A DNA stretch of 60,225 bases from a virus (IMGVR_UViG_3300043331_001563:1-60225); one strand, 5' to 3'. Positions 1 through 60,225 are shown, numbered from the stretch's first letter. Numbers and translations: made by a program. Notes: a model not told the origin generated them from the sequence alone.

Positions 1-1171
1 GCTCAAGCCACGCCTCGCACGACGCGTGGTGGTCGGGCTGCACCGCCCAGCCGGTCCACAAGTTCAGCGTGTCACCGGTCTCCTCCTGGCCGGGCCGACA
101 GTCGACGAACCGGTAGTTGCGGCGCCGCGGGTCCGCCAGCCATAGCTTGGCACGCGACACGCGCTTGCCTTCACCATCGATGGCATAGTCCGTGGCGTAC
201 GCACGCGTGAAGTCCTCAGTTAGCTGAAAGTCGATGACTTCGCCGGGCTTGACGTCGGTGCGCGCAATACGAAACTTGCCGCTAGTGATGACGGCGAAAC
301 GGTCGTTGTACTCGAGCAGCGCCGTCGTCGCCTCGGAGCCCATTAATTGCTGAATCTGGCGAACAACCTGCTCCTCCCGTGACTGTTCAATCAGCCGCCC
401 GGCGCCGGTTATCTTCTCTCCAGCCTCACCGCGCTTGTAGGTGTTGCGCAAGGTCTTGATGCGGGTCGCGTCGCGGTCACCCTGGAAGTCCATCACAGCC
501 TGAATGAGCTGCTCCGCCTCAGTTAGGCTCCATTCATATTGGAACAGCATCCCGGACAGGTGCTTGTTGTACTCGTTGCGGCTGCCCTCGTTCCACAGGT
601 GGCGAGCGATCAGCACGGCGATGGCCGTCTTCTTTGCACACCAGATCAGCTCAGCCGCGGACGATACGGACGGCTCGGAGCGCAGCGTCTCACTCCACCA
701 GATAAGCTCGCCAGTGTCCTCGTGCAAGCTGCCGGGCATCACGGTCTGATAGCCGCCGTCGCCGCGCAGCTCCAGGATCGTGTCGTCGGTCTTCGGGTCA
801 ATGAAGCGAACCCACTTGAAGGTCGGTTCCGGTATAGTGTAGAGAAAGTGAGAGGACGGCTTGCTCTTGCGACCGAATTTTGCCTTGGTCAGCGGAAAGA
901 AGGTATTAGCGAAGTACGTGGCCTCCAGGCAATCGAGGTCGAGGTCGATTGGTCCTTTTTGCACCGGGCCGGTCACGATGCCGACGCCGTATCTGTTATT
1001 ACGCCACATCAAGTCATCAGGAGGGACGTATTCAGGGTTGGTGTACGCACGACTGACGGCAGCTTTGCTACGGTGGTGGAGCATGACGGGCTTGAAGCCG
1101 TTCGAACGAATCCAATGCAGCGTCTGCATTACTTGGTCGGACGAGCCGCCGGTCTCGTGTTGACGAGGCAT
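1..1171 (-). CDS. Primase-polymerase (AEP/Prim-Pol type), C-terminus beyond left edge
   Basis: The reading frame is open from an ATG at 1171 to the left edge (390 codons). AGGGAGG lies 9 nt before the start. The N-terminal half resembles bifunctional primase-polymerases of the archaeo-eukaryotic primase superfamily: an acidic metal-binding motif (IDLDLD, residues 75-80), an S-x-H nucleotide-binding motif (SSH, 106-108), and the region ELRGDGGYQTVMPGS (134-148), which matches the third core motif of Prim-Pol domains. Such proteins start DNA synthesis at the phage fork and often continue into a D5-type helicase, which would lie outside the window. PrimPols are known in Z-genome phages such as S-2L. 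It is the last visible gene of the leftward group. Family assignment is from motifs only. Confidence 0.8.
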   Translation of the reverse strand, partial: MPRQHETGGSSDQVMQTLHWIRSNGFKPVMLHHRSKAAVSRAYTNPEYVPPDDLMWRNNRYGVGIVTGPVQKGPIDLDLDCLEATYFANTFFPLTKAKFGRKSKPSSHFLYTIPEPTFKWVRFIDPKTDDTILELRGDGGYQTVMPGSLHEDTGELIWWSETLRSEPSVSSAAELIWCAKKTAIAVLIARHLWNEGSRNEYNKHLSGMLFQYEWSLTEAEQLIQAVMDFQGDRDATRIKTLRNTYKRGEAGEKITGAGRLIEQSREEQVVRQIQQLMGSEATTALLEYNDRFAVITSGKFRIARTDVKPGEVIDFQLTEDFTRAYATDYAIDGEGKRVSRAKLWLADPRRRNYRFVDCRPGQEETGDTLNLWTGWAVQPDHHASCEAWLE

Positions 1172-1203
1172 AAGCAAATTCCTCCCTGTGCTGTTGTGGT
1201 AGA

Positions 1204-1419
1204 CTAAGCTGCGGATGAAAGTTGAGCGACGCGGGCGCGAAGCTCGCGTAATTCCTTCCGTTCGTCGCGCATGCGGCCCAATGTTCTAAGTCGAATGCAT
1301 TCGACGCAGGCGCAGTTGAACACGTAGCGCTCGCTGACGTGACCTTTCGAGCACGGTCGGCCGGTGTAGTAGCGCTTTTGGCCTAGGTTTCGGGCGGAAC
1401 TTCGGGATATCAGAAGCAT
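1204..1419 (-). CDS. Small zinc-ribbon-like protein (71 aa)
   Basis: Starts at ATG 1419 behind a GGAGGGG sequence 8 nt upstream. Residues 15-42 contain a YYTGRPCSKGH...CACVEC arrangement, with Cys and His pairs suited to binding one zinc ion. This pattern is common at the N-terminus of phage HNH-associated zinc-finger proteins, but no HNH motif follows. The C-terminal third is a charged, probably coiled helix. It lies just upstream of the primase-polymerase, separated by 32 nt, and is probably co-transcribed with it. A nucleic-acid-binding role is inferred. Confidence 0.65.
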   Translation of the reverse strand: MLLISRSSARNLGQKRYYTGRPCSKGHVSERYVFNCACVECIRLRTLGRMRDERKELRELRARVAQLSSAA

Positions 1420-1530
1420 CTAAAATTCCCCTCCGGAACGCAGGAGTTTTGTAGATACTGGAGGCTAGCACGGCCCCTTGAAGGGGTCAAGTGAAAACTC
1501 TCGAAGGCCATAATTCCCATCTAAAATTCC
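1417..1530. repeat. 13 bp direct repeat pair (catctaaaattcc)
   Basis: Identical 13 bp copies lie at 1417-1429 and 1518-1530. The first spans the start codon and leader of the 1204-1419 gene. The second spans an ATG of a 36-codon minus-strand frame that lacks a ribosome site, so it may be a remnant duplication or a binding site. Confidence 0.5.
1462..1490 (-). promoter_or_regulatory. Putative leftward sigma70-type promoter with palindrome
   Basis: Read on the minus strand: TTGACC at 1490-1485, a 17 nt spacer, TAGCCT at 1467-1462, upstream of the 1419 and 1171 genes. The box and spacing match the other leftward promoters proposed in this window. The spacer overlaps a perfect palindrome (CCCCTT-G-AAGGGG) that could be an operator. 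Confidence 0.45.
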
Positions 1531-1842
1531 ACCAAACCACTCTGGACCACTCTGCGTCGATGCCCGTCCGACGGGCGTCTGTGTGGTTTGTGGCGTCTAC
1601 GGGGTCTACTCCCCACTCCGGGGACGGACCCTTTTTTTCTTTAACTTCTTCTTCTTCTAAGGAAGGAAGGGGTAAAAACCACTCTGACCGCACGTAGGCC
1701 CGTCGGACGGGGCTTGAGCGCGTGTGGCTTCAAATATTCCACCCGCACAGGCCAAGATGTAGTTTACCTTTCGTTCACGTTTGGAACTTGGCGGGTTCTG
1801 TGGTGTTGACGGAACGTCGCGCGCTGTTCCGTGGGTCTGCCA

Positions 1843-1872
1843 TTGCGCGAGACGCGCGACGCGTGGTATAAA
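1843..1872 (+). promoter_or_regulatory. Putative rightward promoter before terminase genes
   Basis: TTGCGC at 1843-1848 and TATAAA at 1867-1872 with an 18 nt spacer, 36 nt before the terminase small-subunit start. It is the best sigma70-like pair on this strand in the intergenic region. Strength is uncertain because the -35 box matches only four of six bases. Confidence 0.35.
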
Positions 1873-1907
1873 CGCAAAGACCTTGTAGGACAGGACAACG
1901 CGCGTAC

Positions 1908-2399
1908 GTGAGGACTCAAACCCGCCATCGAATGCCGCGACCTCCACGAGCGTTCGGCCAGAAGGAATCGCCGGAGATAAAGGCGCTCATCCTGGACGGC
2001 TTGCGACTCAGCATGTCGATTTCAAAAGCTGCGGAACGCGCGGGTGTGTCGCGCGCAACGGCGTTTAAGTGGAGGTCGGAGGACCCGGCTTTCGCGACGG
2101 CGTGGGTTGACGCGGTGGAGGACGGAGTCGACCGGCTCGAGGACGAGGCGATTCGGCGTGCACACGACGGCACGACCCGGCCGGTGTTCTTCAAGGATAC
2201 GCAGGTCGGTGAGATTCGTGAATACAGCGACACGCTGATGACGTTGGTGTTGCGAGGCAAGCGGCCGAAGGTCTATAAGGAGCGGCTTGAGCACACGGGT
2301 GCGGATGGCGGTCCAATTGAGACGCGGTCGTTGACCAAGGAAGAGGCGTTGGCGAAGTTGAAGGAACTGGGCCTGCCGACGCGCATCTTTAACAAGTAG
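1908..2399 (+). CDS. Terminase small subunit
   Basis: A 163-residue protein with a helix-turn-helix near the N-terminus (about residues 30-60, SISKAAERAGVSRATAFKWR), followed by a helical region and a basic segment (RGKRPKVYKERLEHTGADGG) typical of phage terminase small subunits. It would bind the packaging site on concatemeric DNA and load the large subunit encoded at 2757. The GTG start at 1908 has only a weak purine stretch upstream; ATG 1932 is an alternative that keeps the HTH intact. Confidence 0.8.
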   Translation: MRTQTRHRMPRPPRAFGQKESPEIKALILDGLRLSMSISKAAERAGVSRATAFKWRSEDPAFATAWVDAVEDGVDRLEDEAIRRAHDGTTRPVFFKDTQVGEIREYSDTLMTLVLRGKRPKVYKERLEHTGADGGPIETRSLTKEEALAKLKELGLPTRIFNK

Positions 2400-2412
2400 G
2401 TGAGCTGCGTTA

Positions 2413-2583
2413 ATGGTGCAGGACATTCGTCTAGTACCGCGGGAAGTGCAAGATGTACGAGTGCCAAAGCGCCCGGTTGACGTGCGCGACGGGTTGGTCG
2501 TACAGGACGTGCGCACTGTGATGCAAGTGCAGGACGTGCGCATCGTAACGCAAGTGCAGGACGTGCGAGAATCACGAGAGTGA
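2413..2583 (+). CDS. Short repetitive ORF (VQDVR repeats)
   Basis: An ATG-started 56-codon frame with AGGTGAG 8 nt upstream. The product is almost entirely a repeated VQDVR-type motif (five clear copies plus a partial one). It sits between the terminase subunits, 13 nt after the first, and ends 10 nt before the next start. The underlying DNA is itself repetitive, so this may be an iteron-like site whose reading frame happens to be open. No family recognised. Confidence 0.4.
   Translation: MVQDIRLVPREVQDVRVPKRPVDVRDGLVVQDVRTVMQVQDVRIVTQVQDVRESRE
2416..2567. repeat. Iteron-like 14 bp repeats between terS and terL
   Basis: Copies of GTGCAGGACGTGCG or close variants begin at 2416, 2446, 2500, 2527 and 2554, with a partial copy near 2476. 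Spacing is 27 or 30 nt. The last two lie in an identical 18 bp block (2523-2540 and 2550-2567). The position beside the terminase genes fits a packaging-recognition site. Confidence 0.55.
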
Positions 2584-2593
2584 GGAGGCAGTG

Positions 2594-2785
2594 ATGGCTG
2601 AGGACAGCTTGCTTGTTGAGGCGAAAGTGCGTGAAGTGATGCAACGCACGACGCTGGAAGTGGAAGGAAGTTATCGTCCACATTTACCGGGCTCGGCGCT
2701 GAACCGGAAGTTGACCCCGACCGGGGTGAATCAGTTGTTCAAGGCACTAGCCGACCATGGAATCACTTTCGCTAGCAAACCTTGA
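2594..2785 (+). CDS. Hypothetical protein (63 aa)
   Basis: Starts at ATG 2594 behind GAGGAGG. The end overlaps the terminase large-subunit start by 29 nt, so the two are translationally linked. Composition is mixed and charged; residues 25-63 (HLPGSALNRKLTPTGVNQLFKAL) look like a small helical domain. Not recognised; packaging-related by position only. Confidence 0.6.
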   Translation: MAEDSLLVEAKVREVMQRTTLEVEGSYRPHLPGSALNRKLTPTGVNQLFKALADHGITFASKP

Positions 2786-4217
2786 CCCGGCGCGAGCGCA
2801 AGAAGCCTTATTCGCGCTTGAGCAGTTGGCAGCGCACGAGGCGCGCGAGGAGTTCTGGGCCTACCGTCAGTTCATGAATCCCAACTTTACGTTCGGGTGG
2901 TGGCAGCGCGACGTGGCACACGAGCTACAGTCGTTTTCGGAACGATTCCTAGAGGGAAAGCGACCAAAGCTCGTGCTGGAGGCCCCGCCGCAGCACGGCA
3001 AATCGATGCAAGTCATCGATTTCATCGCTTGGATGATCGGTTCGCTGCCGTGGCTGAAGGTCATCTACGCCTCGTTCTCGGACCGGTTGGGTGTGCGGGC
3101 AAACCTGCGGCTGCAGCGGGCGCTCGACAGCCAGCGTTACCAGAAAATCTTTCCGTCCACAAAGCTTAACTCCGCTAACGTGGTGACCGTGTCATCTCAG
3201 TATCAGCGTAACCGTAATATGCTCGAGTTTGTCGGCCAGGAGGGGTCGTTCCGCAACACGACCATTCTCGGTGCGGTGACTGGCGAAGGACTTGATCTCG
3301 GCGTGGTGGACGACCCGATAAAGGGGCGGGAGAACGCTAACAGCCCGGCGATTCGTGACAAGACGTGGGACTGGTTTACGGACGACTTCTTTACGCGCTT
3401 CTCGGAAGATGCGGCGCTGCTTATTATTCTGACGCGCTGGCACCTGGACGACCCGGTCGGGCGGCTGTTCGATCACTTCGGGCCTGATCAAGTGCGGGTG
3501 TTGCGATACCCGGCGCTGGCCGAGAAGGATGAACAACACCGCAAAAAAGGTGAGCCGCTGTTTCCGGAGCTAAAGTCGAGAGCGTTCCTGCTTGAACGCA
3601 TGCAGCTGATGACGAAGTCGAGCTGGGAGTCGCTGTATCAGCAGAACCCGATTGTGGTCGGTGGAGACTTGTTCCCGATAGAACGGTTTGTCATCAAGCC
3701 GCACCAGCCACTTGCTAAAGATATAGTGAAGAGTGTAAGATACTGGGATAAGGCTGGAACAATTGATGGGGGCGCATACACGGCGGGAGTGTTGATGCAC
3801 CAACTCAAGGATAAGCGATTTGTCGTCGGCGACGTGGTGCGAGGGCAGTTTGGCGCACGCGAGCGTGAGATCCGAATAAAGCAGACGGCACAGGTCGATA
3901 CGCAACGGGTCGAGATTTGGGTCGAGCAGGAGCCGGGCTCGGGCGGCAAGGAGAGCGCGGAGCGGACGATTGCCAATCTTGCCGGGTTCAAGGTGAGGGC
4001 CGACAAGGTGACGGGTGCGAAAGAGACGCGGGCCGAACCGTACGCGGCGCAGGTGCAAGGCGGTAATGTAGAGTTGGTGGCGAGCAACTGGATACGGCCG
4101 TTCCTGGACGAGCATGAAATGTTTCCGAACGGGAAGTACAAGGATCAGGTTGACGCGGCGGGCGGTGCGTTCGCCAAGCTGGCCGGGTCACGTTACACGC
4201 TTGAAAACGTGTTCTGA
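2757..4217 (+). CDS. terL: Terminase large subunit
   Basis: A 486-residue packaging motor and nuclease. Walker A-like motif APPQHGKS lies at residues 76-83, Walker B as LGVVDDP around 183-188, and the C-terminal RNase H-like nuclease begins around residue 328 (RYWDKAG) with later acidic residues (EQEPGSGGKES). ATPase and nuclease halves are both intact and length is normal for the family. It would cleave concatemers and pump DNA through the portal encoded 14 nt downstream. Confidence 0.93.
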   Translation: MESLSLANLDPARAQEALFALEQLAAHEAREEFWAYRQFMNPNFTFGWWQRDVAHELQSFSERFLEGKRPKLVLEAPPQHGKSMQVIDFIAWMIGSLPWLKVIYASFSDRLGVRANLRLQRALDSQRYQKIFPSTKLNSANVVTVSSQYQRNRNMLEFVGQEGSFRNTTILGAVTGEGLDLGVVDDPIKGRENANSPAIRDKTWDWFTDDFFTRFSEDAALLIILTRWHLDDPVGRLFDHFGPDQVRVLRYPALAEKDEQHRKKGEPLFPELKSRAFLLERMQLMTKSSWESLYQQNPIVVGGDLFPIERFVIKPHQPLAKDIVKSVRYWDKAGTIDGGAYTAGVLMHQLKDKRFVVGDVVRGQFGAREREIRIKQTAQVDTQRVEIWVEQEPGSGGKESAERTIANLAGFKVRADKVTGAKETRAEPYAAQVQGGNVELVASNWIRPFLDEHEMFPNGKYKDQVDAAGGAFAKLAGSRYTLENVF

Positions 4218-4231
4218 CGGAGGGTGACGCC

Positions 4232-6052
4232 GTGGCGTCTAATATTCGCAAGATGCACCCGCGGATTGCCCGCTCCTTCCTGTACGACAGTTTAGTTAAC
4301 TTGACGACCAGTCTTGGGACGTCGCTCGACAAGACTATTGAGAATCAGTTCGCTCTGAACTTACTAGACAAGGGGCAGCTCGACAATGCTTATCGCGGCG
4401 ACTGGGTGGCGCGCAAGGCAATCGACATTCCGGCGAAGGATTCGACGCGCGCGTGGCGCGCGTGGCAGGCGAAGCCGGACCAAATAGAGCAAATCGAGGC
4501 GGAAGAGAAGCGGCTTGGCATTCAACAAAAGCTGATGCTAGTGCAGCGCTGGGCGCGATTATATGGGGGCGCGGCGCTCGTCATCGGGCTGGGCGACGAC
4601 CCGACGCAAGAATACAACCCGGAGCGGGTGTCGCGCGGTGGGCTGAAGTTCGTGCATGTGGTGACACGGCATAACATCTCGACCGGTGAGATAAATTGGG
4701 ACGTGACGAGCGAGTTCTACTCGCGTCCAAAGTATTACACGGTGACTGACCAGACGGGCGGGTTGCCGACCAACATTCATCCGTCGCGCGTCATTCCGTT
4801 TGTCGGCGCTGAATTGCCTGACCCGGCGTTGACGTCGGACGGCTGGGGCGACTCGATTCTGCAGGCAGTGGACGACGCGATCAAGAATGTGGCATCGACG
4901 ACACAGAATAGCGCGCTCCTGGTGTCAGAGGCCAAGACCGATGTGGTCCGCATCCCGGACCTGATGACCAACATTTCGACGCAGGAATACAAGAACCGGC
5001 TGACGGCTCGATTTCAATATGCTAACGTTGCAAAGTCGGTCATTAACACGCTTATCCTCGATAAGGAGGAAGAGTGGCAGCGAATTCAGACCGACTTTTC
5101 GCAACTTCCTGAACTGTTGCGCGTTTACATTCTCATCGTGTCGGGCGCGGTGGACATTCCGGCGACGCGGTTCTTAGGGCAGTCACCGGTTGGGCTCAAC
5201 TCGACGGGTGAGAGCGATACTCGCAACTACTACGACCAGATTAGCGCGGAGCAGCACACGCGCATTTCGCCGACCATTGTTCGCCTTGATGACCTCATTA
5301 TTCGCTCGGCGACCGGTGGGCGCGACCCTAATATTTTCTACAATTGGAACCCGCTTTGGCAGCTGTCGGATTCGGAGAAGGCAGTTATCGCCGTGCAAAA
5401 GGCAACCGTCTTCAAGATCGACTATGAGGCGGGGTTGATAGACTTGGAGGCGTTGCGCATCGGGCGCCAGAACCAGTTAATTGAGGATGGCACGTACCCA
5501 GGGCTTGAGGGTGCAATTGAAGAAGCCGAGAACATGGAGGTTGAAGAGCCGGAAGAGCTGGACGAGGACCTCGAGGAAGAGGAAGTCGTAGACGCTCGAG
5601 CACAGGCGCGCGACGCAAAGCCACGGTCGCTGTACGTGCGGCGCGACGTGGTCAACACGAGCGAAATTCTTGCGTGGGCACGGGCGCAAGGCTTTCGGAA
5701 CATCGAGGACGGGCTGCACGTTACGATTGCCTATTCCCGTCAGCCGGTCGACTGGCTGAAGGTCGGGGAGCCGTTTGCAGGTAGTAAGGACGGTAGAATG
5801 GAAATTGCGCCGGGCGGGCCGCGGCTGGTGGAGGAGTTGGGTACAGAAGGCGCGTGCGTGCTGATGTTCGGCTCGAGCGAGTTGTGCTGGCGCCACGAGG
5901 ATATCAAGCGCTCGGGGGCATCGTGGGACTTTGAGGACTATCAACCGCACATAACGATTTCGTACGATGCGGGTATTGACATTCGCAATGTCGAGCCGTA
6001 CCGTGGCAAGATCATGTTGGGGCCAGAAATCTTCGAGGAAGTGGAGGGTTAA
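4232..6052 (+). CDS. Portal protein (DUF1073 type) with C-terminal 2H phosphoesterase domain
   Basis: GTG start after CGGAGGGTG. The first ~450 residues match the DUF1073 portal family: the dodecameric ring through which DNA enters. An acidic linker (about 425-455) leads to a C-terminal domain with two H-x-T motifs, H496-V-T498 (LHVTIAYS) and H573-I-T575 (PHITISYD), the catalytic signature of 2H phosphoesterases. The same fold and motif pair occur in Acb1, which degrades CBASS cyclic nucleotides; database families link DUF1073 and Acb1-like proteins. Whether this domain is enzymatic or anti-CBASS is inference. At 606 residues it is longer than a plain portal because of this domain. Confidence 0.85.
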   Translation: MASNIRKMHPRIARSFLYDSLVNLTTSLGTSLDKTIENQFALNLLDKGQLDNAYRGDWVARKAIDIPAKDSTRAWRAWQAKPDQIEQIEAEEKRLGIQQKLMLVQRWARLYGGAALVIGLGDDPTQEYNPERVSRGGLKFVHVVTRHNISTGEINWDVTSEFYSRPKYYTVTDQTGGLPTNIHPSRVIPFVGAELPDPALTSDGWGDSILQAVDDAIKNVASTTQNSALLVSEAKTDVVRIPDLMTNISTQEYKNRLTARFQYANVAKSVINTLILDKEEEWQRIQTDFSQLPELLRVYILIVSGAVDIPATRFLGQSPVGLNSTGESDTRNYYDQISAEQHTRISPTIVRLDDLIIRSATGGRDPNIFYNWNPLWQLSDSEKAVIAVQKATVFKIDYEAGLIDLEALRIGRQNQLIEDGTYPGLEGAIEEAENMEVEEPEELDEDLEEEEVVDARAQARDAKPRSLYVRRDVVNTSEILAWARAQGFRNIEDGLHVTIAYSRQPVDWLKVGEPFAGSKDGRMEIAPGGPRLVEELGTEGACVLMFGSSELCWRHEDIKRSGASWDFEDYQPHITISYDAGIDIRNVEPYRGKIMLGPEIFEEVEG

Positions 6053-6055
6053 AAG

Positions 6056-6349
6056 ATGCCGTCATCGGGTTTTCCTCAAATTGCCTCCTTTGAGAGATGG
6101 CGGCTACCCTGCCGGTCCCGTTTCCTCCCGGCGTGCAAAGGACCGGCAGGGTTCATCTTCGTGTTGCTGCTGTTGTCTGCGCCAGCGATGGCGCAGACTT
6201 CGTGCGCGCAGCTCGATTCGTTGCGACCGCTGCAGCACATGTTTACTGCGGCGCAGGTGGCGCAGGCACACGCGTGGTACGCGCGCAATTGCAGCTCAGG
6301 CAGTGACCGTATTCGTTCGGCCCCACGTAAGAAAAAGGCACGAAAATGA
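6056..6349 (+). CDS. Small secreted protein (97 aa)
   Basis: ATG 6056 follows GGAGGG. After an unusually long polar N-terminus comes a hydrophobic core and cleavage-like site (FIFVLLLLSAPAMAQ, about 34-48), a mature part with two cysteines, and a basic C-terminus. The 5' part of the frame is made by a strong inverted repeat (6106-6152), so the true start could be internal at a non-standard codon. No family recognised. Its stop overlaps the next start (ATGA). Confidence 0.5.
   Translation: MPSSGFPQIASFERWRLPCRSRFLPACKGPAGFIFVLLLLSAPAMAQTSCAQLDSLRPLQHMFTAAQVAQAHAWYARNCSSGSDRIRSAPRKKKARK
6106..6152. repeat. Perfect 13 bp inverted repeat after portal gene
   Basis: ACCCTGCCGGTCC at 6106-6118 pairs perfectly with 6140-6152 around a 21 nt loop. 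A second, weaker stem (CTCAAA/TTTGAG) lies just before it. No T-run follows, so it is more likely an mRNA-stability or attenuation structure than a classical terminator. Confidence 0.55.
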
Positions 6350-7062
6350 ATCTGATAGGGCTTGGGCGGCGACGACCTCCAGATAGATCGAAGGATCTCG
6401 ACTACCTGATTCGTAAGGCACCGACTGCGAAGACTTCCCGCATGTGGTCGTCACCGGGCGTGCTCGACCAGGGCGGCACGGCGCAGTGCGTCGCATACTC
6501 GGGCTTCAAGTATCTTACTTCAGGGCCAGTCATCAACCGGCGCCCGCGTGAGACGCCGCGTCAGCTTTACCGCGAATGTCTGCTCGTTGATGAGTGGCCG
6601 GGTGAGGACTGGGATGGCGGCACGTCGGTGCGAGCGCTGTTCAAGGTATTTCAGCGGCTTGGCTACGTTAGCGAATATCGCTGGGCGTTTGATTGCGAAA
6701 CGGTCGTAAATCACATCTTGACGACCGGGCCGGTAGTGATGGGCACGACGTGGTATACGAACATGTCGATGCCGCACAACAAGACCGGTTACGTGGAGCT
6801 GACGGGGCGTGGCGACGAGGGCCACGCGTGGCTCGCCTTGGGCGCTAATTGTAAGCGTAAGAATCCGAATGGAACGATTGGCGCTTGTCGCGGGCTTAAT
6901 TCATGGGGTGATAGGTGGGGTCAACAGGGCCGGTTTTGGATCACGTTTGACGACCTGGACCGACTCATCCAGGAGGACGGAGAGGCGTGCGTCGCGACTG
7001 AGATTAAGATTGCGGCGCTCGAGGCGTACGAAGCGAACGAGGAAGACCGGGTCATTGTGTGA
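6346..7062 (+). CDS. Papain-like (C1-type) cysteine protease
   Basis: A 238-residue protein with all papain-family active-site elements in order: oxyanion Gln42 and nucleophile Cys48 (LDQGGTAQCVAYS), His160 (EGHAWLALG) and Asn185 with the typical NSWGDRWGQQGRFWI context. No signal peptide and almost no pro-region, so it would be active in the cytoplasm, inside the head, or as injected cargo. It lies between portal and head morphogenesis genes. The prohead protease is probably the separate DUF2213 protein at 15363, so this one's substrate is unknown. Confidence 0.8.
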   Translation: MNLIGLGRRRPPDRSKDLDYLIRKAPTAKTSRMWSSPGVLDQGGTAQCVAYSGFKYLTSGPVINRRPRETPRQLYRECLLVDEWPGEDWDGGTSVRALFKVFQRLGYVSEYRWAFDCETVVNHILTTGPVVMGTTWYTNMSMPHNKTGYVELTGRGDEGHAWLALGANCKRKNPNGTIGACRGLNSWGDRWGQQGRFWITFDDLDRLIQEDGEACVATEIKIAALEAYEANEEDRVIV

Positions 7063-7088
7063 TTGGCCCGCAACAAAGGAGGAAAGTC

Positions 7089-7232
7089 ATGGCCAAAGCT
7101 ACCAAGTCCCGTGGACCGGCGAAAGTGAAGTATAGCAACCCGAAAGCCCGCAAGAAGCTCGAAATCAAGCGGGCCAAGCAACGTCAGCAGGAGCGGCTGC
7201 AACCACCGCCTCGGAGAAAGCGTGGTTACTGA
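7089..7232 (+). CDS. Small basic protein (47 aa)
   Basis: ATG 7089 behind AGGAGG. Nearly half the residues are Lys, Arg or Gln (many KAR and RQQ stretches), so it should bind nucleic acid or pack beside it. No hydrophobic segment. It overlaps the next small frame by 11 nt. Unrecognised. Confidence 0.55.
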   Translation: MAKATKSRGPAKVKYSNPKARKKLEIKRAKQRQQERLQPPPRRKRGY

Positions 7233-7317
7233 AACGACGGGTCTCGTATTCTGGCTGCTGGTCTGGTCGCTGTTCATCGTGGCGGCGGCTATTTCAGCTT
7301 GGGAAATGTTCACTTAA
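7222..7317 (+). CDS. Very small single-pass membrane protein (31 aa)
   Basis: GTG start with GGAG 8 nt upstream. The product is essentially one transmembrane helix (LVFWLLVWSLFIVAAAISAW). It sits in a tight run of small genes; the following start has its own AGGAGG. Size makes the call tentative. Confidence 0.45.
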   Translation: MVTETTGLVFWLLVWSLFIVAAAISAWEMFT

Positions 7318-7330
7318 CAGGAGGTTAGCA

Positions 7331-7609
7331 ATGGCTGAACCGGAAGCGCCCAAGGGCTCGGGCAATCCCGTCAAGGATTTTTTTGACCGGCTGTGGCACG
7401 ACGCGCAAAGCTCGGTGTCGAAGGCGCCGCGACCGTTCAAGCCTGCGTTTACGGACCCAGAGGTCCAGGTGCTGGCCGAGATCGTTCATCACCAGATGAT
7501 CGGCAACCTGTACACTGACGAGGAATGGACCAAATACCCGAAGGAGTGGACCAAGCATTTCGGGCCTCCCGTCAAAGGCGTGCGCGGGCCGTTTACCGGG
7601 AAGAGCTGA
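7331..7609 (+). CDS. Hypothetical protein (92 aa)
   Basis: ATG 7331 behind AGGAGG with good spacing. Soluble and proline-rich, with WTKYPKEWTKHFGPP near the C-terminus and no cysteines or membrane helices. Not recognised. Placed between portal and head morphogenesis genes. Confidence 0.6.
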   Translation: MAEPEAPKGSGNPVKDFFDRLWHDAQSSVSKAPRPFKPAFTDPEVQVLAEIVHHQMIGNLYTDEEWTKYPKEWTKHFGPPVKGVRGPFTGKS

Positions 7610-7667
7610 CGCGATTTCCGGTCAGGGGGTTGGTGGGCAACTGGGCGGAAAGAAGGAGCCTAGAATT

Positions 7668-8060
7668 ATGTGCGACTATAGCCTGCAGGCGATCTCGTCA
7701 CGACCGGCTGTCGTCGGCGAAAAGCTGGTGACGCATAACTTTGGTTATGGTACGACCGGGTTCACACCGGCTGGCGAAGCTCCCAAGGAAGCGGTGTGCT
7801 TGCTTCCTGGCACGGAGCTGGCGTTCGAGCAAAACGCCAAGGTGCTTGGCAGCGAATTGCCGGTGAACACTGGCCGGTTTCGGCAGGTCAACCGCGATAC
7901 GCAGTTCTCGCACCACGATGCTATTGAGTTCAGCGACGGTCAGACCCGGTTGCTGACACACCTTGACCCTGGCCAGACGGTGACTGTGCTACAATTGCCT
8001 GCGGCGCCAAGGACGGACGCAGAGCGGGAAGAGCAGCGGCGCGTCGCGTACGCCGGTTGA
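7668..8060 (+). CDS. Conserved hypothetical protein (MCDYSL family-like, 130 aa)
   Basis: Starts MCDYSLQAISSRPAVVGEKLVT and contains VCLLPGTELAFE, a pattern I associate with a conserved family of unknown function common in alphaproteobacterial genomes. Predicted mostly beta, without signal peptide. The stop overlaps the next TTG start by 4 nt. Presence here supports an alphaproteobacterial host. Confidence 0.65.
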   Translation: MCDYSLQAISSRPAVVGEKLVTHNFGYGTTGFTPAGEAPKEAVCLLPGTELAFEQNAKVLGSELPVNTGRFRQVNRDTQFSHHDAIEFSDGQTRLLTHLDPGQTVTVLQLPAAPRTDAEREEQRRVAYAG

Positions 8061-9598
8061 TTGGGTTAGGCGTGCTGGCCAGCCTGCATTCACATCATTG
8101 CTCGCATCGGTCGCGCCAATTCACGGCCGATGCACTTTCTAGGCGTGACCCGACAGGCACGACCAAGATCCGACAACGGTTTGAACGTGAGCTGGTGCGG
8201 CGCTTTGAGCGGCTGAAGCGACTGATTCGCGAGGCCATTGTTGACTTGGATGTGCTCGGGTTGAAGGAACAACCAACGCTGGCACAACAGCTCGGCACGG
8301 CACTGTTTACACAGGCATATCAGCAGCCGCAGCTGCGCGACGCGGTGCCTGCACTCGCGCGCGAGGCGTTCAAGTTCAACCGCTCGGGCCAGAAGGTTAC
8401 GGGCTTCATGAATTGGCTGTACGAGGCACAGGCGGATGGAATTCTCGGCGTTACGCTCGGAACACCGAATGCGCTGGCTTCGCAACAGGCGTGGTCGAAC
8501 GTGTATATCGATACGGCGTACCAGAAGGGTATTCGCGACGCGGCGCGCGAGATGGGCTCTGGTGGAGTGGACTTGCCATCGGGCTTCGTGTCCGGAGGCT
8601 TGAACCGGCCGGTGCACGCGGATCGTGTCGGGCTCATTTACACGCGGACGTACAATGAGCTGGAAGGCATTACCGATACGATGGCTTCGCAGATCAGCCG
8701 GGTACTGGCGCAAGGAATTGCGGAAGGTCGCGGCGTGCAAGACATTGCACGGCGACTTGCGAATCGCGTCGATAAGATCGGCATCGAGCGTGCACGCGTG
8801 CTTGCGCGCACGGAAGTGATTGCGGCGCACGCACAAGCGACCATCAATTCATACAAGGAAATGGAAATCGAGGGCGTTACGGTGCGGGCTGAGTGGGCGA
8901 CCGCAGGCGACGATGCGGTGTGCCCGCAGTGTGAAGACCTAGAAGGGCAGGTGTTTACGATAGAGCAGGCGGAAGGCATGATTCCGCTGCACCCGAACTG
9001 TCGCTGCGCGTTTTTGCCGGTGATCGAGGATGCGCCTGTGCGCGACGCGCGCGATGCGGGCTGGGAGGAGCAGCCGCGCGTACCAGCGGGTTCTCCGGAA
9101 GGTGGGCAGTGGGCGAGCAGAGAGGGCGGCGTTGGAAGTGGAGGCGGTGAACGCAGCGTGCCGCTCGACGCGGCGTCAACAGCAGCCGCACAAGAGCTGG
9201 GACTGGGCACCGGTTATCGCGGCACGGATGCGCCCGCGCGCATGCAGTCGATGGCGGTAGACAACCCGTTGCCTAAGACCGATGTATTATCGTATGACCA
9301 AGTGCAAGAGATGCCGACATCGCTGCTGTCGCTGCCGGGTACGATGCGCGAAGTGCCAATCGATTCGCTCGAATCAGTGCAAGATTACGTGTTTCCGCAG
9401 CGGGTGGCGCAGTATAATGACCCGAAATCGTTCGGACTGGTGCGTTACCCGGTACTGACGGCGACCGTCAATGGCAAGAATGTGATCCTCGATGGGACAC
9501 ATCGCGCCGTGGCTGACAAGCTGAAGGGTAGCAAGACCATCGAGACTAAGCACATCGGCAGTTATTCAGTTCAGGGTAACATATGGACGGCAGTGTGA
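8057..9598 (+). CDS. Head morphogenesis protein (SPP1 gp7/Mu F-like) with C-terminal ParB-like domain
   Basis: Residues ~60-330 match the minor head protein family: a helical region, then ARVLARTEVIAAHAQATINSY and a zinc-type CPQCEDLEGQVFT...HPNCRC motif that marks the conserved C-terminal end of the gp7/MuF domain. A linker (RVPAGSPEGGQW) typical of MuF-toxin fusions joins it to a C-terminal domain with VPIDSLESVQ and ILDGTHRAVADKLKG, the ParB/sulfiredoxin-fold pattern. The domain may be injected with the DNA. Start is TTG 8057; GTG 8072 is an alternative. Confidence 0.82.
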   Translation: MIGLGVLASLHSHHCSHRSRQFTADALSRRDPTGTTKIRQRFERELVRRFERLKRLIREAIVDLDVLGLKEQPTLAQQLGTALFTQAYQQPQLRDAVPALAREAFKFNRSGQKVTGFMNWLYEAQADGILGVTLGTPNALASQQAWSNVYIDTAYQKGIRDAAREMGSGGVDLPSGFVSGGLNRPVHADRVGLIYTRTYNELEGITDTMASQISRVLAQGIAEGRGVQDIARRLANRVDKIGIERARVLARTEVIAAHAQATINSYKEMEIEGVTVRAEWATAGDDAVCPQCEDLEGQVFTIEQAEGMIPLHPNCRCAFLPVIEDAPVRDARDAGWEEQPRVPAGSPEGGQWASREGGVGSGGGERSVPLDAASTAAAQELGLGTGYRGTDAPARMQSMAVDNPLPKTDVLSYDQVQEMPTSLLSLPGTMREVPIDSLESVQDYVFPQRVAQYNDPKSFGLVRYPVLTATVNGKNVILDGTHRAVADKLKGSKTIETKHIGSYSVQGNIWTAV

Positions 9599-10065
9599 TG
9601 CGCTGGTGGGAGCGAAAGCACGATTATGGGTTCCTGGTCGTACTGGTCTTAGTACTGCTGTTGCTGATTTGTACGGCCAGCAAGCTGCTTGCTGACACGT
9701 ATCGCATCACGCATGACGAGGGCGGTATTCTGACCGATTACGTCGACCGCTTTCACCAGCTGTCGTTGAGCGGGAAGACGGTCATCATTGATGGGCATTG
9801 CTTCTCGGCTTGCACGGTCGTGTTGATGCTGCCTCCAGGAAGGCGCTGCGCAACGCCGCAGGCGCGGCTTCACTTTCACTCCGCATACGTCTCTTACCCG
9901 TGGATGCCGTGGGTGCGGTTCACCGATGTGCAGATGACCCAGTACATGCAACAGTTTTATCCGGGCTCGGTGCGCAAGTGGATCAACCAGCGCGGCGGGT
10001 TGACGAATCGTTACATCACGTTGGCGCCAAACGAGATTTACAAGCACGTGAGGCCATGCCGATGA
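9583..10065 (+). CDS. Membrane-anchored ClpP/S49-like serine protease domain protein
   Basis: A short N-terminus, one transmembrane segment (about residues 11-32, LVVLVLVLLLLICTA), then a domain with IDGHCFSACTVVLMLP, where Ser in the CFSAC motif corresponds to the nucleophile of ClpP/crotonase-fold peptidases, and a downstream FHSAY His. At 160 aa it is shorter than ClpP or SppA. AGGG lies 6 nt before ATG 9583, and the end overlaps the next gene. Activity is uncertain. Confidence 0.6.
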   Translation: MDGSVMRWWERKHDYGFLVVLVLVLLLLICTASKLLADTYRITHDEGGILTDYVDRFHQLSLSGKTVIIDGHCFSACTVVLMLPPGRRCATPQARLHFHSAYVSYPWMPWVRFTDVQMTQYMQQFYPGSVRKWINQRGGLTNRYITLAPNEIYKHVRPCR

Positions 10066-10244
10066 CCGAAGCAATCATCAGAGACGGTTCGATTCAGGCA
10101 GCGCGCAACGGCAACAAGGTCTACATTGTCATGACCGCGTCGGATGAGTACAATGCCATGATGATCTACGACACGATAGCGATGGCTATCGACGGTGGAG
10201 GCGATATTTCAATTTCGCTGGCTGGAAAGAAGGAAGCCAGATAG
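10062..10244 (+). CDS. Hypothetical protein (60 aa)
   Basis: ATG 10062 overlaps the previous stop (ATGA) and has GAGG 8 nt upstream; ATG 10056 is a poorer choice. Short alternating hydrophobic stretches (KVYIVMTASDEY, GGDISISL) suggest a small alpha/beta fold. Ends directly before the next ATG. Unrecognised. Confidence 0.55.
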   Translation: MTEAIIRDGSIQAARNGNKVYIVMTASDEYNAMMIYDTIAMAIDGGGDISISLAGKKEAR

Positions 10245-10775
10245 ATGCGCATTTACGTGTTTTTAGGACAGGGCGGGCGCGCGTGGTCGGGCGGCATGGT
10301 GTCGCTTGCGCGTTGGCTCGAGCAGGGCTTTCCGCAGGCGAAGGTTAAGATCTGCGAGTGGCACACATGGCAGCAGGTTGCGCGCGAGATCCAGGGTGTT
10401 TCTGCGCTGGAGCCGGTCGTACTGATCGGGTTTTCACTGGGCGGTAATGCCGTGGTTTGGATTGCGCGCTCGTTGCGCAACACGACGCGCATCGTTCAAC
10501 TGTTGGTGGCTTACGACCCAACAGTTCATTCTGATCTGAACACCGGATTTGGTGGACCAATCGAGAGCAACGTGCGCAAGGCGATCTGCTTTTTCAACGA
10601 TGGCTGGGACATGTTCGGCATGGGTAAGTTGACTGGCAAAGTGGAGAACGTGCGGGCTGCGGGCGGCATGTTCCAGCATCTTCGTATTCAACACATGCAG
10701 GTCTTGCACGACCGGGTGTGGCGAGAGATAAAGGCGGTGTGGGATGAATACGCAGCAAGTTCTCGCCGGACTTGA
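10245..10775 (+). CDS. Alpha/beta-hydrolase-like protein (176 aa)
   Basis: The nucleophile-elbow motif G-F-S-L-G-G (VVLIGFSLGGNAVVWIARSL) lies near residue 65, preceded by the first strand (YVFLGQGGRAWSGGM). A late His (HLRIQHMQVLHD) could complete the triad. The protein is short for the fold, closest to small lipase/thioesterase-like hydrolases. It opens the 5 kb cassette of transferases, and its last 32 nt overlap the next gene. Substrate unknown. Confidence 0.65.
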   Translation: MRIYVFLGQGGRAWSGGMVSLARWLEQGFPQAKVKICEWHTWQQVAREIQGVSALEPVVLIGFSLGGNAVVWIARSLRNTTRIVQLLVAYDPTVHSDLNTGFGGPIESNVRKAICFFNDGWDMFGMGKLTGKVENVRAAGGMFQHLRIQHMQVLHDRVWREIKAVWDEYAASSRRT

Positions 10776-11418
10776 AGACAGGTGGGACTGGAAGCAATTT
10801 GCTGGTAGCGAGCAAGTGCTGCGTTATGGACGGCGTGAACTGTCGGCGCTCGACATGGCCATCAATTATGTGCCTGAACATAATGTCGTGGTGCAGGCGG
10901 GCGGCAATCTTGGTATCTTCCCGAAGTTTTTGTCTTATCATTTCAAGGCCGTCTACACGTTCGAACCCGATCCAGATCTATTTCTGAAGATGACTCACAA
11001 CGCACCGGAGCATAACATCTTTCGTATGCAGGCGGCGCTCGGCTGTGACCATCGACTGGTGGCAGTGTCGCGCGTGCGTCGGTATGGCAACCCGAAGCTG
11101 GGCAACCATGAGGGCTTGACTTACATTGACCACGAGGCGGACGGTTTGATTCCGATGATGACGGTTGACGACCTGCGGCTGCAGACGTGCGATTTGATTT
11201 ATTTCGACATCGAGGGTTACGAGCTGTTTGCGCTGATCGGCGCGGCAAAGACGATAGCGCATTGTCGGCCGGTAGTCGTGTGCGAGATCAATCAGGGCAT
11301 CGAGCAGTACGGGCACGACCGGGGTGACGTTGAACACTATATGGAGACACACAACTATCGCTGGGAGGCGGCATTGAATAAGAATGACAACGTGTTCTTG
11401 CCGGTAGAGAGAAAATGA
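10744..11418 (+). CDS. FkbM-family methyltransferase
   Basis: A 224-residue class I SAM methyltransferase: VVVQAGGNLGIFPKFLSY is the SAM-binding loop, VYTFEPDPDLF the acidic end of strand 2, and MTVDDLRLQTCDLIYFDIEGYELFAL the conserved FkbM core (D-x-E-G-x-E). FkbM enzymes O-methylate sugars or small molecules. Located among glycosyltransferase genes, it could methylate a glycan placed on the virion or host surface. Confidence 0.82.
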   Translation: MNTQQVLAGLEDRWDWKQFAGSEQVLRYGRRELSALDMAINYVPEHNVVVQAGGNLGIFPKFLSYHFKAVYTFEPDPDLFLKMTHNAPEHNIFRMQAALGCDHRLVAVSRVRRYGNPKLGNHEGLTYIDHEADGLIPMMTVDDLRLQTCDLIYFDIEGYELFALIGAAKTIAHCRPVVVCEINQGIEQYGHDRGDVEHYMETHNYRWEAALNKNDNVFLPVERK

Positions 11419-12122
11419 GTGGGCCAACGGCGAGTGACTACCAGAACGCGTTTGAGCAGGAACGCGTAAATGAATATCCGGTGATGGACGAGCTGGAAGA
11501 GGCGTACGGTTATACGCTTGACCGGGTGCGGCTCGAGCGGGCAGCAAGCGTGCTGGCGTGTCCGGTGAAGGTCAATCCGCCCAATTGGCAGCATGGCCGG
11601 TTGTTGTACGCAGTGGCGCGGCAGTTGTTCGAATTCAAACGTGACAGCTATTTTTTCCTTGACGTCGGTACGGCGAAGGGCTTTTCAGCACTGTGCATGC
11701 AGTGGGCGATTAATGACGCGGGCGTTAACGCGAAGGTCGTATCGGTGGATGTGATCGACCCGACGACCGTGGTAAAGCGCAACACGATTTCCGACTTGTT
11801 CGGCCCACGCGACTTGTGGCAGATTCTTGCGCCGTGGCCAGAGGCGAAGGCAATCGAATTTGTGCAGAGCACAGGGGTTGGTTATATTCTTGGCTGTACG
11901 CATCGCATCAACTTTGCCTTCCTGGACGGCAAGCATCGTTACGATGACGTGGCAATGGAAGCACAATTGCTGATAAAGCGACAGGAACAGGGTGATCACA
12001 TCGTGTTCGATGACCTGCAGATACCAGGAGTGGAAAAGGCGGTCGACAAGCTGCGCGGCTATGACGTGCACAAGGTGACAATAAAGCCGGAACGTCGTTA
12101 TGCAATTGCAGTCAAGCGATGA
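11415..12122 (+). CDS. Class I SAM-dependent methyltransferase (CmcI/Methyltransf_24-like)
   Basis: 235 residues. FFLDVGTAKGFSALCM (about 77-92) is the SAM loop, VVSVDVID the next strand, and INFAFLDGKHRYDDVAMEAQLL followed by GDHIVFDDLQIPGVEKAVDKL matches the Methyltransf_24/CmcI pattern. Overlaps the FkbM gene by 4 nt (ATGA). Probably acts on the same unknown sugar or lipid-linked substrate. Confidence 0.78.
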   Translation: MSGPTASDYQNAFEQERVNEYPVMDELEEAYGYTLDRVRLERAASVLACPVKVNPPNWQHGRLLYAVARQLFEFKRDSYFFLDVGTAKGFSALCMQWAINDAGVNAKVVSVDVIDPTTVVKRNTISDLFGPRDLWQILAPWPEAKAIEFVQSTGVGYILGCTHRINFAFLDGKHRYDDVAMEAQLLIKRQEQGDHIVFDDLQIPGVEKAVDKLRGYDVHKVTIKPERRYAIAVKR

Positions 12123-12201
12123 TCGCGTGGTACAGACCGTGCAATTGCACGTTAACTACGTGCAATTGCTGGACGACGCAAGGTCCGACAACGACGAGTA
12201 A
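12100..12201 (+). CDS. Possible 33-aa ORF bridging two methyltransferases
   Basis: ATG 12100 lies inside the previous gene in another frame and the stop is 5 nt before the next GTG. The translation has VQ-rich amphipathic character (VVQTVQLHVNYVQLL). The DNA holds three copies of the 8 bp palindrome GCAATTGC or close forms. Could be a coupling peptide or chance. Confidence 0.3.
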   Translation: MQLQSSDDRVVQTVQLHVNYVQLLDDARSDNDE

Positions 12202-12206
12202 TTACA

Positions 12207-12845
12207 GTGGGAATTCTTGCGGAGCCGTTACAGTTTATTCGAGACCTGAACCTTCCGCGCGGGTTCAGCGTGTGCGAACTGGGCGATCAGTGGATTACGT
12301 GCGAAGGCGGGCATCGCTTAGCGCGCGACTTCTACGTGAAGGATCTTGGCTGCAGCAAATACGTATCAATCGATGGCAACGGGCGAGGGACCGTTATCGC
12401 CGATCTGAATATTCCGCTCCCGAAACAGGGATTCGAGGACTGCGACTTCGACCTTGTTACTGATTTTGGAACGGGTGAACATGTGTTTAACCAGCAACAG
12501 GTCTGGCACACGTTGCATGACTTAACGAAGGTTGATGGTTACATTGTGTTTGACCGGCCTAGCGATGGCTACGAGGGGCATTGTTTTTTCTTGATGCAAT
12601 GGAATGTGGTCTCAGCGCTGGCTCACGCTAATTATTATGAAGTCGTGCGGCTCGAGGAGTGCGCAACGATTCGAGGCATTTTGCTGCGTGGGGTCCTACG
12701 TAAGCGGATTGCGCGCAAATTTATCGTGCCGCAGCAGGGGCGATATTACAAGGATTTGGTAATTGACAAGAAGTCACGACGGCGCGGGGCCGAATACAAA
12801 TCGCAGGAATTGCGAGCGGCGGGAGTAGTAGGAAAGCGAAAATGA
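12207..12845 (+). CDS. Methyltransferase-like protein (212 aa)
   Basis: FSVCELGDQWITCEGG resembles a SAM-binding motif I, and CDFDLVTDFGTGEHVFNQQQVW resembles the motif II/III region of small class I methyltransferases that act in sugar modification clusters. The C-terminus is highly basic. GTG start with only a weak purine stretch upstream; translation may depend on coupling. Overlaps the next start by 4 nt. Confidence 0.6.
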   Translation: MGILAEPLQFIRDLNLPRGFSVCELGDQWITCEGGHRLARDFYVKDLGCSKYVSIDGNGRGTVIADLNIPLPKQGFEDCDFDLVTDFGTGEHVFNQQQVWHTLHDLTKVDGYIVFDRPSDGYEGHCFFLMQWNVVSALAHANYYEVVRLEECATIRGILLRGVLRKRIARKFIVPQQGRYYKDLVIDKKSRRRGAEYKSQELRAAGVVGKRK

Positions 12846-13501
12846 CCCTAACTGTTGTTTGCGTCTTTGTTCAGGGCAACGTGCCGTACACAATGGAATA
12901 TGTTGAGCGGCTGTACTCGATGACGCGGCGGCACATTTCAAGGGCGCACAAGTTTGTGTGCCTGACTGACCAGCCCAGTAATGTGCCCAAGGGCGTATGG
13001 GGAATTGACGTCAAGACGCCTCCGGGTTGCTTTGGCTGGTGGGCCAAGGTCAGCATATTCGATCCGGAGCTGCCGTTTGAGGACCGGGTGCTGTACCTGG
13101 ATCTCGACACGCTGATCGTAAAGCCGCTCGACCCGATAATTGATTATGCAGCTTCGTTCGCCCTTATACCAACGGCGGGCACGTTTGAGGGACGGAATGG
13201 CCTCCACGTAGTTAAGCGCTATAATAGTAGCTGTATGGTATTCGACGCGCGCTCCTGGCAAGCTCGGAGGCTATGGGAGCACTGGTCGCCAAAAGTGGCC
13301 AAGCGACTGTGGGGCGACCAGGATTACATTGGGGAAGAGCTGCCGAACGAGTCCCGGATGCCGTTGTCCTGGTTTCCGCGGCTGTCGGAAATTTTTCGGT
13401 CGCGCAACTTCCCACACGATGCAAAGGTCGTGTTATGTAAGAAGCCGAAGAATCATATTGCAGCGGCTCAGTGGCCATGGTTCAAGGACCTGTGGCGATG
13501 A
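12842..13501 (+). CDS. Glycosyltransferase (GT8-like, GT-A fold)
   Basis: 219 residues beginning with a Rossmann-like strand (LTVVCVFVQGN). The D-x-D metal/nucleotide-sugar motif is in RVLYLDLDTLIVKPLD, followed by the acceptor-side NSSCMVFDARSW and WGDQDYIGEEL, typical of glycogenin-like/GT8 enzymes. It would transfer a sugar from a nucleotide donor. Acceptor unknown; a capsid or tail protein or host envelope are possibilities. Confidence 0.75.
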   Translation: MTLTVVCVFVQGNVPYTMEYVERLYSMTRRHISRAHKFVCLTDQPSNVPKGVWGIDVKTPPGCFGWWAKVSIFDPELPFEDRVLYLDLDTLIVKPLDPIIDYAASFALIPTAGTFEGRNGLHVVKRYNSSCMVFDARSWQARRLWEHWSPKVAKRLWGDQDYIGEELPNESRMPLSWFPRLSEIFRSRNFPHDAKVVLCKKPKNHIAAAQWPWFKDLWR

Positions 13502-13701
13502 CGGCATGGTCAATGCTCCACCGCGATAGTCAGTCTCGTAAGGATGAATGCCCGTCGCGCATTGGTTGCGTGCTACATGCAGCGGGCGACGGAAATTACG
13601 TATGCCGTACTTGCGCTACGGCGTGGTTCGTAACGGACAACGGGCATTGGTTCTCAGGCGACTGGCACGGCGACTTTCCGTGGCGAGAGAAGGAGGCATG
13701 A
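13498..13701 (+). CDS. Small cysteine/tryptophan-rich protein (67 aa)
   Basis: ATG 13498 overlaps the previous stop. Four Cys (CPSRIGC...CRTC) could hold a zinc ion; the C-terminus is Trp/Gly-rich (FVTDNGHWFSGDWHGDFPW). It ends exactly where the next gene starts. No family recognised. Confidence 0.5.
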   Translation: MTAWSMLHRDSQSRKDECPSRIGCVLHAAGDGNYVCRTCATAWFVTDNGHWFSGDWHGDFPWREKEA

Positions 13702-14535
13702 ATGGGTGCTCCAGGTTGTGACGACGCTCCGGTTGTCGAGATAGAATTGAGTGACTATCCGCGACCAGTGACGCTAATAAACCCGTACTACGATAACCCG
13801 CGCTGGTTTGCGCAGCAGCTTTTTCACTGGCGTGCTTTGCCGGATGACCTGAAAGCGCAGCTGTCGATCATCGTCGTGGACGACGGGTCGCCCGACTTTC
13901 CGGCTGAGGACGTGGTGCGCGAGCGCGGTGCGACACTCGGGGTCCGTAGCTTTCGGCTGTTTCGCATCGAGGTCGACGTTCGGTGGAACTGGCTCGCTGC
14001 GCGCAACATCGCGGCGCATCATGCAGATGACGGCTGGCTGGCGCTGACTGATATTGATCACGTGGTACCAGGAGAGACGCTGCGGACGCTGGTGTTTGGT
14101 CGGTTCAACCCGGATCGCATTTACCGGTTCTCCCGGCGCGAGCATACCGGGCAAGCGATTCACCCGCACCCGAATTCTTGGTTTATGACGCGCCAGATGT
14201 ATTGGATGATCGGCGGCTATGACGAGGCATGTTCCGGGTATTACGGCACGGACGGCGACTATCGGCGGCGTTGTGCTGCGGCGGCTGCCATTCGCATTAT
14301 GGCCGACCAGCTCGTTCGTTACGAATATGTTGACGATTCGTCGACGACGCGCTATAAACGTAAGCAGCCGGAAGACAGGCGTGGGCGCGAAATCATGCGG
14401 GCGCGGAAGCGCGGGTGGAAACCGAAAACCCTGAGTTTTCCTTACCATGAGATACAGAAAGAGACGCTATGGCCATCGCTCGCAAGCGCGGTCGCCCCAA
14501 GTCAAGACGGAGCGAGCGCACCAGCAAATGGATAG
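13702..14535 (+). CDS. Family 2-like glycosyltransferase
   Basis: 277 residues with GT-A features: LSIIVVDDGSPDFP (nucleotide-binding DDGS), WLALTDIDHVVP (the D-x-D equivalent), WFMTRQMYWMIGGYDEACSGYYGTDGDYRRR (acceptor loop and catalytic acid region typical of GT2). It lies between two other glycosyltransferases. The last ~65 nt overlap a small frame in another phase. Confidence 0.78.
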   Translation: MGAPGCDDAPVVEIELSDYPRPVTLINPYYDNPRWFAQQLFHWRALPDDLKAQLSIIVVDDGSPDFPAEDVVRERGATLGVRSFRLFRIEVDVRWNWLAARNIAAHHADDGWLALTDIDHVVPGETLRTLVFGRFNPDRIYRFSRREHTGQAIHPHPNSWFMTRQMYWMIGGYDEACSGYYGTDGDYRRRCAAAAAIRIMADQLVRYEYVDDSSTTRYKRKQPEDRRGREIMRARKRGWKPKTLSFPYHEIQKETLWPSLASAVAPSQDGASAPANG

Positions 14536-14648
14536 CCTCGATAGCAGCGCGGGTCTTGCGCGACCCGAAGTCGGCGACGGTCAACGAAATCAAACAACTG
14601 GTAGCGTCGTGTTTAACCCAAGTGATCGACAGAAAATTGTCACAATAG
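14469..14648 (+). CDS. Small AT-hook-like basic protein (59 aa), overlaps both neighbours
   Basis: ATG 14469. The N-terminus has KRGRPKSRRS, an AT-hook-type minor-groove binding motif, followed by SIAARVLRDPKSATVNEIKQLVASCLTQ, a pattern I recall in small phage/alphaproteobacterial DNA-binding proteins. The gene overlaps the end of the preceding glycosyltransferase by 67 nt and the start of the following one, in a different frame. Confidence 0.55.
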   Translation: MAIARKRGRPKSRRSERTSKWIASIAARVLRDPKSATVNEIKQLVASCLTQVIDRKLSQ

Positions 14649-15358
14649 TCTGCTGGAAATGGCACCACCCGACCTACCGTTCGAAATATACGGCAGAGCA
14701 CGTCAACGTTCTGAAGTCGATGTTGTCTCGTAATTGCTCGCGACCGTATCGCCTGATTTGTATTACGGACGACCCGAAAGGGGTTGAGACAGATACCTTC
14801 CCTTTGTGGGAAGATTATGCTAAAATGCAGAACCCTAACGGGTTCAATTTCCCTTGCTGTTACCGGAGATTGAAGCTTTTTTCGACTGAGACTACCCGTG
14901 CGTTGGAAGTACCGGACGGAGAGCGGGTTCTGTCGATTGATTTGGACGTGGTGATTACGGGTGATATCGGCAAGCTTTTTGATCGCGGCGAAGATTTTGT
15001 CGGCTGGAAGGGAATGGGCTCATTCAATCCGGTCGTCTATAACGGCTCGCTGTTCATGTTTCGAGCTGGCCGTCTTGACTGGCTGTGGGATGAATTTGAC
15101 CCCGATACTTCCCCGATTGCAACTCGCAAGGCGCGGTTTTTCGGCTCCGACCAGGGCTGGTTGTCTTATCGGTTGGCAAGGTCGAACCCGGACCCTCCCG
15201 GCTGGGACAAGATCGACGGTGTCTATTCCTACTCGAGGGACGGACACATGAGGAACCTTCCGACGATGGCGCGTGTGGTCTTCTTTAACGGTAAAATGAA
15301 GCCGTGGGATAAGGCTGTCATGCAGCAATCGCGCTGGATTCAGCGGTATTGGAGATAA
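14609..15358 (+). CDS. Glycosyltransferase, GT-A fold (third in cassette)
   Basis: About 249 residues from GTG 14609; ATG 14528 would add 27 residues that have low-complexity character. IVTIVCWKW opens the fold, RVLSIDLDVVITGDIGKLF carries the D-x-D motif, and VYNGSLFMFRAG plus FFGSDQGWLSYRL match the acceptor and C-terminal regions of GT8-like enzymes. It resembles the protein at 12842 in layout, suggesting an old duplication. It ends 4 nt before the prohead protease start. Confidence 0.72.
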   Translation: MFNPSDRQKIVTIVCWKWHHPTYRSKYTAEHVNVLKSMLSRNCSRPYRLICITDDPKGVETDTFPLWEDYAKMQNPNGFNFPCCYRRLKLFSTETTRALEVPDGERVLSIDLDVVITGDIGKLFDRGEDFVGWKGMGSFNPVVYNGSLFMFRAGRLDWLWDEFDPDTSPIATRKARFFGSDQGWLSYRLARSNPDPPGWDKIDGVYSYSRDGHMRNLPTMARVVFFNGKMKPWDKAVMQQSRWIQRYWR

Positions 15359-15362
15359 GTAG

Positions 15363-16739
15363 ATGCCTTACAAGACCAATGCCGATTTGCCGGAATCAGT
15401 TCGCAATTCGCTGCCTGCAGAGGCGCAAGCCATCTTTCGCAACGCGTACAATTCTCATAAGGAGCGGCACCCGGACGCCAGTGAAGAGGACTGCATGAAG
15501 GTCGCTTGGGGTGCGGTGAAGCGCACCTATAAGAAGGAAGGCGATAATTGGGTGAAGAAGAGCACTGGCGATTCGATTGACATTCGAGAGACGTTGACGC
15601 TCGACGCGGCGTCAAACGTGCGGCGGACAAGTGACGGCTTCATGGTTGCACACCCGCGCGTTGCGCGTACGGGTGTGCAGATTTATAAGGGGCGCGAAGT
15701 GGGGCGCCCGACGATGGATGAAGTTCGCGTTTATCGCCCAGAGTCGGAAGTGTTCGACGTCGATTCGCTGCGCTCGTATGCTTATCGCCCGGTGACCAAC
15801 AATCACCCGCCCGTGCCGGTCGTTGCCGACAATTGGAAGAAATATTCGGTCGGTCAGACCGGCGAGCAGGTGATGCGCGATGGCAACTTTATTCGAGTGC
15901 CGATGGTGTTGATGGACTCTAGCGCCATCCGCGATGTTCAAGACGGCAAGCGGGAATTGAGCCTCGGTTATTCCATGGACCTGTTGTGGGAGCCCGGCCT
16001 GTCTCCGGACGGCGAAGCCTACGACGCGGTTCAGACACATATTCGTGCAAATCATTTGGCGGTGGTCGCCGCTGCCAGAGGCGGTTCTAATTTACGTATT
16101 GGCGACGATCAAGAAGGAGCAGGCGACATGAATCTGCAGTCTCTCACGGTTGACGGACTGTCGGTCGAGATGACCGATATGGCGGCAAAGGTCGTGCAGC
16201 GGCACATTGATGCCTTGAAGGGCCAGATCTCGAAACTCGAGTCCAAGTTGAAGGATGACGAGGACGAGGACAAGAAGAAGGCGAAGGATGCGTCTGACGC
16301 GGCAGCTTCGCACAAGAAGGACATCGAGGCGCGTGATGCCAAGATTGCCACGCTCGAGCAGCAATTGAAGGACGCGCAAATTAGCCCGGCCCAGCTCGAC
16401 CAGATGGTGAAGGACCGGCAACACGTCATCGACAAGGCCAAGCAGCTCATCGGCGACAAGCTGGTGATTGACGGCAAGTCAATTTCCGACATTCGCCGAC
16501 AGGTGGTCGATGCCAAGCTGGGCGACGGCGCCAAGGGCTGGTCAGACGACAAGGTCGCAGCCGGTTTTGACGCTTATGCGGCGACGGTCAAGGATGGTCA
16601 CGAGCAGCACGACCATCTGGCGGGTGCCCTTTCGCACCGGCCACACAGCGCTTCCCACGTGCACGACGCGCGCGAGAAGTCGTACGACGAATACCACACC
16701 AGCTTGGGCAACGCTTGGAAGACGCCGAAAGCGGCCTAA
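15363..16739 (+). CDS. Prohead protease/scaffold (ChaB + DUF2213 domains)
   Basis: 458 residues in three parts: an N-terminal ChaB-type domain (1-65, LPESVRNSLPAEAQAIFRNAYN...EEDCMKVAWGAVKR), a DUF2213 domain (about 85-245, with RPVTNNHP, REVSLGY-like RELSLGYSMD and HIRANHLAVVAAARGG), and a highly charged coiled-coil C-terminal half (about 250-390) suited to scaffolding. DUF2213 proteins act as prohead proteases beside DUF2184 capsid genes. The three-part arrangement implies one polypeptide makes protease and scaffold. Confidence 0.82.
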   Translation: MPYKTNADLPESVRNSLPAEAQAIFRNAYNSHKERHPDASEEDCMKVAWGAVKRTYKKEGDNWVKKSTGDSIDIRETLTLDAASNVRRTSDGFMVAHPRVARTGVQIYKGREVGRPTMDEVRVYRPESEVFDVDSLRSYAYRPVTNNHPPVPVVADNWKKYSVGQTGEQVMRDGNFIRVPMVLMDSSAIRDVQDGKRELSLGYSMDLLWEPGLSPDGEAYDAVQTHIRANHLAVVAAARGGSNLRIGDDQEGAGDMNLQSLTVDGLSVEMTDMAAKVVQRHIDALKGQISKLESKLKDDEDEDKKKAKDASDAAASHKKDIEARDAKIATLEQQLKDAQISPAQLDQMVKDRQHVIDKAKQLIGDKLVIDGKSISDIRRQVVDAKLGDGAKGWSDDKVAAGFDAYAATVKDGHEQHDHLAGALSHRPHSASHVHDAREKSYDEYHTSLGNAWKTPKAA

Positions 16740-16804
16740 CCAACGCGCGCTAGCCCGGCAAGGGGTCTAGTTTACAAGTCCATTGCCAACTAGGAGATTT
16801 TCCA

Positions 16805-17278
16805 ATGGCGGTCGTTCAGAACACCTTTCTAACTCGGATGCGGGCGGGCCTGCCGGGCATGGTCGCGAACGAGGTTCCCTACAACATTGACACGCGCATC
16901 GTTGAGCCGTCGTCCGGCTTGCCGTTCGGCGTTGCCTGCAAGCAGGGCACCGCGGACAAGGGCGTTGGTGTTGGGGGGGCGTTGACTGCATTCGTCGGCA
17001 TTTCCGTTCGTGACGTGACCCTCGATCCGGTCGCAATCGATTCGGATTACGTTGACGAGTACGTGCAATATTCCAACGCAGGCATCTTGACGATGGGCGA
17101 AATCTGGGTCACGACCGACGATACGGTTGCGGCCGGTGAAGCTGTTCATTATAACGCGACGACTGGCGTGCTGGGCAATTCGGGCGGTACTGGCCCGGTC
17201 CCTGGCGCTCGCTGGATGTCCTCGGTCACTGGCGCCGGGCTCGCGCGGGTTCGTCTCGCAGGATTGCAGCGTACGTAA
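16805..17278 (+). CDS. Capsid cement/decoration-like protein
   Basis: 157 residues, ATG 16805 after ACTAGGAG. Sequence features (RMRAGLPGMVANEVPYNIDTRIVE, LTMGEIWVTTDDTVAAGEAVHYN, ARVRLAGLQRT) match phage structural cement proteins encoded just before the major capsid gene. It is expected to bind the outer shell and stabilise it. Confidence 0.75.
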   Translation: MAVVQNTFLTRMRAGLPGMVANEVPYNIDTRIVEPSSGLPFGVACKQGTADKGVGVGGALTAFVGISVRDVTLDPVAIDSDYVDEYVQYSNAGILTMGEIWVTTDDTVAAGEAVHYNATTGVLGNSGGTGPVPGARWMSSVTGAGLARVRLAGLQRT

Positions 17279-17343
17279 TATCCTGAGGGTCTTTTTGATC
17301 ACCGGCTGATTTAGAAACCCAGCCAAGCAAGGAGCATTTGAAC

Positions 17344-18309
17344 ATGCGGCGTCATTACGTTGTAGATGCCCAGCAGGCGCTGGGTTTCTTGATCTCTCAG
17401 ACTTCCCACATTGAAACGGAAGTCGTCCGGATTCTTTATCCGGACATTCAGTACCCGCAGCTCATTCCGGTCGACACGTCGGCCAACGAGTGGGCCAAAT
17501 CAGTTACGTTCTTCTCGATGGATCGCGTCGGGCAGGCGGACTGGTTTCACCACATGGCAAAAGACTTGCCGCTGGCAGACGTCGAGCGGACCAAGCATGA
17601 GCATGGCATCGAGATGGCTGGTATCGGTTATCGGTACACGCTCGAAGAGCTGGGCCAAGCCATGATGGTCCCTGGCACCAACCTCACGACTGAACGGGCG
17701 GAGGCGGCCCGGCGGGCGTACGAGGAGTTCGTCGACGACAAGGCGATCAACGGCGACACTGAAAAGAACTGGACCGGGCTTATCAACGACCCCAACGTAA
17801 CCATCGTTGATGCGGCGGCGACCGGTACGGGTGGGTCGGCGGCGTGGGAAAACAAGACCGCAGACCAGATCCTTGCCGACGTCAACGACGCGCTTTCGGG
17901 CGTGTACACCGCTTCGCAGACGGTCGAGATGGCGGACACCGTTCTGGTCCCAGTAGCGGAGTTCTCGCGCATTGCGACGATTCGGCTCGAGAACACGACA
18001 ATGACGGCGCTCGAGTTCTTGATGCGCTTCAATGTCTATACGGCGCAGACCGGTCAGCCGTTGATGATTCGCGCGGTACGCGGGCTCGAGAACGCGGGTG
18101 AAGGCGGTGACGTTGGCCGAATGGTCGTCTACCGGCGCGACCCGCGGGTTCTGAAGCTGCACATTCCGATGCCGCACCGGTTCTTGCCGGTCTGGCAGAC
18201 GGCGCCCATCACGTTCGATATTCCGGGTATCTTCCGTCTCGGCGGGCTTGAAATTCGGCGTCCTGGTGCAGTTCGCTACGTGGACGGCATCAGCAATTAC
18301 TCGTCGTAA
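17344..18309 (+). CDS. Major capsid protein (DUF2184)
   Basis: 321 residues from ATG 17344, with AAGGAG 8 nt upstream (TTG 17338 is less likely). The sequence DRVGQADWFHHMAKDLPLADVERTKH, the acidic helix ERAEAARRAYEEFVDDKAINGD and the C-terminal PITFDIPGIFRLGGLEIRRPGAVRYVDGI are characteristic of DUF2184 HK97-fold capsid proteins. A strong terminator follows directly, consistent with very high expression. Confidence 0.88.
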   Translation: MRRHYVVDAQQALGFLISQTSHIETEVVRILYPDIQYPQLIPVDTSANEWAKSVTFFSMDRVGQADWFHHMAKDLPLADVERTKHEHGIEMAGIGYRYTLEELGQAMMVPGTNLTTERAEAARRAYEEFVDDKAINGDTEKNWTGLINDPNVTIVDAAATGTGGSAAWENKTADQILADVNDALSGVYTASQTVEMADTVLVPVAEFSRIATIRLENTTMTALEFLMRFNVYTAQTGQPLMIRAVRGLENAGEGGDVGRMVVYRRDPRVLKLHIPMPHRFLPVWQTAPITFDIPGIFRLGGLEIRRPGAVRYVDGISNYSS

Positions 18310-18336
18310 GCCGTTTACGGCGGGCCTTGGTGACTT

Positions 18337-18375
18337 GGGGCGACGGCTTTGGAAGGCAATCCGTCGCTCCTTTTT
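18337..18375 (+). terminator. Rho-independent terminator after major capsid gene
   Basis: Stem GGGGCGACGG (18337-18346) pairs with CCGTCGCTCC (18361-18370) with one G-U, a 14 nt loop, then TTTTT. It would end or partly attenuate transcription between capsid and connector genes. Confidence 0.8.
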
Positions 18376-18394
18376 AGCCTTTTGGGAGGCAATG

Positions 18395-18808
18395 ATGCGC
18401 TATAAGCTGACAAATCGCGGGCCGGGACCAAGGGTCGTGTACAATTCGCGGCGACAGGCAATCACAATTATGCCGAAACAGTCGGCGGAAACTGACCTGA
18501 ATGACCAGACGGCGGAGCGGTTGATCAATAATTCGAAGAACGGCAGTCCGCTGCAGGTGACGCAGACTGGAGTGAAGGTTAGAGAAGCGGCGTCAAAAAT
18601 ACAACGACACGAATCTACGCGCTCTGCTCTGGAACCGAAACCTGCGGATGACCGTGAGCTGGCGGCGGCGAAGCTGCTCGATCAGGTGGACGAGCTGCCG
18701 TTTCACGAGTTCTCTCGGAAGGCGCACGATGTGCTTGGTGAGAGTGCGACCGTGTTGCGCCGTAAGGCCGATCTGGTCGAGGCGTTAGAGAAATTGGCTG
18801 GGCGCTGA
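18395..18808 (+). CDS. Hypothetical protein between capsid and connector (137 aa)
   Basis: ATG 18395 is placed 5 nt after GGGAGG; ATG 18392 is too close. The N-terminal half is beta-like (GPGPRVVYNSRRQAITIMP), the C-terminal half a charged helical segment (ELAAAKLLDQVDEL...RRKADLVEALEKL). The position matches small head-completion or DUF-type accessory genes downstream of capsid genes. Unrecognised. Confidence 0.6.
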   Translation: MRYKLTNRGPGPRVVYNSRRQAITIMPKQSAETDLNDQTAERLINNSKNGSPLQVTQTGVKVREAASKIQRHESTRSALEPKPADDRELAAAKLLDQVDELPFHEFSRKAHDVLGESATVLRRKADLVEALEKLAGR

Positions 18809-19194
18809 TGTCGTACACGCTGCCGACCGCAAACAGTATTCAGGCGCGCTATACGGTCACGGCGGACCTGGACGACTCGTTGATTGAATCCGTAATTACG
18901 GAAGCAGCGCGCTACGTCGATACGACGTGGCTTGAGGGCGATTACGACATTGCAATTTCGTTGCTTACGATGCACATTTTGACGCGCGAGGGTCACATTT
19001 CGTCGACACCTTCGGGCGGCGTGGCGGCAGGGCCGATCGTGTCGGAAAGTCTTGGTGATGCATCGGTGACTTATGCTGATTCGTCCATTTCAGGTTCCTG
19101 GTCGATGACCGTTGCCGATTTGGCAACTACGCCGTACGGGCGCCGGTTCATGGCACTGCGCGCGGCCAATAATCCTGCGGTGGTGGTCGTATGA
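18808..19194 (+). CDS. Head-tail connector protein (DUF4054-like)
   Basis: 128 residues. An N-terminal helical part (IQARYTVTADLDDSLIESVITEAARYVDTTW, DIAISLLTMHILTREGH) and C-terminal MTVADLATTPYGRRFMALR match head-completion adaptors of the DUF4054/gp6-like class, which dock under the portal. Start overlaps the preceding stop by 1 nt and its end overlaps the next gene. Confidence 0.72.
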   Translation: MSYTLPTANSIQARYTVTADLDDSLIESVITEAARYVDTTWLEGDYDIAISLLTMHILTREGHISSTPSGGVAAGPIVSESLGDASVTYADSSISGSWSMTVADLATTPYGRRFMALRAANNPAVVVV

Positions 19195-19814
19195 TCCGCG
19201 TCACGGACGTTGCCAAGCAAGAACGCGACAAGTACGCGGAAATCTGGAGTACCATTCCGGAATACGGAGCGCGTGAAGCGTCGCCGGGCCTGCTCAACGT
19301 CAACCGGTTCATGTCGGTCATGCAGCCGCCGCGCGACGGCACGTACACGCTGCTCGACATTGGTTGTGGAACCGGCCTAGCCGGGCTCGAGCTGCAGCGG
19401 CGCGGCCTGAACGTCGGTTACCTGGATATTACGGAAGCCGGGCTCGACCCGCAAGTGGACCGGGCGTGGTTCATTGAAGCGCCGTTGTGGGGCGACTGGC
19501 CGTTGCGCAACCGGCATGGTTGGGATTACGGGTTCTGTTGCGACGTAATGGAGCACATCCCGACGGAATTCACCATGCTGTGCATCGAGCGCATGATTGC
19601 GGGTTGTCGGCAGGTGTGGGTGCAACTTTCCAACCGGCCCGATAATTTCGGCCGCTTGATTGGCGAACCGCTGCACTTGACGGTGCGCCCGTTTCAATGG
19701 TGGCTAGTGCGGTTGAACATATTAGCCGCGGTGGAAGAGGCACGCGACCTGTGCGGGGAGAGTTTGTTTGTCATCTCTCGGAGGAAGACCAATGGCAAAA
19801 GCAGGCTTTCGTAG
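19191..19814 (+). CDS. SAM-dependent methyltransferase (class I)
   Basis: 207 residues with YTLLDIGCGTGLAGLELQRRG (motif I), NVGYLDITEAGLD (motif II) and YGFCCDVMEHIPTEF (motif IV/D-V-x-E-H). This is the Methyltransf_11/23 class, usually acting on small molecules or sugars. It interrupts the connector gene block, paired with the DUF115 protein at 20049, so it was probably acquired as cargo. Confidence 0.8.
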   Translation: MIRVTDVAKQERDKYAEIWSTIPEYGAREASPGLLNVNRFMSVMQPPRDGTYTLLDIGCGTGLAGLELQRRGLNVGYLDITEAGLDPQVDRAWFIEAPLWGDWPLRNRHGWDYGFCCDVMEHIPTEFTMLCIERMIAGCRQVWVQLSNRPDNFGRLIGEPLHLTVRPFQWWLVRLNILAAVEEARDLCGESLFVISRRKTNGKSRLS

Positions 19815-20052
19815 TACTCCGCCGCGTGTCAACGTCGCTCCGGAGCAAACGTCGCCGACACCCGTTCCCAGCAAGGAAGTGGACGAGCTGCGCAGGAAAC
19901 GGCAAGGGCTGAATGAGGAGATGGACAAGCTGCGCAAGCAGCAGCGCGAAGCGCCTCCAAACCAGCGGCAAAAGCTGCAGGAGGAGATTGCCAAGCGACG
20001 GACGATGGTTCGTAGTCTGTCGCTCCAGATATCGAACGCAGAGGCGGTATGA
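19792..20052 (+). CDS. Coiled-coil protein (86 aa)
   Basis: ATG 19792 behind GGAGGAAG. A proline-rich N-terminus is followed by a continuous heptad-rich helix (about 32-80, EVDELRRKRQGLNEEMDKLR). No cysteines. It sits between the methyltransferase and DUF115 genes with 23 and 4 nt overlaps. Function unknown. Confidence 0.6.
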   Translation: MAKAGFRSTPPRVNVAPEQTSPTPVPSKEVDELRRKRQGLNEEMDKLRKQQREAPPNQRQKLQEEIAKRRTMVRSLSLQISNAEAV

Positions 20053-20921
20053 ACGTAAGCGCCACATTCGAAATCGAGAAGACGACCCGGATCGAGTTCG
20101 ATTCCGAGAAGTGCGGGTGCAACGTACCCGACAACATCTATCTCGAGCAGGTCAACTCGAGCATTCGGCGCGGGCTGCCGCAGGCATACCCGCATGACCC
20201 AAGCGCAACGCTGGTCGCGCTGGTGTGCGGTGGGCCGTCGCTCGAGGAAACGTTACCGGAGCTGGTGCGACTGTATTGGAACGGAGCAAAGGTCGTCGCG
20301 GTCAACGGGGCATACCAGTGGTGCATTGACCACAACATTAAGCCATCAGCGATGATCATGTTGGACGGACGCGAGTTCAATTCGCGTTTCATTGAGACGC
20401 CGGTTGACGGGTGCACCTACATGTTAGCGTCGCAATGCCATCCGCGGACGTTTGACATCTGTGCGGACCGCGACGTGCTGTTGTGGCACGCGTGCTCGGG
20501 CGGCGACCCGGAGCTGGAGGTCCTGAAGGCGTTCTATTTTGACCGCACTTATCCGATAACTATCGGCACGACGGTCAGCGTGCGCGGCATCTCGTTGTTA
20601 CGAATGCTCGGCATGTGCAGCTTTGAGGTCTTCGGCCTGGATTCGTGCTGGCTTGATGGAAAGCACCACAGCTACGCGCAGCCGGAGAACGACAAGGACC
20701 TGCGCATTCCGGTATGGTTGACGCCCGGTCGCAAGGGAGAGCACCGTACTGATAAGGCGGTCCGTTTTATCTGCGCGCCGTGGCACATGAAGCAACTGGA
20801 GGACGTGCAGGAGCTTATCAGAGATCGCGGTGATATGTTTCGTCTCAACTTCCATGGCCCCGGTTTGATTGCGACGATGATTCGTACCGGGTTCGAATTG
20901 CAAACAGAGGAGAAAGGGTGA
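20049..20921 (+). CDS. DUF115/MptE-like protein
   Basis: 290 residues. LVALVCGGPSLEETLPEL (dinucleotide-type glycine motif), AKVVAVNGAYQWCIDHNIKPSAMIMLD and LASQCHP match the DUF115 (6-hydroxymethylpterin pyrophosphokinase MptE-like) family, also seen in motility accessory/glycosylation factors. In phages such genes accompany glyco-modification cassettes. The product would act with the neighbouring methyltransferase; substrate unknown. Confidence 0.72.
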   Translation: MNVSATFEIEKTTRIEFDSEKCGCNVPDNIYLEQVNSSIRRGLPQAYPHDPSATLVALVCGGPSLEETLPELVRLYWNGAKVVAVNGAYQWCIDHNIKPSAMIMLDGREFNSRFIETPVDGCTYMLASQCHPRTFDICADRDVLLWHACSGGDPELEVLKAFYFDRTYPITIGTTVSVRGISLLRMLGMCSFEVFGLDSCWLDGKHHSYAQPENDKDLRIPVWLTPGRKGEHRTDKAVRFICAPWHMKQLEDVQELIRDRGDMFRLNFHGPGLIATMIRTGFELQTEEKG

Positions 20922-21472
20922 TGAAAATCCTTGCGTTTGGGCTCGGCGCGCTGGTTGCAGCTGCATATTGGTGGCTGACGGGCGGAGAAGCCTTCACCCT
21001 AGGCGATGCGCCGCTGTACTTGGGCGCGGCGGGTGCTTGGGCATTCTACAACGAGGCCAAAAAGTACCTCGGTCAGGGCGACATCGACCTGAACGGGTCG
21101 ACGTTTCGCATGGGGTTGTACACGTCGGCGTCGACCGCGAACACCGCCACTCTGTCGCGGCATGACCAAGTCGACAACGAAGTGTCGGAAGGCAATGGTT
21201 ACTCGTCATCGGGCAAGGCGCTGACCGGCGTGTCGTGGACAGCGGGCGCATCGGCGTCCGAATTCCGGTTCAACGCGAACGCCCTGGTGTGGACCGCGAC
21301 GGGCGGCAATATCGCCAACATCAAGTTCGCGGTGATCTTCATCGAAGGCGCATCGGCGGGGGCGCGTAAACTGCTGGTTCGGTCGCAGCTGTCAACGTCA
21401 CAGTTCACCATTACGCAGGGCAACACGCTGACGATCACGCCGTCTGCAAACGGCATTTTTGAGCTGAACTAA
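20921..21472 (+). CDS. Structural beta-rich protein with N-terminal hydrophobic segment
   Basis: 183 residues from ATG 20921 behind AGGAGAAAGG. An N-terminal hydrophobic stretch (ILAFGLGALVAAAYWWL) precedes a domain (FRMGLYTSASTANTATLS, GYSSSGKALTGVSWTAG, ANIKFAVIFIEG) that resembles small virion proteins encoded near tail fibre genes. The hydrophobic N-terminus is atypical. Role in virion assembly is inferred. Confidence 0.6.
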   Translation: MKILAFGLGALVAAAYWWLTGGEAFTLGDAPLYLGAAGAWAFYNEAKKYLGQGDIDLNGSTFRMGLYTSASTANTATLSRHDQVDNEVSEGNGYSSSGKALTGVSWTAGASASEFRFNANALVWTATGGNIANIKFAVIFIEGASAGARKLLVRSQLSTSQFTITQGNTLTITPSANGIFELN

Positions 21473-21519
21473 GGACGGGGCGGGAGGTTCATCCGCCTCC
21501 TGGTTGATGGAGGCTCTCG

Positions 21520-22941
21520 TTGGCCGTTCCGTGGAATAACGTCGGTCATCTCGTCAGTGGCACTCCTGGGCAGGGCACTATTACGCTCGGGGCTGCTATT
21601 GACAGTACGTATTTTACGTTTGACGAGGCCGGGGTTTCTAACTCTGCGGTCGTGTCCTACCGCATCAATTTTGGCTCCGACGTGGAGTTGGGGCGCGGCA
21701 CGTACACCACGTCGGGCACGACGTTGTCGCGCGACACGGTGCTGTCGTCCAAGATAGGCGGCACGGCTGGAACGACCAAGCTCAATATCAACGCCGCGGG
21801 CGCGACGGTCCAAATCGTCTTGGTGGCGGAAGACATCGCGGCGGCAGCGTTGCTGGCGCTGCTGTTGACCGTTGATGGCGCGGGGTCTGGGCTCGACGCG
21901 GACCTGCTCGACGGCTCCTCGAGCGCGGCATTTCAGGCTGCCGACGCGACGTTGACGGCGCTCGCCGCGTTCAACACGAACGGGCTTCTGACTCAGACGG
22001 CGGCAGATACGTTTGCCGGTCGTACGCTTACCGGTACGTCGAACCAGATCACCGTTTCGAACGGCGACGGCGTCTCGGGTAACCCGACGATCAGTCTTCC
22101 GGCGGACGTGGTCATTCCGACCGTGCTAACGATCCCAAACACGGGATTGCACATTCTCGATACGAACGCCTCGCACGACCTGATCATCGCGCCCGGCTCG
22201 AATATAACCGCCGACCGTACGCTGACGATCACGACGGGGGACGCAAATAGAACGCTGGACATAAGTGCCGCCAGCGTCACGATTTCTTCTTTCGGCGCAA
22301 CTCTTGTAGACGACGCCGACGCGTCAACAGCACGCACGACCTTGGGCCTCGTGATCGGCACCGACGTGCAGGCATTCGATGAGCTTCTAAACGAGATTGC
22401 CGCACTATCGACAGACCCAAATGCCGACAGCGGCTTATTCTTCGACGACTCTGCCAACGCCATGGCTTACTGGACGCCGAGTTCCCCGCTCGCGTTCTCG
22501 GGAACGTCACTTACGGTCTCGGCAGGCACGACCTCGGCAGCTGGCGTCTTGGAGATAGCGACCTCCGCCGAGTGGAGAACCGGCACGGACACGGCGCGTG
22601 GGCTCGGCGTCGCGGAGACATGGGGGGCAGCCGCGGAAGTGACTTTGACCGACGCGGCTACGATCGCGGTCGACTTTGCGACCGGCATCAATTTCGTCGT
22701 GACGCTCACTGCCAACCGGGCGATGGGCAACCCTACCAACGAGAAGGTGGGCCAATCCGGCTACATTCGTATCGTGCAGGACGCAGGCGGGACAAACACG
22801 CTCTCGTTCGGCACTGACTGGGAGTTTGCTGGCGGCGTAGCGCCGTCGATCTCAACGGGCGGCAACGATCAAAATATGCTCTTTTATACAGTGATCGCAT
22901 CAAACCGCGTGCTTGGCCACCTGTTCTCGGATATCGCTTGA
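21520..22941 (+). CDS. Tail-fibre-like protein (473 aa)
   Basis: TTG start behind GGAGG. Low-cysteine, Thr/Ala/Gly-rich. [18 protein letters not shown] is the classical D-x-L-D-G repeat of phage fibres, and [23 protein letters not shown] is a fibre shaft motif. The C-terminal part ([24 protein letters not shown]) resembles fibre-tip domains. Unusually, it is encoded with head-completion genes rather than after the tail hub, so it may form head fibres. Confidence 0.7.
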
Positions 22942-23765
22942 TGCTGTTCGATGCTCATCCCAAGCCAGCTATTATAGTTCCGGCGCCGCGTGAATTGGTT
23001 AGGCCGAAACGGTCGCTGATTCTGCCCAGTAAAAAGCACGGGCTGGTTAAGGCGTTGATCCCTGGCTTGGCTCCGTTCTTTGGGGCCGCTGGAGCCGCTG
23101 CCGCTCCGGTTCAGCTAACGCACGAAGCGTCGAACCAAAGCACGTCGAACCTGACCACCTACACGTTCAATACGCAGGCTATCGGCACGGCAGACGACGA
23201 TCGATGGGTGATGGTAGCGATCGGTGGGATCGATAGCGCAAACACGTTCAACGTCGCTTCCGCTAGCTTCGGTGGCATCGCGGCGGCCTTGGTTACCGGT
23301 TGCTCGATTGCGGGCACGACGCCGAATGATCAGGTCGAGTTGTGGGCGGCTAACGTGCCTACCGGCACGACCGGCAACATCTCGGTCACATGGTCAGAGG
23401 CGATCATCTCGTGTTTTATTGATGTTTTCCGGTTGGTGACGACCACCGACCCGACGACGCCGTTCGACGCGCAAACTGACAATGGTGATTTTGATCCATC
23501 ATGGACCCTCGACATACCTGCCGGTGGCGGCGTGATCGGAGCATTCATCCACAACGCGGGGGCTACGACCGATGATGCTGATATGACTTGGTCGGGTTTG
23601 ACTGAGGCTAGCGACGCATGGGACGCAACTGATTGGGCAAATTGGACGGCCGCGTTTGCGGAGTTCGCTGACGCCGAAACGGCTTTCGCTATCTCGGGTG
23701 CTAACAGCATCTACAGTGGAGCGAGCACGAGCACTTGTGGGTTCGTTGCCTCGTTCTCTCCGTAG
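22941..23765 (+). CDS. Beta-rich virion-associated protein (274 aa)
   Basis: ATG 22941 overlaps the previous stop. A basic N-terminus (PRELVRPKRSLILPSKKHG) and a hydrophobic Ala-rich segment precede a beta-sandwich-like region with Thr/Asp/Gly-rich strands ending CGFVASFSP. The style matches fibre-associated domains. No named family recognised; co-encoded with the preceding fibre-like protein. Confidence 0.55.
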   Translation: MLFDAHPKPAIIVPAPRELVRPKRSLILPSKKHGLVKALIPGLAPFFGAAGAAAAPVQLTHEASNQSTSNLTTYTFNTQAIGTADDDRWVMVAIGGIDSANTFNVASASFGGIAAALVTGCSIAGTTPNDQVELWAANVPTGTTGNISVTWSEAIISCFIDVFRLVTTTDPTTPFDAQTDNGDFDPSWTLDIPAGGGVIGAFIHNAGATTDDADMTWSGLTEASDAWDATDWANWTAAFAEFADAETAFAISGANSIYSGASTSTCGFVASFSP

Positions 23766-23779
23766 GGAGTTTAACGCGC

Positions 23780-24529
23780 ATGCTAGTCCGGTCGGACACT
23801 CTACAACCCTGGCGCGGTGAACCTCTAAGCGGAGTTCGCCACCCACGCAACATTGCCAGTCTATGGACGCGCCCAGAACTCAATGCGATTGGGCTTTTCC
23901 CGGTCGTGCGCTTTGTCGTGCCTGAAGGCAAAAATCGAGTCGGTGCGCCGAGCTATCAAATTGTTGGCGAGGAGGCGATTGAAACTTACGCGGTTGAGGA
24001 CCTTTCTCCGCCTGACCCTGACCTGCATGACGTGGCGATCGCGGAAATACGCCGTAGGTTTATCGCCCGCGCTCTTGCCAACGACGCCACGAATGCAACA
24101 GTGACGCTCGCGAACGTTGGGCTTCTCGGTTTTGTCGTTGCTCCCGGTGAAATTGCGTATTTCGAGTTCGACGCGATCTTTCGCTCGGCGGCTGGAACGA
24201 CGGGAGTGGCGTTCGCCGTTAGCGGTCCGCAAAACTCAACGATCGTTTCAGAGCGCCGTATCCCGACGAGCGGAGCCGCGGCCGTCAACGTCATGAATAC
24301 GCAGCAGGGCACGGGGAACGACGCAACGAGCACGGCGACGGCGAACATAGACGCGGCGAACACCGACAGGTTGGCCAAGATAAGTGGTATCGTTCGCGCC
24401 GGTACGCAGCAAGGTGACGGCGGGCTCGTGCGACTTCGCTTCCGCTCTGAGGTCGCCGGATCCACTGTAACCGTGCTCGCTGGTTCCTTCGTGCGGGCTT
24501 GGTTTGATGAGCCGCCAGTTGCGCCATAA
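23780..24529 (+). CDS. Virion-associated protein, jelly-roll-like (249 aa)
   Basis: ATG 23780 has AGGGAG upstream at workable spacing. Residues ~95-245 show regular beta-strands (ATVTLANVGLLGFVVAPGEIAYFEFDAIF, LVRLRFRSEVAGSTVTVLAGSFVRAWFDE), a fold common in phage spike/fibre heads. Third of a run of fibre-like genes; could be receptor-facing or decorate the head. Confidence 0.55.
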   Translation: MLVRSDTLQPWRGEPLSGVRHPRNIASLWTRPELNAIGLFPVVRFVVPEGKNRVGAPSYQIVGEEAIETYAVEDLSPPDPDLHDVAIAEIRRRFIARALANDATNATVTLANVGLLGFVVAPGEIAYFEFDAIFRSAAGTTGVAFAVSGPQNSTIVSERRIPTSGAAAVNVMNTQQGTGNDATSTATANIDAANTDRLAKISGIVRAGTQQGDGGLVRLRFRSEVAGSTVTVLAGSFVRAWFDEPPVAP

Positions 24530-24547
24530 GAGCGCTCGGATGACGCC

Positions 24548-26527
24548 ATGATTCCCGGCCGCGGCCCCGTTGCACGGAAGGCGTTAACTAGGTCGACAGA
24601 CGACGTTCTGTTGCAGCCCGGCGCTGCGCAGTTGGCGCTGTCTACTGCTGCCCCTACTGTACAGGTCGTTGTACATACCAACATTTCTCCTGCGGCCGGG
24701 CAGCTCGCGTTGACCACGGTCGCACCAACGGTCGACCAGGACGTTTTTCAGTCACCAACTGCTGCACAGCTGGCGTTGACGACGGCCGCTCCGTCGCTGA
24801 ATCTTGGGATAACGCCCGCACAGGGCAATTTGACGTTGACGACCGCTGCGCCGACTGTTGATGTTGATGTCTTCCAATCACCGGCTGTTGCACAGCTCAC
24901 GTTGACGACGGTCGCTCCGTCGCTCGACCTTGGCATTACGCCCGCGCAGGGCAACCTGACCCTGTCTACGTTCGCTCCGTCGTTGACGGCGGACATCAGT
25001 ACTAACCCGGACGCGGCGCAGCTGACGTTAACGACGGTTGCGCCAACGGTGCTGGTCGCCACGCTGCTCACTCCTGCAGCCGCGCAGCTCACGCTGACCA
25101 CGGTTGCTCCGTCGCTGAATTTTGGTCTGTTCCCGGCACAGGGCAACCTCACACTGACGACCGTCGCGCCGACGGTGCTGGTCGCCACGCTGCTCACTCC
25201 TGCAGCCGCGCAGCTCACGTTGACGACTGTCGCGCCCAGCGTAGATATCGACGTCTTCCAGACACCCGCGGCGGCTCAGCTTACGTTGACCACGGTTGCG
25301 CCCAGCGCAGACATTGACGTCTTTCAGTCACCGGCTGCTGCGCAGCTCACGCTAACGACCGCGGCGCCGTCGCTCAACCTGGGAATTACGCCCGCGCAGG
25401 GTAACCTGACGCTGACGACGGTCGCACCGTCCGTCGTCGTTGCTACGCTGCTCACTCCTGCAGCCGCGCAGCTCACGCTGACCACGGAAGCCTCCAGCGT
25501 AGACATCGATGTTTTCCAAACGCCAGCCGCTGCGCAACTAACGCTGACTACAGAAGCGCCGCAGGTTCAATCTGGCGATTCGATATCGCTTGTTCCAAGT
25601 GCAGGGCAGCTCACGCTGACGACGGAAGCGCCGACCGTCACTCAGAGCATTCAACCTGCAGCTGCGCAGCTCACGCTGACGACGGAAGCGCCGACCGTCA
25701 CTCAAAGCATTCAACCTGCTGCCGCGCAGCTTACGCTGACGACGGAAGCGCCTCTGGTTGACCAGGACGTTTTTCAGTCGCCAGCCGCGGCGCAACTCAC
25801 GCTTACCACGGTCGCACCGTCTGTCGTCCAAAGCATTCAGCCCGCGGCTGCCCAGCTGACGCTGACCACGGTCGCGCCGCTAGTTGACCAGGATGTGTTC
25901 CAATCACCAGTTGCTGCGCAGCTTACGTTGACTATGGTTGCGCCGCTGGTCGACCAGGATGTCTTTCAGTCGCCAGCCGCCGCGCAGATAACGCTGACGA
26001 CCGCGGCGCCCAGTGTTGACCAGGACGTGTTTCAGACGCCTGCGGCGGCGAATCTGCTACTGTCTACCGCGGCGCCGACGATAACGATTCAGGCATCTCA
26101 GGACGACGTTGAAGCGACGCCTGCGACCGCGCAACTGATCATTACCGTCTCGGCGCCATCTGTTATACGGACGGTCGTACCGGTCTTTCAATCCGACACG
26201 CGCAATATGTTTCAGACGGCGACTTATTGGGCGCCGCTTAGCAATGATGGGTTTGGAAACAGGACATACGCGCAGCCGGTCCTCATTTTGTGCCGCTGGC
26301 AGGACGGCATTGAGCTGTATCGCGGTCTTGACGGCAAGGAGCACCGCACGCATGCAATCGTCTACGTTGACCGAGTGCTGCGCGACAAGGGATTCCTGGC
26401 GCTCGGAGACCAGACTGCGACGCCGTTTGACGATCCGCGGCTCATTGACGGGGCGTACGAAATTCGGCGCATCGGCGTGTCGCCCGGTCCGCTGGCTGAT
26501 AAGCAGCTGAACAAGGTGTGGCTATGA
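24548..26527 (+). CDS. Repeat-rich protein fused to head-tail stopper domain (659 aa)
   Basis: Residues 25-540 are about 24 tandem units of roughly 16-24 residues built on A-A-Q-L-T-L-T-T-x-A-P-(S/T)-V, with spacers such as DQDVFQSP and VVATLLTP. Residues ~545-659 (MFQTATYWAPLSNDGFGNRTY...EIRRIGVSPGPLADKQLNKVWL) are homologous to the complete next protein (26524), by residue-for-residue similarity. This is a duplicated stopper with a long repeat arm. The arm is probably an extended beta structure on the virion surface. Confidence 0.75.
   Translation: MIPGRGPVARKALTRSTDDVLLQPGAAQLALSTAAPTVQVVVHTNISPAAGQLALTTVAPTVDQDVFQSPTAAQLALTTAAPSLNLGITPAQGNLTLTTAAPTVDVDVFQSPAVAQLTLTTVAPSLDLGITPAQGNLTLSTFAPSLTADISTNPDAAQLTLTTVAPTVLVATLLTPAAAQLTLTTVAPSLNFGLFPAQGNLTLTTVAPTVLVATLLTPAAAQLTLTTVAPSVDIDVFQTPAAAQLTLTTVAPSADIDVFQSPAAAQLTLTTAAPSLNLGITPAQGNLTLTTVAPSVVVATLLTPAAAQLTLTTEASSVDIDVFQTPAAAQLTLTTEAPQVQSGDSISLVPSAGQLTLTTEAPTVTQSIQPAAAQLTLTTEAPTVTQSIQPAAAQLTLTTEAPLVDQDVFQSPAAAQLTLTTVAPSVVQSIQPAAAQLTLTTVAPLVDQDVFQSPVAAQLTLTMVAPLVDQDVFQSPAAAQITLTTAAPSVDQDVFQTPAAANLLLSTAAPTITIQASQDDVEATPATAQLIITVSAPSVIRTVVPVFQSDTRNMFQTATYWAPLSNDGFGNRTYAQPVLILCRWQDGIELYRGLDGKEHRTHAIVYVDRVLRDKGFLALGDQTATPFDDPRLIDGAYEIRRIGVSPGPLADKQLNKVWL
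24620..26166 (+). repeat. Tandem coding repeats (about 24 units)
   Basis: Degenerate repeats of about 48-72 bp encode the A-Q-L-T-L-T-T-x-A-P motif. Neighbouring units around 25610-25760 are nearly identical in DNA, indicating recent expansion; others have diverged at third positions. Confidence 0.8.
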
Positions 26528-26865
26528 CGGCACCGTTCGTGAGCAACCTGATGCGGCAAACCGCAACCTATTGGCCGCCCAGCTCGAACGACGGGTTCGG
26601 GAACGTTGCGCACGGGGCGCCGGTCGTGCTAAAATGTCGCTGGCAGGACCAGATCGAATTGGCAATCGACCCGCAGGGAGAGGAGTTCGTTTCGCACACG
26701 ATAGTTTATCCGGACCGGGCGCTCGCCGTTCAGGGCTTCATTGCCCTTGGCGACTCGAGCAGTGAAGCTGACCCGACTGTCCTGGAACATGCATTCGAGA
26801 TACGTCAAGTCGGCGTGTCACCGGCATTAAAGAACGACAAGGAATTGCACAAGGCATGGCTGTGA
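26524..26865 (+). CDS. Head-tail joining/stopper protein
   Basis: 113 residues from ATG 26524 (GTG 26518 is possible). Short beta-barrel type sequence (TATYWPPSSNDGFGNVAHGAPVVLKCRWQDQIEL...FEIRQVGVSPALKNDKELHKAWL) located between connector and gp10-like genes, as head-closure (stopper) proteins are. Shares its whole length with the C-terminus of the preceding gene product. Confidence 0.72.
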   Translation: MTAPFVSNLMRQTATYWPPSSNDGFGNVAHGAPVVLKCRWQDQIELAIDPQGEEFVSHTIVYPDRALAVQGFIALGDSSSEADPTVLEHAFEIRQVGVSPALKNDKELHKAWL

Positions 26866-27275
26866 ATCGGGTCGAGGGCGTCAAATTGACCATCGAAAAC
26901 CTAAATAGGGCAATCGAGGGAATTCAGGGGCGTACATGGGGCGGTCTGTTGGCAGCGGGCGCCAAGGTTCAGCGGTTGTCGCAACAGCGGGTTCCGGTTG
27001 AATACGGCAATCTGCGTGCATCTGCATATACGCGTCGAATGCAACAGTCCCATGCGCACAAGGACGAAATGGCGGTAGAAGTAGGATACACCGCGGCCTA
27101 TGCGCTGTTTGTCCACGAGAACATGCAGCAGCGATTAAGAGGCCAGCCGCGACCATCGGGGCTCGGTCATTATTGGGGACCACACGGACAACCCAAGTTT
27201 CTAGAGAGTGCGTTGCTCGACCTGCAGCAGGAAATCGTGCAGACGGTCGCCTCGCGCGCGAGGATACGTGAATGA
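26856..27275 (+). CDS. HK97 gp10-like tail-completion protein
   Basis: 139 residues. WGGLLAAGAKVQRLSQQRVPVEYGNLRASAYTRR and VGYTAAYALFVHENMQQ... PKFLESALLD match the HK97 gp10-like/minor structural family that joins head and tail. Overlaps both neighbours by a few nucleotides. Confidence 0.8.
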   Translation: MAVNRVEGVKLTIENLNRAIEGIQGRTWGGLLAAGAKVQRLSQQRVPVEYGNLRASAYTRRMQQSHAHKDEMAVEVGYTAAYALFVHENMQQRLRGQPRPSGLGHYWGPHGQPKFLESALLDLQQEIVQTVASRARIRE

Positions 27276-27670
27276 AATCGCCCGCGCACGACCTAGCGCT
27301 GCACTTGGCCGGTCTTGGCATCGGAACGTTTGGGGCTGACAGCGGCTGGTCGATTAACGTGTCGACGGAACCGGCGGAGCCCGACACGGTGATCACGCTG
27401 TACGACACGGGCGGCGACGAGCCCGACACTGACGAGCTGGATCTGCTGCGCCCGACGTTCCAGGTGCGCGTGCGCGGGGATGACTACCCTGTCGTGTATT
27501 CCAAGCAGGAAGCGATTCGCGACGCGCTCATACTGCCGGGTCGAATTGAGACGGCCGATTCGGTTTTTCTCGGAATTTTCATGACTTCGGACATTTTAGC
27601 AATCGGTCGTGATGACAACGACCGTCACTTGCTTACTGCAAACTACCGGTCGATCAGAGAAAGGGTTTGA
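27272..27670 (+). CDS. Tail terminator-like protein (132 aa)
   Basis: Position directly after gp10 and before the tail tube gene, together with the sequence LRPTFQVRVRGDDYPVVYSKQEAIRDAL and a C-terminal LTANYRSIRERV, fits minor-capsid/tail terminator proteins that cap the tube and dock to the head. Overlaps the previous stop (ATGA). Confidence 0.72.
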   Translation: MKSPAHDLALHLAGLGIGTFGADSGWSINVSTEPAEPDTVITLYDTGGDEPDTDELDLLRPTFQVRVRGDDYPVVYSKQEAIRDALILPGRIETADSVFLGIFMTSDILAIGRDDNDRHLLTANYRSIRERV

Positions 27671-27672
27671 CT

Positions 27673-28059
27673 ATGGCGGGATTTGTCGGACGTGACATTG
27701 TCTTGGAATGGAACAACGCCGTCATTCTCGGTGTACGGGAAAAGGGCATCGCCATCAACGGCGAAGCGGTCAACGTCACCAGCGATGAAGATAATGGTTG
27801 GCAGACGTTGCTCGAGGAATCGGGCGAGCAGTCAATCGAGATCTCGTTGTCGGGCGTTACCAAGAGTAACGTGCTCAAGCAGGAATGGTTCAATGGAACC
27901 AAGATCCGGACGGCGGAAATTGAATACCCGAACGGCGACATTCTGACCGGCACGTTTCGATTGTCGTCCTATACGGACACCGGGCCGTACAACGATGCCA
28001 CGACGTTCGAGGCAACGTTGCAGTCAACCGGCGTGGTTACTTTCACGCCCTATTCGTAA
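27673..28059 (+). CDS. Major tail tube protein
   Basis: 128 residues from ATG 27673 (the upstream TTG 27667 is less likely). GRDIVLEWNNAVILGVREKGIAINGEAVNVTSDEDNGWQTLLEE followed by EISLSGVTKSNVLKQEW and GTFRLSSYTDTG is the pattern of siphovirus tube proteins (TP901-1/phi13 class). Forms the stacked hexameric tube measured by the tape measure protein. Confidence 0.83.
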   Translation: MAGFVGRDIVLEWNNAVILGVREKGIAINGEAVNVTSDEDNGWQTLLEESGEQSIEISLSGVTKSNVLKQEWFNGTKIRTAEIEYPNGDILTGTFRLSSYTDTGPYNDATTFEATLQSTGVVTFTPYS

Positions 28060-28074
28060 CGGAGGGTCAATACG

Positions 28075-28551
28075 ATGCGGAGCCTCGTCACAGGGCTATT
28101 CGTTCTTTTATTGCTGGCGGCGCTGCCCGCGTCAGCGGCTAACTTGTCCGTCACTGCCAGCAATGTGTCACCTGGAACCAACGCCGTGTTCGATAACGGC
28201 GTGGCGCTCGAGGCGGTCACAGCCGGGCAGGTGTTGTACAAGCGTGCGAGCGACGGACAGTTTGGGCTGTGCGACAATAATTCCGCAACGGCGGAAGTTC
28301 GCGTGCCGCATGGTATCGCAGTCAACAATGCTGCAGCAAACCAGGGCGTGCGTGTGCAGACGGGCGGACGCATCAACATTGGTGCTACTGTCGTCGCCGG
28401 TACGCCTTACTTCACCAGCGACACGGCTGGTTCGATTTCAAACCTGCAGACCGATGCTGCGTCGGGAGAATACCCGGCGTTCCTCGGATTTGCAATCGCC
28501 ACAACGACGATCGACTTAAACATCGTCTATTCAGGAGTTGTCGTGCCTTGA
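28075..28551 (+). CDS. Decoration-like protein with Sec signal peptide (158 aa)
   Basis: The first 21 residues (LVTGLFVLLLLAALPASAA) are a clear signal peptide with an A-x-A cleavage site. The mature part (VTAGQVLYKRASDGQFGLCDNN, GIAVNNAAANQGVRVQTGGRINIGATV) resembles capsid/tail decoration domains. A secreted protein within the tail operon is odd; it might be added outside the cytoplasm or act on the cell surface. Confidence 0.65.
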   Translation: MRSLVTGLFVLLLLAALPASAANLSVTASNVSPGTNAVFDNGVALEAVTAGQVLYKRASDGQFGLCDNNSATAEVRVPHGIAVNNAAANQGVRVQTGGRINIGATVVAGTPYFTSDTAGSISNLQTDAASGEYPAFLGFAIATTTIDLNIVYSGVVVP

Positions 28552-28994
28552 GCATCTTTCAAGACCTCAAGCTTGAGTGGGATGGGAAGTCGTACCAGAT
28601 CCCGGCGCGGAAGATGATGGAAACCATCGCCGGGGTGGAGGAACATATTACGCTGAAAGAGCTGTTTACGGCAGCCAGCCAGCGCGGCACGATTCAATTA
28701 GTGCGGCTGGCGCGGGCGTGGGCGACCGTGCTGCAGTCAGCCGGGGCCAAGGTTTCGGACGAGGAAGTCTACAGCGGAATGTTTGGGGCCAAGGGCGCAG
28801 GTCAACAGGCAGTGCAGGACGCAATTACGCACTTGCTCATGATGATGATTCCTCCCGACAAGCTGAAAGAGTGGCAGAACGCAGCGGAAGAGGCTGAAGT
28901 TTCGGAGCAGGCGGAGGGGGAAGCTGGCGGACAGACGGAAGCCGCGGTCAGTTTGTCCGAGCTGCGTATCAAGCGGCGCGAAGCTGGGGGTTGA
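28548..28994 (+). CDS. Tail assembly chaperone (G-like)
   Basis: TTG start with AGGAG about 10 nt upstream. IFQDLKLEWDGKSYQIPARKMMETIAGVEEHITLKELF and an acidic C-terminus match chaperones encoded just before tape measure genes. The gene ends at GGG-GGT-TGA with an open -1 frame overlapping, as in lambda G/GT frameshifting pairs. Confidence 0.75.
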   Translation: MSIFQDLKLEWDGKSYQIPARKMMETIAGVEEHITLKELFTAASQRGTIQLVRLARAWATVLQSAGAKVSDEEVYSGMFGAKGAGQQAVQDAITHLLMMMIPPDKLKEWQNAAEEAEVSEQAEGEAGGQTEAAVSLSELRIKRREAGG

Positions 28995-29161
28995 CCAGAG
29001 ACGAATTCTGGTCGTTGACCCCAACCGAGTTTCATTGGGAGGCCGACATGCGAAAGCCTCTCAAGATGTACGGCAAAATGACCGAGCATCAGGTTGCCGA
29101 GATCTATTACGCTAAGCCGTTCAAGCGGAAGCGTAAGAAGAAACGGAATAAGGCAGCGTAA
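28991..29161 (+). CDS. Tail assembly chaperone T-like extension, probable -1 frameshift product
   Basis: This frame lies -1 to the chaperone gene and opens at a G5T run (28986-28991). It encodes LTRDEFWSLTPTEFHWEA, a motif of tail-chaperone second domains, then a very basic C-terminus. Alternatives: independent start at TTG 28991, or ATG 29048 with GGGAGG 5 nt upstream. It ends overlapping the tape measure ATG by 1 nt. Confidence 0.6.
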   Translation: MTRDEFWSLTPTEFHWEADMRKPLKMYGKMTEHQVAEIYYAKPFKRKRKKKRNKAA

Positions 29162-31167
29162 TGGCACAGATCGGTCGCCTCGTTGTCGTCATCGGGTCAG
29201 AAGTTTCCGGGCTTATTCGTGGTGTGCGACAGGCTGAAAGCGCCGTTGAGGGAATGGCGTTTGCGGTCGCCCGGTCGGTGCGCTCGTTAGCAACAATCGG
29301 CGTGGCAGCGACGGCAGCAGGCGCCGGTCTACTGACGTGGGTCGTCAAGGGCTCATTGGCGGCAATCGACGCACAATCGAAATTGGCGACGCGCCTCGGT
29401 ACGTCGGTCGTCAGTATTCAAAACCTGAAACACGCGGCAGACCTTGCGGACGTGTCGTTTGAAAGCATGGCGCAGGCGATGTCCGTCATGCAGGCGCGCA
29501 TGTCGCAAGCAGCGCGCGAGGGTACGGGACCGGCAGCGGAAGCAATACGTCGTCTTGGCTTGTCAACAAAAGACCTGCTAGCATTACCGGTAGATGAACG
29601 CGTTGCGCGCATCGGTGAGGCGTTTCAACGGTTGAATTACAGCACGGCGCAACAGGCGGCGACGTTGCGCGAACTTGGAATTAGAAATCAGTCACTGATT
29701 TTGCTGTTTCAACAGGGCGGCGATGCGATTCGCTCTGCGCAAAAAGAGGTTGAGCTGTTCGGCATTGCGCTGTCGAACATCGATGCGAAGGCAGTGGAAG
29801 AAACCAACGACGCATGGACGCGGGTGATGGCGATTGTTGCGGCGGCGGGCAACCAGCTGGCCGTTGCCGTTGCGCCAATCTTGAAAGAGATTGCCGATCG
29901 AATTATTAAAGCTGCAGAGGAATTCGGCGGCTTTGAAATGATGATTCAAGAAGGAGTGCGCACGGCGGTAATGGCGTTCGGTTCGCTGTTGCGCGTTTTT
30001 TACAACTTGCGCGTCGGGTTTGGGGAGTTTGCTAACTACGTCATTACGGAGCTGAACCAGATCATTCAGGGCCTGAACCGTGTTACGTCATTCTGGTCGC
30101 TCGGTTTTGCAAAGCCGTTGGACGAAATACAGACCAAGTTCAAGACGACGCGCGAGGAGCTGGGCGACCCGCCTGACCCGGAGGACTGGCGCAAGTGGTA
30201 CGACGATCTCGTGCGCGGGTGGAATCTAGTTGGTGAGGCAGCAGATAAGGCGAGCAAGGCGGGCACTGGGGGAGGCGGGGAAGAGGATACGCTAACCGCG
30301 GAAAAGCGCAAGGCGATGGACCAGCAATTTCGCAACTTGCAGCGGTCGATTGCCAACGAGGCGCAAGCGCTGGGGCTGGCTCGAGCTGAAGAGCTGCGGC
30401 GACTGGCGGAGTTCGAGCAGTACAAGATAGGAACGCAGGAAGAGCGTAATGCGGCGCGGCTAGCAATCGAGCAAAAATACCAAGAGGACCGCGCAAAGCT
30501 GATTGCGGGCGCTATTGATAATGAGACGTTGACCGAGACCGAGAAGCTGGCGAAACGACAAGCAGACCAGTTGAAACAATTGCAACAATTCGAGCAGGCG
30601 CGTATCATTACGGAGCAGGAAGCTGCGATGGTGCGCAGGCGGTTAGCGGAGAGCCACGCGCTTGCCATGATGCAACTGCAATCGCGGCAATATACGGAGC
30701 TGGCGAATATTGTCGATACGTCGATGGGTCACATCAAGCAAATCGTTGGGCAGGAGGGCGGCGCGGCGTTCGAAATTCTGAAGGCAATTTCGATGGCGAC
30801 GGCGCTGGTGAAGGGCTATGAAGCGGTCGTGTCTGCCTACGCTGCGGGAAGTGCGCTCGGCGGTCCGCCGGTCGGAGCGGCGTTCGCGGCAATTGCGGCA
30901 GCAGGGGTGGGCGCTCAAATAGCGGCGCTCGCGGCCGTCAAACCGGAAGGGGCTGGCGTGGCGGGCGGAGGGCTATCGGCGGCGGCAGGTGGGGGAGCAG
31001 CCGCGGCTGCGACGAGCGCGGCGGCGCCCGGTCCTAACGCTGGTCAGACGCTCTATATTGAAGGGCTGCACAAGGATTACATGTATGGCGGGGAATCCGT
31101 CCGCCGAATGGCGGAAGGTCTGATGCAATACCAGCGCGACGGTGGCAAGGTGGTGTTTGCCAAATGA
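29161..31167 (+). CDS. Tape measure protein
   Basis: 668 residues. The N-terminus (IGRLVVVIGSEVSGLIRGVRQAESAVEGMA) and an early hydrophobic segment (LATIGVAATAAGAGLLTWVV) are typical of tape measures, followed by long helical, Gln/Ala-rich coiled-coil regions (390-510) and hydrophobic Gly/Ala stretches near 570-640. It fixes tail length and forms the DNA channel. Predicted tail is moderate in length (about 100 nm by the usual 1.5 angstrom per residue rule, an inference). Confidence 0.88.
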   Translation: MAQIGRLVVVIGSEVSGLIRGVRQAESAVEGMAFAVARSVRSLATIGVAATAAGAGLLTWVVKGSLAAIDAQSKLATRLGTSVVSIQNLKHAADLADVSFESMAQAMSVMQARMSQAAREGTGPAAEAIRRLGLSTKDLLALPVDERVARIGEAFQRLNYSTAQQAATLRELGIRNQSLILLFQQGGDAIRSAQKEVELFGIALSNIDAKAVEETNDAWTRVMAIVAAAGNQLAVAVAPILKEIADRIIKAAEEFGGFEMMIQEGVRTAVMAFGSLLRVFYNLRVGFGEFANYVITELNQIIQGLNRVTSFWSLGFAKPLDEIQTKFKTTREELGDPPDPEDWRKWYDDLVRGWNLVGEAADKASKAGTGGGGEEDTLTAEKRKAMDQQFRNLQRSIANEAQALGLARAEELRRLAEFEQYKIGTQEERNAARLAIEQKYQEDRAKLIAGAIDNETLTETEKLAKRQADQLKQLQQFEQARIITEQEAAMVRRRLAESHALAMMQLQSRQYTELANIVDTSMGHIKQIVGQEGGAAFEILKAISMATALVKGYEAVVSAYAAGSALGGPPVGAAFAAIAAAGVGAQIAALAAVKPEGAGVAGGGLSAAAGGGAAAAATSAAAPGPNAGQTLYIEGLHKDYMYGGESVRRMAEGLMQYQRDGGKVVFAK

Positions 31168-31952
31168 TTATCAACGAGCCCGACATCCAGCTGAACGAGG
31201 CGGCGGGAATTACGCTCAACAACCCGCTGATCGGTTATCACAACGTTATAACGTCGACCAATGTGACGGCAGAGAGTGAGGATCCAAACTTTCCGGCAAC
31301 CAACCTTGCGAACCCGTCGACCGATTCGTTTTGGGTCGCGGCTGACGAATCGGACCAGGACGTATTCGTGTCGGGCATCACGCAGGAAATCGACTACGTT
31401 GGAATTGCTAATCATAATTTCAGCTCGGGGCAGGTGACGGTCTCAATTCTTGGAGACTATGAGGAATTCATTGCGCCGTTCATTCCGGTAGATGACAGTC
31501 CGCTGTTCTTTCGCTTGACGCCACGCAATGATGTGGAGCAAATCATTCTGCGGCTCGAGCCGCTGTACGACCCGCCGTTCATGTCAATCTTGCAAGTCGG
31601 CCGGTTGCTATATTTGCCGCGCCGAATCTATGTCGGCCACACTCCGCTGCCGCTCGGCCGCAATACGAACGTGACCAACGGTTACAGTGAAGGTGGGCAC
31701 TTTTTGGGCAACATCGTCATCAGCGAGACAAAGTCGTCGCGGGTAACATTGCAAAACTTGAACCCGTCGTGGTATCGCACTTATTTCGACCCGTTCGTTG
31801 AGGCACGCGACCCGTTCTTTTGGGCGTGGCGCCCGCAGTCGTACCCGAACGAAGTTGGCTTTGCCTGGGTGGTTGGCAGCCCGCAACCAAGCAACCAGCG
31901 TGCTAACGGCATGATGCAAGTCGAGATGCAAATAAACGGGATCACGGGCTGA
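31164..31952 (+). CDS. Distal tail-like/minor tail protein (262 aa)
   Basis: Located between tape measure and hub genes with 4 and 1 nt overlaps. The sequence ATNLANPSTDSFWVAADESDQDVFV... IDYVGIANHNFSSGQVTVSILG resembles a carbohydrate-binding-like jelly-roll fold, and RVTLQNLNPSWYRTYFDPFVEA with WRPQSYPNEVGFAW matches minor tail proteins next to the baseplate hub. Confidence 0.7.
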   Translation: MIINEPDIQLNEAAGITLNNPLIGYHNVITSTNVTAESEDPNFPATNLANPSTDSFWVAADESDQDVFVSGITQEIDYVGIANHNFSSGQVTVSILGDYEEFIAPFIPVDDSPLFFRLTPRNDVEQIILRLEPLYDPPFMSILQVGRLLYLPRRIYVGHTPLPLGRNTNVTNGYSEGGHFLGNIVISETKSSRVTLQNLNPSWYRTYFDPFVEARDPFFWAWRPQSYPNEVGFAWVVGSPQPSNQRANGMMQVEMQINGITG

Positions 31953-34951
31953 TGCCAGCGCGCCGATTCCGTCAATATATCGAGCTGATCCTCGATTACT
32001 GCTCGTTGACTTACGGCGTGCTGCCATGTGAAGCCGCAATCGGCATTACCGGTGATGATAAGTGCTTCAACACACCGGCTACCTGTCAAGACCGCGAGAA
32101 CATCGACCTGGAGCAGATTACGCTCATCTTTGGGCAGGACAACGGCTTGTTGCCGGTCGAGCCGGGCGTGCTGCCGTCGCTGGAAAGTGTAAATTTCACT
32201 CCTGCCAAGGTCTCGCTCGGTGAAGATCTCGGCGAGCGCGCATCGCTCACTGCAGTGTTTCGCGACCGACCGCACAGCGACACGGGTGAAGGCTTCGACA
32301 AGTATCATGCAGAACGCGACTATAACCCGTTCGAGCAAGGCACGCTGTTTGGCAAGTTTCGGGCGCGTCACCCGTTCATTCGCGGTCGGTCGCTGCGCTG
32401 GCTGAACGGTACGGACAATCTTGACTACCCGTACCTGGAGGCACGTCACTTCTTCATGGAATCGCTCAGCGGCCCGGATGCTGATGGTCGCTTCACTATC
32501 GTCGCTAAGGACGTACTCAAGCTGCTTGACGGTGACCGGGCGCAGTGCCCATCCGTAAGTCGTGCGTTCATATCGTCTGCCTTGACGGACACATTTACCG
32601 GGTCGGTGAACGTGTCGCCGACCGGCGTCGTCTCGGACTATACGACCTACGACGGCATCGGCGACTCCTCATATCTGAACATCGGCGGTAAGGAAATCGT
32701 CCAGTTCAGCAGGCCATCACGGCTCAAGTTGTTGCTGAACGGAGAAGGCGGCGCTAATAACGTCGATTCGAGCCCATATAACCACACTCTCGTGGCATCT
32801 GGCGGTGCCGACCTGTCGTCCAGCTCACCAATGTTCGGCACCAATGAATACGACTTCGACGGTACGGACTCCAACATTACGGTGTCTAATCCCGGCTCGG
32901 ACTTTACTATTGGAACGCAGGACTTTACGATCGACTTCTTCATTGACTTCGACGACCTTGGCACCGATGACTTCATCATTGACTTTCGCCCGCTTGGTGG
33001 ACTGGCAGGCGCACTCAACATTCGTAAGACCGCAGCGAACGTGATCGACGTTCGCAACAATGCGAGCGTCATTATTACCGGAACGACCGTAGTTACCACG
33101 AACACTCAGTACCACGTCGCGCTGACCAGGGGCGGGGGCAACACTAAGCTGTTCTTGAACGGCACGCAGGAAGGGTCGACAATTTCTTCTGACACTACGT
33201 CCTACACTAACGGCGGTGTCAGCAGGCCGATTATCGGAGCTAGTGGTCTTGACCCGACCGTGAACGAATGTGACTGTCAGTTGGACGAGCTGCGCGTCAT
33301 CATTGGCGAAGCGCTGTGGACTGCCAACTTTACTCCTCCGGTGACGGCGTCCACTCTCGAGCCGTTTTACGACGACACGCTAGATCATCTTGTTATTCTG
33401 TCGCGCGGTGAATTCAACACTACGGCACAAGAGCACGAGGCGGGAGAGCGAGCACAGCTCGTCATTTATTACGAGGGGAAAGACCCGGCCGACATACTTC
33501 ACGACATGTACACTAATTTCGGCGCCGTACCGGACGAATACATTCCGTTGACGACTTGGCAATCCGAGACGGACACCTATCTCGGTGTGCTTTACACAGC
33601 GGTCCTGGCTATTCCAACTCCGGTGCGAGAACTGGCCTCGGAACTAATTGAGCAAGCCGCACTGGTGCAATGGTGGGACGACCTGAACCGGGAAATCGGC
33701 CTACAGGTGCTGCGTGCCGTCCCAGCATCGGCGCAGATTTTCAACGAGGACAACACGCTGGAAGGATCGATTCGTATTGCGACACAAGACGAGAAGCGAT
33801 TGTCACAAGTATGGACGTTCTTTGCGCAGATCGACCCGCTGACTAGCTTAACTGATGACCGCAATTATCGCAGTGTCGCGGTGAAGATTGATACGGCAGC
33901 GGAAGAGGATTATACGGTCCCGGCCATCAAGAAGGTTTATTCACGCTGGATTCCGCTCGGCGGGCGCACCACGGCGGACCGGGTGAATGACATTTTACTG
34001 TCACGCTTTCGCACCCCGCCGCGCAAGTTCGAGTTTGAAGTCATGCGCAACGTACCGGGCGCGGTGGGCGTGCAGCTGGCTGGAGGTTATCGGCTGCAAA
34101 ACCGGTTCTTGCAAAACGCAGACGGCTCGGCGGAGACCGTATCGGTTCAAGTTACGCGGTTACACCCGCTACCTGATCGCTATCGCGTCGAAGCGGAAGA
34201 GATATTGTTTACTGGTGATGCGCTCGACCTTGCCTACCGCGTGGTGACTATCGACGTCGACACGTTCAATGTGAATCTCCGGGATCTGCACGACCAGTTA
34301 TTCCCATCGCCGGAAGACTACGAGGACATTGAAAGCATTACGTTTGTCATTGAAACCGGCGTCATTGTCGGCTCGACCAGCACGACGCTGCCCGCGGTAG
34401 ACACGGGTGAATGGCCGGTTGGGGTCGAGCCGCACTTGCAGGTTAACGGACGAATTCAGGGCAAGGGCGGCGCTGGTGCTGCCGGGCGCGTCATGAACCT
34501 TGGCGGCTCGGCGACTGGACGGAGCGGCAGTAGAGGCGGTACTGCGCTGCTTGTCCGTGCTCCTATCACGATGACGTCGACTGATGGTGAAATATGGGCC
34601 GGAGGCGGCGGCGGCGGCTCGGGCTTCAATTCTGACAATCTGGCGGGCGGCGGTGGAGGCGGCGGCGCCGGTTCGCAGGGTGGCGATGGCGGAGCTGCCG
34701 GAACATACAACCCGCCGACGAATCCGGCAGCTACGGCAGGTCAGCCTGGAACCTCGGAAGAGGGAGGCGTGCCGGGAGTTGGAGCGGGGAACCGTGATGG
34801 AGGCGCAGGCGGCGGACCAGCGGAGGCGGGAGACAATGGCGAGACAGGACTAGGAGGGACTGGGGGTGCGCCGGGCGACGCGATTGACGGAGTTAGCTTC
34901 ATAACCCTGGTGGGTCCCGCAGGGGACCACCGCGGCGACGAAATTAACTGA
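31952..34951 (+). CDS. Tail tip/baseplate hub with LamG insertion and Gly-rich C-terminus
   Basis: 999 residues. The N-terminal hub part (1-280) includes the Cys-containing region EAAIGITGDDKCFNTPATCQD. A LamG/concanavalin-like domain occupies about 290-470 (NEYDFDGTDSNITV, FTIDFFIDFDD, YHVALTRGGGNTKLFLNG, CQLDELRVIIGEALW). Hub sequence resumes (480-820). From about 828 the chain is dominated by glycine (GGGGGGGAG, GGDGGAAGT), like poly-glycine-rich receptor-binding adhesin tips. Both insertions are candidate receptor binders. Confidence 0.8.
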   Translation: MPARRFRQYIELILDYCSLTYGVLPCEAAIGITGDDKCFNTPATCQDRENIDLEQITLIFGQDNGLLPVEPGVLPSLESVNFTPAKVSLGEDLGERASLTAVFRDRPHSDTGEGFDKYHAERDYNPFEQGTLFGKFRARHPFIRGRSLRWLNGTDNLDYPYLEARHFFMESLSGPDADGRFTIVAKDVLKLLDGDRAQCPSVSRAFISSALTDTFTGSVNVSPTGVVSDYTTYDGIGDSSYLNIGGKEIVQFSRPSRLKLLLNGEGGANNVDSSPYNHTLVASGGADLSSSSPMFGTNEYDFDGTDSNITVSNPGSDFTIGTQDFTIDFFIDFDDLGTDDFIIDFRPLGGLAGALNIRKTAANVIDVRNNASVIITGTTVVTTNTQYHVALTRGGGNTKLFLNGTQEGSTISSDTTSYTNGGVSRPIIGASGLDPTVNECDCQLDELRVIIGEALWTANFTPPVTASTLEPFYDDTLDHLVILSRGEFNTTAQEHEAGERAQLVIYYEGKDPADILHDMYTNFGAVPDEYIPLTTWQSETDTYLGVLYTAVLAIPTPVRELASELIEQAALVQWWDDLNREIGLQVLRAVPASAQIFNEDNTLEGSIRIATQDEKRLSQVWTFFAQIDPLTSLTDDRNYRSVAVKIDTAAEEDYTVPAIKKVYSRWIPLGGRTTADRVNDILLSRFRTPPRKFEFEVMRNVPGAVGVQLAGGYRLQNRFLQNADGSAETVSVQVTRLHPLPDRYRVEAEEILFTGDALDLAYRVVTIDVDTFNVNLRDLHDQLFPSPEDYEDIESITFVIETGVIVGSTSTTLPAVDTGEWPVGVEPHLQVNGRIQGKGGAGAAGRVMNLGGSATGRSGSRGGTALLVRAPITMTSTDGEIWAGGGGGGSGFNSDNLAGGGGGGGAGSQGGDGGAAGTYNPPTNPAATAGQPGTSEEGGVPGVGAGNRDGGAGGGPAEAGDNGETGLGGTGGAPGDAIDGVSFITLVGPAGDHRGDEIN

Positions 34952-34972
34952 GAAACCCGGAGGGGCAGGACG

Positions 34973-35344
34973 ATGCTATCGAAGGCCATACTGGTGTTAG
35001 TGCTGACCTGGGGCGGAGCGGTAATGGCGCAGCAAACGACCCATCGTCACCCGCCGCAGGACATTCCGGCGCACGAGAAATTCTACTCGACATGGTATAT
35101 GCCTGACAACCCGAAAAAATCGTGCTGCAACAAGGCCGACTGCTACCCGACCGTGATTCGCTACATCGGCGACCGGATCGAGGCGCGACGGCGTGAGGAT
35201 GGCGCGTGGCTGGTAATTCCACCGCACAAGATCGAGCAGCGGCGCGACAATCCGGACGGCAGGAATCACTTGTGTGCTCCACCACCAACTGCTAGCTATC
35301 CGCCAAATACCGTGTTTTGCTTTGCCCTCGGAGGAGGAATTTAA
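34973..35344 (+). CDS. Secreted cysteine-containing protein (123 aa)
   Basis: ATG 34973 behind GGAGGGG. A signal peptide ends near VMAQQ (residue 20). The mature part has conserved-looking FYSTWYMPDNPKKSCCNKADCYP and HLCAPPP...VFCFALGG with six cysteines, probably disulfide-bonded in the periplasm. I recall similar proteins in rhizobial genomes and phages. Lies at the start of the lysis block; role unknown. Confidence 0.65.
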   Translation: MLSKAILVLVLTWGGAVMAQQTTHRHPPQDIPAHEKFYSTWYMPDNPKKSCCNKADCYPTVIRYIGDRIEARRREDGAWLVIPPHKIEQRRDNPDGRNHLCAPPPTASYPPNTVFCFALGGGI

Positions 35345-35346
35345 CC

Positions 35347-35496
35347 ATGCTCACCGTTCTACTGGTAATTCTCCTAGTGTTGATCTTGCTGGGCGGCTTA
35401 CCGCCAGTCTCAAGCCGATACGGCTATGGCCCGTCTGGGATTCTGACAGTGCTGTTGGTCGTGTTGCTCGTCTTGCTGTTACTCGGGTATCTGTGA
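35347..35496 (+). CDS. DUF3309-family small membrane protein (49 aa)
   Basis: Begins 2 nt after the previous stop. Two hydrophobic helices (LTVLLVILLVLILLGGL and ILTVLLVVLLVLLLLGYL) flank a YGYGPSG turn, the DUF3309 pattern common in Alphaproteobacteria. In a lysis block it could be a holin-like or pinholin-like protein, although the family has no established function. Confidence 0.72.
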   Translation: MLTVLLVILLVLILLGGLPPVSSRYGYGPSGILTVLLVVLLVLLLLGYL

Positions 35497-36323
35497 TGTC
35501 AGTCATCGTTCGGGAAATTCAAGCGTGGCTGAATGAACTGGGCGCCCAGCCGCGGTTGGCTGTTGACGGAGTCGCCGGACGCCGCACGATGGCGGCAATT
35601 GACGAACGGCTCGGGCCGATTGCAGTCGACTGGTCCGACGCGCGCAAGCTGGTCGGCATCGAGCAATGGGTCTACAAACAATTCAACATCGAGGTCGGCG
35701 AGATTGACGGGCTCGTTGGTGAGCAGACGCGCTGGGCGCGGACGATCTTCACCGCGCGCGGCAAGGATAAGACCAAGCCGAATTTGAAGGAAGAGACTTG
35801 GCGGGACCACGTTGAGACGGGCAAGCCGATTCCGCCGCAGACTGAAGTGCGTCAGCAATGGCCACGCCAGAGCCAAGTGCAGTCGTTTTATGGCGCACCG
35901 GGGACCGGCTTCGTTATGCTCGAGCTGCCGTTTCCGTTCCGGATCGCATGGGAGCCCAGCAAGACTATTCAACGTGCATCGGTGCACGGCAAGTGTCGAA
36001 CGGCGTTCGATCTGGTGTGGCGCAACACGCTGGCTCACTACGGCTACGACGAGATCCGGCGCCTGCGGCTCGACATGTTCGGCGGTTGCGCCAACGTGCG
36101 CAGGATGCGCGGTGGTTCGGGCTGGTCCATGCACGCGTTCGCGTGTGCGTGGGACGTTGACCCGGACCGCAATCAGCTGCGATTCAACCGGGCGCAGGCG
36201 ACGTTGGACGAGACTCCCTATACCAAGTTCTGGCAATTCGTGTACGCGCAAGGCGGTCTGTCGCTCGGCATCGAGCGCAATTACGACTGGATGCACTTTC
36301 AATTCACTCGGGACTTTTCATAA
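35496..36323 (+). CDS. Endolysin, peptidase M15-like with peptidoglycan-binding domain
   Basis: 275 residues from ATG 35496 (overlapping the DUF3309 stop). Residues 1-90 form a PG_binding-type domain (QAWLNELGAQPRLAVDGVAGRRTMAAI, then IDGLVGEQTRWA). The C-terminal half carries the zinc-site residues of VanY/M15 peptidases: GGSGWSMHAFACAWDVD (His and Asp) and YDWMHFQF (catalytic Asp and third ligand His). It would cut peptide stems of the cell wall at lysis. Confidence 0.82.
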   Translation: MSVIVREIQAWLNELGAQPRLAVDGVAGRRTMAAIDERLGPIAVDWSDARKLVGIEQWVYKQFNIEVGEIDGLVGEQTRWARTIFTARGKDKTKPNLKEETWRDHVETGKPIPPQTEVRQQWPRQSQVQSFYGAPGTGFVMLELPFPFRIAWEPSKTIQRASVHGKCRTAFDLVWRNTLAHYGYDEIRRLRLDMFGGCANVRRMRGGSGWSMHAFACAWDVDPDRNQLRFNRAQATLDETPYTKFWQFVYAQGGLSLGIERNYDWMHFQFTRDFS

Positions 36324-36898
36324 TGGTTAATGAATTACCTTCCCAAGTCGACCAGATGATGGAATTCGTCGTACGGGACGAGGCGCGGCGCGACAAGCGC
36401 GGGCGTCTTACGATTTACAAGACAAGCGACGGTTATGAGATCGCTGGGATCAGTGAGCGTTATCACCCGTTACAGTACCGGGCAATACGCGCAATGCTAA
36501 GACGCAACAATTACAGAGGCGCGGAGCAGGCGGCGAAGCAATACATTGCAAATTATACCGCCCCGGCCGCATCGTGGCATGATAATCCTGGTATTCAGTA
36601 CTACCTGCGCGACACGGCGTTCAACCGTGGACCGCGCGGCGCGGCACGAATCTTGCAGATGGCAGTTGGCGTTCACGAGGATGGAATTGTCGGGGAGCAG
36701 ACGCTGCGCGCGACACACGACATGCCGGTGAACGAGCTGCTCGAGCGGCTCGACAAGGCGCGGCGGGAATATGAAGTCCGGGAATACGGGATGCGCGCGG
36801 GGGTGTGGGAAGGAATGGAAAATCGCTGGAAAAAGGTACTAGCAAGAGCTGGGGAATTCATGTTAAAATCGAAGGATTCAGACCAGGAAGTCAGCTAG
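36323..36898 (+). CDS. GH108-like lysozyme with PG_binding_3 domain
   Basis: 191 residues. The C-terminal domain (LRDTAFNRGPRGAARILQMAVGVHEDGIVGEQTLRAT) is the predicted peptidoglycan-binding domain that follows GH108 lysozymes. In the N-terminal domain Glu20 (VRDEARRD) occupies the place of the catalytic Glu of the usual EGGY motif, but that motif itself is altered, so activity may be changed. Overlaps the endolysin stop. Confidence 0.7.
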   Translation: MVNELPSQVDQMMEFVVRDEARRDKRGRLTIYKTSDGYEIAGISERYHPLQYRAIRAMLRRNNYRGAEQAAKQYIANYTAPAASWHDNPGIQYYLRDTAFNRGPRGAARILQMAVGVHEDGIVGEQTLRATHDMPVNELLERLDKARREYEVREYGMRAGVWEGMENRWKKVLARAGEFMLKSKDSDQEVS

Positions 36899-36909
36899 GA
36901 GGTAGGATT

Positions 36910-37449
36910 ATGCAAATTCGAATTCCAATTGCACTTTTCGTGTTACTGGTAGCTGCGGACGCTGTGCTCGCGCAGACCGTTCCACCGGCCAACCCCAACC
37001 CGTCAATCGGCGTCATCGACGTGGGCGCGGCCTTCGGCTGGTTGCAACCATACGTCAATGCTGCAGTCGGCGCGTTGTTGACGGCATTGGCGACATGGGT
37101 AATGTGGGCGCTCAAGACAAAACTCGGTCTGCAGATCGAAGACAGTCACCGCGATGCTTATCTGACGGCGGCCAAGAACCGGGCGGCGGAATTGATCGCC
37201 AAGGGCTTCGTGTCCATGCAGGAACGCGGCAAGGTCGAGATCGACAACCGGGCGCTGGCGGACGCGGTCAACACGCTGGTGCGCGCGGTCCCGGACGCGG
37301 TCAAGCAATTCAACATCAAGGAGTCGGACATCGAGCGCACGATTACGGCGATGGTCCCACAAATACCAGAGACAGCGGTAGTTGAGGGCAAAGTAGTCGC
37401 AGCTCCACCGGCCAACGGCGTGCTGGCGCCGAAAGCGGAGCGGCGCTAA
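36910..37449 (+). CDS. Signal-peptide membrane protein, LLH holin-like (179 aa)
   Basis: ATG 36910 behind AGGAGGT. An N-terminal hydrophobic segment resembling a cleavable signal (IALFVLLVAADAVLAQ) and a transmembrane helix (about 47-70, AAVGALLTALATWVMWAL) are followed by a long soluble helix (EDSHRDAYLTAAKNRAAELIAKGF). This resembles LLH-type phage holins. Being next to two wall hydrolases supports a lysis role. Confidence 0.62.
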   Translation: MQIRIPIALFVLLVAADAVLAQTVPPANPNPSIGVIDVGAAFGWLQPYVNAAVGALLTALATWVMWALKTKLGLQIEDSHRDAYLTAAKNRAAELIAKGFVSMQERGKVEIDNRALADAVNTLVRAVPDAVKQFNIKESDIERTITAMVPQIPETAVVEGKVVAAPPANGVLAPKAERR

Positions 37450-37482
37450 CCGGTCAATTTCAGAGGTAGAAAGGAACCCGTC

Positions 37483-37824
37483 ATGACGAAATTCTTTGCC
37501 AGCCTAGCGCTGGCCGCAACATTGCTGCTCGGCACTGGTTGCGCAACCGACCCGAACACCGGTCGGCCGGTGCCGATTCCAATCGAACAGCTGGTGGCGC
37601 AGGCGCAGCACATCGCGCAGCAGATCTGTGCCTTCCTCCCGACTGCCAACACGATCATTGAAATCGTGAACCTCGGGGTGCCGGGACTTGGGACCGCGGC
37701 GGCGATTGCCAATGCCATCTGCGCCGCGGTTCCACCGCCGACGCCGCAGACGCGACGCAAGGCGGCGCCGGTCGCCGTGCACGGGTATGTACTCGGCGTG
37801 CCGGTACGTGGACAGCGGGTATGA
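37483..37824 (+). CDS. Lipoprotein (113 aa), spanin-like candidate
   Basis: The N-terminus (SLALAATLLLGTGCAT) is a lipobox signal with lipidation Cys19 or nearby. The mature part is short, with a Pro/Val-rich tail. In a lysis cassette a small outer-membrane lipoprotein suggests an o-spanin, although it lacks the usual proline-rich extended linker. Overlaps the next gene by 4 nt. Confidence 0.6.
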   Translation: MTKFFASLALAATLLLGTGCATDPNTGRPVPIPIEQLVAQAQHIAQQICAFLPTANTIIEIVNLGVPGLGTAAAIANAICAAVPPPTPQTRRKAAPVAVHGYVLGVPVRGQRV

Positions 37825-38237
37825 GCGCGCTTGATTTCCTTGGGCTGGCGATCCGTCTCGGACCGCTGGTGCCCAAGGTACAGAAACTGGCCAGCGACGT
37901 CAAGCCGCTGGCCCAGCTCGTGCGTCAACTGTGGCCCACAATTCAGCCGCAGATTGAAGAGCTGTGGAATCACCCGGACGTCGTTGCGCTCAGACAAAGA
38001 CTGGCACTAGACAACGAAATTGTCGTTGGCCAGTATAACGTTGAGTGGCTTCAACAATCGCTCAAGGACCTCGGAGTGTACCAGCTCGAGGTCGACGGCG
38101 AAATGGGACCGAAGACCATCGAGGCGGTAAAACGGTTTCAGAAGCTGAACGGGCTCGAACCCGACGGCTGGGCTGGGCCAATAACCAGCGTCGCCATCTC
38201 CATCGCGAAAGCGAACAAGGGACTACCAGGACCATGA
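37821..38237 (+). CDS. Peptidoglycan-binding domain protein (138 aa)
   Basis: C-terminal 60 residues (VEWLQQSLKDLGVYQLEVDGEMGPKTIEAVKRFQKLNGLEPDGWAGP) are a classical PG_binding_1 domain. The N-terminal half is helical without signal peptide. Likely a wall-binding accessory to the endolysins or a virion-associated wall binder. Confidence 0.75.
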   Translation: MSALDFLGLAIRLGPLVPKVQKLASDVKPLAQLVRQLWPTIQPQIEELWNHPDVVALRQRLALDNEIVVGQYNVEWLQQSLKDLGVYQLEVDGEMGPKTIEAVKRFQKLNGLEPDGWAGPITSVAISIAKANKGLPGP

Positions 38238-38356
38238 ATTTTGACAACCCGACTTGGCGCATCTTTGCATGGTTCTTCCTGGCCGGGCTCGGCTGGGCGA
38301 TTGGCCACGGGCTCGGCGTCTTCTTCATTGTACAGGTGACCAGGGCCGTTACTTGA
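38234..38356 (+). CDS. Small single-pass membrane protein (40 aa)
   Basis: ATG 38234 overlaps the preceding stop (ATGA). The product is one hydrophobic helix with Gly/Trp (IFAWFFLAGLGWAIGHGLGVFFIV) and short polar ends. Holin or regulator-sized. Ends 1 nt before the next start. Confidence 0.6.
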   Translation: MNFDNPTWRIFAWFFLAGLGWAIGHGLGVFFIVQVTRAVT

Positions 38357-38357
38357 C

Positions 38358-38804
38358 ATGTGGTACATGGCAGGCCGATTCATCTCGTTGATGGTCGTCT
38401 GCGGCATTGCGCTGCACTATATCTGGGCGATCTTAGTGCTGGTCAATACGGATGCGTTGAATTCCACTCCACTCGCATCGCTACACAACTTCTTTGACCA
38501 TTTCGGCGTTGAAGCTCGCCAGTTGGCGTTAATTTTAGTCCTGTCGTCAATTTCGTCGTCTGTCGCCATGTGGTTTGATCGCGCCAAGCTGGCGCCGCTC
38601 CTGTTGCTGCCGCAGCAGATCTTGCTGATAATTGCGGCGACCGGCTGCTTTTCAGCCGCGTGGCTCGGGGAATACGCGGACGGCGTGCCGCGGGCGCATG
38701 CGCACATATTGTCCGACCAATTGCCGATGATTTTGATCGCGGCGTTTTATTCAATTGCCATTATCTTTTACGCGCTTCGAGCAGATAATGCAAGATCGCC
38801 ATGA
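38358..38804 (+). CDS. Multi-pass membrane protein (148 aa)
   Basis: Four predicted transmembrane helices: about 8-29, 53-75, 79-101 and 122-143. Contains HAHI in the third loop. A four-helix small protein in a lysis block could be a holin, but I recognise no family. The last 17 nt overlap the next gene. Confidence 0.6.
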   Translation: MWYMAGRFISLMVVCGIALHYIWAILVLVNTDALNSTPLASLHNFFDHFGVEARQLALILVLSSISSSVAMWFDRAKLAPLLLLPQQILLIIAATGCFSAAWLGEYADGVPRAHAHILSDQLPMILIAAFYSIAIIFYALRADNARSP

Positions 38805-39108
38805 TTCCGGGCTTACGGAAGAGGAGCTGAAGTTACTTCGCCGAATCGCTGCACAGGCAGACGAAACCAGTATTCGCAATGATGAACGGGACGAGATTCA
38901 GAGAACAGAGAAGGAAAGACTGCAGCGGCTCATTTACGCAGTTGACGATATCGAGCGGCTACTCAAGTCGTACGAGCGGACGGCGTGGTTGTGGACTACG
39001 ATTGGAATTTGGGTAAAATGGTTTGGGGTCGTAGGAGCGTCGTTAATCGCGCTTAAGTTGCTATGGACAGAAGTGAAGGAAGTAATACGATTAATGTTAG
39101 TACCATGA
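38788..39108 (+). CDS. Coiled-coil single-pass membrane protein (106 aa)
   Basis: Chosen start ATG 38788 (MQDRHDSGLT). Residues 10-65 are a charged coiled coil (EELKLLRRIAAQADETSIRNDE, EKERLQRLIYAVDDIERLL), then a C-terminal transmembrane helix (WTTIGIWVKWFGVVGASLIAL). The layout resembles Rz-like or hemolysin-XhlA-like lysis accessories. Overlaps the following ATG. Confidence 0.58.
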   Translation: MQDRHDSGLTEEELKLLRRIAAQADETSIRNDERDEIQRTEKERLQRLIYAVDDIERLLKSYERTAWLWTTIGIWVKWFGVVGASLIALKLLWTEVKEVIRLMLVP

Positions 39109-39830
39109 ACCATTCTACTCGTCGCAGACACAACATCGCCGCGGCGTTTGTTGCTGTCATATTCATGGCGCCCTTGTTTTGGATGCTGCTCGACCGTGAG
39201 CCTCCTTACGTGGAGCACATTGGTAAAGTAATTCCCCCCGAAGTGCAGGCAGGTGACCAGATCACTGTTGAGTGGCAGATGAAGATAAACCGGGTCTGCC
39301 CCGGTTACATTGCGCGCGAGGTAGTCGATTCGCAGAACGTACTGTGGAACTACGACGTTCAGCCATCGGTGCGGCGCGAGCAACAATTCGACGTGTCGGG
39401 TATTCCGCGGTTGACCAAGCTGCGGCGCTCATTCGTCATTCCGGAGCAGGCGGCGCCCGGCCCAGCTCGATATCGGTCATTGGCATGCTACGTTTGCAAC
39501 CCAATTCAGCAGCTTTGGCCGATTTGTACCAGGACACCCGACGTGGAATTTTCGATCCTCCCGAAGGAGGAATTGTCCGGGAAGCTGAAGAGGAAGTCGA
39601 AGGCGTGGCAATTTGCGCACAGCTGCTTTCCGACAGGGGCGCTCTGGCACGACGACTTATTTTTCGTTAGCTCGTTTGACCCGGTCGCTGCTATAATAGC
39701 TGATATGTCGCTAAGAGTGCGCCGGAAAGGCTTTCCGCGGGCGGGCGACCGGGGAGATGACGACCCGATCGCCCGCCCTTCCCTCACCCCTAACGCTGGG
39801 TCCTGGCTTCAACGCCGGAAATTAGGGTAA
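39105..39830 (+). CDS. Membrane-anchored protein (241 aa), last rightward gene
   Basis: ATG 39105 overlaps the previous stop. One N-terminal helix (IAAAFVAVIFMAPLFWMLL) anchors a periplasmic-type beta domain (VIPPEVQAGDQITVEWQMKI...SLACYVCNPIQQLW) with paired cysteines. The frame runs through a strong hairpin (39739-39778) and ends 41 nt inside the convergent helicase gene. Function unknown. Confidence 0.6.
   Translation: MNHSTRRRHNIAAAFVAVIFMAPLFWMLLDREPPYVEHIGKVIPPEVQAGDQITVEWQMKINRVCPGYIAREVVDSQNVLWNYDVQPSVRREQQFDVSGIPRLTKLRRSFVIPEQAAPGPARYRSLACYVCNPIQQLWPICTRTPDVEFSILPKEELSGKLKRKSKAWQFAHSCFPTGALWHDDLFFVSSFDPVAAIIADMSLRVRRKGFPRAGDRGDDDPIARPSLTPNAGSWLQRRKLG
39739..39778. terminator. Bidirectional terminator-like hairpin at convergent gene ends
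   Basis: A perfect 10 bp stem (GGGCGGGCGA with TCGCCCGCCC) around a 20 nt loop, where rightward structural and leftward replication transcripts meet. There is no strong T-run, so it may act as a roadblock or rely on Rho. Confidence 0.6.
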
Positions 39831-41352
39831 GTTCGCCCTGCGACCGGGTGACAGCCACGTAAATCAAGTTCCGCTCCTGTTCCTGTTGCCATTCCTGGCG
39901 AGCCCACGGGCTCGGCATGAAGTCATAACGGCCGAGAATGAAGACCCGCGGCCATTCCCGGCCCTTGCTCTTGTGCACCGTGCTGAGTGTAAGAGTGGGC
40001 TTGGCCTCGTTTTCGCCGTCGAGGAACATCGAGGCAATCCGACTGCGCAGTTCGGCGACCGTGGTTGCGGGCGGCTGGCTGTCCATGATCACCTTCACGG
40101 TCTCGACCCGGTCAACCAGCGCCTCAGCCTGCGTCTCTTTGCCTTTGGCGGTTAGCTTTGCAACCTGCTGCTCACAGTACGTGTCGAGCCGTTCGCGTAA
40201 TACTTCCAAGTCGGTGACCTTGAACCGGCTGACTAGCTTAAGCAGCCCGGCGCCAATGTCGCGACCCTCGACGTGGCAGGCGACGCCGTGTTTGATCAAG
40301 GTGTAGGCCAGCTCTACGAGCGGTCTGGTCTTGCGGCAAAGAATGGCATCGCTCGCCTGGAGGGTCTTCAGGCTCACCGGGACCAGGAACTCGGCATAGT
40401 CGGTGGTTGAGACTTTGCCTTCCGGCGCTGTGTCGTCGGCCTGAATATGGTTGACGGTCTGCTGTGCCTCGCGAACTACTGCCTTCGGGCAACGAAACGT
40501 AACGGTCAGCGGAAGGGTTGTGCAGCCGAATTCACGGATGATCAGGTCGATAGCATCGTTATCGGCGCCGGTAAAGCCGTAGATCGCCTGATGGCGGTCG
40601 CCCACGAACACCGCACGGCCGTTCTTGCGGAGCATCTTGCGGACCATGGCGCGGCGGGCGGCGTTGGTGTCTTGCGCCTCGTCGGTGAATACCCAGTCGT
40701 TTTCCCACATCCGGACGTCCGACACGACCGGCATATAAACCATGTCGTCGAAGTCAATGACGGTCTTGGCTAGTTCGCGGTGAAACTTCAGGGTGCGAAT
40801 GGCGAAATCGATGCCCTTGTCGATCAGGCCGTTGTTGTCGTCGCCGTCGAACTCGATTTCACCGGTCAGGTCGAAATGATCGATGATGGCGTGCCACTGG
40901 GAGCGGTCCTCGACCTGCCCGTACAAGCCTAGTGCCCGCTGCTTTGCCAGCGACACTAGCTTCAAAACGAACGCGTCGAGCTTCTCCGGGAGGCCGTTCT
41001 TGCGAAACTGGGCAACGGTCATGTCGTACTTCTCGCGCGCGGCTTCCGGACCGGCCTTGACCTGCGGGTAGACCCGGCGCCACGCGTTCAGACCGAATGA
41101 ATGAAAGGTGCCGACGCGGACCCGGTTGCCCAGGCTCAGCTTGGCGACCTTGCCTTTGATCTCGTCTGCAATCTTCTTGTTGTAGGCGGCGAAGGCGACC
41201 GAACCGTTGGTCAGCGCCAGCGCGGCGATCAGCGTGCTGGTCTTGCCAGCGCCCGCGACGGCCTCGACGAAAGCGGAGCCGGAACCGGTCTCGACCCAGT
41301 TGAGGACCGCGGCCTGCTGCGGCGAAGGAACGAATTGCTTGGTGGCGGTCAT
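39790..41352 (-). CDS. UvrD/Rep-type SF1 DNA helicase
   Basis: 520 residues from the third in-frame ATG (41352), 9 nt after GGAG; ATG 41361 is too close. All SF1 motifs are visible: Q motif (PSPQQ), I (GAGKT, 34-38), II (FTDEAQDTN), III (VGDRHQAIYGF), IV (TVTFRCP), V (TVHKSKGREW) and VI (YVAVTRSQGEL). It would unwind duplex DNA 3'-5' in replication or repair. No nuclease domain is attached. Confidence 0.92.
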   Translation of the reverse strand: MTATKQFVPSPQQAAVLNWVETGSGSAFVEAVAGAGKTSTLIAALALTNGSVAFAAYNKKIADEIKGKVAKLSLGNRVRVGTFHSFGLNAWRRVYPQVKAGPEAAREKYDMTVAQFRKNGLPEKLDAFVLKLVSLAKQRALGLYGQVEDRSQWHAIIDHFDLTGEIEFDGDDNNGLIDKGIDFAIRTLKFHRELAKTVIDFDDMVYMPVVSDVRMWENDWVFTDEAQDTNAARRAMVRKMLRKNGRAVFVGDRHQAIYGFTGADNDAIDLIIREFGCTTLPLTVTFRCPKAVVREAQQTVNHIQADDTAPEGKVSTTDYAEFLVPVSLKTLQASDAILCRKTRPLVELAYTLIKHGVACHVEGRDIGAGLLKLVSRFKVTDLEVLRERLDTYCEQQVAKLTAKGKETQAEALVDRVETVKVIMDSQPPATTVAELRSRIASMFLDGENEAKPTLTLSTVHKSKGREWPRVFILGRYDFMPSPWARQEWQQEQERNLIYVAVTRSQGELTLISGVEARTQR

Positions 41353-41396
41353 TGTCATCATCTCCTATATCGTGCTGGGCTATCTCCAACCCGCGC

Positions 41397-41425
41397 AGTT
41401 AACCACGCGTCGCAACAGCTGTCAA
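41397..41425 (-). promoter_or_regulatory. Leftward promoter before UvrD-like helicase
   Basis: TTGACA (41425-41420), 17 nt spacer, TTAACT (41402-41397). Followed on the transcript by TGCGCGGGTTGGA and ATAGGAG, nearly the same leader as the promoter at 42207-42236. Confidence 0.65.
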
Positions 41426-41640
41426 GCTCTCCCTGCCAGCGGAACGCGGGTGAAGACGAATTGTGGCTGCAGAGCACCAATCGGCCCGACCGACACGACT
41501 GGCGCGAACTCAAGCATCGAGCCTATCTCCACGACATCAACGCCGGTCATGCGCGCCACGTCCGCGTCAGACAGCGCATACGACAGCTCACCGGAGCGAA
41601 CGTTGCGAATCTCGAACGCAAAGCCGTCAAGCATGTTCAT
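41422..41640 (-). CDS. Hypothetical protein (72 aa)
   Basis: Start ATG 41640 is chosen because the longer frame would run through a terminator hairpin. Residues 30-50 (ALSDADVARMTGVDVVEIGSM) look like a small helical domain. The stop overlaps the -35 region of the next promoter. Ribosome site is weak. Unrecognised. Confidence 0.5.
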   Translation of the reverse strand: MNMLDGFAFEIRNVRSGELSYALSDADVARMTGVDVVEIGSMLEFAPVVSVGPIGALQPQFVFTRVPLAGRA

Positions 41641-41648
41641 GGGCTCAC

Positions 41649-41689
41649 AAAAACACGGCGCCCGGCGAGGGTCAACCCCTGCCGGGCGC
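41649..41689 (-). terminator. Rho-independent terminator after the 41716 gene
   Basis: A perfect 9 bp stem GCGCCCGGC/GCCGGGCGC (41658-41666 with 41681-41689), 14 nt loop, then on the minus strand CGTGTTTTT. It closes the small operon 42180-41716. Confidence 0.78.
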
Positions 41690-41715
41690 TGCAACACGGG
41701 GCGTGGTGTCAGGGG

Positions 41716-41964
41716 TCAAAACGGAATCTCGTTGTCGTAACCGTCGAATTCCGCGTAGAACTCCGGAGCGGCAGCCTCTGCGGCCAGCGCTCCGAGATGG
41801 TCCTCCTCGTCCTCACACTCCGGATGAGGAACGGCCGGGCCGTGATAAAACGGGTTCGGCTCCCAAGAATCAAATTGCGTCAGGATCCAAGCGCGATCCG
41901 GTTGCTCGGCTCCTACGTTACGAGCCTCCTCGCGGGCGGCTTCCCATTCAGTAGCTAGTGCCAT
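41716..41964 (-). CDS. Small acidic protein with SSB-like C-terminal tip (82 aa)
   Basis: ATG 41964 follows ATAGGAG. Strongly acidic (PHPECEDEEDHLG) and ends DNEIPF, close to the conserved DDDIPF tip by which single-stranded DNA-binding proteins recruit partners. No OB fold is evident. Sits in a short operon after the 41980 gene, before a terminator. Partner recruitment is inference. Confidence 0.6.
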   Translation of the reverse strand: MALATEWEAAREEARNVGAEQPDRAWILTQFDSWEPNPFYHGPAVPHPECEDEEDHLGALAAEAAAPEFYAEFDGYDNEIPF

Positions 41965-41979
41965 GTCAGTCTCCTATAT

Positions 41980-42180
41980 TTACAGTTGCTTGGTTGACTT
42001 GCGCCAGTAGCGCGGGTCGATGGAACCGGCTGCCTCGATGCGCTCGAGGGTCGGCCGCATCTTCGGGTCGTCGCACGTGAAACGATGCTTCAGAATCCAG
42101 GAGTTATCGTTCATGTCCTGGGCCACGATTGCGTACATGCCCCACTTGCGAACGAAACTGATCTTAATTCGGTCTGCCAT
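41980..42180 (-). CDS. Hypothetical protein (66 aa)
   Basis: ATG 42180 lies 6 nt after the ATAGGAG ribosome site; the in-frame ATG 42186 abuts it. Alternating strands (KISFVRKWGMYAIVAQDMNDNSWILKHRF) suggest a small beta fold. First gene of a promoter-terminator unit with the acidic protein. Unrecognised. Confidence 0.6.
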   Translation of the reverse strand: MADRIKISFVRKWGMYAIVAQDMNDNSWILKHRFTCDDPKMRPTLERIEAAGSIDPRYWRKSTKQL

Positions 42181-42206
42181 CGTCATCTCCTATGTCCAAC
42201 CCGCGC

Positions 42207-42236
42207 AGTAAACCACATTTCTTGCGAGGTTGTCAA
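42207..42236 (-). promoter_or_regulatory. Leftward promoter before the 42180 gene
   Basis: TTGACA (42236-42231), 18 nt spacer, TTTACT (42212-42207), then TGCGCGGGTTGGACATAGGAG-like leader shared with the promoter at 41397-41425. Confidence 0.65.
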
Positions 42237-42283
42237 CATATTCCATCACGCGAGCTGCTGACCGTGTCGTCGCTGCAACAGTT

Positions 42284-42320
42284 GGGCGGGTCGCGAGTGG
42301 TTCAAGTCCGCGACCCGCCC
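42284..42320. repeat. Strong 12 bp hairpin between mazG-like gene and next promoter
   Basis: GGGCGGGTCGCG (42284-42295) pairs perfectly with 42309-42320, loop 13 nt. It lies downstream of the leftward MazG-like gene and probably stops that transcript. No T-run. Confidence 0.6.
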
Positions 42321-42402
42321 GGCTCTCCTAGAAAGGGTCGGCAACCGCAACAGCGCCGACCGTGCTGCAACGACGCAAGCACAGCACAGCCTGCGGCGAC
42401 GG

Positions 42403-42753
42403 TCAAGACCGAATCTTGCTTGCTTGCCATGCCTTCCACGCGGGGCGCTGCTCGACCTCGATCAGCTTATTCAACGACGCTATGACCGGGTCGATACCGA
42501 GATGTTCCGCCAACATGAATGCGTAGCCGATGACGTCGACCAGCTCCTGCTCGAGTTCCCGTTGGTACTCGTATTGGCGCTCGGCGTAGTCGCCACGCCA
42601 GCTCTTCTTGATCAGATTCAGCATCTCTCCGACTTCGCCGCCCAGCCCGACGACCAGAAACCGGGTCTTGTCGTCGTACGGCAGCTCCGGCCACTCCGCG
42701 TGCTCGCGCACCTTCTCGCGCCATTGCAGGTACAGCTCAGTTGCTCTGCTCAT
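42403..42753 (-). CDS. MazG-like nucleotide pyrophosphohydrolase
   Basis: 116 residues from ATG 42753, overlapping the preceding stop. GLGGEVGEMLNLIKK and ELEQELVDVIGYAFMLAEHLGID form the E-x-x-E...E-x-x-D metal site of all-alpha NTP pyrophosphatases. It converts NTPs or dNTPs to monophosphates. In Z phages MazZ of this fold makes dGMP for PurZ. A second MazG-like gene sits beside purZ, so which one is MazZ is unsettled. Confidence 0.82.
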   Translation of the reverse strand: MSRATELYLQWREKVREHAEWPELPYDDKTRFLVVGLGGEVGEMLNLIKKSWRGDYAERQYEYQRELEQELVDVIGYAFMLAEHLGIDPVIASLNKLIEVEQRPAWKAWQASKIRS

Positions 42754-42878
42754 TGCCACACCATCTCTAGGAGGAATGCTTGCCACAGTGGAACGGCGTG
42801 CGTCACTGTGTCGCAGCCGACAAGGTACTCTGCCTTCCACATACCGTCAAAGTAGATTCGCAACAAAATGTCAGTCAT
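42750..42878 (-). CDS. Small protein (42 aa)
   Basis: ATG 42878 overlaps the stop of the previous gene and the stop overlaps the MazG-like start, so it is part of a coupled chain. Sequence ILLRIYFDGMWKAEYLVGCDTV suggests a short beta hairpin. Unrecognised. Confidence 0.5.
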   Translation of the reverse strand: MTDILLRIYFDGMWKAEYLVGCDTVTHAVPLWQAFLLEMVWQ

Positions 42879-43072
42879 CTTCGCTTCTCCGCGTCGTACA
42901 GTTGTCTTGTCTCCGGGTCGACACACATTCCGTGCCCGCGAATGAAAATCGTCTTTCTTCCGCTCGACGCGCACGTCTGTCTAATCGCTTCTTCGCGCGA
43001 ATGAACACCAGCTAACAGCCACAGGAACAAGCCGATCGTTAAAGTTACCACGATCATTGCCCAGGCTATCAT
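42875..43072 (-). CDS. Small single-pass membrane protein (65 aa)
   Basis: ATG 43072 overlaps the helicase stop (ATGA). One transmembrane helix (IAWAMIVVTLTIGLFLWLLAGV), then a polar tail with two cysteines (TCASSGRK...GHGMCVD). Unrecognised; coupled to SNF2 and mazG-like genes. Confidence 0.55.
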   Translation of the reverse strand: MIAWAMIVVTLTIGLFLWLLAGVHSREEAIRQTCASSGRKTIFIRGHGMCVDPETRQLYDAEKRR

Positions 43073-44505
43073 CGTCGTTTCTCCGCTCTTACAGCTGCTA
43101 CGACCTCGTCCATGCTCTGCGCCATCTCCCGCTTCCCGGTCAAGATTCGCACCGTCGCCTCTTCGACCGGCGACGTCACGAGGTCGATCACGCTGCACAT
43201 CTGGTCCTGCTCGCCGCGGTGGTTGCGGTCCTCGACCTGGAGCCGGTGATACAGGCTGTAACTGTTCTCGAAGAAAACGGTACGGTTGCAGCGGTCCTTG
43301 CCGGGCTTGCCAAGCAGCGTGTGGCCCAGCGCTATCGCGCGTTCCTGGCCGACGATGACGCGGCACGCCGGATCATCGTTGAAACGGCGCTTCTGTTCCA
43401 CGATTTCATCGGTCTTCATTCCGCCGCGTATAATCGCGGGCTCGAGCCCAGCGCGGCCCAGCGCCTCGGCCAGCATCTTGCCACATTCCTTATGATAGTG
43501 CACGACGATGGACTTACCCGGCCCGTTGCACAGCTCGAGCACGGCCTTGAGCTTCGGGTTGTCCTTCGGCTCGAGTAGTTGGTGCGTCTTGCTGCGCGGT
43601 CGTGAATTCTCATCCAGCCACGATTCTATCAGTATTCCGCTCGATATTTGGCGCAGCTTTCCTAGTTGTGTCAGCACTAGTTCCGCGGTCACCATCGTGC
43701 CGCTGTCCTCGTCTCCGACCAGCGCGTAAAACTCCTCCATCATCGTCCGGTAGCGCGACAGCTGCTCGCCGGTCATCTCCAGGTGAACGGTGGAGTACGT
43801 CTTTTCCGGTAGGTCCTTGCGCCAGTCCGCCTTCAGCGCCCTGAATGAGCAGCCGTCAAGGATGCGCGCCAGCTCGTCGCCGTTCTTGAATTCCGGCAGG
43901 ATCTGCTTACCCATGAACCCACCCATGACGGCGAAGCGATTACGAAATGCAACCGGATTCCAGCCATTCAGTTCGCCCAGCGCCCGCAGCTGGCCGTAAT
44001 AGTCCATCACGTTCTGCGTTATCGGCGTGCCGTTTAGCTCACGCACGACCTTCGCGCGCTTCGACAGCTCGATCACCGACTTGGTGAACCCGGAGCGCGG
44101 GTTGCCCAGCGCCTTGCTTTCGTCAATGACCAGCATGCAGCGGCGCTGCTCGAGCAGCTTGCGTACTGGTTCCTTGGCGCGCGACCTGGAAATTGCCTCG
44201 TAGTTGAGCGCGTAGACGCCGTGCTCCCAGTCAAACGGCAGCGGGTCGCGCGGCCACATTCCAGTTTTGAAACAACCAAGCCCGTATTCATCAACGGCAA
44301 CCAGCCAACTCGGCTTGAACGATTGCGGAGCGATGACGATGCACAGGTCGATGTCGTCGCGATCCACGTATTCGTTCAGCGTTAAGGCGGTTTTACCCAT
44401 TCCTTGTTCTAAGTACCAGCCATAACGGTCCCGGTTTTCAGCGCGTCGCTGCGCTTCAACCTGCACCGCCCACGGCTTGAAATTTAGGTGCCATCTCGAG
44501 GTCAT
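43069..44505 (-). CDS. SNF2-type SF2 helicase/translocase
   Basis: 478 residues. Motif I GMGKT (35-39), II VIDESKA, III LNGTPITQN, IV-like SIVVHYHKEC, V-like RVIVGQERAIALG and VI QVEDRNHRGEQDQ match phage SNF2-like ATPases that translocate on duplex DNA in replication or recombination. The domain pair is complete and no extra DNA-binding domain is attached. Preceded by a hairpin and followed by coupled small genes. Confidence 0.88.
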   Translation of the reverse strand: MTSRWHLNFKPWAVQVEAQRRAENRDRYGWYLEQGMGKTALTLNEYVDRDDIDLCIVIAPQSFKPSWLVAVDEYGLGCFKTGMWPRDPLPFDWEHGVYALNYEAISRSRAKEPVRKLLEQRRCMLVIDESKALGNPRSGFTKSVIELSKRAKVVRELNGTPITQNVMDYYGQLRALGELNGWNPVAFRNRFAVMGGFMGKQILPEFKNGDELARILDGCSFRALKADWRKDLPEKTYSTVHLEMTGEQLSRYRTMMEEFYALVGDEDSGTMVTAELVLTQLGKLRQISSGILIESWLDENSRPRSKTHQLLEPKDNPKLKAVLELCNGPGKSIVVHYHKECGKMLAEALGRAGLEPAIIRGGMKTDEIVEQKRRFNDDPACRVIVGQERAIALGHTLLGKPGKDRCNRTVFFENSYSLYHRLQVEDRNHRGEQDQMCSVIDLVTSPVEEATVRILTGKREMAQSMDEVVAAVRAEKRR

Positions 44506-44506
44506 A

Positions 44507-44540
44507 CATGCCGCCCTTGGCTTTCACCGTGGGCGGCATG
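44507..44540. repeat. 10 bp hairpin upstream of SNF2-like gene
   Basis: CATGCCGCCC (44507-44516) pairs perfectly with GGGCGGCATG (44531-44540). It lies 18 nt after the 44558 gene's stop and next to the SNF2 start codon, so it could end the upstream unit and hide or set the helicase start. Confidence 0.55.
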
Positions 44541-44557
44541 TCGCAGGTGCCAAGTGG

Positions 44558-44875
44558 TCACGCGGCGTCCTTACCAAGGTCATCTGCGCGTTTGTTTAAA
44601 GCGTCGACTTCCTGTTGGAGTCGCGCAGCTTCTTTCCGCAGCTTTTGTTGCTGGCTGAAAACGCCCTGTTGCCGTCGCGTCTGGCGCCACTTGTTACGTT
44701 GGACAACGACATCATCTAGAATGTCGAGCGGCTCCAGCTCGTCGCCAGCGCAAAACTGCATGGCAGGCATGCCGTTGTCGTGGCGCATCGATAAAAGTTC
44801 CTGGCAATTCGATGCGATGGCCTCGATGATAGCTACCGCTCGTGCGGTGAATTGCTGGTCTCGTCCGTTCCGCAT
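44558..44875 (-). CDS. Coiled-coil protein (105 aa)
   Basis: ATG 44875 behind ATAGGAGG, under its own promoter. Residues 60-105 form a charged coiled coil (QQQKLRKEAARLQQEVDALNKRADDLGKD). The N-terminus is helical. No family recognised; could be an early host-takeover protein. Confidence 0.62.
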   Translation of the reverse strand: MRNGRDQQFTARAVAIIEAIASNCQELLSMRHDNGMPAMQFCAGDELEPLDILDDVVVQRNKWRQTRRQQGVFSQQQKLRKEAARLQQEVDALNKRADDLGKDAA

Positions 44876-44907
44876 GGATACCTCCTATAAGCGGGGTCTA
44901 CACCACA

Positions 44908-44936
44908 ACTATAACTGGTGCTTACACCACTGTCAA
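44908..44936 (-). promoter_or_regulatory. Leftward promoter before the 44875 gene
   Basis: TTGACA (44936-44931), 17 nt spacer, TATAGT (44913-44908): the best consensus promoter on this strand. An inverted pair GTGGTGTA/TACACCAC-like repeats surrounds the -10 region and may be an operator. Confidence 0.7.
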
Positions 44937-44945
44937 GGTAGAACG

Positions 44946-45245
44946 TCACGCAGCGCCGCGAGCAGCTGCGCGCGTATTCCGTTTCGCTGCCGCTCGCAGC
45001 TTCCGTCGATGCGCCTGCTCGTGATGCGGAATGCACAGCGGCACGCAGTCCTCGAGCCGCTCGTTCCCCAACCGCTCGTAAGTGCGATGATGGACGTGCA
45101 ACAGCGTCGTTTTGCCGTCCGCTCCGCATTTAGCGCAGCGGTTGCCCCAATGCTTGAGCACGCGGCGCCGATAGCGCTTCCATGCCTCCGACTCGATGTA
45201 CGCGAGGTAATCAACCTGCGGCCGTTGCTTGCGCCTAGTCGTCAC
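44946..45245 (-). CDS. HNH endonuclease
   Basis: 99 residues, GTG start. CAKCGADGKTTLLHVHHRTYERLGNERLEDCVPLCIPHHEQAHR contains both zinc Cys pairs and the H-H...N...H catalytic core of HNH nucleases. Free-standing small HNH proteins act as homing nucleases or aid terminase. Not adjacent to terminase here, so a homing or recombination role is possible. Start overlaps the previous gene's end by 11 nt. Confidence 0.82.
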   Translation of the reverse strand: MTTRRKQRPQVDYLAYIESEAWKRYRRRVLKHWGNRCAKCGADGKTTLLHVHHRTYERLGNERLEDCVPLCIPHHEQAHRRKLRAAAKRNTRAAARGAA

Positions 45246-45462
45246 TGTTGCGCGGGTCCTGAATTGGTAATGCCAGTTGGCGCAACCGTTGCAGCTCTAC
45301 ATCTTGCCTGTGAATCTGCTCGTTCTGCGCCCGTATGCGCGCGACCGCGCACAGGTGCGAGACGCAATTCTGCACGATGGCGCTGGCGAGCGCGTCGTAG
45401 CCGGGGTGCGACTTGGCCAGCCGGTCGATTGCCTCTGCGAGGTTGCGCAGCTCGACGGTCAT
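45235..45462 (-). CDS. Hypothetical helical protein (75 aa)
   Basis: ATG 45462 behind GGGGAG. Helical throughout (VELRNLAEAIDRLAKSHPGYDALASAIVQN), ending with a coiled-coil segment. Overlaps the upstream gene by 4 nt. Unrecognised. Confidence 0.55.
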   Translation of the reverse strand: MTVELRNLAEAIDRLAKSHPGYDALASAIVQNCVSHLCAVARIRAQNEQIHRQDVELQRLRQLALPIQDPRNSDD

Positions 45463-45680
45463 TCGCCTTCTCCCCCGCTAAGTAAGACTGCCGGTCGGGT
45501 CTTAACTTGCCGCATCTCCAGCCGCGCGCAGCGGTCGCGCAGCGCCAGAATCTCAGCCTGCTGCGCTCGCAGCTGGTTGTTCGTCGTCTCAACCAGCGTG
45601 CGGGTCGATTCGAGCACGCGCCCGATGGCGACCTTCATCGTATCGAATTCACGCTCCAGCTTTGCTAGCCGCTCCTCCAT
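45459..45680 (-). CDS. Coiled-coil protein (73 aa)
   Basis: ATG 45680 behind AAGGGAG. Nearly all coiled coil (EERLAKLEREFDTMKVAIGRVLEST...). Together with the next gene it may form a small helical complex. Overlaps the upstream gene by 32 nt. Confidence 0.55.
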   Translation of the reverse strand: MEERLAKLEREFDTMKVAIGRVLESTRTLVETTNNQLRAQQAEILALRDRCARLEMRQVKTRPAVLLSGGEGE

Positions 45681-45855
45681 CCGTCTTCTCCCTTATTGGC
45701 CGTATCTTCGCTTCTGTGCCTTCCGGCATCACCATCGTGTGCGGACTGTCCCAGTGTGCAGCGCCTGCCGCGACCGCGTCCGCCGCAGCCTCTTCCCACG
45801 TGTCGCGCACGGGTGCCGTGTTGACGCCGTTCTGAAATTGATAGCGTATGGTCAT
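45649..45855 (-). CDS. Hypothetical protein (68 aa)
   Basis: ATG 45855 behind GAAGGA. Sequence YQFQNGVNTAPVRDTWEEAAADAVAAGAAHWDS suggests a small alpha/beta domain. Overlaps both neighbours. Unrecognised. Confidence 0.5.
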   Translation of the reverse strand: MTIRYQFQNGVNTAPVRDTWEEAAADAVAAGAAHWDSPHTMVMPEGTEAKIRPIREKTDGGAASKAGA

Positions 45856-46061
45856 AGTTTTGATCCTTCAATCAGCTCGTTTCCCAGTTGTCGCAGCTCG
45901 TCGGCAGTCAGTAACACGTAATAGTATCCATCGCAATTCTCTCCAACCATGAATCGCCCGTCCTCTTGCTTCACTACGCAAAAGATTCTCTCATCCATGC
46001 GGTTCAATATCGGACCGAGAACTTTTTGCTCGCCCTCTTCTCCACACAGGCTGACGGTCAT
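45852..46061 (-). CDS. Hypothetical protein (69 aa)
   Basis: ATG 46061 overlaps the preceding stop (ATGA); GTG 46073 is an alternative. Acidic, with strand-like IFCVVKQEDGRFMVGENCDGYYYVLL followed by a C-terminal helix. Unrecognised. Confidence 0.5.
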   Translation of the reverse strand: MTVSLCGEEGEQKVLGPILNRMDERIFCVVKQEDGRFMVGENCDGYYYVLLTADELRQLGNELIEGSKL

Positions 46062-46255
46062 TTCTTCCACCAAAATTTCAGTACGCTCGACTGCTCGTCA
46101 ATCTCGACCAACCGACTTTCCACTAGTCCCTGCTCTTGCATCTCGAGCAGCTCGGGCAGCTCCGGTGCGTCGCGCCGGTCCACACACAAGGTGCGACCAG
46201 CCTTCAGCCCGGCAATCATCTGTTCACGGGTCAAGTTACGCGGGCAATCGGTCAT
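46058..46255 (-). CDS. Hypothetical protein (65 aa)
   Basis: ATG 46255 behind GGAGGAAGG. Contains EQMIAGLKAGRTLCVDRRDAPELPELLEM, a compact helical/strand pattern seen in small phage regulators. Downstream of datZ and probably in its transcript. Unrecognised. Confidence 0.55.
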   Translation of the reverse strand: MTDCPRNLTREQMIAGLKAGRTLCVDRRDAPELPELLEMQEQGLVESRLVEIDEQSSVLKFWWKK

Positions 46256-46373
46256 CGCTGCCTTCCTCCGGGTTACTTATGGTCAACGGCTCGCTACGAG
46301 ACACTGGATTTCTGCTTGAATTCGGCTCGCTCAAGTTCAACGGGGTGTTTGCATCTCTCAGGCTATATCCCAT
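46236..46373 (-). CDS. Possible small ORF downstream of datZ (45 aa)
   Basis: ATG 46373 overlaps the datZ end by 11 nt, with AGGAGG only 2 nt before the start. Composition is polar and Ser/Pro/Asn-rich without hydrophobic core, so it could be spurious. Confidence 0.3.
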   Translation of the reverse strand: MGYSLRDANTPLNLSEPNSSRNPVSRSEPLTISNPEEGSDDRLPA

Positions 46374-46959
46374 ATCCTCCTGTCGTTGCGTGGTCGTTGA
46401 CGGCGGGCACCACGACTGTGTTCCAGGTACGGTCAAGCGTGTCCTGGTCCGCGGGCAGCTTGCGCCACGACGCCTCCAGCTGCGACCATGCCGGTGAGAT
46501 CCGCGGCGCGATGACGCTGTTGCCCATGCGCTGCTCGATAATAAGAAACAGCAGCGCGTCGAGCCGGTCCGCAGCCTTGATGATGTCCCACGACTGCGCC
46601 TCTTCCTCTTCAAACCGCGCCTCGTCCGCCAACTCGTCCAAGTCGCGCATGACGACCGCGAACCGCTCCGACATCTTTGCGTCGATAAACTCCGCTGCGC
46701 GCCGGTCGTCAATGATCTCGCGCTTCACCGGGCTGACGATGTCGCCGGTTATTAATTCGTCCAGGTCATGGGTCATTGCCCGGTACATCAAGTTACCGTG
46801 ATCGCCCGGCCACTTGATGAGCCGCGCAATCTCGCGCGCGTAGAACGTGACGTAGAACGAATGGTTGGACACCGTGTCGCGCGTCAACGTCCACACGATG
46901 GACCAGCGCGGCACGACGCTAGCGGTGCGTAGCTCGGGCGGAAACGCGCGCTTGGTCAC
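46363..46959 (-). CDS. datZ: DatZ-like HD-domain dATP triphosphohydrolase
   Basis: 198 residues, GTG start overlapping the MazG-like stop. The N-terminal R18-W19 pair, H33 (NHSFYV), H64-D65 (THDLDE) and D131 (AADRLDAL) reproduce the YfbR/DatZ HD active site. In known Z phages DatZ strips triphosphate from dATP, so adenine cannot enter the genome. Located directly after purZ and a MazG-like gene. A generic 5'-nucleotidase is the alternative, but the context favours DatZ. Confidence 0.85.
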   Translation of the reverse strand: MTKRAFPPELRTASVVPRWSIVWTLTRDTVSNHSFYVTFYAREIARLIKWPGDHGNLMYRAMTHDLDELITGDIVSPVKREIIDDRRAAEFIDAKMSERFAVVMRDLDELADEARFEEEEAQSWDIIKAADRLDALLFLIIEQRMGNSVIAPRISPAWSQLEASWRKLPADQDTLDRTWNTVVVPAVNDHATTGGYGI

Positions 46960-47375
46960 TCTGCCGCCTCCGTCGTCCGCAGGTCGAGCGCCTGCTCATC
47001 TGCGTTGCGCTCCTGGTCGAGCGCCGATAGCCGGTCATACACCATCATCGCGAAGTTGGCGATATCGACCAGCTCGCTTTTCGATTCACCGACCGTGAAG
47101 AATTCGTGCGCGACCTTGAATTCCTCGACCTCAAGCAGCAACAGCTTAAACAGCGCCTCAACCGGCTTCTCGCGCCAGTTCTTCTTGTGTTCGTTCTTAC
47201 GGAGCTTCAGCTCCATCTGGTCAACGAATGCCTGCAGCGCTTGCCGCCGCTGCACTTGGTCGTCAGCGCGATAACCGATGATGGCGCTGTCGTCCTTGTC
47301 AGTGACGGCCTGTAGCCACGTCTGAAACTTGGCTGCGTCGTACACTGTGAATTCGACGCTAACTTTCTCGCTCAT
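46956..47375 (-). CDS. mazZ: MazG-like pyrophosphohydrolase, MazZ candidate
   Basis: 139 residues, ATG 47375 behind GGGGAG. LLLEVEEFKVAHEFF and SELVDIANFAMMVYDRL give the E-E-x-x-E...E-x-x-D-type metal site of MazG-fold enzymes. The order purZ-this-datZ copies the S-2L type Z cluster, where MazZ turns dGTP (and GTP) into the dGMP that PurZ uses. The N-terminal 70 residues are longer than minimal MazG proteins. Confidence 0.72.
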   Translation of the reverse strand: MSEKVSVEFTVYDAAKFQTWLQAVTDKDDSAIIGYRADDQVQRRQALQAFVDQMELKLRKNEHKKNWREKPVEALFKLLLLEVEEFKVAHEFFTVGESKSELVDIANFAMMVYDRLSALDQERNADEQALDLRTTEAAE

Positions 47376-47378
47376 GCC

Positions 47379-48422
47379 TCATCTCCCCATTTTCACGTCA
47401 TCTGTTGACGGTCCGTACGCCCGGATTACTTGCGGGTGCGGCATTCGCAGCGCACTCGCAGCGCGGCGAATGTTTGCTTCAAAAAATGCGTTTATATCGT
47501 ATTTCGATTTCTCTGCATAGTCGCAGAACGACAGGAACACAATGTCTGGCCACGTCATCGACATCGCCTCGAGTACCTGTGCTTGTGACCAGGAAAACAC
47601 GCGCCGCACTCGCTTAGTGACGGTCGTTATTTCAGGCTCGACGCCGATCGCCTCCCACGTCAATTCTTGCTGGTCATGATAGCAACCACCGCTCGAATTG
47701 TCGCCAATGTTGCCGACGCGGATCGGAAACGTGCGCAGCACCAGCATGATTGGTCCAACGAAGCGCGGCGGTATGCCAGCGTCGGACGCGGCTTGCATTA
47801 CGGTACAATCACGTGACGTGCAATGTGGATAGAACTTACCGTTTAGGCTCAGCCCGATGCCCTGCGGCACTTCGACCAGGACTGCGAGGCCAGCTGCCAG
47901 CCGGTCGCCAAGATCCAAGCGACGAATAAATTTTCGCAATTCCGGTACCTGCTTTGCTACCAGACCGGATCGCAGCGCTTTCCGCGCGACGGCTTGCCCA
48001 ACGCCCTTTCTGGTTGAGGCGATCTGCGTCTGTTGGCTGTTCGGGTCTTGTTCAGCAACCTTGCATTCCTCAGTAATGATGGCTGCATTCGGGTGAATGA
48101 ACACGTCGTGCAGCATGTCGCTATGCTCGCTCATTTCATGCAACAGCACGTCCACGTCAATCACCGATCCGGCGTTGAGGTATACGACCGGCGACCTGCT
48201 GATCAATGCCGCAGTTGGCAAGTGATACACGACCCGCTTTCGTCCATTGTGCACCGACGTGTGCCCAGCCTGCGCTCCTGCATTGGTCGTTACAATGTCG
48301 AAGCGACGACCGATGGTCTGCAGGAAATAAGCAGTCCAAGCAGCTGCGGCGCCCTTGCCTTCGCTGCCCCACTGCCCGCCGACGATGAAGCTAGCTTTGC
48401 TTGGCTGATGGAACGTGTACAT
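47379..48422 (-). CDS. purZ: PurZ: dGMP-dependent adenylosuccinate synthetase homologue (2-aminoadenine synthesis)
   Basis: 347 residues from ATG 48422 (GGAG 9 nt upstream). FIVGGQWGSEGKGAAAAW (12-29) matches the PurA P-loop, but Ser20 replaces the catalytic Asp (GDEGKG in PurA), the hallmark of PurZ. N47...H54-T55 (NAGAQAGHT) is the second active-site loop; STRKGVGQAVARKAL and EITTVTKRVRRVFSW correspond to later PurA motifs. PurZ joins dGMP and aspartate using ATP or dATP; host PurB then releases 2-aminoadenine deoxynucleotide. The length is shorter than bacterial PurA (~430), as expected for phage PurZ. Confidence 0.93.
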   Translation of the reverse strand: MYTFHQPSKASFIVGGQWGSEGKGAAAAWTAYFLQTIGRRFDIVTTNAGAQAGHTSVHNGRKRVVYHLPTAALISRSPVVYLNAGSVIDVDVLLHEMSEHSDMLHDVFIHPNAAIITEECKVAEQDPNSQQTQIASTRKGVGQAVARKALRSGLVAKQVPELRKFIRRLDLGDRLAAGLAVLVEVPQGIGLSLNGKFYPHCTSRDCTVMQAASDAGIPPRFVGPIMLVLRTFPIRVGNIGDNSSGGCYHDQQELTWEAIGVEPEITTVTKRVRRVFSWSQAQVLEAMSMTWPDIVFLSFCDYAEKSKYDINAFFEANIRRAASALRMPHPQVIRAYGPSTDDVKMGR

Positions 48423-48718
48423 TAATATTTCTCCACATCTACGTAGTGGTTTGCTCCCAGCGTTGCGTATCCCGCAATGTCGAGCCATGGCTCCTGGTTG
48501 CTCGGCTCAGCGCCGACTGAACAAATGCGAGCTTGCTTCAGCGCGATTTCCTCGAGCGACAGCCGTTGCGCCGTCGACAGTAATTGCCAGTTGCCGCCCT
48601 TACGCATCGCTTCGCGTATCACCATGGCGATCCGTGCGTTTTCCTCGTACGCACCGTGCGTCTTAGCGCGGTCAGCCAACGTCACATCAATCAGGTTGGA
48701 AGTCAGCTTCTCAGCCAC
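48422..48718 (-). CDS. DUF6378-like phage protein (98 aa)
   Basis: TLADRAKTHGAYEENARIAMVIREAMRK and QRLSLEEIALKQARICSVGAEPSNQEPWLDIAGYATLG match a small phage family of all-helical proteins (DUF6378) often next to nucleotide-metabolism genes. Function not established. Its stop overlaps the purZ start (TAATG), so it is the upstream partner in the Z operon. Confidence 0.7.
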   Translation of the reverse strand: MAEKLTSNLIDVTLADRAKTHGAYEENARIAMVIREAMRKGGNWQLLSTAQRLSLEEIALKQARICSVGAEPSNQEPWLDIAGYATLGANHYVDVEKY

Positions 48719-49145
48719 AGCAAAAGTTCTCCAGCACGAATCTCAGCTCGTTGCCCTGCTCGTTGTACATGTCGAAGTGATCTTTAGCAACGACACGATA
48801 GCGCGACTGCTCAAGGCTGTCAAGGTCGAACGCCGCCGACTTCAACCCTTGCCGCCCGCGGCCTTCGAACTCGATGAACGACAGCACGCCGCAACGCATT
48901 CCAGCTCGCGAATACCCGCGCAGGAATTGTTTCTGTAACATGGTCAGCGGCAGTTCGAATTCCCGGTCGTACTCGATTCGCGCGTACCGCGTCAATTTCA
49001 CTTCGAGCAGCGCTGCGGGCGCCGATGGAAACTTTACCAGCAGATCACAGACACCAACCAAGAACCGATGCGACAATTTGTGCGCCGCTCCGCCGCTGGC
49101 GCGCACGACGTCGACCGTCAGCTTCTGGCAGTCAACCTCCCTCAC
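48711..49145 (-). CDS. PD-(D/E)XK nuclease-like protein
   Basis: 144 residues. D34 (GVCDLLVKF) and E48-V-K50 (LLEVK) form the PD-(D/E)XK metal site, followed by LPLTMLQKQFLRGYSRAGMRCGVL, the Q-containing helix of VRR-NUC/Holliday resolvase-like enzymes. Probably resolves or trims replication and recombination intermediates. Overlaps thyX's stop. Confidence 0.72.
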   Translation of the reverse strand: MREVDCQKLTVDVVRASGGAAHKLSHRFLVGVCDLLVKFPSAPAALLEVKLTRYARIEYDREFELPLTMLQKQFLRGYSRAGMRCGVLSFIEFEGRGRQGLKSAAFDLDSLEQSRYRVVAKDHFDMYNEQGNELRFVLENFCCG

Positions 49146-50044
49146 TGGTTCTCCCCCGCTAATGTCTTGCGATATTGAACCCAGCCGCGAAAGTTACCGT
49201 GCAGCTCTTCACGCTCCCACTTGCGATGCGAGCCTTGCGCCTCATAGCCGATCACTCGCGTATCCGGCGTCGCTTGATGCTCGGCAGGCGACGCGTGCAA
49301 CGGCACGGCCGACACCAGCCGATCGTACAGCCGCAAGTCCTCCTCCACTGTAGGCGTCTTTCCTTCTTGTGTCAGGTACGACACGCGAGCGCAGCGCGCA
49401 ACTGACAGCTTGACCATCGCAAGGTGCTGGTCGGGCGTCACGACGCCGCCCGCGTTAACCTTGATCCAATCATCCTCGTTGACGTACGGCAGGTGCCAGT
49501 CGCGGGGCTTGACTTGCTTCGGCTCGCTAGCGTCGCGCGCGTCGCGTATGGCCTTGGCCAGCATCTGCATTTCCGGCTGAGCGTCGGGATGACAGCGCAG
49601 TGCAAAGAAATTGGACCATTCCGTCGAGGTCACAACTACGTTGATGTGAGCAAACGGTTCGAGCAGCCGGTTAACGATCTGCTTGTGATACCCGGCCTCG
49701 GCAAACGCTCGCGCCCATTCAACCGCCTCGGTTCTAGCCTTTATCCAGGCGACGTTTCGCTTATCCCCACCATGCGCCGGGTGAGCAACGATTCCGTTGT
49801 GCTCTTCTTTCGCCTGCATGCCGGGCTGATTCTTGCCCCAAAACGACGGGTACACCGGGTCCTGCTCTACGTCGGCAATCAGACGCTCGACCGGAATGGC
49901 GCGGCTCGAGGACGCGTTACGACTGAATACCCGGTGCGTCATGAACTCGCCGTGGATGAATTTTGGGTAGCGCAGCTGCAGCGTCGTCAGCCGAATTCCA
50001 GCAGGAGACATGCTGTCCGCAATAACCTTCGCCGTTATCGTCAC
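49142..50044 (-). CDS. thyX: FAD-dependent thymidylate synthase
   Basis: 300 residues from GTG 50044, overlapping the DUF3310 stop. FMTHRVFSRNASSSRAIPVERL is the ThyX signature (THR...S-x-N-x-x-S-S-R), with HAGHT-like FAD contacts replaced by EPFAHINVVVTSTEWSNFFALRCHP, the conserved substrate region. It makes dTMP from dUMP with methylene-tetrahydrofolate and FAD, supplying T as Z's pairing partner. Confidence 0.9.
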   Translation of the reverse strand: MTITAKVIADSMSPAGIRLTTLQLRYPKFIHGEFMTHRVFSRNASSSRAIPVERLIADVEQDPVYPSFWGKNQPGMQAKEEHNGIVAHPAHGGDKRNVAWIKARTEAVEWARAFAEAGYHKQIVNRLLEPFAHINVVVTSTEWSNFFALRCHPDAQPEMQMLAKAIRDARDASEPKQVKPRDWHLPYVNEDDWIKVNAGGVVTPDQHLAMVKLSVARCARVSYLTQEGKTPTVEEDLRLYDRLVSAVPLHASPAEHQATPDTRVIGYEAQGSHRKWEREELHGNFRGWVQYRKTLAGENQ

Positions 50045-50268
50045 TTGCTTTTTCCCTTGCTCCACGACACCAGATAGTCCTGGTACCATTGTGCCTTGCG
50101 CAGGTCTTCTAGTCCGTTTTTCTTGTTGGCCCGCGCGTTGTACTTGATGATGTTACCCTTCAGGAACCCGGCGAACTCCTCTACCGTCAGCCACGCTTCG
50201 AGCACCTTGATGACCTCGTACGTATTGTCGGCTCCGCCGTAGTGTTCCGGGTGGTCAACTTCACTCAT
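50041..50268 (-). CDS. DUF3310 protein
   Basis: 75 residues. DHPEHYGGADNTYEVIKVLEAWLTVEEFAGFLKGNIIKYNARANKKNGLEDLRKAQWYQ is a full DUF3310 domain, widespread in phages next to thymidylate and nucleotide genes. Biochemical role is unknown. Coupled to thyX. Confidence 0.85.
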   Translation of the reverse strand: MSEVDHPEHYGGADNTYEVIKVLEAWLTVEEFAGFLKGNIIKYNARANKKNGLEDLRKAQWYQDYLVSWSKGKSK

Positions 50269-50791
50269 CCGCGTCGCCTCCGCCGCTCATCGTGATCGGA
50301 ATTGCGCCGCGGCCTTCCAGCTCTTCCGACGCGGCGACTAACAGGCGCTCCAGGTCGCGCATGTCATCGGGTAGATAGTCACACCATTCGCGCAGCATGC
50401 GCGGTATCGCTTCCTTATCTATCTCGTCTCCGCGCCAGCCGCGCTGTCTTATTGCGCGGTCCATGCGCTGCTTTTCGACCCACACCGTCTCGACGTGGAA
50501 CGGGGGTACGTGCATCGACAGCGAAATGTTATAGCCGCCGTCACCGCGGGCAGAGACGCCGGGCTCGCCGGGGAGAAGAAACATGGTCAGCGTCACGATT
50601 GCATCGGTCATACCGTTGCATTCGCGAAATTGCCAGTACATGTGGTTCGGTGCCGTCATTGTAAAAAACAAGCCTCCTATGGCCAAGAGCATGAATGCCA
50701 GCCGCGGGGCGAACACGCCCAGCATGCCAGCAATGACGAGCAAAAACTGTAGGTCCGCCAGCACGGCCTGTGACGCAATCGGGTCGTTCAT
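50261..50791 (-). CDS. Two-helix membrane protein with soluble C-terminus (176 aa)
   Basis: Residues 12-50 hold two hydrophobic helices; the rest (60-176) is soluble with VPPFHVETVWVEKQRMDRAIRQRGW. An internal start at residue 61 would give a soluble protein, so two products are possible. ATG 50791 overlaps the polymerase stop. No family recognised. Confidence 0.5.
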   Translation of the reverse strand: MNDPIASQAVLADLQFLLVIAGMLGVFAPRLAFMLLAIGGLFFTMTAPNHMYWQFRECNGMTDAIVTLTMFLLPGEPGVSARGDGGYNISLSMHVPPFHVETVWVEKQRMDRAIRQRGWRGDEIDKEAIPRMLREWCDYLPDDMRDLERLLVAASEELEGRGAIPITMSGGGDADE

Positions 50792-52986
50792 TTTCGCCTC
50801 GTTGCCTTGATTGGTCCAGGCGGGCGCCGCTGCTGAGTATATTCGGGGTATAGGTTGCGCTCGCCTGGGCCTGGGTAGCGCTTCCCTGTTTCGGGTTGCT
50901 TGACTTCAACGGCTCGCTGTGGGATGTTGGGTTGCTCGGTCTTGTCGGTTCGCTTGACTGCCTCGGATTGCTGCCCTTGCACCGGCTTTTCCGGTCCGTA
51001 CGTGGCGATTGCCCAGTTCGAGCCTTCGCCCGCGTCCACCGTCATCGGGATGTCGAGCTTGATTACTGCGCTCTCGCTGGCAAAGTCCTGCATGATGCGC
51101 AGGCATTCCTGGTAGTGTCCACGCGCCTCCTCTGGAAACTGGAATTCCGTTGCGTCGTGGCAATTCAGCAACATGTCGAGTGGTCGGCCGACTGAGTCCA
51201 AGTATTCGTCGACTTCGACCATCTTCAGCTTCAGGATGTCGGCGTTGCCGCCTTGTAGCGCGCGGTTCAGGGCGACGTACGACTTGTCGCGATGCGCGAG
51301 GCGACAGCGGCGCCCAAGTAGCGTCAGCAGATAGCCGCGCTCCTCCATCCGTCTCGTCATCTTTTTCTGTATCGTGCGCACTTCCGGCATCGCGCGGAAA
51401 TAGTCGTTCCAAACCTGCTCGACTTCGTCGCGCGGCACCTTGTACTTCTCCACCAGGACGTTCTTACCGCCTCCGGTGATGATGGTCTGATTGATGCGCT
51501 TGGCGTATGCGTTGCGATAGTGCTTTTGCTCGCTGGGCGTCAGGTCATGCCAGCGCCGATTTGCCGCAATCGCAACTGCGGTGTGCGCGTCAACGGGCGG
51601 GTCGGCCATGTAGCCGTCGAATAGTACCCGACAGCGCGAGTAATAGGCAAGCAAGCGGGGCTCGCACTGGTTGTAATCGACGCTCGCCCATGTCATTCCA
51701 GGGTCCGGCACGAAGATTGACCGGTAGAGGCGCCCGGTCTCCTCGTCGTGCTTCGGCACGGCCTGCAGGTTTGGGCTGTCTGATGATAGGCGCCCGGTCA
51801 CCGTGCCATACTCGTCGCCGCGCAGCTGGTTAAAATTTGTGTGCACACGACCGTTCCACAGGTGCGTCACCTGGAGCGGCAGCGCAAAAGTGTCGCGCAG
51901 TACTGACAGCTTGCGGATCTTGATGACTTTCTTGCCAGCCTCGTAATTCTCCAGCCACGCCGCCACCATCGACGGCTTGCCATTATTAGTAACCGGCCAG
52001 TCAGTGTGTCCGTGCTGTTCCATCCAGTATCGCACGTCGAGCGGACTGCGCTCGTTGAAATCCTTAGGAAATTCCTCTTTCAATGCGTTGATGGACGACT
52101 TAATGTGGGTCTTCAACCACGTAAATCGTTCCTCGTCAATTCGAATACCCTTGACGCTCATGCGCACAAGGACTGGAATCAACCGTGATTCTACGTCCCA
52201 AACTCGCGTCAGTTCCTGTTTCTCGATCTCCCTCATTTGCCAATCGCGCAACTGCCACGTCGTCGTACCATCACCGGTCGCGTATTCTACTGCCATCGGG
52301 TCGTTGCCCGGTAGGCGCCAGAAATGGCCCATTGCTTCCTTCGCCTTGGCAGCCGGAATGTTGAATGTTTTGCACAGGTAGTCATACATCTGCGCCGACT
52401 TCTTTGCCTGCACTCCCGCGTCATTGGCACAAAACTCGAGCGAAAACTTGCCTTGCAGCTCGTCAATCAGCGGCGCGTTGATGATCGTATCCTCGATGCG
52501 CGGGCGAAATTTGAACCCGACCCGGTGAAGGAACTTCAGGTCGAACGACATGTTGTGACCGAACAGCGTCGTGCCCTGCTGGTCGAGCGACGCCACCAGA
52601 AATTCTTCACCCGGCGACAGCTTGCCGTCCCAACCTTCCGACGTCATCGGCCCGGAGTGACCGCCGACGTTTGCGTTGCCGAAATGACGGAACGGCACGT
52701 AATAACTGTTCTGCGGCGCCGGGCCGAATGTCAACACGTAACCGACGATGTGGTTCTTGCGCCAGTCGAGCCCGGAGGTTTCAACGTCAACGCATCTCAG
52801 CCTTTGCTGCCGCAAGCGATTCAGGACTTCCTGCAGTATTGTGCTTGCTGCGTCGCGCGTTGTAGACACGAACCGCTTCGCTGGGCGAATTGACGACGCG
52901 CCCGGCGACCCCATAGGTAATTCGAGTTGGCCCGCCGTCTCTGCGGCTGTGGACACTGATGATCTCCGGGTAGCTTTCACAGGCAT
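50788..52986 (-). CDS. dpoZ: Family A DNA polymerase with 3'-5' exonuclease (DpoZ candidate)
   Basis: 732 residues from ATG 52986 (AAGGTGG upstream). Exo motifs: D67-x-E69 (VDVETSGLDW), GHNMSFDLKFL, YATGD; no 5'-3' exonuclease. Polymerase motif A is SVDYNQCEPRLL (~437), motif B YAKRINQTIITGGGKN (~490-505), motif C CHDATEF (~608). The O-helix lacks the usual F and Y (KxxNFgxxYG is here KRINQTIITGG). Context next to thyX and purZ makes this the replicative DpoZ. The first ~66 codons overlap the 52787 gene. Confidence 0.9.
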   Translation of the reverse strand: MPVKATRRSSVSTAAETAGQLELPMGSPGASSIRPAKRFVSTTRDAASTILQEVLNRLRQQRLRCVDVETSGLDWRKNHIVGYVLTFGPAPQNSYYVPFRHFGNANVGGHSGPMTSEGWDGKLSPGEEFLVASLDQQGTTLFGHNMSFDLKFLHRVGFKFRPRIEDTIINAPLIDELQGKFSLEFCANDAGVQAKKSAQMYDYLCKTFNIPAAKAKEAMGHFWRLPGNDPMAVEYATGDGTTTWQLRDWQMREIEKQELTRVWDVESRLIPVLVRMSVKGIRIDEERFTWLKTHIKSSINALKEEFPKDFNERSPLDVRYWMEQHGHTDWPVTNNGKPSMVAAWLENYEAGKKVIKIRKLSVLRDTFALPLQVTHLWNGRVHTNFNQLRGDEYGTVTGRLSSDSPNLQAVPKHDEETGRLYRSIFVPDPGMTWASVDYNQCEPRLLAYYSRCRVLFDGYMADPPVDAHTAVAIAANRRWHDLTPSEQKHYRNAYAKRINQTIITGGGKNVLVEKYKVPRDEVEQVWNDYFRAMPEVRTIQKKMTRRMEERGYLLTLLGRRCRLAHRDKSYVALNRALQGGNADILKLKMVEVDEYLDSVGRPLDMLLNCHDATEFQFPEEARGHYQECLRIMQDFASESAVIKLDIPMTVDAGEGSNWAIATYGPEKPVQGQQSEAVKRTDKTEQPNIPQRAVEVKQPETGKRYPGPGERNLYPEYTQQRRPPGPIKATRRK

Positions 52987-53074
52987 GCGCTTCCACCTTC
53001 ACTTTTCTGGTGGCGAAACTGTAGACCAGTTGCCAGTTGGCAGCTCGCAAGGCGCGTAATGTAATCTTGGCCAT
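52787..53074 (-). CDS. Hypothetical protein overlapping polymerase start (95 aa)
   Basis: ATG 53074 is preceded by ATAGGAAG and a promoter. WQLVYSFATRKVKVEAHACESYPEIISVHSRR and PTRITYGVAGRVVNSPSEAVRVYNAR look like a folded beta-rich domain, so both this frame and the overlapping polymerase start (200 nt overlap, -1 frame relation aside) seem used. Unrecognised. Confidence 0.6.
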   Translation of the reverse strand: MAKITLRALRAANWQLVYSFATRKVKVEAHACESYPEIISVHSRRDGGPTRITYGVAGRVVNSPSEAVRVYNARRSKHNTAGSPESLAAAKAEMR

Positions 53075-53101
53075 CAGCTCTGCTTCCTATGTCGTGCAAA
53101 G

Positions 53102-53130
53102 CAGTCAAGCATGACCAACAGCGGCAGTCA
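53102..53130 (-). promoter_or_regulatory. Putative leftward promoter before polymerase operon
   Basis: TTGACT at 53130-53125 and TTGACT at 53107-53102 with a 17 nt spacer; distance to the start (56 nt) equals that of the promoters before 42180 and 56223. The -10 box is poor, so an activator may be needed. Confidence 0.4.
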
Positions 53131-53132
53131 AG

Positions 53133-53414
53133 TCAGAATGGTACTTCATCGTCCATGTCGACGTCGCCGTCTTCCTGGTCGTCATCGTCCGGTCGCTCGT
53201 CCGCGCCGGGCGGGTCGCCCACGTTCTTCTTGTACAGGTCCTCTAACCACGCCCACTGTTTCGGCGAGATGAACATGCGGTCGCCGTACTGGTCGAACCG
53301 CTTGATCTGGTCCCGCACAAACGACTGTGACGACGGGTTGAGGTTCTTGATTTCGGGCTCGAGGCCCTGGAGCAGCGTCTCGAGCTTCTCCATCTGGTCG
53401 GCGTTGAGTGCCAT
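53133..53414 (-). CDS. Small acidic protein with SSB-like C-terminal tip (93 aa)
   Basis: ATG 53414 (MALNADQMEKLETLLQGLEP) behind CAGGGAG. The front half is helical and contains QWAWLEDLYKKNVG; the tail is a run of acidic residues ending MDDEVPF, similar to the DDDIPF tip of single-stranded DNA-binding proteins. Lies directly upstream of the polymerase operon and after the 53622 gene; partner recruitment at the fork is inferred. Confidence 0.65.
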   Translation of the reverse strand: MALNADQMEKLETLLQGLEPEIKNLNPSSQSFVRDQIKRFDQYGDRMFISPKQWAWLEDLYKKNVGDPPGADERPDDDDQEDGDVDMDDEVPF

Positions 53415-53560
53415 CGGCGGGTATCTCCCTGGCTTGGGTCGCTTGCGTGACGCTATCATCACTTGGGCTTCTGGTGTACCACGGCACGCTCGGGCTGTGT
53501 GGGTTTCTATTCGGTCTGTGGCTCGCTTGTACCTATCGGTGTTTCACCTGTCTACGGCGA

Positions 53561-53599
53561 GCGCCCGACCGTGCCGCGAGTCTAAACACGGCCGGGCGC
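53561..53599 (-). terminator. Hairpin terminator after the 53622 gene
   Basis: GCGCCCG-a-CCGTG pairs with CACGG-c-CGGGCGC (12 of 13 bp), 23 nt after the stop of the leftward gene. No clear T-run; a roadblock or Rho-dependent end is likely. Confidence 0.6.
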
Positions 53600-53621
53600 C
53601 CATCAACCGGCGAACGGGCCA

Positions 53622-54683
53622 CTAGAAACGCCGGTCGACCCCCTCTTCACCCTCTCCTGCGTCTGCGTCACCTTCCGGGTCCTCGTCCTGCAGACCCTCA
53701 ATGTCCTTGATCTGCAGCCCCTGATCCTTGAGCGACAGGTGCATGTTCTTATAGCTGTTGTACGCCGCCTCGTCCTCCACCAGCCCGGCACCGCGCATAC
53801 TGATGTTGTGGAACGACTGCCCGCGGCTGTTGCTGTCCTCGAACGAGGTCAGCTCAAACTGCAGACCAAACAGCGGAGTGCGGACGGTCTTCAGCTTGGT
53901 GTTGAAGCGACGCCCAACCTTGATGCTCGAGCGCTGAAACGTCAGCACGGCGGGCATCAGGTCCGGGTGCTCCGGGAACGCCAGCACGAAGCTATACATC
54001 AGCGTCGCAGCTGGAGGCGAATTCGGATCGCTGGGGTCCATCGTTCCCCAATTGGCAAGCCCCGATTGTTGCACTGTCTTTGCCAACGACCACGTGACGG
54101 TCTTGCCGCCCTGACTCTTGTCGAGCTGAACGGTGAAATCACCGGACGCGGGCGACCAGTGAATTCCGTCGTCAGCGCGGGCAAGAATTCCACCGCCGCT
54201 GTCGCGTGGCCGCCACAGGATGTAACGACGGTCCATGTAGACCGGGACCACCAGCACCGCGGAGTCGAAGATCATCTCGGCCGCGGTGTGAAAGAAGTGC
54301 CCCGGCCGCAGCTCGTTGAAATCGTTCAGCTCAGGCGACAGCCCTTGCATCAACTTCAATCGCGGAACTTCGATGTCCTCGCGGCCGATGTTCTCCTTAC
54401 CCATCCCGACATCTTCGCGCATGAATGCCGGAACGTTGGTCACGTTGCCGAAATCCTCGGTCTTGGCGACCTGCTGGCGGGCCTGTGCGGGCACCGGTCG
54501 ACGCTCGGTCGTCGCGGGAACGGCCCGTCCTGACGTGGGGCGGGCTTCCGGCTCGCGTCCCTGGTGCCGGGCGGCCTGCTGTGCCTTCGAGCCTCCCGAC
54601 TGCGCCGGTTGGGCTCTCTGCGGCTGTGCCGGTGCCGCACGTTGCGCGGGCCGTGCCGTTGCTTTCGTCGCTTGCTTTGCCAT
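53622..54683 (-). CDS. Phage replication-associated protein (353 aa), possible ssDNA-binding role
   Basis: An N-terminal 95 residues rich in Lys, Gln, Ala and Pro, then an ordered core (residues ~100-330) with REDIEVPRLKLMQGLSPELNDFNELRPGHFFHTA and YILWRPRD, and a C-terminus of acidic residues ending DRRF. Such architecture recalls phage proteins annotated as single-stranded DNA-binding or recombination factors. ATG 54683 behind AGGAG. No firm family assignment. Confidence 0.6.
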   Translation of the reverse strand: MAKQATKATARPAQRAAPAQPQRAQPAQSGGSKAQQAARHQGREPEARPTSGRAVPATTERRPVPAQARQQVAKTEDFGNVTNVPAFMREDVGMGKENIGREDIEVPRLKLMQGLSPELNDFNELRPGHFFHTAAEMIFDSAVLVVPVYMDRRYILWRPRDSGGGILARADDGIHWSPASGDFTVQLDKSQGGKTVTWSLAKTVQQSGLANWGTMDPSDPNSPPAATLMYSFVLAFPEHPDLMPAVLTFQRSSIKVGRRFNTKLKTVRTPLFGLQFELTSFEDSNSRGQSFHNISMRGAGLVEDEAAYNSYKNMHLSLKDQGLQIKDIEGLQDEDPEGDADAGEGEEGVDRRF

Positions 54684-54719
54684 GCTACTTCTCCTGTGCT
54701 TGGCGGGTTACGAGTTCAC

Positions 54720-55628
54720 CTATGTCAACTGGTCCATACTGATGTTAGGGCATTGCTCGATATGCCGCTTTGCCCGGCTCCAACTATAACCCCATCGTTC
54801 TACGAGTCGAATCACACGCGGGTCAACACCTTCAAGCTTCGCCTTATTGATCGCGTCTTGTCGCGCGTCCGACCGGCGCTTCTCTTCCTTTCTTAATTTT
54901 TCTAACCATTGTTGTTCGAATTCGGTTGCGGGCGGCTCCCGCCTATGCTTCAAGTCCTCCACATGCTCGCGAAATTCTGCAGCTGATTGGTCCCGGTGCT
55001 TTCGCATCGCAGCTTCAGCTGCCTCGTATCCAACAGCTTTCAGGCGGTTAGCTCGAGCTGGGTGCCGCAACTTACGTAATGCTCTGGCTTCTACCTGACG
55101 AATTCTTTCACGCGTAACCTTGAAATCGTCTGCTACTTGGTCCAGCGTCTTTGCTTCACCGTCAACGAACCCAAATCGCAGTCGCAGACACCGCTCTTCT
55201 CGAGCAGGTAGCGTATTCAACAATTGGTGCAGACAAGTGTTCAACTGATCCGTTATCATCAACTGCTCAGGGTCTTGCGGCGCGCCGTGCTCCCCAACCA
55301 ACATAAGCTGGACGTCTTCCTTAGAAACTTCTAACTCACCGCTGGACCTCGCCAAAGCTGTTTCTAGGTGCTGCTCCGGAAACAGACTGAACGGTGGTAG
55401 ACACAACGCTGTAGCAATTAATTTTACCGACGGCGCCCATTCGCCATTCTTCATGATTGGCGATCGCTCCAGCGCCAAGTATCTCAGCACGGATTTATAA
55501 GACGCTCCACTTTCTTTGGCAAGCCGTGTCGCGTTCATTCCACGGCCCCGCATTGCTCGCAGCATCGGACCATTTTTGACGCGAACTTGAAGTATATAGT
55601 CTTTACCAGTCGTCTTCGTCACTTGCAT
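54720..55628 (-). CDS. XRE-like HTH fused to sigma70 region 4-like domain
   Basis: 302 residues, ATG 55628 with ATAGGAG. An XRE-type HTH covers about residues 20-75 ([27 protein letters not shown]). Residues ~137-193 ([54 protein letters not shown]) are sigma70 region 4, the -35-binding helix-turn-helix. Regions 2 and 3 are missing. It may redirect host RNA polymerase or act as a transcription switch for late genes. C-terminal 100 residues are charged and helical. Confidence 0.8.
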
Positions 55629-55638
55629 TTTTCATCTC

Positions 55639-56223
55639 CTATGTCCTGGTTACACTCGTGTTCGGCATGTTGGCCACGGTAAACAGCTCGGACGGCAGCT
55701 CGATGTTCTGCTCCTCGAGCATCGTGCGTGCAGTTGCGGACAGCGTGCTGGCGTTCACCGTCGTGGTGATGATGTCGCCCAGCTTGTTGCCGCGCAGCCA
55801 CGCGTACGCCTTGTCCTTTTCCTGCGGCTTGATCGAGGCACGAATGGTATACGATACGCCGATGCGATAACCTTCTGCTAGCGGTACCGACGTGACGCCT
55901 TCCTGCTCGAAGATTGCGGGCAGTTGCTGCGTCTTGTACTCATCAAACATCGCGCGCAACGGCTTGAACCAGCTATCGGATTCGGAGCAGGTGATGCTGT
56001 GTAACCGGTGGAGGACCACGAAGGCTCGCGCCAGCGGTACTGACCCGGCTTCCTTCGCCTCTGCCATCTCCCGGCTCAGCTCGGGCAGCAGCTTGACGAT
56101 TTCCGACAGGTGCCTGACGATCTGCGCCGCAACCGGCAACGCCTTGACCAGCGACGCAGGCAGTGGGGCGGGCGGCTCTTTCTTGCCGTTTGCAGATGAA
56201 GCAGGCTTAGATTTCAAAGACAT
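55639..56223 (-). CDS. Conserved phage protein (194 aa)
   Basis: ATG 56223 with ATAGGAG; promoter upstream. Two halves: a helical part with leucines (LPVAAQIVRHLSEIVKLLPELSREM) and SWFKPLRAMFDEYKTQQLPAIFEQEGVTSVPLAEGYRIGVSYTIRASI, a pattern I associate with phage proteins in replication clusters. The sigma-like gene follows 10 nt later, so the two share a transcript. Function unknown. Confidence 0.6.
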   Translation of the reverse strand: MSLKSKPASSANGKKEPPAPLPASLVKALPVAAQIVRHLSEIVKLLPELSREMAEAKEAGSVPLARAFVVLHRLHSITCSESDSWFKPLRAMFDEYKTQQLPAIFEQEGVTSVPLAEGYRIGVSYTIRASIKPQEKDKAYAWLRGNKLGDIITTTVNASTLSATARTMLEEQNIELPSELFTVANMPNTSVTRT

Positions 56224-56250
56224 CGCGGTCTCCTATATCGACGCGGGTCA

Positions 56251-56279
56251 AGCTAGCACAAGCTGCTCAAGCTTGTCAA
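56251..56279 (-). promoter_or_regulatory. Leftward promoter before the 56223 gene
   Basis: TTGACA (56279-56274), 17 nt spacer, CTAGCT (56256-56251). The transcript leader GACCCGCGTCGATATAGGAG resembles those of the helicase promoters. Confidence 0.55.
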
Positions 56280-56629
56280 GTCGGAACCAGCTCCGCTCCT
56301 ACAGGCGGCAGCTCGAGCCGCACCGGGAAGTAAGCTTTCTCGATTCCGGTCCAACGCAGGACCCTGAAGTAAGAATAACGGGTGGCGAGAATCGCGGCGA
56401 AGGTGACGAATTGCAGATGGTCGCCCAGGATGAGCAGGTAGTCTTCATCCGGATCGAATTGCTCGGCGCAGAACACCATGTTTCGGATGAACGCCTCCGG
56501 AATCTTCTCGTCGTCTATCTCGTCGGCGTAGATGTATTTGTGATTGATGTAGCGGATTTCACCGTAGCGCATGGCGCCGGTCAAGTCGTGCTTGTTCTTC
56601 TTGTCGGAGTTCGCAACGTAGACGGTCAT
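56276..56629 (-). CDS. Hypothetical protein (117 aa)
   Basis: ATG 56629 behind ATAGGA. TVYVANSDKKNKHDLTGAMRYGEIRYIN and FAAILATRYSYFRVLRW suggest an alpha/beta domain. It lies after a double hairpin that ends the previous transcript. The stop is next to the -35 box of the following promoter. Unrecognised. Confidence 0.58.
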   Translation of the reverse strand: MTVYVANSDKKNKHDLTGAMRYGEIRYINHKYIYADEIDDEKIPEAFIRNMVFCAEQFDPDEDYLLILGDHLQFVTFAAILATRYSYFRVLRWTGIEKAYFPVRLELPPVGAELVPT

Positions 56630-56651
56630 GTTCCTATGTCCTCACTGTTGT

Positions 56652-56723
56652 TTTGGCGCGGGCCTCACTCGAGACTTGAAGACCCGCGCCAAAGCTTGAC
56701 GGTAGGGAAGCCTACCGTCAAGC
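56652..56723 (-). terminator. Double hairpin terminator after the 56718 gene
   Basis: Stem 1: GCTTGACGGTAGG (56694-56706) with CCTACCGTCAAGC (56711-56723), 13 bp perfect, 4 nt loop, overlapping the stop codon. Stem 2: TTTGGCGCGGG (56652-56662) with CCCGCGCCAAA (56683-56693), 11 bp perfect. Reading leftward, stem 1 comes first, then stem 2. Confidence 0.75.
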
Positions 56724-57068
56724 AGCCTGTTGCTCGAGCGACACGCGCTGAGTTAGCGTTTTGACCGTCACATCACCAATCACGACCGGCGTTCCGTTCC
56801 GGATCATTGCTCGCAGCGAATTCCCAAGCGTCATCCGGAACATTCCAGCGTTGGCGTACTTCTTGGGGTCGAGCGCCAGCTTGTTTGCACGGACGACCTG
56901 CGCCAGATCCTTGCCATCGCGCAGGACCCGCGACAATGCGTTGTGGACCGCGTCGCCCTTGCCGATCGAATGCCGAAGCTTGCCGTCCTTCCCGCGGACC
57001 TTGAGCGTCTTATAGTCATACGCCGACGCGTCGACGGTTGCATGCCCGTTCTTCCGCTTTTTCGCCAT
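56718..57068 (-). CDS. Basic hypothetical protein (116 aa)
   Basis: ATG 57068 with AATAGGAG and a promoter. Lys/Arg-rich with DYKTLKVRGKDGKLRHSIGKGDAVHNALSRVLRDGKDLAQVV and a C-terminal MTLGNSLRAMIRNGTPVVIGDVTVKTL. Could bind nucleic acid. Forms a single-gene unit with its own terminator. Confidence 0.6.
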   Translation of the reverse strand: MAKKRKNGHATVDASAYDYKTLKVRGKDGKLRHSIGKGDAVHNALSRVLRDGKDLAQVVRANKLALDPKKYANAGMFRMTLGNSLRAMIRNGTPVVIGDVTVKTLTQRVSLEQQAA

Positions 57069-57124
57069 GGATACATCTCCTATTCTGGCGGGTGGAATTA
57101 CTTAACTATGTCCTATGGCGCACG

Positions 57125-57153
57125 TGATAACACAACGCGACAATCGCTGTCAA
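57125..57153 (-). promoter_or_regulatory. Leftward promoter before the 57068 gene
   Basis: TTGACA (57153-57148), 17 nt spacer, TTATCA (57130-57125). Directly downstream of the terminator that ends the 57217 gene. Confidence 0.6.
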
Positions 57154-57167
57154 GAGCGAATACAGTT

Positions 57168-57195
57168 GCGGCGGAACCGGGGCTGGTTCCGCCGC
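57168..57195 (-). terminator. Hairpin terminator after the 57217 gene
   Basis: Perfect 11 bp stem GCGGCGGAACC/GGTTCCGCCGC (57168-57178 with 57185-57195), 6 nt loop, 22 nt past the stop. No T-run. Confidence 0.6.
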
Positions 57196-57216
57196 GAGGA
57201 GGTCGTGCGGTGGAGG

Positions 57217-57783
57217 TTAGCCCCACACGATCTCGTGACCCTTACGGACCTTGGCGCGGAGCCGGTTTGCAACGTTCATCCGCTGCATGCCGATGTTCAG
57301 ATGGGCGTACTTGGGGTCCCACACGCCGTTCACCAGGGCGAACCGGCGAAGCTTGACGCGGTCGATGCGAACTTCACCGTCATCACCCTCGGACGACACG
57401 TGGTCCGAAATCAACTTGGCCAAGTCGTCGCCGCAGGTCATCTTGAACGGACGATAACGGGTCTTATACTTCCGCTTGACGACCGACGCGCCCTCGTCGC
57501 TCTCGGGCTCGTCCTCGACTTCCGCCTCGTCCTCCCCGTCGTCATCACTGATCTCGTCGGTGGCGACGGTTTTGGACTTGCGGCCAAAGATCCGGCCAAG
57601 CAGGCCGGGCTTGGCTTCGCCGTTTAGCTTCTCGACGGCCCGGTCGAGCGCAACGTTGCCAGCCGGTGCCGTGGAGAGCATGACGCCATCCTTCCAGCAT
57701 TCGACCTCGTTCTCGACCACGCGCAGCTCGATGCCGAACTTCTTGGCCTTCTTCGCGGTGTTGTGGTGAATCCGGATTGCCAT
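57217..57783 (-). CDS. Hypothetical protein with acidic middle segment (188 aa)
   Basis: ATG 57783 lies 6 nt after ATAGGAG (ATG 57789 abuts it). An N-terminal small domain (AIRIHHNTAKKAKKFGIELRVVENEVECWKDG), an acidic linker (about 78-98), and a C-terminal domain (DDLAKLISDHVSS... LNIGMQRMNVANRLRAKVRKG). The layout suggests two folded parts. Unrecognised; single-gene unit. Confidence 0.6.
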   Translation of the reverse strand: MAIRIHHNTAKKAKKFGIELRVVENEVECWKDGVMLSTAPAGNVALDRAVEKLNGEAKPGLLGRIFGRKSKTVATDEISDDDGEDEAEVEDEPESDEGASVVKRKYKTRYRPFKMTCGDDLAKLISDHVSSEGDDGEVRIDRVKLRRFALVNGVWDPKYAHLNIGMQRMNVANRLRAKVRKGHEIVWG

Positions 57784-57804
57784 TGTCATCTCCTATGTCT
57801 GAAC

Positions 57805-57823
57805 CATGGGGCCAATCCCCATG
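57805..57823. other. Hairpin in leader of the 57783 gene
   Basis: CATGGGG (57805-57811) pairs with CCCCATG (57817-57823) in the 5' untranslated region between promoter and ribosome site. Could stabilise the transcript or regulate translation. Confidence 0.45.
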
Positions 57824-57829
57824 TCGCGA

Positions 57830-57858
57830 AGTAAACCACAGCTCACGGCGCCTGTCAA
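57830..57858 (-). promoter_or_regulatory. Leftward promoter before the 57783 gene
   Basis: TTGACA (57858-57853), 17 nt spacer, TTTACT (57835-57830), the same -10 as at 42207 and the same ATAGGAG leader. Confidence 0.68.
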
Positions 57859-58343
57859 TAGTTCTCAAGAAGTTCACGCACAGCGGCGTGCAATTGTGGC
57901 CTCGTTGCAACACGTTCTGGTAACACTGAACCACTGATAAAGACGATCAACGCCGGTCGCTGCATGGCGCGGGCATAACGGACCGTCGCCCACGTTCCGG
58001 AGCGACGCTGCTCGATGAAGTCGGCCGGTGCTGCAACGAGCAGATCGGTTTCCGACACAATGACCCGATTACGGTCTAACGGCGGCAATGGCTGTGCGGC
58101 CCGGTCTGCTACCATGTACCCGCGCATGTGTGCCAACGTTGATGGGTGTGAAATGATGTGACCGCAGCCAATGCCGCGCGCAATTTCATGCGCCTCCACG
58201 TCGGCACCTATACAGTCACCATGGTGAAATTCAAATTCCGGCTCGATTGTCTTGACGTTCAACAGAATCGAGCGCACTGTGTCGCGTTGTGTAAGCGACA
58301 TTCCACGGCGCGAACCGGTAAAGCCGATGCGAATCAGTGCCAT
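57855..58343 (-). CDS. SLOG/YspA-like nucleotide-binding protein (162 aa)
   Basis: ATG 58343 behind GGGGAGG. IRIGFTGSRRGMSLTQRD, EFEFHHGDCIGADVEAHEIARGIG, RNRVIVSETDLLVAAPAD and SGTWATVRYAR follow the Rossmann-like SLOG fold (DprA/YspA/LOG superfamily), which binds nucleotide-derived ligands. In phages such proteins may sense or degrade signalling nucleotides. Function here is inference. Confidence 0.68.
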   Translation of the reverse strand: MALIRIGFTGSRRGMSLTQRDTVRSILLNVKTIEPEFEFHHGDCIGADVEAHEIARGIGCGHIISHPSTLAHMRGYMVADRAAQPLPPLDRNRVIVSETDLLVAAPADFIEQRRSGTWATVRYARAMQRPALIVFISGSVLPERVATRPQLHAAVRELLENY

Positions 58344-58359
58344 CGCTTCCTCCCCAAGG

Positions 58360-58752
58360 TCAGGTTGAGCCGCGGCCCAATGGCATCTCCGGCAGGTGCT
58401 GCGCCGGGTGCGGCCAGCTCGGCAGCGTCGCCCATTTTTTGATGCAGGTTGCCTTGATTGCGCTGTACGAGCTGCCCGCGTAGTACAGCATCCAATAGTC
58501 GCCGTCACTGCTACGGTCCGCAATGTCGATCCAGCGCAAGCCATCCACGTCCACCGCCACCAACAGCGGAACATCGAATGGCGCCTGCTCGAGGTTGCTA
58601 TTCCAGGACGGTTCGTTGGTTTCTGTCGTTTGCGCTGATGTTGTCGGCGGTAGAAGCTGCCACCAGCGGCGCTTAGGGCAGCCGCTTTCGCTGCACGCTC
58701 TGTATTCCCACTGTTCTCTGCCGCACTTCCAGCAACCGCGGTCGTGGCTCAT
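58360..58752 (-). CDS. Zinc-ribbon plus DUF551-like protein (130 aa)
   Basis: ATG 58752 overlaps the previous stop. N-terminus CWKCGREQWEYRACSESGC could bind zinc. C-terminal PFDVPLLVAVDVDGLRWIDIADRSSDGDYWMLYYAGS...ATCIKKWATLPSWP matches DUF551, a small domain frequent in phages. Unknown function. Confidence 0.7.
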   Translation of the reverse strand: MSHDRGCWKCGREQWEYRACSESGCPKRRWWQLLPPTTSAQTTETNEPSWNSNLEQAPFDVPLLVAVDVDGLRWIDIADRSSDGDYWMLYYAGSSYSAIKATCIKKWATLPSWPHPAQHLPEMPLGRGST

Positions 58753-58949
58753 TTTCGTGCTCCGGTCTGCTTCTTGTCCGCGGCGTGAATTGCCCAATTG
58801 TTCTCACACCATTTTGCGATGGTCTCGAGCGCGACCGTCTGCCGGTACTGCACGCGCAGCAGGCACAGGCGATACAGCGTCTCGCTGTTAACGCGACCTT
58901 TTGCTGCCAGTTCCGCGATTTCCTTCAAGGCATCATCAACATCAGCCAT
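58749..58949 (-). CDS. Hypothetical helical protein (66 aa)
   Basis: ATG 58949 behind GGAGG. Helical (DVDDALKEIAELAAKGRVNSETLYRLCLLRVQYRQTVALETIAKWC), coupled by ATGA to the DUF551-like gene. Unrecognised. Confidence 0.58.
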   Translation of the reverse strand: MADVDDALKEIAELAAKGRVNSETLYRLCLLRVQYRQTVALETIAKWCENNWAIHAADKKQTGARK

Positions 58950-59059
58950 TGCGGGCCTCCACCAAACAAGATTCGCATTGCGATGTGCGCGACGCTGGCT
59001 GCTATTGCTACGACCAGCGCAGACACGACTAACTCGTGCACGAAGCTTTCCTGTTGCAT
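58925..59059 (-). CDS. Small membrane protein (44 aa)
   Basis: ATG 59059 follows AGGAG by 6 nt. One transmembrane helix (LVVSALVVAIAASVAHIAMRILF) and a short Met-rich end. Overlaps neighbours by 25 and 1 nt. Unrecognised. Confidence 0.55.
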   Translation of the reverse strand: MQQESFVHELVVSALVVAIAASVAHIAMRILFGGGPQWLMLMMP

Positions 59060-59193
59060 CATCTTCTCCTATCTGTTTCCGGCGCAAGCAGCACCCACGC
59101 AGACGCAAACGCCAGTACGGTCAGCAGAACCACGCGCGGGTCCGCCAGCGTCGCTGACCAGAACCACAGCCCTAACAACATTCCCCACGTCAT
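59059..59193 (-). CDS. Small two-helix membrane protein (44 aa)
   Basis: ATG 59193 overlaps the upstream stop, with AGGAG about 10 nt upstream. Two short hydrophobic stretches (MLLGLWFWSATLA and VVLLTVLAFASAWVLLA) and a basic end. Forms a pair with the next small membrane gene. Confidence 0.55.
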   Translation of the reverse strand: MTWGMLLGLWFWSATLADPRVVLLTVLAFASAWVLLAPETDRRR

Positions 59194-59417
59194 CACCGTT
59201 CACACTCCTGGCAACGTCCCTCGGTCTCGCCTTCCTGGTCGTATTCGCACCACCAGCCGCACGTATCGCACTCGAACAGTTCCTGGCCTATCGCCTCCAG
59301 CAGCGCCGGGTCGTTCTCTTGCCCCGGTGCTATTACGTCTTTCAGGGCGAGCGGCGAATTGCGCAGCTCGTCAATCACAGCTTGATAGTCGATACTTCCG
59401 CGGTCTTGCTGTTCCAT
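59193..59417 (-). CDS. Zinc-finger-like acidic protein (74 aa)
   Basis: ATG 59417. The C-terminus carries CDTCGWWCEYDQEGETEGRCQEC, a zinc ribbon; the N-terminal part is helical and acidic. Overlaps the 59375 gene. Regulatory role is only a guess. Confidence 0.6.
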   Translation of the reverse strand: MEQQDRGSIDYQAVIDELRNSPLALKDVIAPGQENDPALLEAIGQELFECDTCGWWCEYDQEGETEGRCQECER

Positions 59418-59536
59418 CGAACAACCTCGTCTGGCGCCTCATACAAGATTACGTCCCATCGCGGTAAACCGTCTTTACCGATCAACTTCCAGACTGTCGC
59501 CTTAATCCGGAGCAACCGCTCCGCTTCCATCGTCAT
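59375..59536 (-). CDS. Small hypothetical protein (53 aa)
   Basis: ATG 59536 behind GGGGAGG (ATG 59530 possible). RLLRIKATVWKLIGKDGLPRWDVILYEAPDEVVRWN looks like a small beta domain. Overlaps neighbours by 43 and 35 nt. Unrecognised. Confidence 0.5.
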   Translation of the reverse strand: MTMEAERLLRIKATVWKLIGKDGLPRWDVILYEAPDEVVRWNSKTAEVSTIKL

Positions 59537-59750
59537 TGCCAGCCTCCCCTCTCCACTCATGTATTTCGAATATATGTTTGTCCGGAAGTTTTCCGTCAAA
59601 CTTGATTCGCCCAGCCAGCCGTGCGACGCATTGCGGACCAAACAGTAACATCTGACCATGCTTCAGTGGAATCATTCCCATGGCAGTAATCACCGCGATG
59701 TCTTCCCGCTCGCGCCGTATCTTATCGCGGTCTACACGCTGTCTTGTCAT
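59502..59750 (-). CDS. Hypothetical protein (82 aa)
   Basis: ATG 59750 overlaps the gcrA stop (ATGA). The basic N-terminus (TRQRVDRDKIRREREDIAVIT) precedes MIPLKHGQMLLFGPQCVARLAGRIKFDGKLPDKHIFEI. Coupled to the regulator upstream. Unrecognised. Confidence 0.55.
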   Translation of the reverse strand: MTRQRVDRDKIRREREDIAVITAMGMIPLKHGQMLLFGPQCVARLAGRIKFDGKLPDKHIFEIHEWRGEAGNDDGSGAVAPD

Positions 59751-60225
59751 CCCCATTTCTTAGGCCGTTCGTGCGATTTTGCGTGGTGATGGTCACAATA
59801 ACTCGACGTGTGTCGCTGCTTGCGGCGCCCACAAAAGAAGAACCCTGGTTGACCAGGAATTCCTACCGGCCAGTGACACACAGTATCGTTCAGCTCGAGC
59901 AACGTTCTGCGCTGCGCTTGCGGTATGTCCTGGTCATTCTCCGGCGCCGCAGGCAATGGCCGAGTCGCTGGCCTGCGTACCAGCCGCTGCACGATTGCGG
60001 CCTGAACCGCGCCATTAAGGTGCCGCGCGCGTTGCGGTCGCCGCTTCATTCGCTGAAAGATTAAGTTCCCGCGCCGGTTCTCCAGCCCTAATCTCGTCTT
60101 CTTACCAATGACGACGTTCCTGCTGCGGTCGAGTTCCCTTGCGATTTGACCTGACGTGTGGCCAGCAGCCCACATTTTACGTAAGATCTCTTCGCGTTCT
60201 GGAGTCCAAAAGTTACTGGCCGTCA
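59747..60225 (-). CDS. gcrA: GcrA-family cell-cycle regulator, N-terminus beyond right edge
   Basis: The open frame continues to the right edge without a start. FWTPEREEILRKMWAAGHTSGQIARELDRSRNVVIGKKTRLGL is the GcrA helix-turn-helix with the usual ID of basic residues, and the C-terminus VCHWPVGIPGQPGFFFCGRR...SYCDHHHAK holds the zinc-binding C/H set of the sigma70-binding domain. Alphaproteobacterial GcrA acts with RNA polymerase sigma70 at promoters carrying CcrM-methylated GANTC sites. A phage copy could retune host cell-cycle genes. Confidence 0.82.
   Translation of the reverse strand, partial: TASNFWTPEREEILRKMWAAGHTSGQIARELDRSRNVVIGKKTRLGLENRRGNLIFQRMKRRPQRARHLNGAVQAAIVQRLVRRPATRPLPAAPENDQDIPQAQRRTLLELNDTVCHWPVGIPGQPGFFFCGRRKQRHTSSYCDHHHAKSHERPKKWG

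Follow-up and report, generated by a model that had tools for sequence, protein, structure and literature searches.

A nine-gene locus on the minus strand of the virus record analysed here has at its core, with a probability of about 0.85, a Z-genome pathway, in which adenine (A) would be replaced by 2-aminoadenine (Z). The record, referred to below as the window, is an uncultivated virus sequence of 60,225 bases from IMG/VR, linear and without end repeats. In the proposed pathway, MazZ-2 would convert dGTP to dGMP, and PurZ would use dGMP, aspartate and a purine triphosphate to form the succino precursor of dZMP; dZTP would then be completed by PurB and nucleotide kinases of the host, DatZ would destroy dATP, and the linked family-A polymerase would copy the genome with dZTP. 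With dATP destroyed and dZTP copied in, A would thus be replaced by Z, and the phage DNA would be hidden from host enzymes that read A. This reading is built on observed gene identity, clade, active-site residues, gene order and recurrence, from which all of the enzyme activities and the base itself are predicted. The initial annotation had taken a PurZ-MazZ-DatZ module as the sign of a Z genome, a reading to which the tree, the active-site residues, the arrangement of the genes and the structural models lend good support; in phage S-2L the same three functions are enough for Z to appear in E. coli DNA (PMC8342488).

Organization of the locus

Structural genes are carried on the plus strand of the window and replication genes on the minus strand, where nine genes at 46,363-52,986 overlap or almost touch:

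50788-52986, minus strand: family-A DNA polymerase with 3'-5' exonuclease, 732 aa, of a PurZ-linked clade (PF00476 and PF01612)
50261-50791, minus strand: unknown protein, 176 aa, between the polymerase and DUF3310 genes (no match in Pfam, PHROG or NCBIfam)
50041-50268, minus strand: DUF3310 protein, 75 aa (PF11753, E=1.3e-19)
49142-50044, minus strand: ThyX, flavin-dependent thymidylate synthase, accessory (PF02511, 6.7e-11; PHROG 85, 5.7e-94)
48711-49145, minus strand: nuclease-like protein, 144 aa, recurrent in the module (weak match to PHROG 93 endonuclease; homologue at 15/43 loci)
48422-48718, minus strand: DUF6378-like protein, 98 aa (PF19905, 26.9 bits, slightly below cut-off; homologue at 8/43 loci)
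47379-48422, minus strand: PurZ, 2-amino-adenylosuccinate synthetase-like, 347 aa, Ser20 for Asp (profiles, tree, alignment, AlphaFold model)
46956-47375, minus strand: MazZ-2, all-alpha NTP pyrophosphohydrolase-like, 139 aa (similarity to p33 of Ochrobactrum phage vB_OspP_OH, hereafter OH; acidic residues; model)
46363-46959, minus strand: DatZ, HD-domain dATP triphosphohydrolase-like, 198 aa (PF12917, 1e-18; PHROG 7076 "dATP triphosphohydrolase", 1e-17)

The PurZ, MazZ, DatZ and ThyX genes named in the initial annotation were confirmed at the coordinates it gave, all on the minus strand, and so was their coupling: the PurZ start ATG overlaps the TAA of the upstream gene, the PurZ stop is separated by 3 nt from the start of the MazG-like gene, the DatZ start lies in a GTGA across the MazZ stop, and ThyX begins with the GTG of another GTGA across the DUF3310 stop, which accounts for the end coordinate 50044 assigned to the module earlier. 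An uncultivated linear record without end repeats is what a chimeric metagenome assembly, with a module from another phage, might look like, but the base composition is even and a sister record, L021 (67.6 kb), carries the module and GcrA and has a capsid protein 63% identical to that of the window, so that this explanation is largely refuted and extremely improbable.

PurZ identity and active site

The best profile matches of the window PurZ are NF038379 of NCBIfam (1.7e-65, 221 bits) and PHROG 1211 (4e-64), every PurA model scoring lower; with such values, and 1e-17 for DatZ, these are not chance matches. The 221 bits miss the NF038379 cut-off of 300, a point against the Z reading, although this is a naming threshold and not a biological trait; OH PurZ (241), an accepted relative, is also below it, and the other references score 350 (S-2L), 397 (phiVC8), 346 (PurZ0) and 127 (E. 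coli PurA). The initial annotation had described a PurA-like protein with Ser20 in place of the catalytic Asp, and the alignment bears this out: Ser20 lies in GGQWGSEGKG, with GTQWGDEGKG as the E. coli PurA counterpart, and aligns with S23 of S-2L PurZ and the catalytic Asp13 of PurA, a position at which all 105 aligned PurZ/PurZ0 sequences have Ser.

A single-sequence search of IMG/VR with PurZ gave no matches, and a profile of 10 sequences detected a relative encoded on 401 contigs. The best 80 of these were retained, and seven genome-contig loci were added. In a tree of 92 rows, the window protein falls within PurZ, apart from PurA and PurZ0 (support 100/99), with a further split at 97/91; this was the phylogenetic check proposed in the initial annotation. 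One PurZ branch (100/95) holds the tested enzymes of phiVC8, S-2L and SH-Ab with their kin. Its sister branch (100/99) comprises OH, the sole isolate there among the tree rows used, the window and most uncultivated sequences, and no tested enzyme from it was found in the literature consulted, a point against the Z reading. Within this branch, the window's subclade (L020-L025, L032, L047, L052, L064) has GGQxGS[E/C]xKG and AQAGHT, as opposed to GSTGKG and PNAGHT. The AlphaFold model of the protein (pLDDT 91.7) has phiVC8 PurZ (6fko) as its best PDB match, with a TM-score of 0.85, followed by S-2L PurZ, archaeal PurA and PurZ0.

Compared with S-2L PurZ, for which the roles of the dGMP-contact residues have been described (PMC8342488), the window protein keeps G22, S23, A50, T132, R146, Q190, T205, R240, V241, the T273-T276 loop and R280, and differs at N49 (Q), Y203 (H), N305 (S) and Q308 (D). 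The N49Q change lies in the base pocket and counts against the Z reading: Asn is found in 94/105 sequences and in E. coli PurA, and Gln in the other 11/105. Together with the altered neighboring stretch (AQAGHT for PNAGHT), it could mean that this subclade makes another modified purine nucleotide from another acceptor; we consider this very improbable, as the other dGMP contacts tested are for the most part conserved or carry minor changes, and MazZ-2 and DatZ are retained.

An ordinary, IMP-using adenylosuccinate synthetase, whose MazG and YfbR-like neighbors would serve nucleotide salvage in general, is very improbable. The P-loop, GSEGKG, is PurA-like apart from its Ser, a PurA-type Asp occupies the guanine-recognition position, and the OH homologues were annotated as general salvage genes (PMC7139368); against this stand the loss of the catalytic Asp, a tree position deep in PurZ, PurZ enzymes as the nearest solved structures, adenine-specific W20/I22 in DatZ, and recurrence of the module across loci. 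By clade and active-site residues, the assignment of the window protein to PurZ is well supported, and it is predicted to use dGMP and Asp.

The phosphate-donor motif of the window PurZ is SFCD, close to those of PurZ0 (SFAD, TMLD or TMAD) and E. coli PurA (TKLD), with the PurA/PurZ0-type Asp at the guanine-recognition position where ATP-using, tested PurZ enzymes have Asn or Gln (NFCN, NFAQ or NFAN). PurZ0 reportedly uses GTP, according to a 2023 report. A paper of 2026 words the donor preference of PurZ0 the opposite way (PMC12884076). Judging from this motif, GTP rather than ATP is the likely donor of the window PurZ. Asp at this position occurs in 35/105 sequences spread over several clades, so a switch between GTP and ATP would have arisen repeatedly.

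MazZ-2 and DatZ

The MazG-fold and HD-fold proteins had been credited with intact metal sites, and both assignments hold. In MazZ-2, E82, E85, E101, D104 and N107 are invariant among 37 sequences, the first four being the acidic metal residues of MazG. The protein shares 35% identity with OH p33 (E=8e-10), adjoins purZ and is similar to the MazZ-2 proteins of phiVC8 and OH, and it is predicted to hydrolyze dGTP to dGMP. Its model consists of four helices, and MazG-type structures are its best Foldseek matches, among them 2p06 and the MazG-related 2yxh (probabilities 1.00 and 0.94), with E values of 0.05-0.2 that are individually weak. In locus L079 (7989-9431, plus strand), PurZ and MazZ-2 are fused in one open frame, which is strong evidence that the two work together.

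DatZ, whose residue conservation was followed over 77 sequences, keeps R19, W20, I22, H34, H66, D67, E70, G74, D75, P79, K81, K116 and D119 of S-2L DatZ and differs from it at Q29 and A32. All metal, phosphate and adenine-specificity residues given for the S-2L enzyme (PMC8065100) are thus present, including the six metal ligands H34/H66/D67/E70/D75/D119 and W20/I22 for adenine specificity.

The linked polymerase

In the family-A polymerase, D26, E28 and D85 of the exonuclease (phiVC8 numbering) are intact, as is HD in motif C; motif B reads AKRINQTIITGGGK, with Thr at the helix-O Tyr position. It belongs to a clade of 47 PurZ-linked polymerases from uncultivated phages and OH (SH-aLRT 99), found only together with PurZ in the sample analysed and sister to DpoZ-2 (85). 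The window protein has T, Q and N in place of the DpoZ-2 signatures F459, L455 and G548 and also lacks insertion 3, so it is placed in a sister clade of DpoZ-2 and not in DpoZ-2 itself. It scores 304 bits with the DpoZ model, below the cut-off of 500, and this score was rejected as evidence because control phage polymerases not known to be PurZ-linked reach 326 and 266. The dedicated polymerase of the initial annotation is therefore plausible as such, but is not a DpoZ by published signatures.

Both known DpoZ groups have just one change in common, Phe in place of the helix-O Tyr (PMC8599892). The Tyr is nearly universal in family-A polymerases and was kept in 83/83 for which PurZ was not seen (77 uncultivated contigs and 6 references), PurZ absence being unproven for the many contigs that are short. 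Among 59 PurZ-linked polymerases it is lost in 53: Thr or Ser occurs in 41 (uncultivated phages, including the window, or OH), Asn in 1 and Phe in 11, all of DpoZ-1 or DpoZ-2 type. These data hold 2-3 phylogenetically independent contrasts, which is not significant, and Tyr loss is thus a pattern rather than a test result; a statistical claim was rejected. The window polymerase, with its Thr in helix O, is predicted to tolerate or prefer Z:T.

It is possible, if doubtful, that dZTP is made but the polymerase is not Z-selective, in which case replacement would hang on depletion of the dATP pool by DatZ and might be incomplete; this is a variant of the Z-pathway reading, with which its probability overlaps. 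The missing DpoZ-2 signatures agree with it, as do the ordinary Tyr kept in six PurZ-linked polymerases and the pairing of a non-selective PrimPol with DatZ in S-2L (PMC8065100), but DatZ is intact, and the window polymerase has lost the Tyr and lies in a clade seen only with PurZ.

Recurrence of the module

Recurrence was assessed at 43 uncultivated loci in which PurZ is flanked by at least 4.5 kb on its upstream side and at least 2.5 kb on its downstream side. PolA was found at 36/43, MazZ at 36/43 and DatZ at 35/43, with all three beside PurZ at 29/43, in the recurring order PolA-(nuc)-(DUF6378)-PurZ-MazZ-DatZ. ThyX, which the initial annotation had included in the operon, is a real gene, but its association with the module is not conserved: it adjoins the module, in the same place, only in the window and L052, and lies elsewhere in L064; L020-L022, which are close relatives, lack it in their records. 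It was accordingly rejected as a core component.

PurZ was also observed on contigs of up to 994 kb, some of them from bacterial MAGs (L100, L101, L058, L061, L083, L088), where neither DatZ nor MazZ was matched near PurZ; these may be either large phages or chromosomal PurZ-like genes. Bacillus phage vB_BpsS-140 (L018) encodes a deep-branching, Ser-type PurZ-like protein with GSEGKG, and no MazZ, DatZ or polymerase was matched within the 7 kb region examined.

Host and restriction sites

A GcrA homologue is encoded at 59,747-60,175 on the minus strand (PF07750, 88.7 bits), and GcrA is also present in the sister records L020 and L021. GANTC is depleted in the window (153 sites observed against 259 expected from shuffles) and is the most avoided of 16 gapped palindromes, at 0.75 of expectation. 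Together these features suggest an alphaproteobacterial host. The initial annotation had spoken of a GcrA/CcrM lineage; GcrA is present, but CcrM was rejected, as no CcrM-type or other N6/N4 methylase family was matched in the window and no N6/N4 methylase was found in the records of 14 relatives. Methylated adenine in GANTC is the usual signal for GcrA; since the phage is predicted to lack adenine, the target of its GcrA may be host rather than phage DNA. The GANTC depletion counts against a Z genome, in that DNA proof against A-reading enzymes would not obviously need such avoidance.

Restriction-site statistics were dropped as evidence because avoidance is not clearly weaker for palindromes containing A/T (0.87) than for GC-only palindromes (0.80). 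Across the window, CCCGGG (20 expected), GCCGGC (34) and GAGCTC (16) are absent, as if selection still acted against some restriction sites, most of them GC-only.

Other genes of the window

The portal protein (4232-6052, plus strand) has a C-terminal domain like the anti-CBASS phosphodiesterase Acb1 (PF23474, E=2e-35, residues 466-605); PHROG 146 (portal) spans the entire protein, which makes it probable that the fusion is widespread in this portal family. Amid the capsid genes (10744-15358 and 19191-20921, plus strand) are FkbM and other methyltransferase domains, glycosyltransferases of family 2 and, with a weak match, family 8, together with an MptE-like protein, perhaps for virion or surface glycan decoration. 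A 302-aa protein (54720-55628, minus strand) with a housekeeping-type sigma-70 region 4 (PF04545) and an N-terminal helix-turn-helix-like stretch is a possible phage sigma-like regulator. The proteins at 53622-54683 and 55639-56223 match the gp34 and gp33 families of Pseudanabaena phage Pam3 (L108), in which a related polymerase lies next to a modification-like cluster of another kind (annotated Nmad5, thymidylate synthase and 5'-deoxynucleotidase).

Comparison with known Z-genome systems

Among complete base replacements, Z-DNA is the best documented case in which a Watson-Crick pair gains a hydrogen bond, and one half of the PurZ tree accounts for all of the tested enzymes. Should the other half also make Z, the known group would be enlarged, with the 401 PurZ-encoding IMG/VR contigs as its measure. 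Should a polymerase with Thr/Ser at the helix-O Tyr select Z, it would be a second natural system for studying how family-A enzymes distinguish Z:T from A:T, a question that remained after the phiVC8 structure paper, and synthetic genetics would gain a candidate tool enzyme. We tentatively picture a second half of the Z phages, nearly all of it uncultivated, in which PurZ would have gone back to GTP and a third class of Z-selective family-A polymerase would carry Thr, Ser or Asn instead of Phe in helix O, although we regard this as doubtful.

OH was already listed among the Z-cluster phages in 2021 (PMC8342488), so the suggestion that the window extends the Z-genome repertoire to alphaproteobacterial phages does not stand. 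OH is the closest sequenced relative: it has the order PolA-x-nuclease-x-PurZ-MazZ-2-x-DatZ, is the best BLAST match for PurZ (39.5%), PolA and MazZ, shares the PurZ and PolA branches of the window, and has an alphaproteobacterial host, as inferred for the window. It differs in being a 41 kb podovirus with PrimPol (PMC7139368), in having no ThyX within the 17 kb region examined, in GSTGKG/PNSGHT and Asn at 308 of PurZ, and in Ser rather than Thr at the helix-O Tyr.

The Z-clusters of phiVC8, S-2L and SH-Ab 15497 share with the window a Ser-type PurZ, the same key DatZ residues (except L for I22 and V for P79 in phiVC8) and MazZ between PurZ and DatZ, of the MazZ-2 type in phiVC8; phiVC8 and SH-Ab also have a family-A polymerase (PMC8342488, PMC8065100, PMC8599892). 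Their PurZ proteins form the sister branch (100/95 against 100/99) with the ATP-type NFCN motif, and the polymerases of tested Z-clusters have Phe459 and insertions. PurZ0 of Gordonia and Arthrobacter phages (PMC12884076; 7vf6) resembles the window PurZ in its GSE[A/G]KG P-loop and [S/T]xxD donor motif, but forms a separate clade with DutZ, DmtZ and DUF5664 as partners instead of DatZ and MazZ-2. The type of Z-genome system and an alphaproteobacterial example are thus already known. New are a PurZ branch that is large in uncultivated data and without tested enzymes in the literature consulted, and, in the window, two deviations at predicted catalytic sites: the donor Asp of PurZ and the helix-O Thr of the polymerase.
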